From contig OZ020244.1 of the NCBI GenBank assembly GCA_963971285.1, positions 12,958,001 to 13,022,000 on the forward strand: a stretch of 64,000 bases of DNA, given 5' to 3'. A program made the position numbers and the translations under genes. Source of the DNA: Astropecten irregularis. Taxonomy: Eukaryota > Echinodermata > Asteroidea > Paxillosida > Astropectinidae. Below, piece after piece: positions 1-64,000 of this stretch. Position 1 is the stretch's first letter, and every line of letters starts with the position of its first letter. The notes below the pieces were generated by a model. That model did not search any database. It saw only the letters and a program-made list of their open reading frames with translations, and was not told the DNA's origin.

Positions 1-306
1 AGTGTAGTCGGCGGATGACTAGAACGAGTTCTTTCGAACTGCTTCCGCAGAGTTTGTTTATTTCGCATTGTATGTTCTATTTTCTCAACTTTCCTCAGGC
101 AGATGGAACAAACTTTATTTGCCACGACACTGCTCAGTGCTCACGTCAGCTCCATCTCCTAGCACTACATTCAGTCGTTCGATTAACACAAGGAAGGCAT
201 TATTATCTTCGTTGAGTGATTTATACGAAAAACGTTTATTTCGTACATCAACGTTACATATGACACAACAAGGTGTAACTGTTGAAGGCCGTCGTTCTTG
301 CGAGAT
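1..306 (+). repeat. Left part of repeat copy A, interrupted by the ISL2EU element
   Basis: This stretch matches 10,495-10,802 almost base for base, starting at 'gtagtcggcggatgactag'. It probably begins just before the window. The match stops at the AT dinucleotide at 305-306, where the transposon starts, and resumes at 9117. An open frame runs through it (from 68) and is shared with the second copy, but I recognise no domain. Confidence 0.85.
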
Positions 307-375
307 ACACGGGTTTACACTTCCAAAAGTGCGCATGCGTGAAAGTGCCTCGTTATGAAGTTGCGATCAAAACTT
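307..375 (+). repeat. Left terminal inverted repeat of ISL2EU
   Basis: The first 17 bases are identical to the reverse complement of 9100-9116. After a divergent spacer, a second block (about 347-375) pairs with 9062-9087. It is the likely transposase binding end. Confidence 0.85.
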
Positions 376-723
376 TCAAGATGGCGGTGAGTCAAGCGCA
401 CCGAAATTAAAGTTCCAGTAAAAAAAAGTAGGTGATGTGTGAGTTCGTACGTGATTTTCCGGCCAATGTGTAAAAAAGTTTCCGTGTACAAAGGGTAGAC
501 CTGCAATTGCCTACATAATTTATGACATAGGAAGGCTTTAGCTAGGATACTGGACGTATATTAGGCTAGCAAAGTAGCCCTAATTACACAGCATAGCACT
601 GTAGTCTGTAGCGCCACTAGGACTCGTACTCGTAGGACTAGGAAGTAGGACTCAGAAGGCCTAGGCTAGGCCTAACGTTACTCCGTTTAATTTAGCCCAG
701 GCCTAACAGTCAGGACAGTTAGG

Positions 724-3700
724 ATGAAATCACAAGAAGTAAACATTAACCTCTCCAAGCGCACAATCAAGGATTTTCAGATGTGGAGTGATCTGGCGCT
801 GAAGCAATTTCTGCAATTACGGAAGAAATTGGTGTCTGGAACAAGGGAGGAATTAGTGGCTCGGTATAAATCAATTCAAACTGCATGAAGTTTATGCATG
901 ACATTGATAATCATAATGTGTTAAAACATGTTGTTTCATGCATAATCATGTAACCTACTACATGTAATAATAAATTAAAGTGTACTGGTACTGGACTTGG
1001 CACTAATCATCTGGGGCCAATTTCATAAAACTGTGAGTGTTATTGTTAAGCACAAAAATTTGCTAAGCATGATATTTCTGTCTTAATAAAAACAGCGTTA
1101 ATAACCAAATGTCCCCGTGTTGTGTATCACTTGTGATTGTTCTTTGGCTGTTGTTCGCTGACCATAAAATATCAAATGGAATTTTCAATGGTGGTTTGTT
1201 TTATTGGGCGAGACATTTTTGTGCTAATCAAATTTTTGTGCTAAACAGTTTTATGAAATTGGCCCCTGGTTATACTAGTCAGTACATCTTACTAACTTAA
1301 TTACATTGTACCAAAAAATCTTTATTGTTAATTTCAACTTTGATTTTACTTCATGTCAACTTGCCTCGTTTGTTTTCCACTAACAGAATTTGATTTGAAA
1401 GTTGAATACATTGTTTCTTATAAATCAAACACGCTGTATATGTTTGGATGTACGGACTACTTTATGAAGTTCATGATTTCAAATTCAAGAACATGTTGTA
1501 TCATTTACCTTGATTGTTTCAGTGCTTTCATAACATGGGAACTTGGTGTACCAGTTTCTGGTGAAGAAGAGCACATTCTCCGGTGCAATCTAGAGGAATA
1601 CAAGGCAAAACTTGCAGTGGGAGACTACATATTACCTGACCCTTTTACACTATCTGGCTGGCTAGATGAAGGAGGAAAGTGTCACTGGCCTCACATATTC
1701 TTCTTGGATATTGCTGAGTATCTGAGATTGCACACCCCTGCTGAATTATACCATCGAATTTGTAACGAGTACAAACAAGGCAAAGCATATAGGTATGAAA
1801 AAACAACAACTTTTTTCCAGCTTGATTTAATTGCATTGTTTGAATTGTTTGAATAAATTTAGGTCACCTAATACAGTTATCTTTGACTGATTCATTATTC
1901 AATATGCTTCAATGTTCTTGCTGTCCGTAATTCCCAGGACAGATATTATAGATACCTGTGCTTTGTAGGATACTATCATATTTGTGGAATGCACACAGGA
2001 TTTTAAATTGAATGCTCACTGATTCTCTTTCAGGTATTTCTCTTGTGGATGGGTGGACGTTGTATTTTATCATCCAATCAGCCAAAATGCGAGTGTGTGC
2101 TTCCTTAGTACCAAAGTGAAGCCCTCCATGAAATCTGGATCGCCATATGAAGTTTGGGCAGCAGTGGAGAAAGAATCTCCTGAAAGAGGACCAGGTGGAA
2201 AGGTGATTTCTGCATACTGTACCTGTCCAGCTGGGTAAGTAAACTCAATTATTTCACTAAAAATGTTTATTTGTATGAGGCCTCTCAGTGTGATTCTGTT
2301 TTTTATAGATGAAAACAAAGCTAAACAATCACATTACGTGTATCATTCATCTGATTGAATATTTTTCAGACTGTTTGGAACATGCAACCATGTCGCTGGG
2401 CTCCTTTTCAAGATTGAACATACTGTCAGAACTGGTGAGTCAGCCTGCACATCGTCACTCAGCAAATGGGATGTTCCCAACAAGAAAACTTCTGTAAAGA
2501 CTCCTGTTCTGCTGACAGATCAGAAATGGATGAAAGACCAGTACTTCAACCAGGGTATGTTCTTTATTATTTTAACTGTACTCCTCTTCAGAAAGTAATT
2601 GAGTCTTGATATGGACTCCATTTCAACAGCTACTCATACATGTTTAGTTATAATTAGTTCATCTGAGTCTATGGCCAGTTCTTTAAAAAAGTTGTGCCAG
2701 CATGGTGGTTGCAATCACTCTCTGAAATGATGTATGTACATTTGTTAATTTGTTAGAGTGTCAACACTAGTCACAAGTTATTCCACATACTATATGTGTC
2801 ATCATTTCCTATGCATTTTGGTTGACATTTATTTACTGAATACATGTATATTAATTATAACCAAAATGAGCAAATGGTTGCTGACACACAAGGGTCTGCA
2901 CCTGGGCACAATTCATGCATTTGCCATCACAATTGATCTCTTATAGTGCTTTTTTTTAAATATCTTTTCAGACCGAGACAACTTTGTTGAGTCAGTGTCC
3001 AAGCGGACTGAAGAATTTACACCAACATCTAGCAAAACTAAAACAGCAGATGCATTTGAACAGCTAAACAAAGCAGTCAAAAGAAATGCACCAGACTCTT
3101 GCTACTCGCAGATGATGGAGTCCGTACCATTTCCAAAGAAAAAAACTGTATCTGGTCCTTTAACACTTATAACAATGGCAAAGCACAGTAACTGTGAGGA
3201 TGCTGCTGAGCTTGTAAGTGCAGTTACTCTGACAAAAGAGGACATCAGTACTGTGAGTTCACTCACAGTCCATCAGTCATCTTCCCCTGAGTGGCTAGAA
3301 CATCGGCAAGGAAGGATAACTGCAAGCAGAATTCATAATGTATATACAAGGGTTGCATCACTTAAGCGTGACCCCACACTTGATGGTTCATCGTTGGTTA
3401 AAGCAATAATGGGTTATAAAGATGTTCCTCAAAACAGTTCCCATGAAATATGGCAATTCAACAGAACCGCATGCCAAACAGGCATATAAGAAGATAATGG
3501 CTAGACGGCATAAGAAATTCCAAGGAAAAGATAGTGGTCTGAATATTTCCAACAAGAAGCAGTACCTTGGTGCATCCCCAGACCTTGTAATTTCCTGCTT
3601 CTGTCATGGGAGGGGTGTATGTGAAATTAAGTGTCCCTATTCACTGAAATCAGACATTCCAACCAGTGATAATTATAAGCACTTGAGTAAAGTTCAGAAT

Positions 3701-3904
3701 GGGCAGTGTCAGCTATCTCGAACATCATCCTACTATTTTCAGATCCAATTCCAAATGGGAATCTTGGAAGTGAAGTATGGGGACTTCTTTGTATATACCT
3801 CAAAGGGCTATCACCTTGAACGCATTGAATTTGATTCAGTTCTCTTTAATGACATGGTAGAACGAGCAGAGTATTTTTGGCTCAAATATGTTGGTCCAGA
3901 ATAG
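724..3904 (+). pseudogene. ISL2EU accessory gene: SAP, SWIM zinc finger and YqaJ exonuclease
   Basis: Five exons with consensus splice sites fit one frame: 724-863, 1523-1792, 2034-2234, 2370-2554 and 2972-3904. Exon 1 starts with ATG and reads like a SAP motif ('SGTREELVARY'). Exons 3-4 join to a SWIM finger, CTCPAG followed by GTCNHVAGLLF. Exon 5 holds a YqaJ/lambda-exonuclease domain: WLEHRQGRITASR, then LGASPDLV, EIKCPYS (the acidic-x-K metal site) and QIQFQMG. Such nucleases process DNA ends and are known companions of ISL2EU transposases. One base too many near 3445 (TCCC where TCC would keep frame) shifts the frame inside the nuclease, and a TAG ends it at 3902. The product would otherwise be about 570 residues. 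The start at 724 is the only ATG that opens the SAP exon. The second intron holds nothing coding; the first carries a MITE. Confidence 0.82.
1013..1267. mobile_element. MITE, GGGGCCAATTTCAT family, copy 1
   Basis: It begins GGGGCCAATTTCATAAAAC and ends with the inverted counterpart TTTTATGAAATTGGCCCC. The subterminal 'TTAAGCACAAAAATTTG' also has an inverted partner. The same family recurs at 32,112-32,356. It lies in the first intron of the YqaJ gene and has no coding capacity. Confidence 0.8.
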
Positions 3905-4216
3905 ATATCAGGCTCCATGGCATGCAGTGCAAGTACAGATCTTCGTGACCACAGCTATGCAAAGCCCTGTATCAGTGTACTGCCTTTGGACAATTTGCAA
4001 ACTAAAGGAGCCTCACCTCAACAGCGTGCAAAGCGTAAATTGCATTTGAAGTCCCCATATCCACCAATATATATTTGTGCAGTTTGTGGTCAAGATGTCA
4101 CTGATAATTTCTTTAAATGCAGTGTTTGTTCCATGCAATACCACAATTCCTGTGTGAACCCTGATAGTGATGCATCTGACCTCATTGGATGGAAATGCTT
4201 CCTTTGCATAGCCTGA
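3905..4216 (+). CDS. PHD finger segment, in frame with the YqaJ nuclease
   Basis: After the TAG that closes the nuclease, the same frame stays open to a TGA at 4214. The segment encodes a basic linker and a PHD-type C4HC3 finger: CAVC, then CSVC, HNSC and WKCFLC. It either is the original C-terminus of the nuclease cut off by a nonsense change, or is separately translated from the ATG at 3917. The shared frame and absence of a promoter favour the first. PHD fingers bind histone tails and could tether the nuclease to chromatin; that role is inferred. Confidence 0.65.
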   Translation: MSGSMACSASTDLRDHSYAKPCISVLPLDNLQTKGASPQQRAKRKLHLKSPYPPIYICAVCGQDVTDNFFKCSVCSMQYHNSCVNPDSDASDLIGWKCFLCIA

Positions 4217-4252
4217 ATGGACATATTGCATAGTGGGAATTAGCAATTCTCA

Positions 4253-4620
4253 TTAAAGGTAGTATCATTCTTTGGTTTTTATCAAAGAAATGCAGATTCA
4301 TGGGCAAAAACAAAACAAAACAAGACAGATACAGTAACAGTCATCTGAGAAAATTTCAGTCCCATACAGTGCCCACTTTTTGAGAAAACAGTGAAAACAG
4401 CCACAGTATGTCTTAAGTCTTTTCTCTTTTATTTTTGATCTTTTAAAAAATCAAAAAGATTTTTGGTTGTTGTTTGACTAATTTCTGGATAAATACACCA
4501 TTTCAGGCGGAAAAATGTTAACGGTATGTTTCTACCACCACCATCTTCAATGTAAGTTATACCTAAATCTGTGAACATTTCTGTTTTGGTTTCTTACCAA
4601 AGTATGATACTACCTTTCAA
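4253..4620. mobile_element. MITE, TTAA-type, AGGTAGTATCAT family, copy 1
   Basis: It starts TTAA-AGGTAGTATCATTCTTTGG and ends CCAAAGTATGATACTACCTT followed by TCAA, a one-base-changed TTAA. Further copies lie at about 8477-8806 and 41,272-41,609. It is noncoding. Confidence 0.8.
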
Positions 4621-5468
4621 ATCTTATGGCTTTAGCAGCTTCCCTATGGTTTAGACGCTAGACATGGTAGCTTACAATAGCACAAATACTGGTTTCTGAA
4701 TATTTTGTATTTTTATTTCATTTTCTGAAGCTGTGTTCTTGTGTACACTGTACCGGTATGTCCAAGAAATTATTAAACATACTGTCAACAACGTATGCAG
4801 TGAAGTTTTCATATTCATTAAAGGTTTCGGTCTTTCCACAGTAAAAATACATTTTGTAGACTCATCAACAGTAACAATTCATCAACAATTCATCTTATTT
4901 ACCAATTATTTATGCAGGCCCAAAAAGTTCATTGCGAATTTTAAGTAAAATTCCAACTTTGTTCTCAATCTGTGATGAAAAATCAGAGGGTCCACTGTTT
5001 GACACAATCAAATCTGAACCTTTACACAAAATGTTGCTGTGCTAGGCATGAAATGTTACATTGTACAACCCTTATTTTTTACATTTAATGAACTTAATTC
5101 CCCCCCCCCCCAAAGTTGAAGGTGGATTTTCTGAGACCATCTCTACTTCTTGTGATTAGCAATGCACATTTTAAAAGTGTATAACTAAGTGACAAACAAG
5201 ATGCTAACATGTACCTCTTCTTACGACAGAGTGGTGAGCAAGGTTCAAAATTAACTCTCATGCAGTAAGCCACATTTTGGGGAGATATTAAAATAATTAA
5301 TTGCTTAAATGAGAAATGAATAATCAATTTCCTGTAGTTCTTTGGCCAAAAGTTTGTTGTGTGAGTGAAGTTTTAAACCTCAGTGGCTGGGGCCTTTTCC
5401 TTTTATAAGGCAGATGTACATGTACAACATAACTAACAACAAGGGAGGGATTATTATGAGTTCAACAG
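4621..5468. other. Gap between the convergent ISL2EU genes, no gene seen
   Basis: This is the 3' flank shared by the two convergent ISL2EU genes. It contains a run of 13 C at 5100-5112 and otherwise unremarkable AT-rich sequence. No reading frame shows a domain. Confidence 0.6.
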
Positions 5469-7532
5469 TTATGTTGAATAGATGGGTTTTTGTAGATTAC
5501 ACAATCCAGCACAAACACAGACAATTGCATCAATGTGAGGAACAAGGCTGATTGGCAACTCATATTTCAAAATGCGAAATACTTTAACCCGTCTTATCAC
5601 CTGTTCTACTATTATACGTAGATTAGCGATGCGCTTTGTTTTCTGTACAGAAGCACATGTCATCTCTGCCTTTCCTCGTTTTCCAGGAGGTCTCTGTAAA
5701 GACACAAGGCGCTCCGCACATTCATTTTCTATATGAAAACCTTTGTCTGCCTGTAGCATATCATGAGGCTCCAACAGGTCAAGAAATCCACAATGAATTG
5801 TCAGTTGCTTATCAGACACTCGCCCACCATATACCCGAGGCACATATGTTATCATAGAATTTGGCGCTACACCTATTAAAATCTTTCCGGTATTGTGGTG
5901 CTTATAATCAGACCACGTTACTGATTGCAAAAACAGATCCTTTGGTGTCTCAAGAAAGACTTCTGTGCAGTCAATTATGCATCTAAGGTCCGGCAAATGC
6001 TGATAACGTCCGGGCATAGTTGTTTTCACATGTTCCTTGGGTGGCCATTGCACAAATCTGCCAACCACAGTATTTAAGGCAATGAGCCAAGCATGGAATA
6101 TGCGTGAACAAAGCCCGGCTGATATTCCAAAGCGTCGAGCTAAATCATAATTAACTAAACCCAGTCGCAACCTCATCAAAGTTAAACATAACTCATCTTT
6201 AGAGTTCAGCTTCCGCTGAGGTCCTGAAGGGGCAAATTTCTTCAACCGATTCATTCCTTGTTTTGCATGTCGTTTTAATCCAAGCCATCGGCGCTCAATG
6301 ACAGGAGCGACTCTTCTGTGTATCTCATTGAATAGTTGTTTTGACGGTACACCAGTTAATAAAGAAACATCTTTGTCCGTCTTGAGGAGGTCATCTGCCA
6401 CTGAAGCTGGTTGTGCTTTTGATTTTCGGAGAGCTTGCCTAAGTGATTGAATTTTGAAATTCAGTGCACGATTCTCACGGATTAGAGAAGTGATTTGCTG
6501 CGAATAGTCCCATTTCAATTTCCGAATGATTTCCAGAAGAATCATTACGATGAAGCGAACACAAAGCAAAGGTAAAGTTGTTGCATTGGAGTGGGTCCCA
6601 GTCCCAACACAAGGTTTCTTAACCCTGTGTCTACGTCGGTTCCTATTCTCAGCTCGACGTTTACGTGCTTCTGCAGCATCTGAAACAGGTGCTGGAGTAT
6701 ATCCAAGATCCAAACTTGGCAGAGGGTTCTTCTCTGTTGGTTCACCATCTGTGGCAAAAGATGGTTCACCATCTGTGGCCAAAAGAAAGGACAATTGTGA
6801 AATAAGTAGGTTAACTCCCTTGAAAAAATGTCGGCAAGCTAAGTGCTAAGCTGCAAACGTGGTACATAAGCAACCCATTTCAATGTGGTAACATACCGGG
6901 GGTAGTACTGATCATATTTAATTGGAGAGTGATGCTGTTATACACCAGGTGACTGATTTTAACAAATAAAAAGCTTGAAAACAAGATGAAACCCTTTTTC
7001 TATCACCATGAGCAGCGCTGTTGGTTGGTTTATGTCTGCAAAATCTATCAACAATGTTTGAGTATGGCCCAGTCATACACGTATTAAGGCTGGCTTCACT
7101 CCTACTCACCCAAAAAATGCCTTGAACAAACTCTTTGGTCCTTCGATGGCCCTAGGAACCGATGTAGGCGTCGTGGGTCAGCCCGGTTGAGGACTCTCAG
7201 CCACTGCTCTCACATGTGGCTTACGGCGTGTTGGAAATGTGATCAACCTGGGGATAAAGGAAACATGTCTCTAAATTACAGGCATGAAATATCTTTTACA
7301 GCCTCACTAGACAAATCTAACAAATTATCCAGCAAGGCCATTTCAATTTGGGTGCAGATGAAAAGCACAACTCAAACAGTCACCATGATACATGTTGTAT
7401 AACAGTTACTCACTTGAAAGGTGGTTCACATCTGCATGGCTGCAGTGGGCATACGTGATTCTTTGTCCATAGTTGGAATTGGTAGTCTCCATTATGACAT
7501 CCAAGAACATAGCAGTGCCGAGAGTTAGCCAT
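5469..7532 (-). pseudogene. ISL2EU transposase: THAP finger plus DDE_4 core
   Basis: Three exons on the minus strand: 7532-7414 (ATG, opening 'CYVLGCHN'), 7247-7110 and 6772-5469. Exons 1-2 form the THAP DNA-binding domain, including PPFK, 'WLRVLNRADPRR' and 'VCSRHF', running into 'LDGEPTEKNPLPSLDLGY' at the exon 3 junction, as in other ISL2EU transposases. Exon 3 (441 codons open from 6794) holds a basic stretch, a short coiled-coil, a helix-turn-helix (about residues 196-235) and the RNase H-fold core. Likely catalytic residues are D275 in 'CIIDCTEVF', D350 in 'LQADKGF' and E397 in 'LRIIVEQVI', all present. Exon 2 needs a one-step frame change near 7213 between 'KPHVRA' and 'WLRVLN', so the full gene is probably inactive although the catalytic exon is clean. 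The gene converges on the YqaJ gene. Confidence 0.83.
6748..6775 (-). promoter_or_regulatory. Tandemly duplicated 3' splice site of the transposase
   Basis: On the minus strand the acceptor context TTTTGGCCACAG-ATGGTGAACC is followed 24 bases later by TTTTGCCACAG-ATGGTGAACC. Use of either AG keeps the same frame and adds or removes eight residues ending DGEP. The duplication spans the intron/exon border. Confidence 0.6.
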
Positions 7533-7877
7533 TGAATATGAGGCGGGATTCAGTGACCTTGGTGCACATACAAAAAGATAAAGGAATGTGAAAATGTCAT
7601 GATTAAACCAGCATCAAACAAACAGTTACAAAACGCCCTGCAAAAGGGCCGAAAAAATACGTACATGTACATGTAGCCTAAAAGTGAATTACGTGCCCTG
7701 TTTCATATGAATACTGTATACAGAATAGGCTTTTATAAAATAGGCCTACTCCCGGCTCCAGTACTCGTTTAGGCCATGGAGGTCGGGCCTTTGTTAGTCC
7801 GAGTAGGGTAAGTGTGGGTAGGCCTATACTCGATCGTCTTTTTAAATATCTGGACACAATGACACAAGTAAGTAACT

Positions 7878-8005
7878 TGGACCCTAAAAGTTCCCTTTTT
7901 TGATATTTGGACATGCTACAGTCGACCATGTCCAAATATTAAAAAAAGTGGCTTCTTTTGATCGTCCAAATAAATATTTAAAAAGGTGATTGATTTTTAG
8001 GGTCC
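7878..8005. repeat. Fold-back repeat
   Basis: GGACCCTAAAAG at the left pairs with TTTTTAGGGTCC at the right. Inner arms around 'ATATTTGGACATG' and 'CATGTCCAAATAT' pair across a short centre at about 7922. Confidence 0.65.
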
Positions 8006-8010
8006 AGTGG

Positions 8011-8111
8011 TCGATTTCACGAAACTTTACGCAGTTGCGTAAGTCCACTTGCGCCACAAAATTCGTGGCGTAAGTGGACTTACGCAACTGCGTAAAGTTT
8101 CGTTAAATCGA
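8011..8111. repeat. Near-perfect 101 bp hairpin
   Basis: TCGATTTCACGAAACTTTAC at the left pairs with the reverse complement at the right end. The arms are about 45 bases with only a few mismatches, meeting around 'CACAAAATTCGTG'. It has the form of a very short MITE. Confidence 0.85.
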
Positions 8112-8287
8112 CTGCAGGAGATGTTACTCATACTAGGCCTACATACAGTACATGTTGGCCCACGTCTCATTTTCAGAAAATGACGTAGGCCCTAAGTACA
8201 TAGGACTAGCAGGCCTACTAGTATTAATAAAATGTCACTTTACTATAACCACAGCTCCTAATATAGGCCCTATCATGCTAAAAATTA

Positions 8288-8432
8288 ACAGGGTTCCTGA
8301 AGTTTATGTTAGTACACTCAGCTCATCAGGTTAGCTGGCACACATGGCCCAATAACGTTAGATGAGGATCATATTTAACGTTAGGTGAGTAGAAGCTGGG
8401 TACCAGCTAACCTGAGTAGTGTTCTAAACCTC
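8288..8432. repeat. Fold-back related to 46,905-47,062
   Basis: It runs from 'gggttcctgaagttta' through 'aggttagctgg', turns near 'gtgagtagaagctgggtacc' and returns through 'cagctaacctgagtag' to 'taaacctcag'. The same words build the fold-back at 46,905-47,062. Confidence 0.5.
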
Positions 8433-8476
8433 AGCCTCAGTTGCGAGTCTCAGTACTAGTAGTAGGCCCCAATTTA

Positions 8477-8806
8477 GTATCACACTTTGGTAAGAGACCA
8501 AAACAGAGATGTTCACAGATTTACATATAACTTTCAGGGTATGATGCTGGTAGAAATGCATTGTTAAAATTAGGCCTAACGTTAGGCAACAACCGAAAAT
8601 CTGTTTGATCTTTTAAAATATCAAAAATAAAAGAGAAAAGACTTAACGTTAGGCCTAAAAAATACTGTGGCCGTTTTTCACGATTTTCTAAAAAAAGTGG
8701 GCAACTGGGATTGAAATTTTCTCAGATGACTGTGACTGAGTGTGACTGTATGAGTCGAATGTGTATCTTCCTTGATATTTTTGCCCATGAATCTGTAAAA
8801 CGTTAA
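8477..8806. mobile_element. MITE, AGGTAGTATCAT family, copy 2 (worn)
   Basis: Recognisable from 'agtatcacactttggtaaga' to 'ttgcccatgaatctgtaaaa', in the opposite orientation to copy 1. It shares 'tttcacgattttct', 'aaagtgggcaac' and 'tttctcagatgactgtgac' with the other copies. The terminal TTAA and outermost bases are gone. Confidence 0.6.
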
Positions 8807-9049
8807 CGTCAGGCCTAATGTTACATGATCTTTGGACTTTGACAAAAACCACCTACTTTACTAGCCTACTGACACTGTTTAATCATGAAGGAACTTCCTC
8901 CATGGTTTAATCAAAATACCCCACACAAATTCCAATTAACGTTAGATCTCACCTATTTCATGCAAGCTGACAAGCTGCCCGGCAGAAGTACATGTAACGT
9001 TAGTGCTCGTGATGCATTTGTACGTGTAATCGCGCATGATAATACGTAA

Positions 9050-9116
9050 ACAGATTTTCGTTTTCATCGCAACTTCAAAACGAGGCTAAGATGGCCGCCG
9101 AAGTGTAAACCCGTGT
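9050..9116 (-). repeat. Right terminal inverted repeat of ISL2EU
   Basis: Its reverse complement begins ACACGGGTTTACACTTC and continues to a second block matching 347-375. It is followed by the AT duplicate at 9117-9118. Confidence 0.85.
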
Positions 9117-10156
9117 ATTGGGCTTAACGGGAGTTTTGGCTTCTTCACTACTTGCCATTTCTATCCATATTTTACATGAGTAAGTGCAACGTACGACCAG
9201 GAAGAATGAAGGTAAGACCACAAAACATGCCAGTGGCAGTAGCACAAGTAACGTTATTTCACAAGTCAAACAGCGAAACCATAGCATTTTTTACAGTTTC
9301 TATTTCGGTTTGTACTGATCATTAAGAAAATTGTTGTCCTCTTACTGAAATCGTTTTGAAATAACACAAGTTTTTTGTGATAATATACTAGGCACCGATG
9401 GCGAGTTATATACTATTCGATCCTCGATCAGCTGGCACACCATAACAATAAACAACGTGCCACAATGCACTATGACCCTCTTCAATTATGCATTTATTGA
9501 GTAGCGACAAGCCAATCCAAGAGCGTATTTAAAAGGTTATCTATATCGCTATTAGCATAATGAGCTCCGCCCAATACACCTCCCTTGTACGACTGATCCA
9601 GGCGTCCGTTTGAGCTCTGTCAATTTGCATATTTCCCATACACTCAAAAAAATAATTCCTTCATTAACTTAAAAAAAATTAGGCAACACTGTTGCCTTAA
9701 ATCGATTACGTAAATTGAACTCGAATTCGATTAAGTATAAACAACGTCAATTTGGCTGTAGATGTAGCTTAAATTAAAACTTATTATTTCGAAGTATAAA
9801 TTAATTGAATTGTCTTCATTCAGATGAACTAAACCCATTTAAGTTAAAGACTTTACTCAATTTTCATAAGTATTTGTAAAGTGCATGAATTTTAAGTAAT
9901 TGTAACTTATTTTGTGCCATTTGTTTCTACTTAAATTTGCATTTTGTTGCAATAAATCAATTCCTTTGGTGTCAAGTCTTACTTCATTTCATTAATTATT
10001 CCCTACTGCATAAGATTAAGTTAGTGCCACATAATTTGTGATGTATGGTTATCTTATATACAATGCTGTTCAGAAGCCGTGGTGTGTGTCCATCAGGTTT
10101 TGAGTAGAATGAAGACGTCAGTTGAATGGTTGTTATTCTTTACAACTCGGCACAAA
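9117..10156 (+). repeat. Right part of repeat copy A
   Basis: Matches 10,801-11,929 from 'attgggcttaacgggag' to 'ttgttattctttacaactcgg'. It lacks a block of roughly 95 bases present in the second copy (about 11,446-11,545). An AT-rich 'actcaaaaaaataattcc ... acttaa' section (about 9640-9990) resembles 19,640-19,860. The coding sense of this repeat is unknown. Confidence 0.85.
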
Positions 10157-10164
10157 TCGTCGGT

Positions 10165-10258
10165 CATATCAATTATGGTCCCAATTTTGCTGTACACATC
10201 GACCAATATGACAAGGTGCTGCTTTATGGATTTGGCATTTATGGTTCCATTGATGGGT
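10165..10258 (+). CDS. Single exon fragment resembling a PHR domain (BTBD family)
   Basis: The frame reads INYGPNFAVHIDQYDKVLL and then YGFGIYGSIDG, and is cut by a GTAAGA donor at 10,258. The 'YGFGIYGS' core is the hallmark of the PHR domain that follows BTB/POZ and BACK in BTBD1/2/3/6-type proteins. No upstream acceptor or downstream partner exon is visible, and the piece sits exactly between two copies of a repeat. It is either a captured exon or a stray fragment of a host gene. A 30-residue match carries limited weight. Confidence 0.35.
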
Positions 10259-10494
10259 AAGACAATACGTTTTCAGTTTACCAAAGAATTATGACTAAAT
10301 GTATTAATTAATGTAAAATGTAAAATGAAATAGGTAAAGGTATTTGCCGTCTTCATGGTGATTGAGTTTAGCTATTTCTTTTCTAAAAATGAAAGGATTT
10401 TTGTGATGGTTGTGATTCAAGTAATATAATTTGCAAGAAAAAGTGGAGTATGTGCATGAATTTATAAATGGTATGAAATGTTGCGGACTTGCGA
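10259..10494. other. Spacer between the two repeat copies
   Basis: AT-rich sequence following the PHR-like exon. I see no gene or repeat in it. Confidence 0.5.
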
Positions 10495-11929
10495 GGGTAG
10501 TCGGCGGATGACTAGAACGAGTTCTTTCGAACTGCTCCCGCAGAGTTTGTTGATTTCGCCTTGTATATTCTATTTTCTCAACTTTCCTCAGGCAGATGGA
10601 ACAAACTTTATTTGCCACGAAACTGCTCAGTGCTCACGTCCGCTCCATCTCCAAGCACGACATTCAGTCATTCGATTAACACAAGGGAGGCATTATTATC
10701 TTCGTTGCGTGATTTATACGAAATACATTTATTTCGTACATCAACGTTACATATGACGCAACAAGGTGTAACTGTTGTTGAAGGCCGTCGTTCTTGCGAG
10801 ATTGGCTTAACGGGAGTTTTGGCTTCTTCACTACTTGCCATTTTTATCCATATTTTACATGAGAAGGTGCAACGTACGACCAGGAAGGATGAAGGTAAGA
10901 CCACAAAACATGCCAGTGGCAGTAGCACAAGAAACGTTATTTCACAAGTCAAACAGCGAAACCATAGCATTTTTTACAGTTTCTATTTCGGTTTGTATTG
11001 ATCTTTAAGAAAACTGTTGTCCTCTTACTGAAATCGTTTTGAAATAACACAAGTATTTTGTGATAATATACTAGGCACCGATGGCGAGTTATATACTACT
11101 CCTCGATCAGCTGGCACACCATAACAACAAACAACGTGCCACAATGCACTATGACCTTCTTCAATTATGCATTTATTAAGCAGCGACAAGCCAATCCAAG
11201 AGCGTATTTAAAAGGTTATCTATATCGCTATTAGCATAATGAGCTCCGCCCAATACACCTCCCGTGTACGACTGATCCAAGGCGTCCGTTTGAGCTCTGC
11301 CAATTTGCATATTTCCCTTACACTCAAAAAAATAATTCCTTCATTTACTTAAAAAAATGTTAGGCAACACTGTTGCCTTAAATCGATTACGTCAATTCAA
11401 CTCGCATACAATTAATTATAAACAACCTCAATTTGGCTGTAGATGTTACTTAAAATTTAACATTGTTGTATTTACTTAATAAATTTAAGAGAACGATGCT
11501 ACCTTAATTTTTTTAAGTGTTTGGAATTTGTAATAGATTTAAGTAATTAAAACTTATTATTTCGAAGTATAAATTAATTGAATTGTCTTCATTCAGATGA
11601 ACTAAACCCATTTAAGTTAAAGACTTTACTCAATTTTCATAAGTATTTGTAAAGTGCATGAATTTTAAGTAATTGTAACTTATTTTGTGCCATTTGTTTC
11701 TACTTAAATTTGCATTTTGTTGCAATAAATCAATTCCTTTGGTGTCAAGTCTTACTTCATTTCATCAATTATTCCCCACTGCATAAGATTAAGTTAGTGC
11801 CACATAATTTGTGATGTATGTTTTTCTTATTTTCAATGCTGTTCAGAAGCCGTGGTGTGTGTCCATCAAGTTTTGAGTAGATTGAAGACGTCAGTTGAAT
11901 GGTTGTTATTCTTTGAAACTCGGCACAAA
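10495..11929 (+). repeat. Repeat copy B (unoccupied ISL2EU site)
   Basis: A direct copy of 1-306 plus 9117-10,156 without the transposon. The junction GCGAG-ATTGG at 10,796-10,805 is the empty target site. A 146-codon frame (10,561-10,998) crosses the site and ends TAT-TGA; it contains a hydrophobic stretch, 'VLASSLLAIFIHIL', and a GTAAGA donor at 10,893, but no domain I recognise. Copies A and B differ at scattered bases, so the duplication is not recent. Confidence 0.8.
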
Positions 11930-11989
11930 CCTAAATGAAAATTAAAGAACAGACAGAGAATGAAAGATGGGTAGGAGAAGAGGAGACCT

Positions 11990-13240
11990 TAACAAATCTT
12001 TCTGTATGTACACAAAAAATGATTTCCTCTTGAAGGATGAGTGTTATTCCTGCTTCCACGGAGCTTCTCATACCTCCATGCTGTGTCCAGATAATCGAGT
12101 CCAGAGGTTAGGGAAAGGGGTGTCAATTCTTTGAACAGTTTCACATTCATACTTTTTATAAAACAATGCATGCTGAACATCCTGTAAATAATGTGAGCAA
12201 ATAACTACATATTTTGTTATCAATAAAACAGCAAGATGTAATTCCTAACCTGTGCTTCTGTAAACAACGCTGGCCATCGCTCCTTGAAGTCAGTCACAAA
12301 TGGTTTCTTCAGAACCACCCCTTGTCTTCTATGAGAAAATGTTCTTCCCATCTTGTCACTGATGTATTTCTCCATACTCCTTTTCTTCACATCATCAAGG
12401 AGTGCAAGTCTTTCGTTTTCAAGGGTGGCTGCGGTTTCACCATAGGGATAGTCTGGTAAATAATTCACCTCTGCTTTCCTGGGTTTTTTTACGTTCTTGG
12501 CAGGTGCCTTGGTGCCATCTCCTGCTGCTCTGTTGAGAGAGTTGACAGTAAGTTCTGGGCATCCGGCACTTCTTAGTTTAGTGCGGTAGTTTCCCATTTT
12601 AAACTTGTTTTGCTACCAAAGCACGGGCTACACAGCAAAATTGCTGTGGGGTAAGCCTTATATTTGAACATGCTTTCAGCGAGCTTGTCTAAGATGTCTG
12701 ATTTCATTGCTACTGGGCTTATTAGATTTATATCAAGTTCATATTGTCTGTTTGCCTTGGCGAGTTTGAGCTCAGTATCGTAGGAAAAACGTTGAATTGG
12801 AAAGTATGTGGGCTATCCAAGAGTTCTCTGTGCGTTGTTGGACTCGGGAGATGATATGACTAATGTGTCATTCGAAGATTCACTGGATCTACAAGATGAT
12901 TCAAGGTCACATGCAGAAGTGCTTGGAGTAGAGTGAAGTAACTCTTGGTATAAGCTGTCAGTAAAATCATTGTCAGAATCTGGGATTGAAGTGAATATCA
13001 CTTTCAGAGTTCCTTTGTCCGGAATGTCAGAAGTTGATGATAAATTACAAAATTGATCGAAGTCGGGATCCATGTATTGTAGTCTGAACTCCCCAGACAG
13101 TGCAAACTATAGTTGGAGCTTGTCACAGAGGTCATTCACAGTATCTGGCATTCCCGATGGAAGGATGAGCTTTCTTATATCAAGATCCTGTTCAACGATG
13201 ACCCTCAATTTCATACATGGAGGTTCAACATCTGCCATGG
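11990..13240 (-). pseudogene. Broken copy of the multi-copy 'GNYRTKLR' family with ubiquitin-fold N-terminus
   Basis: On the minus strand from ATG at 13,240 the product starts 'MADVEPPCMKLRVIVEQDL', a PB1/ubiquitin-like fold, and reaches an in-frame TAG at about 13,111. The frame resumes at once with 'FALSGEFRLQYMDPDF', a conserved segment of this family, and 'KGTLKVIF'. A second block near 12,780-12,620 reads 'FSYDTELKLAKANRQYEL' and 'ILDKLAESMFKYKAYP'. After a frame change and a loss of about 20 codons comes 'FKMGNYRTKLRSAGC' and, from 12,597, 'RPRKAEVNYLPDYP'-type sequence through 'RWPALFTEAQ' to a GT donor at 12,251. A further exon may start at 12,181. Homologues are abundant and uncharacterised in fish and invertebrates; their multiplicity suggests a mobile origin. 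The stop and frame change mark this as dead. Confidence 0.6.
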
Positions 13241-14203
13241 TGGATCAGAAATGCTGAAATGGAAATAATATATGTGAAATCACTTGTTCTAAATGATGTT
13301 TATACTAAAAAGGCTTGTTTAAAAGGAAATTGACTTTCACTTTCAGTGTTTCTTTTACAAAATAGTTCACACACTTCTTCAGGGGAGCTTGGACAGAGTG
13401 TTCAACGTGACATGGATTGGTTTTAATTACATATGATTGTCGGCATAACTGCGCAGAATCGAAGGGGATAAATGGTGTCCCGAGAGGTCGAGCCTTGTAC
13501 CTTGCAGTTTAAGAGCCCGGGCTCCGCCGGTTGATTTGCAGGCTCGCAACACCTCTTGGGTGATAACGTGTGGTGCAGTGATCCGCCAATCGCAAGTAGT
13601 CCCTCCCTCTAGTACAATGTATATTGTATATAATTAAGAAGTACTGGAAAATCGGAGAGGGATATGTCATAATTTTACAATTTTCCATGAATGTAATATT
13701 CTCATAATAATAGTTTTCTTTAGTTGATGTGAGTTGGGTCAGTGAAATTGCTTGGGTTAATTTGAGATTTTAAAGAAGAAACTTGCACTGTTTATTGCAT
13801 TTTGAGCATGTGCGGTGATTAATATTGACAGAACGTGTCACCCTACAGTACAATGGGTGGTTTCCCATTTGATGGAGAAAGTTATTAAGGTTTTTGCAGA
13901 TGCCAAATTTAATTCTATGTAGAATTGTTCAAAGATTGTTAACATTGAACAATCTTTAACCCTTTCAGCCCCACATTGTTTATTACCATGCGTCCTGTGG
14001 TGCCCACATTGTTTGTGCACAGTACACTCCCCTGTCCCACGTTTTTTTTGCACACACACAAAAAATGCAGCTCAGAATAAATGTTATTTTCAAACTCGAT
14101 TTTCAGTATGAAGGAATTATCATGGGAAAAACTTTATGCACAAACCTTGAAGCCACTAAAATGATCTTTCCAACCATGTTAAAATTATTATGTACTTGTT
14201 TTA
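13241..14203. other. Intergenic stretch with small palindromes
   Basis: No gene is visible. 'AAAGATTGTT' at 13,931 pairs with 'AACAATCTTT' ending at 13,957 to give a perfect 10 bp stem. Around 13,470-13,557 a GC-rich patch with 'GTCCCGAGAGGTCGAGCC' and flanking GGTGT/ACACC loosely resembles a tRNA-derived SINE head, but the B-box is poor. Confidence 0.4.
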
Positions 14204-14500
14204 TTATTTGCACATTATCAAAAATTGCGTGTCTGAGCACCGCGAAGTCCACAGCGGCCACCACCACGGCCACCGCCACGACACCGCTGGCTCCAGTCGC
14301 ACTCGGCCCGGTGCCGCGGTGTTGGCTTGGCCCGCTCCCGGTACGGTGTTGTGGCACTTGAACCAGTTGAGTTCGTAGTCAAAATCATCATAAGAATCCC
14401 TGCTGATATCATTGGGATCTTCTGAACTAGTTGATTCCATGTCTGAATCAGGAAAAAGTCCAGCAAGAATTTTAGCCTCACGGTCAGTCATGATGCTCAA
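14204..14500 (-). CDS. Unrecognised 98-codon frame with acidic start and GC-rich tail
   Basis: It opens 'MSIMTDREAKILAGLFPDSD' and continues acidic (TSSEDPND, YDDFDYELNWF). It then enters a Gly/Pro/Ala/Arg-rich tail encoded by an unusually GC-rich patch (14,236-14,355) quite unlike its AT-rich surroundings. An acidic start of this type occurs at the front of piggyBac-like transposases, but no transposase core follows. It could be a first exon whose partner is lost, or chance. Confidence 0.28.
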   Translation of the reverse strand: MSIMTDREAKILAGLFPDSDMESTSSEDPNDISRDSYDDFDYELNWFKCHNTVPGAGQANTAAPGRVRLEPAVSWRWPWWWPLWTSRCSDTQFLIMCK

Positions 14501-14639
14501 GAGGCGAGCAAATTCCAGCTTGAAAACTTTGTTGGCGTTGTAACTTTGTAGGTCAATTTTCTCGAAAATTCGTAATGGCGTCCCTATGTGTATTGTGTAC
14601 CATTGGAAAGACGCGTCATTGAGCTTTCTATCTGTATAA

Positions 14640-17403
14640 AACCCAACACCAGAGCCTTAGGAGAATAAAACCGCCCTTTCTGCTGGAAAACACTGTTTCA
14701 CTAGAAATGTACATGTGGGGGATGTATCTTTTTAGGGTTAACATGCGCTTCCTTTCGACCAGGTATGCTGCTAAGGGGTAACAGTCTGTCAGTTCATCAC
14801 AATCCACAATGACTAACTCTTTTACAGTTGACACAAGCTGAAATGATCTCAGGTGCTCTATATACCATGCACTTAGCTTTTTGACAATAAAGCTTAGTCT
14901 CTCTCGCACTATTACCAGATGTAAAATTTCACCACAGTCTGGGAGCCCCCCTGTTCAGGAGCCTACTGCGAGAATCATTCCAACTGTGTAGTTGGTTCCA
15001 TAGTATGATGCCCGTTTGGCCAAGTGTACTATATATAGGTTAGGATATCTTTGTGCCACAAGCTGTTTGATATCATCCCTGACTAAATCCAGAGGAATCT
15101 TTGAAACATTGGTAACTTCTAGAGCAGTCTTAATAGATCTTGAGGAATGGTACTCATAACAAACCATCAGCTGATGCTTCATTGCAAGTGACAACAGTAT
15201 ATTCTTAAAGCAATTTGTGTATCGTGCAACTTGCTTAAAAAAGCTATGCTTTGCTTCAAATCGCATTGTCCAAAGAGCTACAATAGGACCAAAGGAACGG
15301 ATCAACTGTGGATAATGTTCATGAAATGATGTTTGGGGATCAATTTCAGTTCAGGGAAAACCTCTTGATATTTCTGACGATGTTCAGATATTTTGCAATC
15401 AAGATATGAAACAGTTTCCTCAGTATGGACAGGTGCCACAACAAGTTCGACTTTATCCTTCAGGTCCATTAAGACCTCCCATGCTGCCTCCCCATGATGT
15501 ATCCTTGATCCTACAATAAATAGAAGCATCCACAACAAGGTCCAATTCTCAGCGGCATTGCCACCAATAGTGGATGAGAACTTTTCTGGAATAGGCTGTG
15601 GGCAGTTCTTCCTATCAGCCCACTTGTAAGGAAAAGACTTGATTGATTCATTCAGAATAGCAAGTGTGAAGTACTTCTTGGAAATGAATCTATGGAAGCA
15701 ATGTGCAAGTTCTACAGGGACTATTCCTTCAAGAAAGTCGTGTCACACATCAGGGGGAAGGCCTGTTAACACATGGAAGTGGCTGAGTTTTTCAGTCAAA
15801 GGACACACTGTTTTTACCACGTAACAATTATTCAGAGTTTCATCTTCCTCAACAGTTTTAACATGCTCCAAATGATCTTCTTTTGTCCTCAGTTTAAAAG
15901 CACCCGATCTTACATCCTTTAACTGAAAATCAGCATGGTGTCCGGTGCAAAATCTACAGATGTAATGCCCAGCAAAACTTTCCACAAAGCCTCCGATACT
16001 ATGGGCACCAAGATTGTCTGCAGAAATGTACTGAACAGAGCCTTTTACATTTATTCCCAATCTGGGAATGAAGATGCCCTCCTCTTCAAGTGTTACAAGA
16101 TCTTTCAACAGTGGCCCTAAAACCATACTATATCCATATTTACATGGTTGGTTTTACACAGTAGGGCTAGATTAATTGATGTCAATGAAGACCGGTACAT
16201 CCCTGGCAAATCCGACAAGACCCAGTAGACAGCACAGACTTTGTGTTTCTTTCTAGATGTGCCAAGAGAGTTACACACTTCAATATCATCTACATATAGT
16301 CCAACTGCAATTCGAAACTCATCACCAGAAAAAAGGTATTTTCTTTAAAGAAGAGCCCATCACGAAATGTTCTGTACCACAACATATGTGTATCATCAGC
16401 CACTTCATTTGTTTCTCATTGCACAACTTTGCAATACCTTACTAAGGACTGCATCTGCATCAAGTTTCTGCTGTAATGATTGTAGAATTGGTACATACTG
16501 ATAAGTGTTTTTTTCTTTTGCATCAAGTGTGTATTCCACACAGGTTCCAAAACGTTTTTTTTTGTAATACTCTTTGCGTTTATAGGCTATGGTCAAGGGA
16601 CCATCTTTTCCAACTGATGTCATAATGGGATTGGTTGTATGCACAGCATTGGCTATTTCTCTAATTATGTCTTGGCCAATGTTACAGTTGTGTTTTTTCA
16701 AAATGTTTTCCAGAACATAAGTCATGGCCGGTGTAGAAACAGAAACAATGAATTCCTGCTCCTTGACCAACTCATCAATTGCTGTGCCAGAAACATAATA
16801 CAAGTTTTCCAATTTCAGCAGAAGACCTGCAATGTTATGTTCAATGTTTTTTTCATAACCCTCTTAGTCATCAAAATCAGCAGTAAGAAAATCTTCATCC
16901 CCTTGAACATCATCTCCTTGTACATCCAAATCTTCTTCTTGTGATTATATATCTGATTGAAATTCTGATCTTTCTACAACTCCACTTTTGAAATCTTGAA
17001 GAGTATGTGGAGTGTGTTTTCTGCTCTTATGAGATCTAAAAGTCCCATGCACATTTGCTGTGAAAGAGCAGCCTTTGAACATGCACATAACAGTTCCCAA
17101 GTGTCTACCAATAAGTTCAAAATACAACGCTTTTGTTGTGATGATGTCATTCTGTTCACAGAAATGACACTTGAAGGAAACTGCTCTCGGCAAATTCAAT
17201 GCACATTCATGTGCAGTTTCTCTAGAGTGATACCGAGACAAGTGGGTTCGAAAAGCACAAGTTGTTTTAAATCGACAGGGGCAATCATAGTACAAACATG
17301 GTTGAGGATTATTGGGACCATATTGCCCATGCTGAAGCTTGTAGTGTTTATGTGATATTGACCTTGGGGTTGTGTTAAAACTACAATCTTTACACCGCCA
17401 CAT
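14640..17403 (-). pseudogene. Full-length broken copy of a multi-copy C2H2 family ('MRFEAKH' protein)
   Basis: From ATG at 17,403 the minus strand reads through C2H2-type fingers (CKDCSFN...HKHYKLQH, CPCRFKTTCAF...HLSRYH, CHFCEQND..., CMFKGCSF...HKSRKH) in about 150 residues. The same frame continues past two in-frame TAA near 16,943 and 16,864. Later blocks carry 'YVDDIEVCNSLGTSRKKHK', 'ISADNLGAHSIGGF', 'HDFLEGIVPVELAHC', 'WTLLWMLLFIVGSRI', 'FGPIVALWTMRFEAKHSFF' and a C-terminal 'DCYPLAAYLVERKRMLTLK'. This order is that of a large, often repeated family of uncharacterised proteins in fish and marine invertebrates. At least two stops and two frame changes are visible (near 15,743 and 15,305). 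Its function is unknown. The invariant 'LG...RKKHK' and 'SADNLGAH' blocks suggest an enzyme-like core, possibly a transposase. Confidence 0.65.
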
Positions 17404-18757
17404 GACCAGGCACTAAAGAAAACCTTCAAAATTTTACAACTTTGCTAAAATCTTTTTACTTTTGGAGTATAGGGCCTAGTACTTTTAGTAGCCTTTTCAA
17501 ATAATAGGTCTACTGCCTGTCAAGTTTTTTGGATGACCTGGAAAAAGTGCATTAGAAAGAAATGAGTGCACCAACTTTCTCCAAAAAAAAAAAGAACACT
17601 TAGTGTTCCGAGCACTACAGCTCTACGCAAGAATGGGACTTGTAACGGTAGTCAAGTTAAACTAATTGAGCGCTCACGTTATTGTATATTGTGTTTAGGC
17701 CTTACTTAATTTATAGCAGTTACTTCAATTGCTATCAATAAAGTCCCGTCAACTTAATTTTTACAAGTCCCTATTATAAATGCAAATATGTTTATTCAAC
17801 AAATATCCTCCTACTCCATCAGTCATATTCAAAATCGTCATTTTGGTTTACTGACGGACGGAAAAATTGTCTTGCTGAAAACTATGAAAATGATATAAAT
17901 GTAACATTAGACCAGGCCTTGCATGCGCAAAGCGGCCTTGCATGCGCAAAGCCTAAGTAGTAAGTAATGCCGTGTTTTGAACAAACGCAATGGCGACTGT
18001 CCTTATTCGGAGTTAGCTTAATGAGGCAAGAGGCTAGGCCTACACCTACATGTAACGTTATTCTAGTCAAACTACGGGCAAGGACCAGCCAAATTACTAT
18101 GGTCGGTGGCGTCAAAACAGAAACAAAAGTATGATTGGATGAAGCATAAACGAAATATTACTTCTTACCAGAGACACGACGGTCGATGGTCACGGTGTGA
18201 TGATTGGCAAACCTAGGCTATGCATATGCCGTGAGCGTCCGATGTATAATACAGCTGCATCCATGTAGATGCAAAGACACGCATGCGATAGAAAGCGTGT
18301 ATGCACATAGTAGACAGCAGCTCGACGCGACCAAGTGAAGTTGGCGTGCATGGCGCGCGCGTGTATTTGTTACGCATGCGCAATTTATTTCTATAGTTTT
18401 TGGAAACTTAAAAACTTGACTTTGCTTGAGATCTTTCAAACGTTTGAGTTTATACTACATGAGTGTAACAAAGTAATACGCAAATCCACTTATTTGTTAT
18501 CATGCAGCATCTTCAAGTTATTCCAACTTTTCAAAACGAAGCTAAATTTAAACTTTGGTGCATAAAGTGATGTGAATACTGAATAGTGAAAAGGCCTATG
18601 TCGTTTCTGTTTAATGAAGAAAAAATTTATTCTGAATTTGAACGGTTCTCTTGTGTCATTATTTTATAGGACCATCCCCTCACCAGCTTTACTACATTAA
18701 TAAATGACTGTAAAAAAAAAGAAAAAAAGAATACGATGATTTAAAAAAAATATACCT
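17404..18757. other. Stretch without a visible gene
   Basis: Upstream of the C2H2 gene. It includes an A-rich run at 17,582-17,593, a direct repeat of 'gccttgcatgcgcaaagc' at about 17,916-17,951, and scattered 'catgcg' words around 18,240-18,380. I find no convincing exon. Confidence 0.5.
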
Positions 18758-19096
18758 TCAGTTACTTGTCCACAAATGATGCGCTAAGTAGCCAGCTACA
18801 AAACATGCGAATACAAAAAGGGCTACAACCAATACAAACAGATGTTTGATGCAGTGCCTATTTTGATGTACATGTCCAGCTATGTCTGTCCAAACCAGCG
18901 GTTGTCGTCCTGTCCAGGAACTAGACCTGATCTGTGTGTCAGGCAAGCATGTAAAACCCGGCCTTTTTCTAGAAGTAGGCCTACTATGTCTAGGCCTAGG
19001 TATTCGAATTGGTCTTTGGGTGGGCTCTACTTCATCCAACGTGCTCATATCAACCAAAGTGGACATTTCCATCGACGAAGCCATGATGTGTGTCAT
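18758..19096 (-). CDS. Small putative tail-anchored membrane protein, 112 codons
   Basis: An open frame from ATG 19,096 to TGA. A second ATG four codons in (MASSMEM) may be the real start. The N-terminal part is polar, Pro/Arg/Ser-rich and carries acidic and basic clusters. The last 30 residues form one clear membrane helix, 'LFVLVVALFVFACFVAGYLA', ending HHLWTSN. There is no signal peptide, so the predicted form is a cytosolic domain anchored at its C-terminus. I do not recognise the family. The hydrophobic segment at the very end and an uninterrupted frame argue for a real gene, or the last exon of one. Confidence 0.35.
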   Translation of the reverse strand: MTHIMASSMEMSTLVDMSTLDEVEPTQRPIRIPRPRHSRPTSRKRPGFTCLPDTQIRSSSWTGRQPLVWTDIAGHVHQNRHCIKHLFVLVVALFVFACFVAGYLAHHLWTSN

Positions 19097-19861
19097 GTGT
19101 CAGATATAATAAACATGTATTATATAGGCATAAGTAAACATGCACATAATATTATAGGTAATTACACCTAATTAACTTTCCATGTTCAACCAAAAACTCA
19201 ATTTTGGTTCTTATGCTCGTTGTCAGCCGTGCTGATCAAACGCATTCAATTTAAGTTCGACACACTTGTCCAAAATATTGTGTTTTTATAACTTGGGTAT
19301 TAACGTTAAAGCAACACAAATACATGTTTTTTGTTATTAAATCATGGCAGAATTAATATTGCACCATTTTTGTTAAGTATTTCAAATCACTGCATGCTAT
19401 ACAAGTAGCCTACATGTATTTGGTATAGGTCTATACAATGTTTCCGAGTAACCGTAAAGTAATATAGAAAGTTAGAAGTAATCATAAGGAACCGAATGCA
19501 AAGGGCACCTCGTCATGAAATCAAACGATACTGAGTTATATTTGCGAACAAATGTATCCTCATCTTCATTGAAGATTGACTGTCCCGTAACCTTAGCTGT
19601 TTAATTGTGACAACATTATGTATTCTGTAAGCTGCACCCACTTGAGTATTTTATACTAAAATATAACAAGTAACAACCAATAATTTTCTCTTTGATTGGT
19701 AATTACTAAAAAGTGCAACTAATTTTAACTCAAATTTAATGTCGTTCCTTTTACTCAAAAAACGCCCCGGTTTACCTTAATTAATTCAAGTTATAGCGAC
19801 TAATTACAATATTAATTTTTTTCAACTCAAGTATCCTCATAAAATGAACTAAAAAGTGATT
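19097..19861. repeat. AT-rich stretch with ACTTAA-type repeat
   Basis: There is no gene. About 19,640-19,860 has the same 'actcaaaaaa ... aattaattcaagt ... ttttttcaactcaag' texture as the AT-rich sections of the two large repeat copies near 9650-9900 and 11,330-11,700, suggesting a shared noncoding element. Confidence 0.35.
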
Positions 19862-20244
19862 TTAAAGGCATTGCATACGTTTGGTAATGACTCTGAAAAT
19901 GTATGGCAATAAAAACTTACTTGGTGAAAACTACAGCTGCTTTGGATAGTATAATGCATATAGAGAAACTTTCAATTCGAAGTACAGCGGTAATGGAAAA
20001 ATATGTCACTTTTTATCTCCAAAAATTACGAATCTGAGAAGCGTTATGGCCGTAACGCTTCTCAGCTATTGACTTACTGTTATCTGGCGTGAAATAACCG
20101 CTCTAGTTTGTCGCCAAAATCTCAAAACGCTACCACCTTTTGAAGTGAAACTTTCACAGGTTAGTTTTATGGTATATATACACAATTATATTGGTTTGAA
20201 ACAAACAGTAGGCTCAAATTACCAAACGTATGCAATCCCTTTAA
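19862..20244. mobile_element. TTAA MITE, GCATACGTTTGGTAAT family, copy 1
   Basis: It starts TTAA-AGGCATTGCATACGTTTGG and ends CCAAACGTATGCAATCCCT-TTAA. The centre (about 20,034-20,065) is a 32-base palindrome built on 'GAGAAGCGTTA'. A second copy in reverse orientation lies at 30,814-31,197. It is noncoding; TTAA duplications point to mobilisation by a Kolobok or piggyBac transposase. Confidence 0.88.
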
Positions 20245-20291
20245 GTAACATTTAATCACTTTTCCTCTTAACATTTACTTTTGATTATTTT

Positions 20292-20838
20292 TTTTAGTGT
20301 ACGTGAGGTCGCTGTTCCTCTGATGATATAAGTAAATTATGTGATCGTGCAGCTGGAGACTACGAACTATCAAAATAAGCACGCGGTACAACTACGAACG
20401 CCTTGACCAAGGCTATATCGTCTTTGGAAGCTGGCATAGACAGTTAAGACAACAAGGAGTGTGATGAATAAAACTAGCTATAGCTGCTGCAAGCAAGTTT
20501 TGAATGACTATTTCTGCGTATTAGTTATGATTATGTAATTAATACATATGTTTTAATTACAGATTGTTGCAGATGAAGCGCAGGAGAAGGGTGTCACCAT
20601 ACTAGCCGTCGATGCGGAGCAAGAAGATTCAGTGAGGGTGTTGTGTGATGTCGATGATTCGATTAAGACCTTGAGTATTCCCAACCACATTGCGATGAAA
20701 CTGTCATTCAACTAAGGCTGAGGAAGTTCTTGTTGCTCTGGGGGACAAGCGTACTGTCTACAGATGTGTTATTATTGGCCGTAAGGTAACACGTGTCATC
20801 GGCCTTGATGATGAGGAACATTCTACATCTGACTAAAA
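20292..20838 (+). pseudogene. Unrecognised decayed gene fragment
   Basis: Two coding-like stretches. The first, about 20,305-20,460, reads 'SSDDISKLCDRAAGDYELSK' and 'NALTKAISSLEAGID' with in-frame stops. The second follows an acceptor at 20,562 and reads 'IVADEAQEKGVTILAVDAEQ', 'CDVDDSIKTLSIPNHIA'. It needs a one-step frame change near 20,705 to continue as 'STKAEEVLVALGDKRTVYRC' to a stop at 20,838. The clean codon sense on both sides of the shift shows that this was once translated. No domain is recognised. Confidence 0.38.
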
Positions 20839-22555
20839 ACTGACAAAATCATAGACAGTACATCTAACTTGTAAGTAATGAGCATAAATAAACCATATCT
20901 GACAAGATGTAGACTTGTGGCTTAAGTTGGAATGAGAAGAGTTGATTTTGCTATAGTAACCCAGTTTGCCTTAACTCTAAATTGTTGAGTAATATGATAG
21001 AAGTCTGAAGTTACTGATGAACTTGAGTTGTTTTTCAGTTACAGAAACATGTAATCACATATTAAAAATCAGTGATGAAAAGCATCAGCCATCATGTAGT
21101 TAAGTTATCCACTACCTCAGTGTGACAAAGGTGATTGTGACACTGGTCATCTTCCAGGCTTTCCCTGGTGAAGTATTTACCCTGTTGTACCAAGGGCTTG
21201 TTTGTCCTCATGGATGTTGTATGATGCCCTCATTTGTGTCCTAGGGTGATAGACCCTTGAGACCAGGGAAAATGTGTGCATGTACTGGTGGTTTTTTTAT
21301 TTATCAGTAAGTGGTGATTATCAAGGATTCATTATGATAATTACTGGTATCTGTAACCGAAAAACAGCTCAAGTACTCGAGTGCTAATTATTCCAGAAAT
21401 TGAACTGAAATTCAATGTAACTGTAGGGGTGATCTCTTTCCACCTTCGGCTACAAACTTGTAGAAATAAATTTTGTTAGTGAAATGCATATTTGTAACAT
21501 AATCAAATAATATGCCATTATGCCAATTAGGCTTGCCCTTCACCGACGTGGATGAGCACTGTATACTCAGTGCTTGTGAGAGCACGTGAGAAAAAATCAC
21601 ATGCTTGCTCAGTACGTACGTCTCTTAATGTGAAAGAGTGAAAAACCACTCTAAAAGAGAGAAATAACCACTCTTACGAGGAACCATATGGCGGACAACT
21701 TTTTTTAGAGTGAAAAAAAAAGAGTGATCATAATTCACTCCTAAAAAGAGTGAAATTTTACCCTTTCAAGAGTGACTATTGGAGTGTTTACAGGGCACTC
21801 TTTTTAGGAGTGAACATGTCAAACTTGAAAAGACTTGAAATTTGTACTTAGTGTGTCAAAATATTATAAAACACGGTCACAAAATCATCAGTTCCATTTC
21901 AAATTGCAATGCTGCAGATGTTGAAAGGCGAAACGATTCAAATTTTCACATGATTGGATGACAAACTGTTGTACACGCAGAGTATATAAAATAATACATA
22001 TCAATTTTAAGTTATTGTACAGGACTTCTAAGATAAATGAAACATAACACAATTTCAATTTAGGATAAAAGTATTTTATTTTCCAAAAAAGATTTAAAAA
22101 AAAATCCACGGGACAATCCTATGCAAACATCAGAATTTAAATTTCATTACCTACATGTAATTATTTCTTCTCAATGTCTTAAATTTCGAGACCACACCCT
22201 AATTGATTTTTGAAAGTATTTTTTTGGTTCTGTTGTTTTGTTGCGACTGTACAGCAGGGATGTGACTGGATGTATATTAACTGAAAAATTCACGAAATAA
22301 TCGGCAAAACTTTTGAGGGTTGCAAAAAGTCCAAGAACAAAAGCCCGATTGTTAATATTCCCATGTGCAGCTGCACAAAGAAATCCCTCACATTCAATTG
22401 TTCAAAAATATCTTGTATACATTTAAGCCTCAGGGATTCCCGATTTCAAAAGAAATTGTCTGAACAGTTCTGAAATCAGGAGAAATACAACTTGATACAA
22501 AAGTGAAAATCAGGGGAAATCATGAGTGTTCCTAACAAAGAAACTGGAATTTTAT
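20839..22555. other. Stretch without a visible gene
   Basis: AT-rich. It contains one repeat cluster at 21,600-21,830 (listed separately). Otherwise nothing is supported. Confidence 0.5.
21600..21830. repeat. Cluster of 'AGAGTGAA/TTCACTCT' inverted repeats
   Basis: The words 'gagtgaaaaaccactctaaa', 'cactcctaaaaagagtgaaa' and 'cactctttttaggagtgaac' occur several times in both orientations in 230 bases, giving overlapping hairpins. This looks like a degraded fold-back element. Confidence 0.5.
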
Positions 22556-22805
22556 GTGTAAAATTGATCTGAAAGTTGAATTGATTGCCTAATGTATTAG
22601 CCTTCAAATGAGGTATCAGACGGAAAAATCAATTAATGTCAATTTGTGATGACGTATGTCAAAAATTCAAATTGATATCAAATTGACATTAATTAATTTA
22701 TAACTTCCCGTAGATGGATTGTTTTGTGCGATACCTCATTTGAAAGCTAATAACTTAGGCAATCTTACACAATTATGAATTCCACTTTCAGATCAATTTG
22801 TCACA
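22556..22805. repeat. Fold-back repeat, 250 bp
   Basis: 'AAAATTGATCTGAAAGTTGAA' type sequence at the left pairs with 'CCACTTTCAGATCAATTT' at the right; 'TTCAAATGAGGTATC' pairs with 'GATACCTCATTTGAA'. An inner 'aattaatgtcaatttg' also has its mirror. It is noncoding and MITE-like. Confidence 0.65.
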
Positions 22806-22947
22806 TAGAATTCCGTCCTAAATCGGTAAATTCATCTTTAATACACAGTAAACTGAGAATTATCAGCGAAAAAAATAAAATTAAAAGAAAACTATCCCTG
22901 ATTGTATACACAAACCCAGGTATGTAATTTATGAATATTGGCCTAGC

Positions 22948-23290
22948 TTACCCCTCAATTGGGCCCATGTCTCGTACCATTTTCGAGTACAGTTCTCTGA
23001 CACTGGGCATTATTAAAACTCCAAATTTGTATACGATGCCCTCAAAGAAGTTGAAGAAGGTTTGCAGCGGCTTTGCAAAGTGTACACCAAATATGAAGTG
23101 AACCTTGAAGAGGCGGTCAAAATCCTCAAGAAAAGAACCTTCTCCAAGGATGGACATAGCATCCGTGATGATGAAGTATACTCATTGCACTGTCCATTTC
23201 ACCGAGGGCCAGGATGAGGGGTTGGGTGTAGGTTGCCTCCTTCGTTGTTGCGAAACTGCTCAACATCTGTCCCATCAGCCTTGTATGAGG
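22948..23290 (-). pseudogene. C-terminal fragment, probably of the same family as 11,990-13,240
   Basis: On the minus strand one frame gives 'ATTKEATYTQPLILALGEMD'. After a frame change near 23,190 it continues 'FIITDAMSILGEGSFLED', 'FKVHFIFGVHFAKPLQTFF' and 'NFFEGIVYKFG'. The pattern 'hFxFGxxxxxPLxxxFxFFExxxY' is the usual end of the 'GNYRTKLR' multi-copy family. It lies far from, and upstream of, the other piece, so it is a separate relic. Confidence 0.4.
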
Positions 23291-23560
23291 AAACCAAAAC
23301 AAAGATTATTAATAATTAAAAATTAAGAAATTTGCTTACAATGTTTATCATAATCATGCCCAGTGCTTGGTGCAATTGTGCACTTCTAAAAGTCGTATTT
23401 ATGTGCACTTGTGCTCATTATTTACTCCAGGCTTCATGACTATAAATAGGCCCTGTGGCTGCCGAAGTCTTACGAATTACACGTATACGGCGATGCTAGG
23501 CAGGCCCGAGTCTCGTGTGTTCTGCACTACAGCCTACGCTACGCCGGTATACAGGCCTAA

Positions 23561-24518
23561 CAGGGTTCTTACACTTTCTGAGCAAAAAAATTCAAGGACT
23601 TTTCCAGGACTTTCCAGGACTAAAATTGAAGAATTCCAGGACCTTCTCTAGTATAATGTGCCAACCAATTTGCCTACTTGAAAACTATATAGGGGTATTT
23701 AAAACATATTGTTAGTTCAACCACTTACAGAACATGTTGATAAATTTATTATCCACAAGTTACATGTACACTTTGCACCTAGCTGAATACAGATCACCGC
23801 TAACTTTGAGAATCCAGGCTCCGTAATCATCATGTTGTAGCCATGAATCCTGAAAATGACAGTTCCCCGGCATCTTGCAAAATTCGTGAAATTCAATCTC
23901 TTCAAATAATGTGTTGTACAGATCAAAGTATGAACAACGCACGTTCACGGCGTCATGGAAACATCGACAGCGCTAGCGAAGAAGACGCATAGCGCACGAC
24001 GCATCATACACACCGCATGGCCGGCCACACAAAATTCCAGAAAAATCCATGACTGGTATCCGCGCCGCACCAAACGCACCAAAGCATACAACGTGAACCA
24101 GCGGCCCGGTATTTAACACGCGCCCTCTGTTGACCATGGACGGCGCAAATTCGCTATCGGGCAGGAAGTGCAAGCGAAGCAGGAAGTGAAAGCCTACACA
24201 TATCGTACGTACAACGTCTGTATTTGGCGCAGTCAATTCACGCTCGGTACCATGGGTCGCGGCCGGTTTCAGTGCAGATTTTACGGTAAAGAATCAGACA
24301 TGTCACGCATAGCAAGTCATCAGCGATTCTGAATATTCTGTAAGTTTGCTGGCACCAAAATATTCCCTAACACGCTCGTACTTTTTTTGGGGGAGCACAT
24401 TTTGAAATTCCAGGACTTTCAAGGACTTTTTTCTGAATTTAAGGACTTTCCAGGCCTTGAAAATGAAAAAGCAAAATTCCAGGACTTTCAAGGTTTTCAA
24501 GGACCCGTACGAACCCTG
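23561..24518. mobile_element. Non-autonomous DNA transposon, CAGGGTTC ends, 958 bp
   Basis: The left end begins CAGGGTTCTTACACTTTC and the right end is the inverse, CAGGGTTCGTACGGGTCC. Both subterminal zones are rich in 'ccaggactttccaggac' words in opposite senses. CCTAA flanks both sides (23,556-23,560 and 24,519-24,523). The ends resemble hAT-like non-autonomous families, though a clean 8 bp duplication is not seen. The interior has no intact frame. Confidence 0.7.
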
Positions 24519-25248
24519 CCTAACTTTAGGCCTTGGCTATAGCATAGTTAAACGTAGACCTAGCCTACGTACGTGTACGACGATCGAGCAGCCTACAATT
24601 TACAAATACTAAATAGGCATAATGACACGAATAACTACATTATAACAAACCTACGTACGGAAAGCAATGGCTTAATCCACTAACAAAAAGTTACCTTGAA
24701 ATTTCTGCTGGTTTTTTTTTCAACCGTTGCAACCTCGAACAGCGTGCCAAGCCTCTTCAAAACGTTGTCCATTCTCAGTTGAAGTACGCATATACGTTAA
24801 CGTGTGTGCCCCTGTCGCCTACGCCGTACAAAAACAATGGCGGCCGTTGAAACTTTTTCAGATCATGAGCGCGTACGTAATATGCAAAAAAAGTACTGAC
24901 TACGAAAAATGTTTGTGATTGGCTGCTTTGGTAAACAAAAATCACTCGTGCGGGCGCTGACGAGAAACTAGTAATAAGCTTCCATTGGCCTTAGAGTACA
25001 TATTAAAATGTGCCCTTTTTAAAGATAAATACACGCACACACACACACAACAATAGACCAACACCCTCTGAATAATTTTTTTACAATTCAAACTTGATTA
25101 ATGAAGAAGGCCTAGTTCTTGAATTTGTTATAAAGTGAATGGTTCATTACCGTGTTTGGAAGCTGTACAAAAGCAAGATTAGAATGATACAACAATTTTT
25201 GCTTCAATTAATACAAAACTCATCGTTTTTTCAACATTGTTATTACAG
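24519..25248. other. Upstream flank of the transposase-like gene
   Basis: Around 24,836 lies 'caaaaacaATGGCGGCCG' in a GC-richer patch with CpGs, a plausible promoter/first-exon context (the ATG opens a 20-codon frame). A short CA run is at 25,035-25,048. No further gene is seen. Confidence 0.35.
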
Positions 25249-26112
25249 TTTCTGCCCAAAGTACCATGAGCCTTCGTGTAAAGTTGCGGTCATCAGAAAG
25301 AAATGCAAGTAATCATGAAGTTGATTTTGACCAAGAAGCAGAAGCTTGTCGTCTGCAAAAGGAAATCCTTATACATAAAGAGGTACAGAAGGAAAATGCG
25401 AGAAAATAAACCAGAACGATGCGAAGAGTTCAAAACAAATGAGTGACACAGACTCATCAGAGTTCGCAGAGAAATGTCTACAGATGTGAGAAAAAGGTAC
25501 AATGAAACGGCAGAATGAGGAAATATCGGGAGAATCGGGAAAAAAAACAGTCAAGCTGGTGCGGTTGTAGAAGCTTGTATATACCAAATGCCATTAAAAG
25601 GGCATCGCATGAGAAGAAGCAGCAGAGGCAGGAGAAGTGGAAAAAGATACTTTGGCAAAGAAACGAAAGAATTAATGTGCAGGGCACCTGTGACAGCTAA
25701 GGCTCCAAAGACAGCTGAAGATGCACGCAGGCGTGAAGCAGAGTCCGCTGAATCCGTTCGTTCTTCAAGTCCTTTACTATCTGATCAAGCTAGAAAAAAA
25801 GCCATCTCAAGGGCAAAGAAAAATATCTCACTTGGCTCCTTAAAGAGTGCTGAAGTTCTTGCTTCAATATGCAACAGATCTAGTCCTAGGAAAAAGAGGT
25901 ATCTTCAGAGGAGGGGTTTTACCATTGGAAAAGGTACATCAAGGCAACATGCAGCAATATCGATCCTAAAAAGAGAAGGTTATTCGCAGCCGAGATGTCC
26001 GCCAACCTAGACAAGGAACATGGCCTCAAAAGCATGGCGAGCCGGAATCTTGGATTCACGTGGAAGTACCTCATGAAGTGTTCCAGCTTGAAGAGGAAAG
26101 GAGTCAATCCGG
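25249..26112 (+). pseudogene. N-terminal part of a DDE-like transposase gene (split by insertions)
   Basis: Starts after a TTATTACAG acceptor; ATG at 25,266. Short frames follow each other: 'KRYRRKMRENKPERCEEF', 'MRKYRENREKKQ', 'APVTAKAPKTAEDARRREAE', 'SLGSLKSAEVLASICNRS' and finally 'MSANLDKEHGLKSMASRN' with 'WKYLMKCSSLKRKGVNPE'. This highly basic, helical N-terminus is typical of a multi-copy family whose C-terminus has a DYAENY/FTDGC-type core. Matching middle and C-terminal pieces lie at 32,028-32,645 and 49,532-51,078 in the same orientation, so I read them as one gene torn apart by the LINEs and the Kolobok. At least two stops and two frame changes are visible here. It ends where the LINE tail begins. 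Confidence 0.55.
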
Positions 26113-26124
26113 AAGTAAGAAAAA

Positions 26125-29100
26125 GAAGATAATAAAAATAATAATAAAAGCCATTCTTACATAGCGCATATCACCGTTAGGTCCCTATGCACTGTCAATG
26201 AATCAAGAATAATACAAGGTGAACAGATGAGGTTTGAACAGGTTTTTGAATGTATCTGATGTTTCTGCCTGTTTGACAACATCTGGTAAGTTATTCCACA
26301 ACTGAGCTGCTGCGTACTGGAAAGAGAGGGAACCATATATAACTTAGTTTTAATAACTGGAGATATCAAAAGAAATGTATGGGCGGAACGCAGATTTCTT
26401 GATGGCTTGTACTCCTGAATTAAACATTGAAGATAAATAGGAGCTATACCATGGATACACTGATATGTTAGAACCAAAATTTTAAAATCTAACCTTGCCC
26501 GAATAGGCAGCCAGTGCAAATCATAAAGAATTTGGTAAAGTCCGGGTAATAAGTCTAGCAGAAGAGTTCTGTATACGTAGTAACTTATTAATCTGAGAAT
26601 CAGGCAAACCATACAGTAAGCTGTTACGTGTATCTATACGGCACATAACCAGAGAATGAATCAACTTTTCTGTAGATTTACTATCCAAATATTGTCTGAT
26701 AGTACCAATTTTGTGAAGGGCAAATGAAGCAGCACGACGGATATTATTTAAATGAATATTCAAAGAAAGATTAGCATTAAAAGTGGCTCCAAGGTTGCGG
26801 GCATTAGAAATTGGTATAATAACAGTTTTATCTAATGTAACACATGTGATTGGAGTGCACACTCTATGACGGCTAGAAAAATTAACAATCACAGTCTTAT
26901 TATCGTTCAATTTCAGACAGTTTTTTGTTGACCAAGTCTTGGTGTCTTCTAAGCAGTCTTGAAGCTGAGTTATTTGTGGAGTTATTGCATCTTGTTTGAG
27001 AATGATCATGTTGGATATTCCATGGTGATTAATGACATCTTCAAGTGGGGATGAAAAAAGAGTAAAAGCCAACGGGCCAATAACTGTCCCCTTTGGAACT
27101 CCTCGATCTTGGAAGTGGGGCAATGATTCGTTTTTTTTTCGATGACAATGGTCTGAGAACGGTCTCTTAGGTATGTCTGGAACCAATTGCGCAGTGTCAC
27201 GGATACCAAATCTCTCACTCAGGCGTTGAATCAATAAATCGTGACTGATTGTATCAAAAGCCGCCGAGTAGTCCAAGAGCACCAAGATGGCCTCTTGTCC
27301 CTGGTCTAGAGCCAAAAGGAGATCATTGTAAACCCGAAGCAGTGCCGTTTCACAGCTGTGATGAGCCCGGTAAGCTGACTGAGTAGTTGCATGCAATGAA
27401 TTATCAGACAGATGATCCTGGATTTGCATAGTCACTACTTGTTCTAATGTCTGTCCTAATAACTCCAGATTAGCTATCGATCTGTAGCTTTTGAGCTCCC
27501 CGGTATCCAGTTTGGGATTTTTCAGCAGCGGACAAAATATGCGAGTGTTTCAGTTGATCTGGAAAAAAAAACCCTTTTCTAATGACATGTTGATTATGCG
27601 AGTAATTGTTGGACCAAGTTCATGAGCACAAAGTTTTATCAGGGAGGTTGGAACAGGATCAGGGCTGCAAGTTTTGGATTTTGATTTTGCAATCAGTCTT
27701 AAAACCTGCTCTTCTTCAACTGCAGAAAACTCATCAAAAACTACAAGTGAACTTCGGAATGCTATTCAAGGGATGTCGCTAATGGGAATTGTTGAAGATC
27801 AGTCACTATCTTTTCAATCTGGTCGGAAAAATAGCTTGAAAAACGTTCAGGGAGAGGCATGGCTTGGTTATCTCATGGAGGGGTTTTCGTTGTTTTCGGT
27901 TCAAATAGCCGACCAATTATTTTGAAGACTTAACGCGAATCACAATCTCGCAAGTTTTGAGAGTGTTAAGTCCGTGTTTTCTCTTGTAGAAGGTGATTGT
28001 ATTTCCGACTCTCATCTCTAAAAATCTGACGATCTATTTCAGACTTGGATAGTCGCCATCTTCTTTCTAGTTGTTTAAGTTTCTGTTTCATTGTATGCAC
28101 GTTTTCATCAAACCATTGGGCGTGTGGTCGACATGTGATCAGTCTGGTTGTTAAAGGGGCATGATTATCCAATATTCTGCTCAGTTCGGTTTCATATTGT
28201 GGAACAAGTTGGTTTACGTCGGAACCTGTTGACAAAAAGAGATCAGAATCAAGAATGTTCTGACGAAACGCTTCATTGTCAATATTGCTGATTTTGCGAA
28301 ATTTAATTTCCATCTTGACAGATTTGGATTTGCCAATGTCTAGCAAACAGTTAATTGCTGCATGATCTGATGACGGGTAGTGCGTGGAAGAAATATTGGA
28401 GACAAATCCATCTGTTTCGCGAGTAAGCATTATATCAAGCGTGTGACCATGCTGATGAGTGGGCACATTGATGTGCTGTTTCATATTAAATGAGTTGACA
28501 AGGTGTAAAAAGGCCAATGCTTAACGATCTCTTCCATCATCTACGTGGAAATTAAAGTCCCCAGCGATGAGGAGATAGTTCTGTTCAGCTACGAGTCGCT
28601 CAAGAAGCATGGCAAATTCATGGAGCATAGGACCAGTTAATTGATGATTCTTTGTTTTCTGTGGTCGATAGACAATCACTAAACGAAGTGTTTTCTGTTG
28701 ACGGGCTGTTATTAGAAGATTGACATATTTAAATGATTCAAGTATTCCAAACTCCTTTTCACAGATATCATAGGTTTTTTTGATGCAGACTCCAACACCT
28801 CCACCTAATCTGTCGGCAAGGTTGCATTGATATCTGCGATAGGTCGGTTGTCTCGCTCGTCTCCACATAACCACGTCTCGGTTTAGGCAAGGATATCAAT
28901 GCGGTGTGAAATGATCAGATCACAGATAATAGGGATTTTATTCCTCATAGATCTTGCATTCAACAGTGCAAAGTTAGAGTTCGATGATTTCTGATGGGAT
29001 AGTTGTGAGGTTCTGGGTATTTTGTCTTTTGAATGAGCTCTCCGTTTACCACCTCTTGTCCCACGTCGAGTTAGATGCTTCACTGATTTTAAGGGATTTA

Positions 29101-29410
29101 AAGGTAGACCATACGCTTAAATCTATAGTAGGGTTGCATTGCAATTGAAGTAATTCAGACCGCTCATATTTAATATGAGCGTTCGGGCTGTTGTTGCATC
29201 TCGATACCTTTCAATTGTTGAGGATATAATATTATAGGAAGTGAGTGTCTTGAGTCTATATACTGACGTGGCCAGGGGTTTGAATGAATATCACCAGATC
29301 GAATCAGTTGTAATTGAAGGGTACATGTTGAATGACTGTAGTAAGAAATTCGTCCTCCAGTGTACTGTTGATGTATATGGGCATTCCAGTTGCATGATTT
29401 AGCCAACTGT
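26125..29410 (-). mobile_element. CR1-like LINE, inactive
   Basis: On the minus strand: a leader frame (29,469-29,170) with a 2A-like motif, a basic ORF region, an APE endonuclease ('NFALLNARSMRNKI', 'TETWLCGDERDNRP', 'LLIAGDFNFHVDD', 'SSDHAAINCLLDI') and a reverse transcriptase ('QSAYRAHHSCETALLRV', 'VLLDYSAAFDTISHDLL', 'GVPKGTVIGPL', 'LKLNDNKTVIVNF'). The 3' end is a short AAT-rich tail at 26,128-26,150. Damage includes a TAA after 'IDILA', a frame change near 28,875, a TAA after 'VDDGRDR' at 28,518, and loss of the YADD box, whose place is taken by 'NMIILKQDAITPQ'. It inserted into the transposase-like gene. Confidence 0.85.
29269..29297 (-). other. Degenerate 2A-like peptide motif in the LINE leader
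   Basis: The minus strand encodes SGDIHSNPWP. The 2A ribosome-skipping consensus is D-(V/I)-E-x-N-P-G-P; E and G are replaced by H and W here. 2A-like sequences are known at the start of CR1-like and STR elements in sea urchins. This one should no longer skip. Confidence 0.55.
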
Positions 29411-29430
29411 GAATTGAATTGAATTGAATT
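29411..29430. repeat. (GAATT)4, 3' tail of the second LINE
   Basis: Four perfect GAATT units, (AATTC)4 on the LINE strand. They lie exactly between the end of the second LINE's 3' UTR and the 5' end of the first LINE. Short tandem tails are normal for CR1/L2-type 3' ends. Confidence 0.75.
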
Positions 29431-31700
29431 GATTTCGGTTTGTTTGTTAAAAAACATTAAAATGGACACAAGGCGACAGTCCAGAGACTGAAATCACCAG
29501 GTTTACAATTATTAAAAAAAAAAGTAATAACATGAATATTGCAATTACAGTGGGTACATATGCAGATAAGTAAGAACACGATGATTTTAAATGATAGCCA
29601 AACATTATCTCAGAACATCACACAATATCAAGTTGATAAAATTGAGTAAAATAGTGACAGCTCAGTAGCCCCCACATGAAAAGCAGATTATTCTTAAGGA
29701 TGACTAAGTTTATGATTAAGTTAAGATGACTAAGGGTATTGTCTGTCAACCAGCTAAGTTTCCAAATATTAAAAATTATTTTGCAGTAAAAACAGAGGGT
29801 ATACAAATCAATAATAAATCAACAATTTAACTTGAATAAAAACAAAGATAAATTTGAAAATGATACATTATAGACAAGAAATAAACAGATCCATAGTCAA
29901 TAAAATGCAGACAGCACAGTAGGACCCTACATTGAAACCAAAGATGCCATTATTGTTAAGAACAGTTTCGTAATCGAAGAGCAAGAAAATGATATGCATG
30001 TACTTTATAGCTTCTAAGATCAGCTAACATTTACAGGGAGTTGAGCAACCTCACCAAGCTAGAAATTGTGGATTGTTTGTATCTTTGAGTTCTAGTCTGT
30101 GGTAAGTGCAGATGATGAGAGTTCCTGAGTGCCAGAGTGGACATCTGCTGGCGTGTAGGAGGGAGCAAGTTCCTGTGCCTTTCGGACAGGAGGAAAGACT
30201 TCCCAAAGGAGGTGAGAATGGCTGTTCTCCGATCAGCAAGCAATGGTATGTCGTACATGCGAATCACAATCATGCGAAGGGCTCTTCGTTGCACCATCTC
30301 CAGACTTTCCGACTGCTTGGCCGTCAGGCCTGAACTCCAAACAGGGGCAGCAAATTCAAGCAGGGGCCGAATGTACATGGTGAAAATCAGGATCAAGTCA
30401 GGAACTGACACACCATTATGCTTGACTGAGCACATGATGTAAAGGCGCCTCGAAGCTCGAGAAATCATGTGTTGCACTTGGGAATCCCACTTGAGGTTCG
30501 CCTGGATCGTAACACCGAGCAACCGTAGAGATGTAACGGGCTGCAGGGGAGTACCATCTATGGAAACAAGAGGAGGTGGTGGGTTTCCACGGAGGAAACT
30601 GACTTGCATATATTTACATTTCTCCGGTTTGGGCCTCATAGATTTAGCACGGCTCCACTGAGATAGCGCGTCAAGGTGTGACTGCATGATACCCTGCTGT
30701 GACTTGGGCACTACTTCCAGAAGGCTGAGATCATCGACGTATTTCCATCTCATTTTAGTTGACGCGGCATCGTTGACCATCACCAAAAAGATGATGGAAC
30801 CAAGCTCCGTCCCTTAAAGGGATTGCATACGTTTGGTAATTTGAGCCTACTGTTTGTTTCAAACCAATATAATTGAATATATATACCATAAAACTAACCT
30901 GTGAAAGTTTCAATTCAAAAGGTGGTAGCGTTTTTGAGATTTTGGCGACAAACTAGAGCGGTTATTTCACGCCAGAGAACAGTAAGTCAATAGCTGAGAA
31001 GCGTTACGGCCATAACGCTTCTCAGATTCATAATTTTTGGAGATAAAAAGTGACATATTTTTCTATAACCGCGGTACTTCGAATTGAACGTTTCTCAATA
31101 TGCATTATACTATCCAAAGCAGCTGTACTTCTCACCGAGTAAGTTTTTATTGCCATAAATTTTCAGAGTCATTACCAAACGTATGCAATGCCTTTAAGGG
31201 ACGCCACAGGTGAGTTGTTTTATGAGTAGAGGACTTCCCGCGGTAGCGCACAGCAAGAGAACGATCTGAGAGGAAGCTATGGTGGGAATGATGGCTGGAT
31301 TGACGTTGAGCTGGATCAGTTTTCGAACTGCTGATGTGTGATCGATCAGATCGAACGCCTTGGTAAAGTCAATTGTGCAAATGTTAGCAAGATAACCTGG
31401 CTTGTCGAGATCGCGGAAGATGGTATCTAACATGCTGACAAGGTAATGGCAGACAGAGCTCCCCTTCAGGTTGCCAAACTGACGCTGATCGACAAGATGT
31501 TTAATGTCCTTCATCACCCATTCTGCTAGAAAACCCTCAATCACACGAGCCACAATGGGGGTGATTGAGATAGGGCGAAGTTGAATGTAGTCTTTGATCG
31601 GTGTCGATTTCGGGACAGCGCAAACTGATGCAGTTTTCCTTTGATGCTGTTAAGAAGCAATGTAGATGTTTCCATTGTAGTATAGACTGAGTCCCAGTAG
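29431..31700 (-). mobile_element. Second LINE (CR1/Jockey group), 5'-truncated, split by a MITE
   Basis: Minus strand, from about 31,700: 'KTASVCAVPKSTPIKDY', 'LRPISITPIVARVIEGF', 'FTKAFDLIDHTSAVRKL' and 'LTCGVP'. The MITE then interrupts, and the frame continues 'GTELGSIIFLVMVNDA', 'WKYVDDLSLLEVV' (YVDD catalytic box present), 'LRLLGVTIQANLKWDSQV', 'YIRPLLEFAAPVW' and a C-terminus ending at 30,031. The 600-base 3' UTR (29,431-30,030) contains two imperfect tandem copies of one segment. The endonuclease part is missing. The codon before the MITE target is a TAA where the family has CAA (the Q of PQG). Confidence 0.82.
30814..31197. mobile_element. TTAA MITE, GCATACGTTTGGTAAT family, copy 2
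   Basis: Inverted relative to 19,862-20,244, with the same terminal 23-25 bases, the same central palindrome and TTAA on both sides (30,814-30,817; 31,194-31,197). It splits the reverse transcriptase between GVP and GTELG. Confidence 0.9.
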
Positions 31701-32027
31701 TATCCCGAAATACAATGTAGACCATTGTTGAGGCTTCATTGTGACTGGACAAAAGAAGCTATTATCTAAACCACTAATCAGTACAGTTACATGCAGGAGT
31801 GATTGCTGGGCAGTGTGCTGTAGCAGTAATGGCAGCTACTGTCATCGGTGTTGGCACATACAGATTAAAAACATGACTTTCAGTTAGAAAACAGCAGTTT
31901 GAAGCAGAATGACTTGAAGGCTGTCCTGCGACATCAGTGTTCATAACTATGGAACTGGTACTACTTAGATAAGTTCCAGAACTTTGTAACTCAGAATAAA
32001 TCCAAGAAACAAAGAGAGAGAGAGAGG
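31701..32027. other. Stretch between LINE and transposase exon
   Basis: Probably intron of the split transposase-like gene. It holds an (AG) run at 32,016-32,028 and no clear exon. Confidence 0.4.
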
Positions 32028-32645
32028 TGTGTAAGCAGCTGTCGATCAAGCGCTGTATGATAAAGTACCTCCTCATATTGTGGAAACTGTTGAAAACTAC
32101 TTCAAAAGACCAGGGGCCAATTTCATAGAGCTGCTTAAGCACAAAATTTGCTTAAGCATGAAAAGTCTTCCTTGATCAAACAGGATTACTAAACAAATTT
32201 TCATGTGATGTTTACTGCTTTTGACTTGTATTCGGTCATTGTTTGCTGAGCATAACATTCACAAGGAGTTTTGGCTGGCATACTGATTTTATTTACCAAG
32301 GTTTTTGGTTCTTCAGCAAATTTTGGTGCTTAAGCAGCTCTATGAAATTGGCCCCTGATGTTGTCACTGAAATGCCTAACAAAAAAGGCCTTGCGGCAAA
32401 TGCAACAGAAGCCAAGTTCGTCTTCAAGAAAACCCTCGCCCTAACTCATTATGGACTTTTGGAAGACTATCCCGGTATGAAGCTCAGCAAATCCAAATTT
32501 GCCACCTTGAGACCAAACAATTTCCTTGTTCAGAGCAAAGCAAAGCTGTATCAGTTCCAGTGCGAGAACTGTGTTACTGTTGATTTGAAAACCAAAGTTA
32601 TTGTACCGAAGCCGTGGTCCTCAAGTCCACTTTCCTCAAGAGAAG
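32028..32645 (+). pseudogene. Middle exon of the split transposase-like gene, interrupted by a MITE
   Basis: The first part (to 32,111) encodes 'AAVDQALYDKVPPHIVETVE' and NYFKRP. After the MITE at 32,112-32,356 the exon continues 'DVVTEMPNKKGLAANATEAK', 'LKSKFATLRPNN'-type sequence (KLSKSKFATLRPNNFLVQSK) and 'YQFQCENCVTVDLK', up to a GTAAGG donor at about 32,646. The 'FxRxDVV..MPNKK' followed by 'SxFxxLRP' and 'CxC..C' layout is the standard middle of this family, lying between the basic N-terminus (25,249-26,112) and the catalytic core (49,532 onward). The reading frame is clean apart from the MITE. Confidence 0.6.
32112..32356. mobile_element. MITE, GGGGCCAATTTCAT family, copy 2
   Basis: Ends AGGGGCCAATTTCATAGAGC and GCTCTATGAAATTGGCCCCT are nearly perfect inverted repeats of about 40 bases, including 'TGCTTAAGCACAAAATTTGC'. 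It sits in coding sequence. Its arms are better preserved than in copy 1, so it is younger. Confidence 0.88.
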
Positions 32646-33450
32646 TAAGGTGCACACACACACACACACACAAAAGGTTGCAGTTGTTGAAACTTGAGAT
32701 GTTTTATTGCTGTTACAATAAATTCTGCCAGCCGCTAATACGGCTCTTTTTCCCAATGTAAAGGGGAAATGAAATAGTAGAGAAACCCTGTCAAAGAAAT
32801 AATTATATCAAATTTAAATTTATACTGGATTGCACATACGTTCATTTGATAAGGTATCCCTCACAACATAATGGATTCAATAATTAAGAAAAAAATAAAT
32901 ATAGACAAAAGTACCCTTCGAAATCATACGGAGTATTTTGAAGCAGCGTGTCAACTCAATCATAACGAAGCGAAGTTGCAGTTGTACGGTATACACTTTA
33001 TACAATGTATACAAACAATACTGTCATGTCATACACGTGTGAAATTTGCGCACATGCAATTCATACGGTACACGTACATTATACACGCGTTGTAGGGCAT
33101 AATGGCTCACTCACTCAACTCTACCAAAGTTATGTGACTTAAGACAAAAGTTACACCCTGAGAGCTACTCAAAATAGTTCGAATAGGAAATGTTCACGCA
33201 AACCAACATTTTCTATGTTTCTTAAACTTTCCATACATGACTTGCTTCAAACTTAACTTACCACAGAAAGGAAGAAATAGGGAAGAAAGTAACGCTGTTC
33301 TCGTTGCTGCGTGGTCTGTCAGAAGTGTCAGACAAGAGAGAGGACACAATTATATGTGCGCGCTCTTCTGAGCTGTCTTACACCCCCTATACTTCGTGAC
33401 AGATAATTACAATAATTGGCACTAGTTTCACTTTTTCAATTGTGGTAACA
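32646..33450. other. Intron-like flank left of the Kolobok
   Basis: Begins with a CA microsatellite (about 32,651-32,671). No gene is seen. It ends at the TTAA target of the Kolobok. Confidence 0.5.
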
Positions 33451-33454
33451 TTAA

Positions 33455-33700
33455 AGCCCAACTAAAATGATATCCACCTTTTTTTATGATTTCCTTTATT
33501 TTAACAGTTTATATCACCCTTTTCCAGAAATGAATATTCAAACTTCCGTATTTGTCCTTTTTGTGTTGTAAAGAATCCATCAAAGTGAGCAATTTTGCGA
33601 ACCCCAATTTACCGATTTCAGAAAACCTCATTAATATTAATCGTATGCATATGACCCCTGTGACGTCATTTCGGGACGCATTCGTTGCTAACTGGGCCAC
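33455..33700 (+). promoter_or_regulatory. Left Kolobok terminus with CRE-like promoter motif
   Basis: It contains the terminal inverted repeat and, at 33,657-33,675, GTGACGTCATTTCGGGAC, about 200 bases before the THAP ATG. TGACGTCA is the palindromic ATF/CREB site. 'TTGTATAAAG' lies directly before the ATG. The inverted twin is at the right end. Confidence 0.5.
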
Positions 33701-34397
33701 CATTGTGTAAAGACGTGGACACATCATGCACTGTGTGTTTCTTCTCGCGATTATCGATCATTGTTTACCTGTCAGCCTGTATTAATAATTAATATTTACG
33801 AGTCGCCCTTTACTGTATTATTTTCAATTTTGTTACATCTGGGAATTTACGTTGTTGTATAAAGGGATGCCTCGTTCGTGTGCTGTTGGAGGCTGTAAGC
33901 GAAATGCTCTGAGGATTTTTCGCCTTTCCACGAGACAGGAGAAGAAACCGTGCGTGGACCAAATTTGTGGACACCACAAGGTCCGACTTCAAACCAACAA
34001 AGTGGTCGGTAATTTGTCAGGAACATTTCAGAGGAGATTTTGTCGACAGTTCTAGCGTGCTTCAGAAGGAATTTGGGTTGAACAATTCAATACGATTGAA
34101 GCGAGACGCCGTACCAACGAAGAAGGCACCGTCGTTCGTGCAGGCCCCTGATCGTGGGCATGGTGGGCCAGTCGCCGGCCACACGGCTTCAACATCAGCG
34201 GGGCGGCGGTATAGCAAATTTCGTCGTCGTCGTTATGCTTACGATAAACGGGAGAGTTCCAGGGTAAGTGGGAAAGAAACATATTTAGTAGGCCTAAAAG
34301 CTCATTAGGCCTATTTGAATGAAAAAAAGTCAGCCGCTTATGATGAACATTCACAAAATAGCTCGAACGTGAATTGGTGTTTAAACTTTAACGTAAC

Positions 34398-35385
34398 TAG
34401 GCCTACTTCTAGATTTAGAACTTAGAAGGCTACTCCGTGAGCCTTCTTCTAGCACTATGGCAATGGGTTTTGACTTTTGAAAACAACAATTGATAGGCCT
34501 AGATGAAATTTTGGTGAAACATTGCAGCACATACCGCCACTCCTAGATCGTGAATTCCCCTGAATTATTTTTTTCTTGATCCTCATACATCCGTTATGCT
34601 TGTGCAGTCTTATTTTTGTAATTTACCCACAACTTTTCGAGAAAAAAATCGACTTTCTGGGCCACTTCACTTGAGGAAAGAATTCTGTTTTCGAGTTCAT
34701 TCATAATTTTTATAGTAGGCCTATGGGCAAAAGCATTATTGTATAGGGGTGTGCACATTGAACATGTTGAAGGAGACATGAAAATCATGCATGCCACATG
34801 CACACCACCATGCACACCACACAGTATAGTGGGAGCCAGTCTCAATAAAAAAGATAAAGCTTCAACAACTGGTATCCGCGCACATAAGAGCCATTTCAAT
34901 GCATGCAGCAACCGGGGGAACCAGTGAAGTCAAGTTGCACCCCTTCAGAAAATGGTAGATCCAATAATGCACATGCGGACTAGACAACTTCAAGCATGGG
35001 GAAGGAAAGCAGCAGGTAAACATCGGACATTTCTGCAAGTGGAGTGGCACAGAATATCATTTTTTTTCTCAAAAACTTGTGAGTCAATTACAAAAATGAG
35101 ACTGCACAAGCATAACGGATGTATGAGGAATTTGAGGATCAAGAAAAAAAATAATTCAGGGGAATTTGTGATCTAGGAGTGGCGGTACTGGACTACTGGT
35201 ACTAGTGAGTAGTGGTAGGTGCCTGCAATGTTTCACCAAAATTTCATCTATCAATTGTTGTTTTCAAAACCCATACTAGCGTTACGGCACCCCAAAAAGT
35301 AAGAGTGCTAGAAGGCTCACGGAGTAGCCTTTAGCCTTCTAAATCTAGAAGTAAACGTAACATTTAGGCCTATGATGCATTCACT
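34398..35385. mobile_element. Large fold-back element, copy 1 (intron 1 of the transposase)
   Basis: Long arms mirror each other. The left has 'acttagaaggctactccgtg' and 'ggtgaaacattgcagcac', 'cctagatcgtgaattcccct', 'catacatccgttatgcttgt'; the right carries their reverse complements. A second, related copy is at 47,370-48,310. Confidence 0.8.
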
Positions 35386-35464
35386 GTGTGTGTTTAGGCC
35401 CCTATTTTGAAAGTGTTGATTTTTCGTTGCGGCATGTTTCCTTTGCAAAACACACACATGATGA

Positions 35465-36365
35465 TATACGAGTTGATCAGCGTACGAGTTGGTTGGCGTC
35501 CGAGTTGGTCGGCGTATGACTGAGTGTAGCAGCGTACAAGTTGACCAAACGATTACAAGTCAACTTGCCCTCTAGCCGACTCGCCCCTGACCAACTCGCC
35601 CCCCTGGCCGACTCACCCCCTCCCCAACTCGCCCCCTGACCGACTCGCCCCTTACCAACTCGCTTCCTCCCCGACTCGCCCCCTGGCCGACTCGCCCCCT
35701 GACCGACTCGCCCCCTGGCCAACTCGCCCCCTTATTTATTCAGAAATGAGATGCAAAATGTGAAGTTCATTATGCATCATAATTAATAACTAAATGCTAA
35801 CCGCCCTTTTGTAGGGCCTACTATGTGTTTATGTCAGAACGAAAAATGCACAAAGTCCACACACAAACTCCTGCATGGTTCGATTGCAGTTCAAGCAATT
35901 TAATATTTCCTTCGCAGAACCAAAAACATCAAAACTTCAAAAACGCAACTTAAAAACAAGAAAAACAAGTGAACAACGACACTTAAAACAAACCATAGAA
36001 CAAAACATATCGTCATAATAAAAAAGTCTACAAAAATGTCAACAATAACACTTAAAGCTAGACATGATAATATTTTAAAACAAAACGATAACAAAATATG
36101 CTAAGAAAGAACATCGAATAATAAAACAAAAAATTGTTATTTTATCTCAAAGAGTCACAAAAACTCAAAAACATCGTCATAACGACAAAAACACAAAAGT
36201 CGGTCAGGGGGCGAGTCTGGGATGGGGCGAGTCGGCCAGGAGACGAGTTGGTAAGGGGCGAGTTGGCTAGGGGGTGAGTTGACCTGTTTCCGACCAAACA
36301 GTGCACAAGTTGGTCGGTGTACTAGTTCAGTAGTTGGTTGCCATACGATTTGACCTGCTTCATTA
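35465..36365. repeat. Fold-back whose arms are minisatellites
   Basis: The left arm holds 'acgagttggtcggcgtatg' words and then about ten variants of the 15-16 bp unit CCCCCTGGCCGACTCG (35,570-35,735). The right arm (36,198-36,355) carries the reverse complement units, such as 'ggggcgagtcggccagg' and 'gacgagttggtaaggggc'. Between them lies A-rich sequence. Related 'acaagttggtcggcatac' pieces recur at 37,640-37,680 and 46,335-46,445. Confidence 0.65.
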
Positions 36366-37191
36366 CTACTACTTGTACAACTGAGTACTAATGACTTAGT
36401 GTGCTTCAATATTTTGATTGAGATCTGTGTTGTTTTTTCTCAGGTCATTGATGAAGCATTTTCAGAATATGCTGAAACTTATGGTCAGGAAAGTGCCGAC
36501 TCGTCATCAGACTCGACAATAAGTGCACCAGGCAGCCCAACGTTCTTGGAGGTATATTATTACATCTCAAAAAGAATATGAACTACATGTACACTGTATT
36601 ACAATGATTACTACATAGGATATTCTGCATAAAATATACTACAACGATTGCTAGTTTACCTTTTTTTCATTCTTGAAATTCAATTTCATTTTTGACAATT
36701 ATAGGCTAATGTTCTTCTGATGTGCGTTGATTCTACATGTATATGGTCAATGCTGACATGTATTTCATTGAACTAATTAAATGTTCAGCCCCAAATCCTC
36801 TGCTAAAGGTTTGTGGTTGCAGCTACAGCTGGTGATGTTATTTGTGGAAACTAGATGATGTAGCTGCACCTTGCACTGGACTAGGAATCATTATAACCTA
36901 CTTCTTAAATTCTTACCAGAAAAAGTTTCACTCACTTTTTGAGTTACTTTGTAGAAAGGTGCCCAATTTATTTCCTTTGCACTTTAAGTTTCTTATTGTG
37001 TTATTTTTTTTTCTTACTATAGAGCCCAACCAAGAGCATCACAGCAAGTCCCCGGAAGCAATTGACCATTCAGCTTGATGTTGACAAGACAAATGTAAAC
37101 CCAATCGAACCCCCTAAGCGGCGCTTTGTACGTTCGATAAGAACAAGTACAGATTTACGATATATGACTCGAACTCGAGGTAAATACTACA

Positions 37192-37420
37192 CTTGGGGTG
37201 AAGTCGTTTAAAGTCGCGGTGATCGTCTCTTCTTCCACGCAACTCTTTCGAAACCGCTCTACTATCTCGTGAGACTCATGGTTACGGCGAGAGATCGGCT
37301 CTCGGTTCAGGACCACTTGAAAAGAACTCTTGCTGTTGTCATGAGTCTCGCGAGAAAGTAGAGCAGTTTCGAGAGAGATGCGTGAAAGAAGAGGCGATCA
37401 CCTCGACTTCAAACTACTTG
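37192..37420. repeat. Fold-back repeat in transposase intron 3
   Basis: 'GGTGATCGTCTCTTCTTCC' pairs with 'GAAAGAAGAGGCGATCACC', and 'CTCGTGAGACTCATG' pairs with 'CATGAGTCTCGCGAG'. Arms are about 90 bases around a short centre. Confidence 0.75.
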
Positions 37421-38111
37421 GCATCAAGTCACTTTTAAATTTTAATTGGAATGGCAGAAACACTTTATTGTAGATTTCCAGTCTACATAATGGGACAGAA
37501 AAAACTGGTTGAAACTTCAGTGCATGTATAAAGAACTGGATCAACTCATACTCACAGTCAACTGGTACCCAAAAATATACTGTACACTTGGGTGAAGTTG
37601 ACCCCTGTGAACTGTGTTGTGACAATGATTGCAACGTTGTCAGTATGAGTTGGCTTGGGTACGAGTTGATCAGAGTACAGGTGTAGTTAACAAGTGCTAT
37701 GAGTATGAAGTTTGAAATTTGAGCAAGAACTCTGCATGCATGATCACGAAGGACTGATTTTTTGTACTTATTAATTTTTTACAAATTTTAATATTTGTGT
37801 TGATTTGTTATTCTCAGTGACACAAACTCCGAAGCTGCCTCCGGGAGCATTTGCATCAAAGGGAACAACATGCGAACTGGTCAAGCTGCCACCACTGCAA
37901 TTATTGAAACACACAGGGCCTGTTCAATCCATAGTAGAGGAGGACATGGCAGGAAAGGACGACAGGGACCAGGAGGAGGAGGAGGAAGAAGAACAGGAAT
38001 CTATGGACAGTGACTACTGTCCTTCCAGCTCAGATTCTGATAGCAGTCCTTGCCTAAGGTACATGTGCATTATGTGCACTAGATATTACACAACACCTAT
38101 ATAGATGGGTT

Positions 38112-38553
38112 TCAATAGACCGATCCAGTAAGCCCCGCCCTATTTCGCATTGACCAATCACAGCCGCGAAAATCTGATCACCAATTGCAGCAGCCATTTT
38201 GGTGATCTCATGCTGGAGATCATGGTATTGATTACTGCGGTGTTTATGTTTACGAAATGGAAAAACAATAAATACTGCCCTCTGTAAGTGCAGCACAACT
38301 TCACAAGTACAGTATCTTTCTGCTACAAATTGATGGTGTTTATATTTCCATTGTAATTCTGACTCTCGATGGCCTGGTAAGAGACGAAACGTACATTTGT
38401 GACTTTTTCCAAAACCAGAGTCCCATAGAGATAAGTGCTTTCGGTGATGGGCTTGCAACGCGTGTTGGCGATCGTGACACGTTACGCGCGCGCGTGTGCG
38501 TCGTTGCTTGGCCGTTGCTATGGTGGGCGTTGCCTACTGGATCGGTCTATTGA
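38112..38553. mobile_element. MITE with TCAATAGACCGATCCAGTA ends
   Basis: It begins TCAATAGACCGATCCAGTA and ends with its exact inverse TACTGGATCGGTCTATTGA. It lies in transposase intron 4. Most of it, apart from the right 70 bases, was copied into the templated insertion at 40,121. An open frame of 134 codons on the minus strand is a by-product and appears identically in both places. Confidence 0.85.
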
Positions 38554-40120
38554 TTTTGCGTTCAATATCATGAAGCAAATAAAGAATGTTTTTCATTTGT
38601 GCAAAACAATTTTTATTCATGAGTTGATCAATTCAATGAGCCGCAAGTGAGTCCAATGGAACATTTCATCTTGAATTTCATCAGTCAACTCATGAAAATA
38701 TCCTTTCCTTTACAGTCACAAACATTCTTCAGTTTTGTAATGTCATACATTGTTATATTTTTAATCAACTTTTTCTTGGTAAGGGTTTGTAACTTGAGTT
38801 GACTATTATCAGATTATACAAAATGTTGTTCAAATGTATTTTCCATAAGGAAATGAAACACTCAGCTTTGTTTGAATGCCTTAAATATTCTTAGTGGAAT
38901 TTTTAAAGTTGAAAATGTAACTCTTTTAAAAGTGATAATTACTCTCAATGAAATAAGGTATTTTTGTCTTATAACTGTGTTTTGGCCTTTCTTCCAACTT
39001 GCAGTTCAGACATTGATGAGAACCCATCAGCCTACAATAAAAAATATATCGTCTTCGAGGGGAATCTACTATCACTATTCTCAACATGTCCCAAGTGTGC
39101 TGGTCCGTCCAAAAGAACCATCAGTCGACCAGTCGGCGGAACCCTAGCAGAGGTTCATCAGATGTGCCGGAGGAAGTCCTGCAGCTACTCCAGGAAGTGG
39201 CGAAGCCAGCCGATGGTGGGGAATTGCCCTGCAGGCAACCTAATGCTGTCGGCTGCGCTGCTACTTTCTGGAGCGTGCGTGAAGAGGGTATTGCAGGCTT
39301 TATGCAATATAAACCTTGCCGTCTTCACGTACCAGACTTACTTCAACTATCAGCGAAAGTACGTTCACTCTGTTGATTTATCGATAATTAACTTTGTAGC
39401 CACAACAATGGCTACCCAAACAATGCATACATGAACTTATGAATGAACATTAGAATATCGTATATATTGTACATGAAATGTTGCAGATATCTACAGCCAG
39501 CCGTTGTGCATGTGTGGTGGAATGACAGAGAGAATGTGCTGGCGGCCATCAAGGGAAGACAATCGCAAGCAGACCTAGCTATGGATATGAGGGCAGATAG
39601 CATGGGACACAGCGCCAAGTATGGCTGCTATAGCACTTTGGATATGAATGAAGGAAAAGTTCTTCATATCGAGGTCGTCCAGGTAAGCACTTTGGACAAT
39701 ACCTTTGCAAATGTATGTGCTAATTTCTTGTTTATGTTTTTTCCAGGTGGGGCGCACTGCCGCTGGAATCTAGCACACACAATTTCTGCATTCACATTTC
39801 TCAAATGCAGTCCAATTACAATTTCAGATTATCAGTGCCATTTCGTCAAGTATAAAGCAATGGAATGTGATATGAAGTTAATAGCAAATAAAGCAGTTGT
39901 GTCAATTCAACCCTTTCTTATGAATTAGAAAAGCGAAACGGAGCACAAATCCCCATTGATAGAGAAGGAGGGAATGGTGAGAACAGTCCAGTGGCTTGAT
40001 GATAACGGGGTGAAGATTAGAACAGTGGTGACAGACCGTCATAAGCAGATCGCCAAGTACATCCGCGATAACCTTGCACCCAGAGGAACTACACACTATT
40101 ATGATGTGTGGCATGTTGCC

Positions 40121-40694
40121 TAAGGTACATGTGCATTATGTGCACTAGATATTACACAACACCTATATAGATGGGTTTCAATAGACCGATCCAGTAAGCC
40201 CCGCCCTATTTCGCATTGACCAATCACAGCCGCGAAAATCTGATCACCAATTGCAGCAGCCATTTTGGTGATCTCATGCTGGAGATCATGGTATTGATTA
40301 CTGCGGTGTTTATGTTTACGAAATGGAAAAACAATAAATACTGCCCTCTGTAAGTGCAGCACAACTTCACAAGTACAGTATCTTTCTGCTACAAATTGAT
40401 GGTGTTTATATTTCCATTGTAATTCTGACTCTCGATGGCCTGGTAAGAGACGAAACGTACATTTGTGACTTTTTCCAAAACCAGAGTCCCATAGAGATAA
40501 GTGCTTTCGGTGATGGGCTTGCAACGCGTGTTGGCGATCGTGACACGTTCCATTGCTTTATACTTGACGAAATGGCACTGATAATCTGAAATTGTAATTG
40601 GACTGCATTTGAGAAATGTGAATGCAGAAATTGTGTGTGCTAGATTCCAGCGGCAGTGCGCCCCACCTGGAAAAAACATAAACAAGAAATTGCC
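40121..40694. other. 574 bp templated insertion in a transposase exon
   Basis: 40,121-40,549 is an apparently identical copy of 38,055-38,483 in direct orientation (429 bases). 40,548-40,691 is the reverse complement of 39,722-39,865 (144 bases). The insert is bounded by TTGCC at 40,116-40,120 and again at 40,690-40,694. TTGCC also precedes the first template (38,050-38,054), and the two copied pieces meet at a shared TT. The broken codons are VWHVA and KG: the exon resumes as GCCAAAG-GTTAGT at 40,692. It is therefore a two-step template-switch product, not a transposon. Confidence 0.88.
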
Positions 40695-41271
40695 AAAGGT
40701 TAGTAAAAGCCAACCAAGCCAATCAAGTAAAAGCCTGAAAATTTTCACTCAATCCCTGCTATAACGTTTTCAATTCTGCTGACATATCACTGTGTCTTTT
40801 AAGTGACATTTTGTACAGTTATTTTGATAAATCTTTTTGTCTTTTACAAAGGGGTGTGTACACGCATTAAGGGTTACAAGATAATCAAGGCTTCCTATTT
40901 TCCATTTGCTTTCCTGAATAATTAAATAAAGGTAATGTTATAAGTCAATTGTTTGTACTATTAATTTCTTGAATTATTAGGTCTCAAGAAGAAACTCCGT
41001 GCCTTAGGACAAACTAAAGGATGTGAACCAGTAAGAGAATGGGTGCATTCCATTGTAAACAATCTTTACTGGGTGGCATCCTCTACGCCTGGAGGTGACC
41101 CAGACTTGATGTGGGCAAAATTCGAGAGCGTTACGAACCACATCATGAACGTTCACGTCCATAACAATCCTTTGTTTCCCAGATGTGCGCATGAGGATTT
41201 GACGGATCGAGAGTGGCTTACCCCAGGTAAATTCTTTGCATGTCTACGAGCTAAAACAATAGCCGTTCAAT

Positions 41272-41609
41272 TTAAAGGTAGTATCATACTTTAGTAAGAA
41301 ACCAAAGCAGAAATTTTCACAGATTTACGTATAACTTACAGGGTTTGAAGATGGTAGTGTTAGAAACATACCGTTTCTGAAATGGTGTATTTATCCAGAA
41401 ATTAGTAAAACAACGACAGAAATCTTGTTGAACTTTTAAAAGAGAAAAGACTGAAGAAATACTGTGGCTGATTTTCACTGTTTTCTCAAAAAGTGGGCAC
41501 CGTATGGGACTGAAATTTTCACAGATGACTGTTACTGTATCTGTCTAGATGTTTTTGCCCATGAATCTGTATTTCTTTGATAAAAACCAAAGAATGATAT
41601 TACCTTTAA
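41272..41609. mobile_element. MITE, AGGTAGTATCAT family, copy 3
   Basis: TTAA-AGGTAGTATCATACTTTAG at the left and ATGATATTACCT-TTAA at the right. It lies in the intron after the 'DREWLTPG' exon. The TTAA is intact on both sides. Confidence 0.82.
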
Positions 41610-42052
41610 CAGATTGATGTACATGTATTCCATTTGTAATGGACCAATGGTCCATTATTCACCGTTATTCATATCATTGTACCCTTCCATTTTAATAGGA
41701 GGCCTAAACCTGATACTGATTTGCATTCCATCTAGACAGAGACGGCCTACTTTCTTTCAATATTGTGTGATTTGCTCATACATGTGTATTACTACTGCTG
41801 CTTCTTTTTAGGATCTAAAGCTGCTGTCAAAATTGAAACGATCTTGGAGAGTCCCTACATGATGAAGGATGTTAGGATGTTGTCTCCATCTACACAGACT
41901 TCAGCAGTAGAGGCATTTCATGCCCTAATCATCCAATTTGCTCCCAAGATGTATGTTTACTCATATGAGGGAATGCTGTGCAGGTAAGGCTTATCACTGT
42001 ATTAGCCACATCCTTTGCAATATGCTTCACCCACTTTTTCAATACTTTATTG

Positions 42053-42240
42053 GGTTTTCCGCGTCAGCGAAAACCCATTATTTTTGTTCTGTGTGATTTT
42101 TTCTTCCTTCCTCTTCTTGTCGCCAAAATTCCTATAGACAAAACACAGGGGCATTCTAGACCCCAATCTGAAAGTCCATATTGGGTAGTTGTCTCCCGAA
42201 ACTTTTCGTCATCATGATGTCATCAGGTGTCAAATTACAA
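42053..42240. repeat. Palindrome-ended repeat, GGGTTTTCCGC type (partial)
   Basis: Starts with the hairpin GGGTTTTCCGCGTCAGCG-AAAACCC, followed by T-rich 'attttttcttccttcctc'. It shares 'gtcatcatgatgtcatc' and 'gtgtcaaattacaagcg' with the element at 56,214. The far end is not seen. Confidence 0.5.
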
Positions 42241-43246
42241 GCGATTTGATTTTAATAATCAAAATCTTAAAAAATCGACAAAAAATCTACGCATTTCTTC
42301 ACTCAGTTGATGCAGAAGTTGCACAAATTTATCAGAAGTCAAGTATTTAAATTTAGCAAAATATCAGATAATGGTCATTATAACTGATATGTTCCACATT
42401 GTCTGACACAGGATCTACCTCGCTGCCCTTCACTTTAATGAAAATGCTGGACGAGAGCAAGCCATTCGAGCTGATGGACAACAGGCTTACAGCATTTCGT
42501 TTCCCAGGTCTAAACAGGAAAGCGGAGGCTACAGTGTTCGCAAGTTACTTGTACAGTGCACATACAGTAAGTTAATTGTTCAAGAAACTCACTGTTGGTT
42601 TTATGTGCATCTTTTTCAAGGTGATCGGATGAAGAAGACTTTTGAATGTTGTGCAGTAAAGGCCAGTACATTGGAAAATATTCCATTTGTCCACACTAGT
42701 CTAGTGCTTCTCGACAGTGAGTTACAATTGACTTTGTTTCACACACATATTGTGCTGGAATGGGAAACTTCAGATTTAAATCTGAACATTTTTTTTAGAT
42801 TTCATCTCAGAATTTCAGGTTTTTTTTGTACACCTGCTCTGTACAAAGTTACAGAAACTTTAAAATGTCAGCTGTTTCCTTCGTGTTTTCAGATTTTTTT
42901 GTTTGTGGCCACTCCCAGCCCTGAATGAGGTTTTTCTTTTTAATATTTCCCTAATATAGAATACAACCACTCTGTGATCAACAAGGCCATTAATCTGTGT
43001 GAGGACAACATCAAGGAGTCATGGAAAGCGTATGATGTCTTGAACAAGAATCTGGGACCACTTACAGCTTCCAAACAGAAGCCAGTGAAGGAAACAGCTG
43101 TAGCTGAGTTTGTGTCCAGATTTGCTATGTCTGTGACACAAGTAGAAAGGCCCGAAGGCACTCAAGGCCTGATTGTTGAAAACGAAACAACAAAGAAGAG
43201 GAAACAGAAGCAAAAAGAAAGGAAGAAGAAGGGTAACCAAAAATAG

Positions 43247-44604
43247 GGCGTCGAACAAAAACAAGAGAATAGGATACTAATGAAACCCTAATACATATGA
43301 ACAGAAATTCACATTTTTACTAGTATTATTAGTATGGATGGAAAGCAAAAAGTGTTATACATGTACATGTAAATAAAAGGAAAAAAGGTTAATCAAAGTC
43401 ACGTGATGTCATGTAAATAGAACATAACAGGTCCTATCTGCAGTTACGGCAGGATTTCTTTTATATGGCAGCATGGGGGGACACGCTGTGTTCCGCCCCA
43501 GTGGCATTGGAAATTTAGCATATTGAAATGGTTCCCCAAGAATACTCTAACTGACATGTATGGACCTGTAGATTTAATCCATCAAATACAACAACTACAT
43601 GTACAATAATCTTTAAAGATTAAAGTGACTGGACCAAACCTGCTAATGCTATTGGTGTATTCATTCAAAAACATCCTACGCATACGAAGTGCAAATTGAT
43701 TTGTATAGATTACTTGTATTCTAAACTACATGTGCACCAACATTAAAGTGATAAACAGGGCAAAGTCTGAAAGAATGTAGTTTTGCAGTGACACCATGTA
43801 ATCTCTTCTGTGATTGTGTGGTTCTGAGAGGAATGAACAGAGCACACTGTTCAGAACGTTGAGATACTACCACCGGTTCTTCTCAGAACCACAGTCTCAC
43901 AGAAGAGCTTACATCTGTACATGGTGTCAGCACAAATCTATCTTCTTTTAGTACGTCCACCACGCATAGCTTCAAGTCTTATTTAGGGCAAAGTAGGTAT
44001 TTGTATGTAAACATTACAAAATTTACAATGCATAAAAAGGAGAATACAACAATTTCCCTGTGTGAATCACATTTTATTGCTTCTGTAATAGTGTGACGTG
44101 TGTTATTGCACTGACTGAGTACCGGTACAGTGTATTGAGACATCATTGGAACCCAAAGAAATTTAAGTGACATCTTGCATAGTCTACCTTAGTACCAGTA
44201 CATATACAGTACATGTATTGCAACTGTGAAGTGAAGTCTGTTTACTATTCAGCAGTTATTGACATACATGTAATGATTCTTTTCATTTCATTCATACAAA
44301 CATAAATAACCTCTATTTTACATGGACCTGTCCATCTACAGACATACTGTACCAAAATTGTAAAGTTCTAAGACAGCGTTTATAAACTTGACAGTGGCAT
44401 AAAATAATGTTTCACAACTTGATCCTGAGAACAGTAGGACTTGTGAGATGCCCAAAATCCATACTAAATATTACCATGAACAGTGTATATTGAATGGTAA
44501 TTTGTGGGGAAAACAAGCATAAAACAGCAAAAGAAACTCAGTAATCTGTATTTCTTTGATAAAAACCAAAGTAACAGTGTGAACATAGGCAAGATATGGA
44601 GCAC

Positions 44605-44635
<31 letters not shown>

Positions 44636-44672
44636 AGGCAAGAAATGGACAGACATACCTCCGAATGTTTTT
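43247..44672. other. Gap between the convergent Kolobok genes
   Basis: No gene. A fold-back lies at 43,790-43,936: 'TGACACCATGTAATCTCTTC' pairs with its inverse ending 'ACATGGTGTCA', and 'GTGGTTCTGAGA' with 'TCTCAGAACCAC'. A C-run/CA microsatellite lies at 44,603-44,636. Confidence 0.55.
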
Positions 44673-45685
44673 AGCTGTTTCGCATGCAGCGGAACAGCTT
44701 TTGTTTTTCTTATTTTTCTTTTCCACTTTTTTTCCATAGACATAACACAGGGATTTGCTAAGAGCCACTTCTACCATTATGCCAATTACAATCAACTTCA
44801 TACTTGGCACATAGTTAGACCCCGAATAGTGTCCCGCGTATGTACGTCATCGTTATGTCATCACGTGCACAATTACGTCATCATAAAAGCACAAATTTTA
44901 GGGCTCTTTATCTCCGGAACGGCAAGTCCGATGCAGCTCAAACTTGGTATGTAAGTATATGGGGACGTGTTATAGACAAACATTGCAGTCACGTGTTGAT
45001 GACGTCATCTTGTGATTTTATACAAATTATTCAATTTTTGGACCTTTTCTCATGAACGACAAATCGTATTTTCGAAATTCTTTCGGTAATATGCTTGTTA
45101 GGCTATAGGCACATGCCACAAAATACCAAAAAGGTGTGACGTCATGATGACGTCATCAAAAAGCCGATTTTCTGATTCACATATAAGGGAATATCAGACG
45201 GTGATGAAACTTGGTGGGTAGGTAGGGAATGGTACTACTCTCCCAAATGTGAAGTAACGTCACGATGACGTCATCGACTGATTTTTTATTGATTTTTTTG
45301 AATAATTAATTTTGCCATTTAGAGTCACACAAAACACGGTCTTTGAAACTTTTTGGACCGCTGATATGGCTATCTATAGTAGTGGGCCAATTGTGTACAT
45401 GTGAACGGAGCACGACATAGCTAGAAAATCAATCATTTTGCTGTTTCCACCGCCCATATGCACAACCATACATACTTTGCGCGCTGGTCAATAGTAGACT
45501 CAGCCATTTCTGTGTTTCCCATGGGCATGTGTATGTACATGTATATGTATACGTGTAATGATGGACGGGTGACGACGCTCCTGATAGTTGTTTACGACAA
45601 TTAAAACACCGCTATTTCTCTGTACTGGGCCAATTGCGTTCATGTTTGTTTTTCATATTATTTATACAACATACGCGAAACAGCT
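44673..45685. mobile_element. Palindrome-ended repeat, AGCTGTTTCGC type, 1.0 kb
   Basis: The left end is the hairpin AGCTGTTTCGC-ATGCAGCG-GAACAGCT, followed by T-rich sequence. The right end carries one arm inverted, GCGAAACAGCT. The inside has repeated 'gacgtcatgatgacgtcatc' words. One terminal hairpin, a T-rich tract and short inverted ends recall Helentron-like non-autonomous elements. The class is uncertain. Confidence 0.5.
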
Positions 45686-45718
45686 CAGTGTTTGTCAACA
45701 AACACAGGTCTAGATTTT

Positions 45719-48700
45719 TTACAAATCATCTAATGGAGGGTACTGGAAACCTTGATAAGTTCCATTCGGATCTGGATAAGTCTCATGCACCACTCTAATA
45801 ACACATGAAGGCATAGGCACCCGATTATGTCGTCCGAGGAAGCCCCAGCACCAACGCACAACCTGCCTGTAGGCCACATGTCGGAATTTCCTGGAGGGAA
45901 GGGAAGGAGGGGAAAAATTGCAATGTGTACATATTTGTTCTTGTTCAATTTCATTCCAATTCAAGGTGGGATCATGGGACTAAGAAAGTGAAATGTTATG
46001 TTTAGGAATGCTGCCAATCATAGTGTGTAGGTGGATGATAATTTTATATTGAGACTCAGTATGAATCCTGGTAAACTTTTATGCTGACAAACTCGTTTAC
46101 TGACCAACTTGTACACCAGTTGACTTTTCATTTTTTCCCCTTTAGAATTCCAATTATCTGGAAAAATTTTGACTGGAAAAATAAAATTTATCACATGGAA
46201 TAAAACCCTGATATTCCCTTAAAAAAGAAATCCCTGAAAAAAGCCAATCCCTCAAAAAAAAAATTGTGAACAATTCCAAATACATGTACTAAAACCGGTC
46301 AATTTCTAAAAAAAAAAACCAAAAAAACTCAGATTAAATACTCCAGTGGCATACGAGTTGGTCAGCATACAAGTTGGTCGGCATACAAGTTGGTCGGCGT
46401 ACTAAGTTGGTTGGCGTATATCGTATGCGCATATGAGTTGACCTGCTTCGCTCAGTACAAATCTTGAAAAAAAAAAAGAAACAAGACATGTACCTGTCTC
46501 TATCTCCCTCAACAGCTCTGGCTCCATAAGTCTGCCTATAGCCATAATAGGCAGTCTGTAGTGTCCCTGGATTAAGGCATGTAGCCTCAAACCAGGGGTG
46601 CTCGGTAAAGCAGCGCACCACACCCACGTTGGTTTCTTCAATTTTCTTGACCAACTCCGGTACTTCGAGACAGCATTTTGAAGTCAAAGCGTCTTGCTGG
46701 ACAATACATCGTCGACATGTGCACCTGAAATAAGTAGGGATAACACATCAAGTTTATTTCAAGTGCATGTATGATGTAAGGCCCATGTCAACTTGCTCAT
46801 AACTCCAACAATCTGATTGTGCCCAAAATTATGTATAAGGAAAGAAATTGGAAACAAATTGTTACTACGGTTACTATAGGCCTACTACTACTGAGTACTT
46901 CTTGTACCCCCTATTGGGGGTTCTTGAAGTTTAGTACACTCAGGTTAGCAGGTACCCAGCTTTCTACTCACCTAAATTCGAGGTGAGTAGAAGCTGTGAA
47001 CCAGCTAACCTGAGTGTACTAAACCTAACCTGAGTGGACTAAACTTCAGGAACCCCACTTATTGCTTCCCCAAAAGGAAAGATAACCGATGCAAATGAAA
47101 ATTTTGCAAGAATTCCATTGACGTGACGGCCATCATGCATCACTTGTGCACAAACATGGGACTGATATGACAGTCAGACAGTGTCAGACTCAAAGTGCAT
47201 GAGAAAAATGGTAACCGCTGCATTTGAAGGAATGCCCCATTTGAAGTCTATCATTGCAGGTAAAAAAACCCAGAAAACACTGAAAATCTCACTTTCCAGA
47301 ATACACCTGAGATTGAAGTTCATTATGACTTGCAATCAATAAGTTAACTCTTGGAGAATAGGCCCCGACCCCTTTTCTAGTTTTAGAACTGGCTTCTCAT
47401 TGAGCCTTCTATAACGTTAGTTCTACCTCCATGGTTCTACTGGGTGCCGTAAGGCATATAGCTATGGGTTTTGAAAACAACAACTGATAGGCCTAGATGA
47501 AATTATGGTGAAACATTGCAGCACCTACCGCGACTCCTAGATCGTGAATTCCCCTGAATTATTTTTTTTCATGATCCTCATACATCCGTTTTATATGCTT
47601 GTGTAGTCTCATTTTTGAAATTGACCCACAACTTTTCGAGAGAAAAAAAAAAATTTCTGTGACACTCCGCTTGCTGAAATGTCGACGCTTGCATGCATGC
47701 ATGTAACTCCTGCGTGAAATTGTCTAGTCCGCATGCGCATTATTGAATCTACCATTTTCTGAAGGGGCGCATTTTGACTTAGCTGGTTCCCGCGGTTGCA
47801 CGCCTTGAAATGGGTCCAATGCCTATATGCGCGGATAGGCCCAACTAGTTGTTGAAGCTTTATTTTTTTATTGAGGCTGGCTCCCACTTACTGTGGGTTA
47901 TGCACATGTGGCATGCGTGATTTTCATGTCTTCTTCAATATGCACACCCCTGTACAAAAATGCTTTGGCCCATACTAAAAATTTATGAATGAACTTTCTT
48001 CAAAGTTCAAGTGGAGTGACCGCAGAAAGTGCATTTTTTTCTCAAAAAGTTGTGGGTCAATTGCAAAAATTACACTGTACAAGCATAACGGATGTATGAG
48101 GATCAAGAAAAAAATAAAAATTCAGGGGAATTCACGATCTAGGAGTCACGGTAGGTGCTGCGATGTTTCACCAAAATTAAAAAAAAAAACACACAACCAA
48201 AAATGTCATGCCCATGGCGCGAAAAGTAAGTGCACTAGGCTAGGCTTACGGAGCTGAGTAGCCTTCTAATCTCACGAAGTAACGTTAGGCCTAGCCTTCT
48301 AAATCAAGAAGTACCCTTTTCCGTAATGGGGGGAGTGTAATTCTTTTAAAAAAAATCACTGTAAATGCTGTCAGCTTGGGAACCACCCAAAACTAAAAGA
48401 GGAATTTCGCTGAAAAAGATGTTTTTGTGAGAGGGAAAAAGTTGGCCCAACGTTACAAATTTCAAGTACGACCAACTTTTTTTATTTGGGGAACATTTTC
48501 AATTTCAATATTTTTTTTAACACCGGCGGTAGGCCTACTCGTTTCATTGGGTTTGAGCAAAATGTATAATGAGCAGGTATTAAATAAAGAATAATATATT
48601 AGTTTCCCTTTTTACAAAAAGAATAAAAGAAACATTAACTTACCAGTCTGTATTGCCCAACCGATGATTGTTCCGTCCCGCAGCCTGGACAACCATACCG

Positions 48701-48870
48701 TCCGCCGCTGCTCGTGGACGGGCTGGTGGCTCGTATCGATACGGTTCGGCTCCACGAACCACCGTGGCTGGCCCCGATCCATCATCCTCAATATTTATTA
48801 ATTCTTCGTCTGAGGACGACAAACTGCCATCACTCTCACTGGAAGAGCTTGTTTCGACTCTGTTGGCCAT
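45719..48870 (-). CDS. Kolobok second gene: protein with P2X7 C-terminal (ballast) domain
   Basis: Three minus-strand exons, 48,870-48,644, 46,724-46,494 and 45,890-45,719, with consensus GT/AG sites and matching phases. They give an uninterrupted 209-residue protein. Residues 1-75 are an acidic/serine and then Pro/Arg/Ala-rich leader. The rest is a Cys-rich domain: WCTCRRC, KCCLEVPEL, 'CFTEHPWFEATCLNPG', 'LQTAYYGYRQTYG', 'FRHVAYRQVVRWCWGFLGRH', 'VPMPSCVIRVVHE' and 'YPDPNGTYQGFQYPP'. Human P2X7 ends with the same order: WCQCGNC, CLEELCCR, 'VLQFLLLYQEPL', RHCAYRCYATWRFGS, 'ILPSCCRWRIRKEFP' and 'SEGQYSGFKSP'. In P2X7 this cytoplasmic domain binds zinc and guanine nucleotide. Here there is no membrane segment, so it is a soluble transposon protein, probably a zinc-binding helper in transposition (role inferred). 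The start ATG lies about 155 bases inside the CRE-like motif. Confidence 0.85.
46335..46445. repeat. Short tandem array 'acaagttggtcggcatac'
   Basis: Four or five 18-base units related to the arms of the 35,465-36,365 element. They lie in the last intron of the P2X7-tail-like gene. An unpaired related piece is at 46,085-46,125. Confidence 0.6.
46905..47062. repeat. Fold-back repeat, GGGGTTCTTGAAGTTTAG type
   Basis: 'GGGGTTCTTGAAGTTTAGTA' pairs with 'CTAAACTTCAGGAACCCC'; 'TTTCTACTCACC' pairs with 'GGTGAGTAGAA' about the centre. The inner right arm carries a duplicated 'aacctgagtg-actaaac' block. Related to 8288-8432. Confidence 0.75.
47370..48310. mobile_element. Large fold-back element, copy 2 (intron 1 of the second gene)
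   Basis: Left arm words 'gataggcctagatgaaatta', 'gtgaaacattgcagcacc', 'gatcgtgaattcccctgaat' and 'acccacaacttttcgag' all reappear inverted at 48,030-48,180. It is the same family as 34,398-35,385. Confidence 0.8.
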
Positions 48871-48984
48871 AATAATATTCCGAGGACAGTGGCAATGACA
48901 GCAATTGCAACGCGTTACGTGGATACAAGCATTGTGAAGTCTGGTACCGTTTTAAATGCGTGTAGGCCCTACATTGCCTGCGCC

Positions 48985-49230
48985 TAGTCTACAGACACCA
49001 TGGTTTATGCGAATGCGAGTCCCGAAATGACGTCACTGTGTTTACAAACACGCTATAATTTGACCTCGCGCTTTTCGGATTTCGGGCAAAGTGGGGGAGA
49101 AATAAAACTACTCTAAATAGTGTATTCAGTGTAATACTTGACAAATGTTAATTTCTGTGTATTGTTAAGTCCATAAACTACCAGGAAACACAAAAACTAA
49201 AAATACCATCCCGAGCTTTTTAGTTGGGCT
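48985..49230 (-). promoter_or_regulatory. Right Kolobok terminus with CRE-like promoter motif
   Basis: The inverted counterpart of the left terminus: GTCCCGAAATGACGTCAC at 49,019-49,036 and TTTTAGTTGGGCT at the tip. It lies upstream of the P2X7-tail-like gene. Confidence 0.5.
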
Positions 49231-49531
49231 TTAAGATAAATTAAAAACAATAATTATACAATGAATAAAAGCGAGATCTAAACATGTTATCCCAAGTACT
49301 ACGACTTTACTTGAAAAAGAAGCGTTGCGCCAGAGTGAGTAAGAACCCTTAAAAGATCACATGATATTAGTCACTGAATTAAACATGCATACAATATGAA
49401 TAATTCATCGCCACATTTGTTAAACGAAAGTCCACATCCCTACATTTTAATCAAGAAGCTCTGAAGCAAAAAGTCGGCACCATCCAAAATCGCTACCATG
49501 CTTGTGATCTGACTCTTTTGCACTGCGATAG

Positions 49532-51078
49532 GTTCGGATGCACAACAAGCATGTATTGATCGGCAATGTTCGCAATATGAGTTGAATAACTTTGCAACAT
49601 TTCTTGGTCCTATACTGGAAAAGAACGGTGATAAATTGGTGTCATGGCAGTATTTTGGGTCAACAACCTACAACGACGGCAAAAAGAGGATGGCACTTCG
49701 TCGATCTGATGGTTGTCTTTCATCTCTTGTTGAAGAAGTGCAGCTTGAGCTTCAAACCTTTGCAGCGCATCTTTCTGTGGCCCGTTGGCAGCAGTTTCAG
49801 TTTTACTCGGTAATGAGACATCCTCCAGAATGAATCATCAGTAGTTTTGGTGATGGATTTTGCTGAAAATTACAGTTGCCTAACTCAGCATGAAGTACAA
49901 AGTGCACATTGGTATGCTGTGCAAATTACCATCCGTCCCATGGTCGCTCTGTACAACTGTCCTGATTGTGACTCGAGTCAGTCTGTGAGAGAAGCCATTG
50001 ACATAATATGACAGAATGACAGGAACCATTATTCCAATGCAGTATGGCGTTTCACTCAAGTAGCAATTCATCATCTACAACAGGTCCGAGGACTTGATGT
50101 TCAGCGACTGATTCAGTTCACTGACGGGTGCAGCGTACAATATAAATCGAAGACTCCTTTTACCGACTTGTCTCACGGTACCGAGGATCTCGGGATCAAG
50201 AGGGTAGAGCGCAATTTCTTTGGATCTCATCATGGAAAAAATCCCTGTGACTTAGAGGGCGGGATACTCAAAAATGCTGCAACTAGAGCCATCCATTCTG
50301 AACCAGATGTTCAAATCAACAGCGCCAAGGCCTTCTTTGATTTCTCTGTCATCAGGCTAAGCAAAGGTAGAGCAGGTGGCAGTGGAGAACGCAACCACTC
50401 TCGAAGGTCGTTTTATTTGCTAGAAAAAGAAGACATCATAAGGGACAGGCCTGGAAGATCAAATGCAACAACTCTACCTGGAACGCGCAAAATCCATGCA
50501 GCAGTTGGAGTTAAGCCATATCATCTTGAAGTTGAACGGGTGTCATGCTTCTGCAATGAATGTAATGGTCTTGACAAGACCCAGGTTTGCGCCAACAGAG
50601 AATACGTGACATAGTGGTCGAAGAAGAAACTAGGCATAAAAACACCTGAAGCAAACAAATCTGATGAACTCCCTGCCATGCGCCCGAACCCAGTAATTGA
50701 AATTATTCCAGACACTACTCCTGATGCAGACACTACCCCTGATGCTGACACAACCCCTGATGCAGACACAACCTCTGATGCAGACACTATCCCCTGATGC
50801 AGGCAGTACCCCTGATGCAGACATGCTCAGTATTGACATCATCCCAAATGCAGAAACCAGAGCAGGTAAGTCAACAATATTATAATGCAAGAGCAATCTT
50901 GATAATATAACATAAAAAACTAATGGTTGACTGTTTACAACATTGGATTTAATTTGCTATTTCAGCCGAGGATGATGGACAGAGCCAGACCAACCCCTGA
51001 TGCAGACACTACCCCTGATGTGGCAACAATCTCCAGTGCCAACATCACTCCCAATGAAGATGCACAAGCCAAAGCAGG
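49532..51078 (+). pseudogene. C-terminal catalytic part of the split transposase-like gene
   Basis: The frame from about 49,532 reads 'ACIDRQCSQYELNNFATFLG', 'KLVSWQYFGSTTYNDGKKRM' and 'RWQQFQFYSVMRH'. After a one-step frame change at 49,830 it gives 'VVLVMDFAENYSCLTQHEV', 'ITIRPMVALYNCPDCD', 'LIQFTDGCSVQYKSKTPFTD', 'RNFFGSHHGKNPCD', 'KIHAAVGVKPYHLEVERVSC'. The D of MDFAENY, the D of FTDGC and the H/D region of 'GSHHGK' form a likely RNase H-like active site. A TGA replaces a codon after 'AIDII' and a TAG after 'NREYVT'; translation sense continues past both into a 'PDADTT' repeat tail. Short exons with the same tail follow, ending at GT donors near 50,865 and 51,078. The family is widespread and uncharacterised (DUF7869-like). 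The Kolobok lies just upstream. Confidence 0.62.
50711..50822 (+). repeat. 15 bp minisatellite coding PDADT
   Basis: CCTGATGCAGACACTAC and variants (CCCCTGATGCTGACACAAC) are repeated about seven times, encoding five-residue PDADT units. The array recurs briefly at 50,995-51,020. One extra C near 50,790 breaks its frame. Confidence 0.75.
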
Positions 51079-51245
51079 TTTGTCAACAATGATTTAGAAA
51101 CAAAAAGCTGGAATTAAATGTTATTCTGGCATGAACATTAACTGTTTATTCAATTTAAGTATGCAACTAACATGGTAACAACAAAACTTAATCAATACTT
51201 ACTTCACTCCATCAGCTCTGATATATTTGTCACACTCCAACCGCA

Positions 51246-51725
51246 GGTAATCTTCCTGTGACAAGTGGACCACAGCCTGCAGTTACACCCCACGTGATGC
51301 TGGCAAGTCAGACTCCAACTTCTGGTGGTCTTCCAGAGACTGCTGGTCGGCAGCATGCAACGGTGCCTGAAGTGACACTGACAAGTCACACTCCAACCGC
51401 AGGTAATCGTCCTGTGACAAGTGGACCACAGCCTGCAGTTACACCCCACGTGATGCTGGCAAGTCAGACTCCAACTTCTGGTGGTCTTCCAGAGACTGCT
51501 GGTCGGCAGCATGCAACGGTGCCTGAAGTGACACTGACAAGTCACACTCCAACCGCAGGTAATCTTCCTGTGACAAGTGGACCACAGCCTGCAGTTACAC
51601 CCCACGTGATGCTGGCAAGTCAGACTCCAACTTCTGGTGGTCTTCCAGAGACTGCTGGTCGGCAGCATGCAACGGTGCCTGAAGTGACATTGACAAGTCA
51701 CACTCCAACCGCAGGTAATCTTCCT
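51246..51725 (+). repeat. 156 bp tandem repeat, block 1 (three units)
   Basis: Units start at 51,246, 51,402 and 51,558, with a partial fourth at 51,714. They are nearly identical. Each 156 bp unit is itself two diverged 78 bp halves (26 codons each), so the order is A-B-A-B-A-B. Every unit begins CAG-GTAATC, a potential splice signal. Confidence 0.88.
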
Positions 51726-54700
51726 GCTGGACAAGTTGTGGATATTGATGAAGATGCCATGTTTGATGCAGAGGATGACATCCCATTGATAAATTTTGTT
51801 GGTAATTCAGGTATGTATATTTTACATTACAGGTATTTCATTTTGAATTGAATAAAAAACTACAAAAAAAACAAAAACAATGGCTCAATGGAAGAATTAA
51901 TATTTATTTTCCTTTTCCAATACTGCCTTGTAGGAAAATATGGATCATCAAGTCGTCAGACAGCACCTTGTCAGGAGATGGTAACTGCAGTTAGCCCACA
52001 ACCTGCAACTACACCTCGGGTAACACTGGCAAGCCATACGGCAACTTCTGGTGGTCTTCCTGTGACAAGTGGACCACAGCCTGCAGTTACACCCCACGTG
52101 ACGCTGGCAAGTCACACTCCAACTTCTGGTGGTCTTCCAGAGACTGCTGGTCGGCAGCATGCAACGGTGCCTGAAGTGACACTGACAAGTCGCACTCCAA
52201 CCGCAGGTAATCTTCCTGTGACAAGTGGACCGCAGCCTGCAGTTACACCCCAAGTGACGCTGGCAAGTCAGACTCCAACTTCTGGTGGTCTTCCAGAGAC
52301 TGCTGGTCGGCAGCATGCAGCTATGCCTCAAGTGACACTGGCTAATGGTGTGTCATTTGCTTGTAGTTATGATAAGAGATTTGGTCCTCAGATTGCAGAA
52401 ACAAACACACCTCGAAATACTCTAATTAGTCCTTTGACATCCTGTAGTCCGCATGTAGCATGCAGTCCATTGAAGGGTTGCAATCCTCAAATGACAAATG
52501 ATCTTCAGAATACATTCAGTTCCCAGATTCCTCATACTAGTTCAGAAATACTGGCTTGTCCAACTTCTCGCTCATGCATAGAATCTTGCCTTGGTCCAGT
52601 TGTTGCATTCGCTGAATCAGTACCCACAAGTAGTCAGCAGACAACATCTTGCGATAATTTTTTCTGTGAAAAGGAGATTTTTGCTGCATGTGTAAAATGT
52701 CTTTGTTTGTTATGCTATGATCACTTTGTGCACAATGACAAATGCTCTTCTCACAATGTTTTCTTCAGTGCTTCACAAGCTGATCCTAATTTTTCTAACA
52801 GTGTTTCAGCAGCACTACCAACATGTAGTTCTGCAAACGTTGACAGAATGCAAGAATTCATCCAGGTAAGTGAGGATACTGCAGAGGAATCTGCTCATAC
52901 AGACAGGGCAAGTAAGGAGGTGGGTGCACAATTACCAACTGCATGTTTGAATACATTTCATGATGTTGAATATGATGAAGTACCATCACCTATTGGCTCC
53001 TTAAATCTAGAATGCCTCGATCAATGTGATGGAGACGACCTCACAGTTAATGACATTGCTAATGAAATGTCTGTGTTGGCTGACAGTGCACAGACGTCAT
53101 CCAGTGGTGTTCCAGAAAATGATGCAGGTAAGGACAATGAAGAAATGTCTTCCCATTTGGACAAAAATAAACAGAACTTATCACCAAGTAACTTTCCAGT
53201 TGATGGTGAAGCAATGCCGTTTGCACCCAAAACAACAAAACTTACAACAAGTAGAAATTTTGTGGTGAAACAAAAAAGGAATCTTGGTGAAAGTTACCAT
53301 TCAGAAAAAAGTGATCGTCAAATGCCGGCCAGGAGGGAAAGTACTCCTATCAGCAGTTGCGAATTTTGTGAAATACGAAAGTTGCAATGCAAAAAGATTG
53401 CAGATGAAGAATGCAGATGTATAAGAAATACCTACTTCGACCTAGGAAGCTTGCAACTGCAACGAGAATGGCTCAATCGCCATATTGAGTCCAATGAGGG
53501 AGGGAAAAGATTTTCCTACTTTCTACCCTATACTGATCAATATGTTGGGAAGAGAAAAGTATGCAAATCTAAATTTTTGACTACCTTAGGCATTTCTGAA
53601 AGACAGGTCCGCACGGTGATTCAAAAGCGAAAGTCATGTGGAGTACTTGAAGGTGAAAAAAGAGGTAAGAGGCAACAGAGTGAACGAGATAAAGCACTCA
53701 GAGATGAGGTTATTGAACACATTAATCTTTTCCCGCGTATGGAATCCCACTATTGCAGATCAAATAGTAAGTGCCATTACCTATCTTCAGAACTTAACCT
53801 ACCAATGATGCATAGTATGTATCGAGATATTCATCCAGGAGGTGCTTCTCTTTCTTTCTACAGAACAGTTTTTAAGTCACTTAACATGAAATTTCATCAT
53901 CCCAAAAAAGATATGTGCGGTCTCTGCGATACCTATCGGCATGGTAATCCTGAACAGAAGGAGAAGCTTGAGCAAGCTTATGCAAGGCATATACAAGAAA
54001 AGGAAAGAGTGAGAGAGCTCAAGACTGCAGCTAAAAAAAGAGCATCAACAACGAAAGACAACTGTGCTGCAGTTTTTGACTTACAACAGGTCATATACGT
54101 TCCTCAATCGTGTAGGTCAGAGCTGTTCTACAAGAGGCGTTTGGCGTGCTATAACTTCACGGTGTATGATCTTGCCAGTAAAGATGGATATTGTTTTTTA
54201 GCTCATGAAGGCCAAACAAAAAGAGGATCCTGTGAAATTGCTTCCCATTTGAATGCTTTCTTGCAGAGAGTGGACGATCTTGGTTTCAAAGAAGTAAGTC
54301 TCTTTTCAGATGGATGTTCTGGGCAGAACAAAAATTCAATAGTCCCCACAATGATGCTTTCTTTTGTTCAGCAGGCAAAGTCAGTCAAATCAATAACCTT
54401 ATATTTCTTTGAGACAGGGCATGGTCAAAGTGAGGGAGATTCGATGCACAGTGTGATCGAGAAGGCTGTCAAGCGTGCTGGGGATATTGCTGTACCCACT
54501 CAACTAGTTTCTGTCTGTCAAATGGCCAGAAAGACCCCCAAACCATACATTGTCATACAGGTCCAATCCAAAGATATTTCAGACTGGAAGACCTTGAGCC
54601 AGAGGAAAGGTGTCTTGAAGGTTCGCACCTCAGAGGAGGGAGTCAAAGTGGACTGGACCAAGTTCATGCAGATCAATGTATCTAAATCTTGTCCTGACAT

Positions 54701-54929
54701 CATTAGATTTAAATATTCACACACAGATCCTGAGTTCTATATGTTAAATCTTTGCAGTGCACGTAGAAGTGCTGGTAGTGACCTGATCAAACCACAGCTA
54801 TTGTATTCCACTGGACCTCCAAAAATATCACAGGGTAAGTATGATGATCTGAAGAGCCTGTGCACAGGTACCACGCCAGTGATTTCCCATTCAGATAACG
54901 TGTCATTTTATAACCAGCTTCCCCACTAG
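51246..54929 (+). CDS. Intact DDE-like transposase-related protein with 26-residue repeats
   Basis: Two open exons, 51,246-51,810 and 51,934-54,929, joined G|GA in phase. Exon A and the start of exon B are built from 26-residue repeats (VTSGPQPAVTPHVTLASHTP / ETAGRQHATVPEVTLTSHTP). A Cys/His module follows near 52,650-52,760: 'CEKEIFAACVKCLCLLCYDH', B-box-like. Then comes a basic region with 'CEFCEIRKLQCKK' and 'GISERQVRTVIQKRK' (53,350-53,640) and a core: 'HHPKKDMCGLCDTYR', 'AAVFDLQQVIYVPQSCRSEL' (about 54,070), 'LFSDGCSGQNKN' (54,303) and 'ETGHGQSEGDSMHSVIEKA' (54,411). The D, D and E/H residues in these blocks are likely catalytic. It is a second subfamily of the same uncharacterised transposase-like group. 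The first exon and start codon are unclear; the upstream PDADT exons end in the same phase, so they may be spliced to it. No break is seen. Confidence 0.7.
52049..52352 (+). repeat. 156 bp tandem repeat, block 2 (two units)
   Basis: The same A-B unit repeated at 52,049 and 52,205 beyond the intron, preceded by a more diverged unit from about 51,975. The intron (51,811-51,933) therefore splits one repeat array. Confidence 0.85.
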
Positions 54930-55109
54930 TCTAGTCTTTCATTCTCTCTGATGCCCACTCATAATGTTCAGCCTTATGAATTGAAGGTGGTAAAGAAAGA
55001 TGTTTTCTTGATCACACCATGTGTTCGTAATCAGCTGGGTAAGTGTTTTTGATGGAAAGTTACTATTCTGCTATTTCTTACTATTTTCAGAGATAATTTT
55101 TTTCAAAGG
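54930..55109 (+). other. Coding-like remnant downstream of the stop
   Basis: The frame after the TAG remains open as 'SLMPTHNVQPYELKVVKKDV' and 'FLITPCVRNQLG' to a GT donor at 55,039. Either the stop is recent or this is an alternative 3' exon. Confidence 0.35.
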
Positions 55110-55676
55110 TTAAAGGGCGGCTGCAGTGCCTTTTCAGTCAGGTTATTTTATTGCCTTAATACAGAGAATATACTGACAGATAATGAATGGCAAGTCTTAT
55201 TTTGGTTTGAAACCAGCATTTGGTTTTCCTTTGAATGGCTTTGTAAAACGGGGGATTTTCATGCATACTCATGTAGGGAACCAACAGCAAAAATATAATG
55301 AAAAAGCATAAGAAATGAAGAGGCAAACTTGAACCACAGAAATGGTTTGGTAAAAAAATTACACCACCAGTTCAGTGAAAGGAACATATTTGGCAAAATT
55401 AAACCAATGAGGAGGAAACGGTCTGTCAGAAAACCTATAAAACAACCGCAACTTTCTGTGCACAAATCAATTGGGTTACTGCTTTCAGTTCCCCAGATGA
55501 CATCACAGTTTTGCTCATGAATATGGAAATGCTAATTAGCATACAAACCAAAAAAAACCCTGTTTTTTAACCCTGAATCAGTGTGAGGAACAGGGTAAAA
55601 TCACAGTCCCCATGTACAGTTTTTTGTATTTGTACATGTTCAAGCCATAATATTCCCATCGCAGAGACCCTTTAAA
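55110..55676. mobile_element. TTAA MITE, AGGG-CTGCAGTG family
   Basis: TTAA-AGGGCGGCTGCAGTGCC at the left and CATCGCAGAGACCCT-TTAA at the right. The interior is noncoding. It is the fourth TTAA-flanked element class in the window. Confidence 0.7.
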
Positions 55677-56213
55677 CTGCTCTTTGATATGTTGTGAGAT
55701 GGCTTTTAATTCTGTCACTCATGACGTACAGAATAAGTTGGGTTTTGAAAAATATGAAACCAAACATCTTCCATAAGGTAAGTTTCTTTCAGACAAGGTG
55801 ACATCGTCCACAATGAACTTTCCGTTTTGCATTTTGACTGATTTGAAAGGGACTCCTTCCTTTAAAAGAAAATGCAAATCTGAGAACAATAGATGCTGCT
55901 GTTTTAGCAGTTGCAATAAACAAATGCGCCGTGATCAGTAGTTTTACAAACAATATGCTTTCCAAAAGTGTGATTATGAAAATTGTTGTAAGTCCCTGTT
56001 TTGTACCTGGTTTACTCATTCTTCACCGACTGTATGGAGATGAACGACGTTGTAAAGAATGTATTTGTTATGTATTGTTATGTGTACTATATGCATTTGT
56101 GTGCAATTTGATCTAGTGGGGGTTCTGTCATATTAATGTTTAATTCCATTGCTTTTTCTTAATATATGGTTTATGTTACCTAGTTTATAAGTGATTCGTC
56201 TGCTGCGTTTTTT
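55677..56213. other. Stretch without a supported gene
   Basis: A minus-strand frame (55,916-55,720) reads 'VKMQNGKFIVDDVTLSERNL' and looks coding in style, but I cannot assign it and no exon borders support it. Confidence 0.35.
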
Positions 56214-57728
56214 AGGTGTTCGGGTTCATGCCGAACACCTATTGTTATTGTAAGAGTTTTTTTTTTTTTTTTTTTTTTTTCTTCCCAAACTTGTCAGCAG
56301 GACTTCTTGGTCACAGGTACAAGATAATGACATGAAACTTGGTGGGAACTTTGGTCATGATGTCAAGTTGTATTTAGAAGATTGACGTCATGATGACGTC
56401 ATCGGGTATCAAATTACACGCGTTTTTAGGAAAAACTTTGGTACTTAATAACTTGAGAACCACATGACCTATGATTTTGAGATTGACATATGTTACTCAA
56501 CACGTGAATGTCAACAATTAATATATTTAATGTTGTGTACAAAAGACCTCCACTTCCGGTGTTACCGGAAGTTGAAGTTTGACTCAAAATAACTCGAAAA
56601 CGGAAGGATTTGGGCACATAAAACATATTTGGCTAAAAGATAGAGAAGGTCTTGGGCTTTCAGCAAATATAAACGATGACGTCATGCGGGCTATATAGCG
56701 CCCTCTACGGTTGATTAAAGACATACAGTGATAACGTAATCCGAAAGTAAACAATGAATTTCCGCCAAATTTAGTAGGTGTAAAGCACTAATGTACCTCG
56801 ACATGTATGTGAAGTTTGAAATCTGTGACGTCATTCAACCGGAAGTTATGCTCTTTTAAAGGGAAAACTACTGAATTATTCCAATACTGTTTACTCAGTA
56901 ATTACATGAGTACATCAGTGAAAACTGCTTGTAATGTGATTACAAGAGACTCTGATTAGTACCAGATGGCAGTCATTGCAAGGTTATTGGAATGTGCTTC
57001 ATTACATTGTCTCAGTGGAAACACATGATAGCCTCAACACAGGAGTTTGATACACCTCATACACTTTTAAACAGTCAATTTTAACCATACAAATTCCCAG
57101 ACAAAGTTCTTACAGCGTAGATTTGAAGTGAACATTCACGGCATCTCTTGATTTTATGTGAATTTTTAAATATTTCTGACATTGTGTTACGTGAAAATAT
57201 GGTCATGTACAACAAATATGATGATCGATTGACTCTTTTTCCCATAAGACCCCACTATATATGTACAAAAATTGTACACAATTCACTGTGTAGAACATGT
57301 ACATGTACATGTAATGTCCAATTGCGTGACTCAAAACTTTGTTTACATCTTGCTATAGATATTTGCACGTAAATCTTAGTATATATCATTAAATACCAGC
57401 ACCAAATCTTAAGCGAAATGCTATCGATGTAGGTTGCGGAGTATTGTACATCATTTTGTCAAATGACAATGTGTTCCATAAACACTGCAACTAAATCCAT
57501 GGGCTAAAATTAAGGTTTTTTTACGTTGAGATATGGTCACTTGTAAACCATATGTCTTAATCAAACAAAATAAAAACTGCAATATATTTACATCATATTC
57601 AAAATTTAGTGTGTATTTCAATATGCCATTGTATGAGGATGAGCGACAATTGACCACATACGTTCCAACATAACTTTTATGTTCACATACTGTAACAGTT
57701 CCACCACGTAATGAGACCCCGAACACCT
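56214..57728. mobile_element. Palindrome-ended repeat, AGGTGTTCGGG type, 1.5 kb
   Basis: The left end is the hairpin AGGTGTTCGG-GTTCATG-CCGAACACCT followed by a pure T tract (56,258-56,280). The right end is CCCCGAACACCT, one arm inverted. It shares 'gacgtcatgatgacgtcatc' and 'tcaaattacacgcg' with the elements at 42,053 and 44,673. It may be a Helentron-like non-autonomous element. Confidence 0.55.
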
Positions 57729-57769
57729 AGTGGTTGTTCACACAACCACAAGTCTAGTTGTTTTTGTTT

Positions 57770-58226
57770 TTGAATCGTTCTGTCTTTTATCTTTATAACA
57801 CACTTTGGTCTTTCTATTTTATGTATTTATACTGATTTGATGTTTTATGTTAGTTCTACTGTATATGATACTTTGCCCTGTCTTGTTTTAATTAAACTAT
57901 GGAAAGTTCTTTGGTTTTATTATGATTTTTGTATTTTGAAAATCGTTCTGTCTTTTATCTTTATAATCCACTGTGGTCTTTCTAGATATGTTTTCACAAT
58001 GATTTTATGTTTCATGTTATATGTAGCTCTAAACGATATATACATTGCCTTATCTTATATAAACTATTTAAAGTTCTTTGGTTTTATTATGATATTTGTT
58101 ATTTTGTTTATTTGCTTGTAGCAGTATATTTTTGTACAGCGCTTTGTGGTTTTATTTTAAATGTAAGGCGCTTTATAAGTTTTATTATTATTATTATTCT
58201 TATTATTATTATTATTATTATTATTT
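57770..58226 (+). mobile_element. 3' end of a CR1/L2-like LINE with (TTA)n tail
   Basis: Two tandem copies of about 170 bases ('atcgttctgtcttttatctt ... gttctttggttttattatga') are followed by 'acagcgctttgtggttttat', 'aaggcgctttataagtttt' and a TTA/ATT microsatellite at 58,180-58,226. The 'GCGCTTTATAA' plus ATT tail is typical of L2/CR1 3' ends. No coding part is present. Confidence 0.65.
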
Positions 58227-59099
58227 CCAAGCAAACGCAATTGTTTGCGAAACATAGTCACCATCGACAAGAAAGTGCAAAGAATTCTGATAGGGTTAAA
58301 CATGCAATGACAGGTTTTAATTATTTCTATTTCTAAACTGAGGTGTAACTTTCTAATTTGTCAATTGTTAAATATAAGAAGATGAATTTATAATTGGCGA
58401 CTGATACAGGCTTAAAAATAAAGCCCCTCCTTAAAAGCCACAAAAGAAATATTTGAAAAATTTAATTTTTTCCAATGCATTTTAGAAAATTGATGTGCTA
58501 CATGGCACATCTTTTTAAAAGATGGATTGAGACTACATGTATACTAATGTACATGAATTTTATAAATGAATATCTGCAGCTGACTGAAATCACATTATGC
58601 ATTGCTTTAATATTTTTAAACCAATGCTCTTTTATTTATAATTGCTGAATGTTTTAAACTAATGAATTTATCACCAAGATTTCACATTTTGAGAGTTGGA
58701 AATTATTGATTGTATTTTTATCCTTCACCGGCGTGCATATTGTATGCTATGTGTTGCATGCAACGATTCTTTCGGAAAACAGGGGTCGGAAACCTCGGAT
58801 ATACCTTTGATTATTGTTATCACAGTTAAAGAATCGTTTCCATTAAAATGACAAATCAAAATAAAGGGTTGGAGTTGTTATTTCAGTTTAACTTGTTTTT
58901 GCTGATTTAAATTACCCTGTGTTTATGATTTATTTTTGTTATGGAGAATAGGATTGGGCCCTTTCAAGCAACCTAATTTGCATAACTTTCTGTGGTTTTA
59001 TCAGTCCCAGCATGTATCTTATGATGCACGATCAGGATCTAAGACTCCTCCCCAGATTATGACACAAAGGCGTCAATGGGACATCATTGTGTGTTTTGC
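58227..59099. other. Stretch without a visible gene
   Basis: AT-rich unique-looking sequence with no domain, array or inverted end that I can support. Confidence 0.5.
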
Positions 59100-59306
59100 A
59101 GTTTTCACGAAGTGACTGTTTCAATACGGGCGCAGTGAACGTAGCGCGCGTTCCGTGTTCACAGGTTTTCACGAAGTGACTGTTTCAATACGGGCGCTGT
59201 GCACGTAACGCGCGTTCCGTGTTCACAGGTTTTCACGAAGTGACTTTTTCAATACGGGCAACTCTAAGTGTACAGACTCGTTGTTTGCAGGTTTTTACGA
59301 AATGAC
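59100..59306 (+). repeat. 64 bp tandem array, three units plus a fourth start
   Basis: The unit begins GTTTTCACGAAGTGACTG and includes 'ttcaatacgggcgc' and 'gcgcgttccgtgttcacag'. The third unit diverges in its second half. A reverse copy of the unit start, 'TCACTTCGTGAAACCTGC', lies at 59,516-59,533. Confidence 0.85.
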
Positions 59307-59655
59307 TTTTTTGTTTTTAAGACCAGAAGTCGTTAAATGTAATTACGTTATAGTCAGTGAACACTTAACTGGATAAATCAAGATATCAACATTCAAATAG
59401 TAATCTTGGGGGAAATTCTGAGGACAAACAAATGCGGAATGAATGGTATTAAAATACTGCAATCTTTAACTGCGATTATCTCCGAACGGACTTGTGCTTC
59501 CGCGCGTTCGTTCGCGTCACTTCGTGAAACCTGCGACGATCTGTCAGGCGGAGAAACTCACCGGGTGATGTGGAGCCTCAAGCCGAAATACAGCGTGTTC
59601 GCGTGTATAGGACAACATGGATGATAGCAATCTTCAAACATCGGACTGAATTATT

Positions 59656-59815
59656 TAGGGTCTTTGTCTTCGTGCTTATGAACTTTAGGGTTTTTGTCGT
59701 CGTGCTTATGAACTGTAGGGTCCTTTTTTTTCGTGCTTATGAACTTTAGGGCTTTTTGACTTCGTGCTTCATAGGGTCTTTGTCTTCAGCCTTTATGAAC
59801 TTTAGGGTCAGTCTG
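59656..59815 (+). repeat. About 35 bp tandem array, five units
   Basis: Variants of 'agggtctttgtcttcgtgct' followed by TATGAACTTT, repeated five times with small length changes. Confidence 0.8.
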
Positions 59816-61226
59816 AACTGTGTAAGTTTTAAGTGAATTTGAAAGTGTTATACCATCGGCTGAAGATGTTTTCTTGTAATGTGTGCCATTTTTGCCAACC
59901 AATTTTCGTTTATGCCTCGAGTGGGGCTGTGTAGCGAAAATTGGTTCTTGTTTACCTTTTTATAATCCACGCTTGCGTATGCTGCTACAAGCTCCTGCGT
60001 GCGCAAGGCTTCAGAATTGCGTCATCAAGTTGGCTATTTTTATCCCATAATTGGGCGCCTTCGCCACACGTCCGTGGCAATGTATGTGCATGTAGCACAT
60101 TTGTGCGCTTTTGGGCTTGTTATAGGATTAGCTCAAGGATTATCATCACACTAAAATTTAGACACGTTGGGCGCTTTTCACGCCCAAAGTTGTAGCGCGA
60201 AATTTAATGATTGCTACGAACGATAAGTAAACTTTTTCTCTCACTTTTCAAGTTGCTGCCAATCACGAGAGTTGTGCGCGTGCTGTGCGGCGTTATTGTA
60301 AGGACAGTCTTTGTTCATCAATAAAATAGTAGATTAATTCAAGCAGTTATTTCTTGGATGCTAGACGAATTATGGTAAGCTTTTCTTCTGTCATTGTTAT
60401 CTTTCTGTAAATATTTGGCGAATGTTTGGAGTTGTTTGGAGTTGTTTGAGTCAGATTACATTGTAATTGACGCACCTCTCGGAGGTGCTAGTGTTTCTTT
60501 ATTTTCGGAGGCGCTAGTGTTTCTTTATTTTCGGAGGCGCTAGTGTTTCTTTGTTTTCGGAGGCGCTAAGTCATATATATCTGCTCTTTCATAATTTACT
60601 GGCACCGTATTGGCACTGCAGTAAGATTTTCTGCCAGCCTATATTTCGCCTTGTAACTGGTTGTTGATTATTAAATAAATCATTGTTTAAATTGTTCTTG
60701 AATTCAAAACTCTGTTCCCCAGTGTCTCTTACTCTGTCCATCCCCGCTTGCCCATAGATTCAGGATATATTTTCCTGTAAACGAACGTCCCCGCAAGCCT
60801 GCACTCAGCCGCTCGGGTGCAGCTTGTTGTAGTTTATTTATTTTGGGAACGATTGCTGGTCAAGGCCGATATTTCTCGTTGCAGTCAACGAGCGAGCCAT
60901 TCCCCGGCAATTCCTCCCAACGGGAGAGTTTTCCTTTCCCGCCACAGTATTATGCACACGTAATATGCCAATTACATGCAATAACGATACCATTGATACA
61001 TTCGAGCATGGGCAAGTTTATTCTCACCCCGCGACTCCGACGCCCTTACCATGATGAACAGTAACCAATAGTTGGTAAACGACGCACAAAATATTGGGCA
61101 AAAACAAATTTAACCAACATACATCAAGTTTGTTCAACATTAAAATTGACCAATATTTTGGGCGAATAACACATTTAACCAACATTCATGATTTTTAACC
61201 AACAGACGCTTGCCCAACATTTAAAT
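59816..61226. other. Noncoding stretch before the Gypsy fossil
   Basis: Contains a stem 'AACCAATTTTCG'/'CGAAAATTGGTT' (59,898-59,945), a 29 bp array 'TCGGAGGCGCTAGTGTTTCT' of three to four units at 60,478-60,570, a polyadenylation-like AATAAA at about 60,673, and a 'ccaacat/taaaattgaccaat' repeat at 61,070-61,226. Part of it (about 59,900-60,800) could be the long terminal repeat belonging to the fossil, but I cannot match it to a partner. Confidence 0.4.
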
Positions 61227-63423
61227 TGACCAATAAATTTGCAGTGCAGTTAGCCAGGTGGTTGCAAGTAATCGGAGAGTACGATTACACAATCATCCAT
61301 AGACCAGGTCTAAAACATTCAAATGCTGATGGCTTGTCAAGATTTCCCTGTCGACAGTGCGGGAGAGCACTCGACGAAGAGGAAGGACAGCCCGGTCAAA
61401 AAGAAACCCAAAGCTCGGTCCGCCTGGTAACAGCGCGACCTGGGGAAACTAGCGAAAAGATGCGCGATGCACACAAATTGAAGGATCCAACTATTGCTTA
61501 ATAGGTGATTAATGGTCAAAGAATCTGGGGTGAGCATGCCGAGCTGGGAAGCTATTGCGCAAAATTCAGTGGCCGCTAAAACCTAATGGTCCCGTTGGGA
61601 ACAACTGGAGATTAAAAGTGGGGTACTGTACATGAAATGGGTGTCAAGTAATGGTAAGGAAACACTGTGGAAAACAGTCTTGCCACAAACACTCCGTAAC
61701 GAGGTGATTCATGAATTACATGGTGGAATGACCAGTGGACATCTTGGATTGAACAGAACCCATGCTAGGGTAAAGCAATTTTATTACTGGTCAGGATTGA
61801 GAGCCGATGTACGGTCATGCATATTAGAAAATGTGACAAGTGCGCGCGAAGGAAATCGCCGCCCAAAAAGAACAAGGCACCAATGCAACACTTGGAGGTT
61901 GGAAACCCCATGGAAAGAGTGGCATTGGATGTACTCGGTCCACTCCCAGAAACAGAAATGGGTAATCGATGGATAGGCCTACTTGTAATCGGAGACTATT
62001 TCACTAAGTGGATGGAAGCTTACCCATTGTCGCAAGACAGGTTCTTAAAATTACTGTTTGTTTAAACCCCGTATGATTTCTATATAAAGTACCGTAAGAT
62101 GTTTGTTAAACCTTTGTTATTGTTGTGTGTTGACCCCAGGCTGGGGGAAACAAATTAAGTGTCCGTATTGTATTATGTTAAACCACAGGCTTTATACTCG
62201 CCACCACATTCCATTAATGTTCTGCTGGCCATGAAGCCCGGCCACTGGTGTTAACTTTAAATGGCCATGCCTATCCTACTTTTGTTATATTATAATGCGT
62301 CCTGATGTGCGCCTGGCCTTCCCGGCTATAAAACGGTCTTGCGAATTTGTGAAAAGCGAGTCTTACGCTGCGAACACCGGAGGCTACGTCTCATGCATGA
62401 GAACAGGGTGTTAGGCAACCGTGTAGTGGACAAGTCCATCAGCGCTGAGGCCGATGATGTGTCGCTAGTCGCAAAATTGCGATTCTTGTGTTTCCCCTCC
62501 GAGGGTGTGGTCCACACTTGGGGTGCCAATTTGCAGCCTTTCTACGCAGCGCAATTCCCCCGGGAATGCCAGACCGTAGGACTATTGCCTGATGACAACC
62601 GAAGGCCTTGGTGTTCCTGTACATCATACAGGGTTTCCTCTACCTGACTGGGTGAAGTGCCGCCTCCACCTCCCCTGGGTCTTCTGACCGAAGGCGACGC
62701 TCGTCCTCCCCACTTTGAAAAGACCTGTCTGACACTGCCGATCCCTCACACTTATTTTTTATTGACCCCATTTTGTATTGTACTAGTTTTGGACATTTTG
62801 AGGCTGAAGTATTTGCACAGGTGTGTCGAATCTTGGGGATACAAAAGACATGAACAACACCGTACAATCCCAAGTCAGATGGGTTAATCGAAAGATTTAA
62901 TCGGACTTTGATCAATATGGTCTCCACCATGATAGACCCACAGAAACGACAAAAAGATTGGGACTTACAGTTGCCGTTTGCAACATTCGCATATCACTCT
63001 ACTCCTCAGGAAAGTACGGGCGAGAAACCCAATATGCTTATGTTACGAAGAGAGACGCGAATGCCAATAGAATTAACCGCCGAAACAACTTTGCGCGACG
63101 TCAATGATGATGAGAGGAGTGATTATGCAGATGAAATGCGCAGCCGTATGCGCTCGTTAACATCAAAATCAGCTCGCGGAGACAAAAGAAGGGGTATGAC
63201 AGGAAATCCCATGGTGAGTCGCTAAAACAGGGTGATTTTGTTTGGCTGTATAATCCCGCCAAAAAGAAGGGAATAAGCCAGAAACTAGAAAGCAAGTGGG
63301 AAGGACCTTATTCTGTAGAAACTGTCAGATGTTGTTTTCCAAAAACAGAAAAACAAAAAGGGAAAGAAGAAAGTTGTGCATTACGATAGCCTTAAGCGAT
63401 ATGAAGGGGAAGCTATAAATGCT
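61227..63423 (+). mobile_element. Ty3/Gypsy-type LTR retrotransposon fossil (3' pol only)
   Basis: Parts recognised in order: the end of the RNase H region ('YTIIHRPGLKHSNADGLSRF'), the integrase zinc-binding region, the integrase core (on both sides of a younger insertion) and the integrase C-terminal region. Gag, protease and most of reverse transcriptase are absent, and no pair of long terminal repeats is identified. The copy is broken, with several breaks as well as the insertion, and looks old. Confidence 0.75.
62064..62785. mobile_element. Insertion inside the Gypsy fossil, possibly a solo LTR
   Basis: Foreign sequence of about 720 bases splits the integrase core. It is more GC-rich than its host, has a TATAAAA box at about 62,326 and begins/ends near 'TTGACCCCA' words (62,130 and 62,762). 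The TATA box and length suit a solo LTR, but the ends are not clear. Confidence 0.35.
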
Positions 63424-63436
63424 TGGAATATTGAGG

Positions 63437-63680
63437 AGCGGGTTGTAGCCCCTCCTTCCCCTATAATGGAATAGGTTGTAGCCTTTCCATCCCCTTACAA
63501 TGGAGCAGGTTGTAGCCTCTCCACCCCCAAATGACGAGCGGGATGTAGCCCCTCCTTCCCCTATATAGGAACAGGTAGCCTTTCCATCCCCAATGACGGA
63601 GCAGGTTGTATCCTCTCCACCCCGAAATGACGAGCGGGTTGTAGCCCCTCCGTTCCCAAATGAGAGACAGATCGTGAACC
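63437..63680 (+). repeat. Tandem array of about 33-36 bp 'GTTGTAGCC..TCC' units
   Basis: Six to seven variants of 'ggttgtagcccctccttccc' with 'aatgacgagcg' or 'aatggagcag', encoding repeated 'VVAPP/VVASPP' blocks at the end of the fossil's pol region. Confidence 0.75.
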
Positions 63681-63775
63681 CAATCGGGAACCTAAGCCGG
63701 GGAAGAGATAAGTTGGCAGTGGGACGCCCTGGTCTGAGGCAACCTCACAGAAACCCTAGATTGCCAGAGCGTTAA

Positions 63776-64000
63776 GGCTGGTTTATACTCGCTGCGTCAA
63801 CGCACGCGCAGCGTACAGTGCGGATGTCGCATTCGATGTTCATACTCTTTCAAGGTATGAAATTCGATACGCAGCGATAGTCTGCATTCGAATGCGGAAA
63901 CGCGCAAACGGTACAGTTCATACTTTCAAAAATATGTGATGCGCAGTTGAATCCTACTCAGGTTCTTGAATTCACTGATTCACAATAGAGGACGTATAGA
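63776..64000. repeat. Start of an inverted-repeat element cut by the window end
   Basis: 'aaggctggtttatactcgct' followed by 'gcgtacagtgcggatgtcgc' and the partly inverted 'gatacgcagcg ... tgcattcgaatgcgg' indicate a fold-back MITE. Its far end lies outside. Confidence 0.4.

Follow-up and report, generated by a model that had tools for sequence, protein, structure and literature searches.

A Kol0-type Kolobok element of Astropecten irregularis very probably carries a homologue of the P2X7 ballast domain as a gene of its own

In a 64,000-nucleotide stretch of the Astropecten irregularis genome (hereafter the window) we identified what is very probably a copy of a Kol0-type Kolobok transposon, in which the gene for KolX, a homologue of the P2X7 ballast domain, is a standing gene of the element and not a chance passenger. 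This fits the idea, already in print, that P2X7 acquired its ballast from a transposon. Kojima and Bao (2022, PMC9587614) describe the ballast fold, with seven conserved cysteines, for KolX of the Kol0 lineage; they derive P2X7 from a P2X4-like gene fused to KolX, regard Nanor as a likely domesticated KolX, and note a KolX-like piece in a few families of piggyBac. What the present analysis adds is the conserved tail-to-tail order of the two genes, a parallel relatedness of KolX and transposase for which the evidence is modest, and the placement of the form closest to P2X7 in another Kolobok family.

Ends and extent of the window element

The element spans positions 33451-49234 of the window (15,784 bp), is flanked by TTAA and has a perfect 13-bp terminal inverted repeat, as follows:

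33451..33467, + strand: left TTAA and 13-bp terminal inverted repeat AGCCCAACTAAAA, top among 7,380 TTAA pairs
49218..49234, + strand: right terminal inverted repeat and TTAA, the inverted counterpart of AGCCCAACTAAAA, with the right TTAA at 49231

When the 7,380 TTAA pairs around the gene were compared, the pair 33451/49231 scored 13 vs 8 for the runner-up, which bears out the TTAA-flanked element of 15.8 kb proposed in the initial annotation. The element starts with AG and ends with CT, i.e., it has the 5'-RR and YY-3' termini that belong to the Kolobok definition (Kojima and Bao 2022, PMC9587614), and the 4-bp TTAA expected of a Kolobok is present at both ends as a candidate target site duplication. 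Two related blocks (34397-35353 and 47427-48294), with internal inverted repeats and a fold-back look, lie in the introns of the two genes, one in each, and a minisatellite with a unit of roughly 16 bp occupies 35568-35746 inside the transposase gene region. Just beyond the element there is a 1,013-residue open frame (51888-54929, + strand) together with 78-bp tandem repeats (51195-52454); the frame scored 23.9 bits against DUF7869, under the cut-off of 26, and because a frame that resembles it by eye lies near 13.23 Mb on contig C1, it may be another mobile element.

A THAP-type transposase

A THAP-type transposase gene runs on the + strand from the THAP exon at 33867 to about 43153, facing KolX tail to tail. 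The following parts were recognized, the exon-like stretches by tblastn to a sister copy (described below) and to the elements on contigs C97 and C11:

33867..34149, + strand: THAP exon, in two frames in the window copy, with the THAP match on 33949-34080
39003-39356, 39485-39682, 39929-40120 and 40983-41228, + strand: transposase exon-like stretches
41811-41984, 42410-42565 and 42962-43153, + strand: transposase exon-like stretches, continued

A Pfam search of the window pieces matched the THAP piece to PF05485 with an E-value of 0.0013 and 19.9 bits, under the cut-off of 23.9. The motifs TDRH, YDVWH and E-x-FH are present in the transposases of the window, C97 and C16, and by motif, with the catalytic residues assigned by eye, the protein is a DDD/E transposase with C/DxxH between the second D and the last E. 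The piggyBac family was absent among the Pfam matches of the window pieces and of the 671-residue transposase frame on C16.

It had been claimed that the transposase is broken while its companion gene is intact, and this holds: the THAP exon requires two frames in the window (it is open in the sister copy), positions 40094-40689 are rearranged relative to the sister copy, which lacks this stretch, and KolX is open. Most of 40094-40689 consists of 38050-38484 duplicated and 39722-39869 duplicated in inverted orientation, and the stretch looks as if DNA repair had patched it.

The sister copy, a second copy of the window type, is on the same contig at a distance of 1.9 Mb. Its right end is lost, while its left end has the same terminus after TTAA in a flank different from that of the window; it also lacks 47552-48520. 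Over the aligned blocks the two copies differ at 89 of 13,826 bases. All three KolX exons of the sister copy match those of the window with identical residues, and 9 of the 64 residues of the transposase exon bearing YDVWH are unmatched in it. Comparison of these two copies revealed no excess constraint on KolX (1 of 622 coding bases differs, with 8 of 630 left out; P 0.08), which is not a significant deficit relative to the remainder of the element given so few differences between the copies.

The KolX gene and its likeness to P2X7

KolX is encoded by three minus-strand exons with GT-AG introns (45719-48870), which together yield one open protein of 209 residues:

48644..48870, - strand: KolX exon 1, start codon at 48870, N-terminus acidic and Ser-rich
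46494..46724, - strand: KolX exon 2, with the CTCRRC, CC and RCFT blocks
45719..45890, - strand: KolX exon 3, with the RHVAYR, PSC and YQGF blocks and the stop

This model recovers the intact 209-residue protein of the initial annotation, and the match to the P2X7 tail, set beforehand as a refutation test, was found both with a profile and among the sequences of solved structures. The Pfam family P2RX7_C matched residues 69-202 (E-value 3.3e-14; 53.7 bits vs a cut-off of 23.5), and of the 177,635 distinct sequences of solved structures the four that matched KolX at an E-value up to 0.001 were all P2X7, the best at 5.3e-6. P2RX7_C was the sole Pfam family in the 209-residue protein at an E-value up to 1, the P2X channel domain being absent from this search, as expected from the earlier claim that the protein has no channel part. 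Alignment with two P2X7 sequences showed that KolX keeps seven cysteines (WCxCxxC, CC, C, PSC), the putative zinc ligands, and these are common to P2X7 and the four loci with both halves aligned; the RHxAYR and PSC...YxGF blocks are also present in the window protein. The whole ballast of P2X7 (6u9v and others) is alignable with KolX, whereas the channel domain of P2X7 has no counterpart in it.

Other Kolobok types with a ballast gene

A second element type is represented on C97 (7,600 bp) and at C11:24.73 Mb (6,672 bp), each bounded by TTAA on both sides and set in a different flank. The ends of this type were placed by comparison of copies, and in a ranking by repeat score the C97 pair does not come first; the inverted repeat is short and imperfect. 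A relative on C16 (7,310 bp; best among 462 TTAA pairs, score 7 vs 5 for the next) holds KolX and the open 671-residue transposase frame with a THAP domain (59.5 bits), all between its TTAA ends, and its inverted repeats are likewise short and imperfect. Six short deletion copies of the C97 type (1,183-1,203 bp), with TTAA at both ends, keep the start of KolX and have no room for a transposase. Adjoining the C97 Kolobok is a 2,779-residue open frame (10938-19274 of the joined C97 stretch), which looks like a retrotransposon polyprotein.

The third type, on C30, is an element of ~8.35 kb in which 14 of 16 repeat bases agree (score 13 vs 3 for the next-best candidate) and whose ends are TCAA on the left and TTAA on the right; on C9 there is only the left part of a C30-type element, which agrees with the C30 copy at 99.5% over 2.7 kb and has TTAA on its left. 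The C30-type KolX has an extra cysteine-rich N-terminal exon (8930-9124 of the C30-locus stretch), which tblastn did not reveal at the other loci read, except in the near-identical C9 copy. A CXC domain was rejected for this N-terminus, as Pfam names no family there; the likeness to CXC is no more than a resemblance.

Shared history and nearness to P2X7

At the six loci where both genes are readable, pairwise identities were computed for 49 residues of KolX and for a segment of the transposase; the two sets agree on the three closest pairs, namely the window with C11:19.41 Mb, C97 with C16, and C30 with C1:13.22 Mb. The two identity matrices show a correlation of 0.71, a value reached by 16 of 720 label permutations; the rank correlation between them is weak, at 0.18 (P 0.52), which places the signal of co-divergence in the pairs. 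These comparisons of sequence lend modest support to the view that KolX and the transposase have travelled and diverged together.

The best scores against solved P2X7 chains were 91 bits for the KolX of C30, 72 for C1:15.09 Mb (pieces joined), 41 for C97 and 29 for the window. A single exon encodes the ballast in the C30 form, as exon 13 does in P2X7 (Rump 2020, PMC7016195); in the window form the ballast is interrupted by an intron. Five guanine-contact residues are given, in rat numbering, in the same paper (R546, H547, R574, R578 and K583), and of these the window form keeps R546 and H547 (2/5) and the C30 form R546, H547 and R578 (3/5). By score, the C30 type, which belongs to a different Kolobok family, is the form closest to P2X7, and of the four forms compared that of the window is the farthest away. 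On scores, exon layout and contact residues, then, the C30 type represents the putative donor of the P2X7 tail better than the window KolX, which is a poor stand-in.

Ballast loci and Kolobok transposases across the genome

A search of the 475.7-Mb genome with P2RX7_C identified at least 32 places, merged to at least 28 ballast loci, and two transposase queries identified at least 91 different places, merged to at least 52 loci. These counts are lower bounds because scoring in the genome searches was confined to the best candidates, and the subfamily of the window may be undercounted, its own transposase not being among the queries. A transposase lies within 10 kb at 11 of the 28 listed ballast loci, and in 10 of these 11 close pairs the genes are convergent, i.e., tail to tail, and within 5 kb of one another (C1:13.96 Mb and C3 being counted as convergent from coordinates alone). 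Because copies of any one element have the two genes in common, the 28 loci do not count as independent cases; the pairing was seen in at least three element types. The co-occurrence with Kolobok transposases and TTAA ends in other copies that the initial annotation called for is found within this genome, in ten convergent pairs and six short copies. The exons of P2X receptors lie elsewhere: among the matches listed, 11 of 11 such places are on contig C10, and no ballast place on C10 was among the matches listed by the P2RX7_C search.

Direction of capture and alternative readings

One alternative reading reverses the direction: Kolobok would have captured an old ballast gene of the host, and this host gene, rather than a transposon, would have supplied the tail of P2X7. 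We consider this unlikely. Ten of the 28 listed ballast loci have no Kolobok tie (C1:15.09 Mb, C4, C19 and seven on C11); the surrounding 20 kb was read for three of the ten, one of which has a weak same-strand transposase relic. Rump (2020, PMC7016195) found ballast domains across Metazoa and reports a linkage with two markers that extends from sponges to the sea urchin, an observation that speaks for an old host gene. Against such an origin, 17 of the 28 listed loci are tied to Kolobok (the ten convergent pairs, the six short copies and C9), KolX and transposase have the same closest pairs, and the form nearest to P2X7 sits in a Kolobok element, that of C30. C1:15.09 Mb was considered as a Kolobok locus and rejected for two features of its transposase relic, its weakness and its same-strand orientation. 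Nanor and other stand-alone ballast proteins, compared here by description, resemble KolX in having the ballast without a channel; Nanor-type proteins are treated as host genes by Rump (2020, PMC7016195), the main text of which has no word starting with "transpos". In the open-licence literature we did not find "purinoceptor 7-like" together with a transposon.

Far less probable is a chance neighbourhood, in which ballast genes would lie near Kolobok only through shared repeat-rich DNA. On contig C11, the region 18.9-24.9 Mb was handled separately in the control because 39 of the 52 merged transposase loci are on C11, and no significant excess was found there (3 of 10 ballast loci near a transposase vs a control mean of 1.24, P 0.12); one of the three neighbours, at C11:20.22 Mb, is a transposase piece on the same strand. 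Outside C11, however, 8 of 18 ballast loci are near a transposase vs a control mean of 0.01 (maximum 1 in 20,000 draws), 10 of the 11 close pairs are tail to tail, and copies with different flanks share their TTAA ends. For the window copy, whose ends enclose both genes, a chance neighbourhood is refuted, and it could hold for the untied C11 loci. C11 is crowded from about 19 to 22 Mb with Kolobok transposase pieces, many with stop codons, and with most of the unassigned ballast loci. That KolX and P2X7 have only a pattern of cysteines in common, and no ancestry, can be all but dismissed, as the window protein is a weak match to P2X7 chains (29 bits) but has a profile E-value of 3.3e-14, and the C97 and C30 forms match P2X7 across the whole ballast at 1.6e-9 and 6.9e-25, respectively.

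Relation to known systems and possible function

Our preferred reading of the window, a Kol0-type Kolobok with KolX as its own gene, rests for its lineage on that second gene, a KolX with the ballast. Kol0, of which Kolobok-1_XT is named in PMC9587614 and which we compared by description only, likewise combines TTAA ends and a DDE transposase with a second gene, which encodes the ballast with its seven cysteines; the THAP domain present here goes unmentioned in the passages of that paper drawn on for the comparison. The element would make KolX as a small, putatively zinc-folded accessory protein that helps its transposase. The most plausible place for it to act would be the transposition complex, where it may contact DNA or a guanine nucleotide, a proposal that we offer tentatively.

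A more specific version follows by analogy with the P element, whose transposase has a THAP DNA-binding domain as here, carries a GTP-binding domain built in and needs GTP bound in its insertion domain (PMC7776569). Kojima and Bao (2022, PMC9587614) place the P element and Kolobok together in the group with the C/DxxH motif. For the P2X7 ballast, binding of guanine nucleotides is reported (McCarthy, cited in Rump 2020, PMC7016195). We speculate, at long range, that KolX might supply guanine nucleotide to the Kolobok complex from outside and that the GDP/GTP site of P2X7 might be a relic of that job. With two to three of the five contact residues kept, this is a lead only, and, judging from a listing of the open-licence literature, no Kolobok-GTP link of this kind was found there.

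P2X7 is an immune receptor and a drug target, and to our knowledge its ballast domain has no settled function. If the ballast derives from a transposon helper, its zinc and nucleotide sites would be open to study where they were first at work, and this genome offers objects for doing so in the C16 element with its open transposase frame and in the C30-type KolX, the nearest to P2X7 of those scored.
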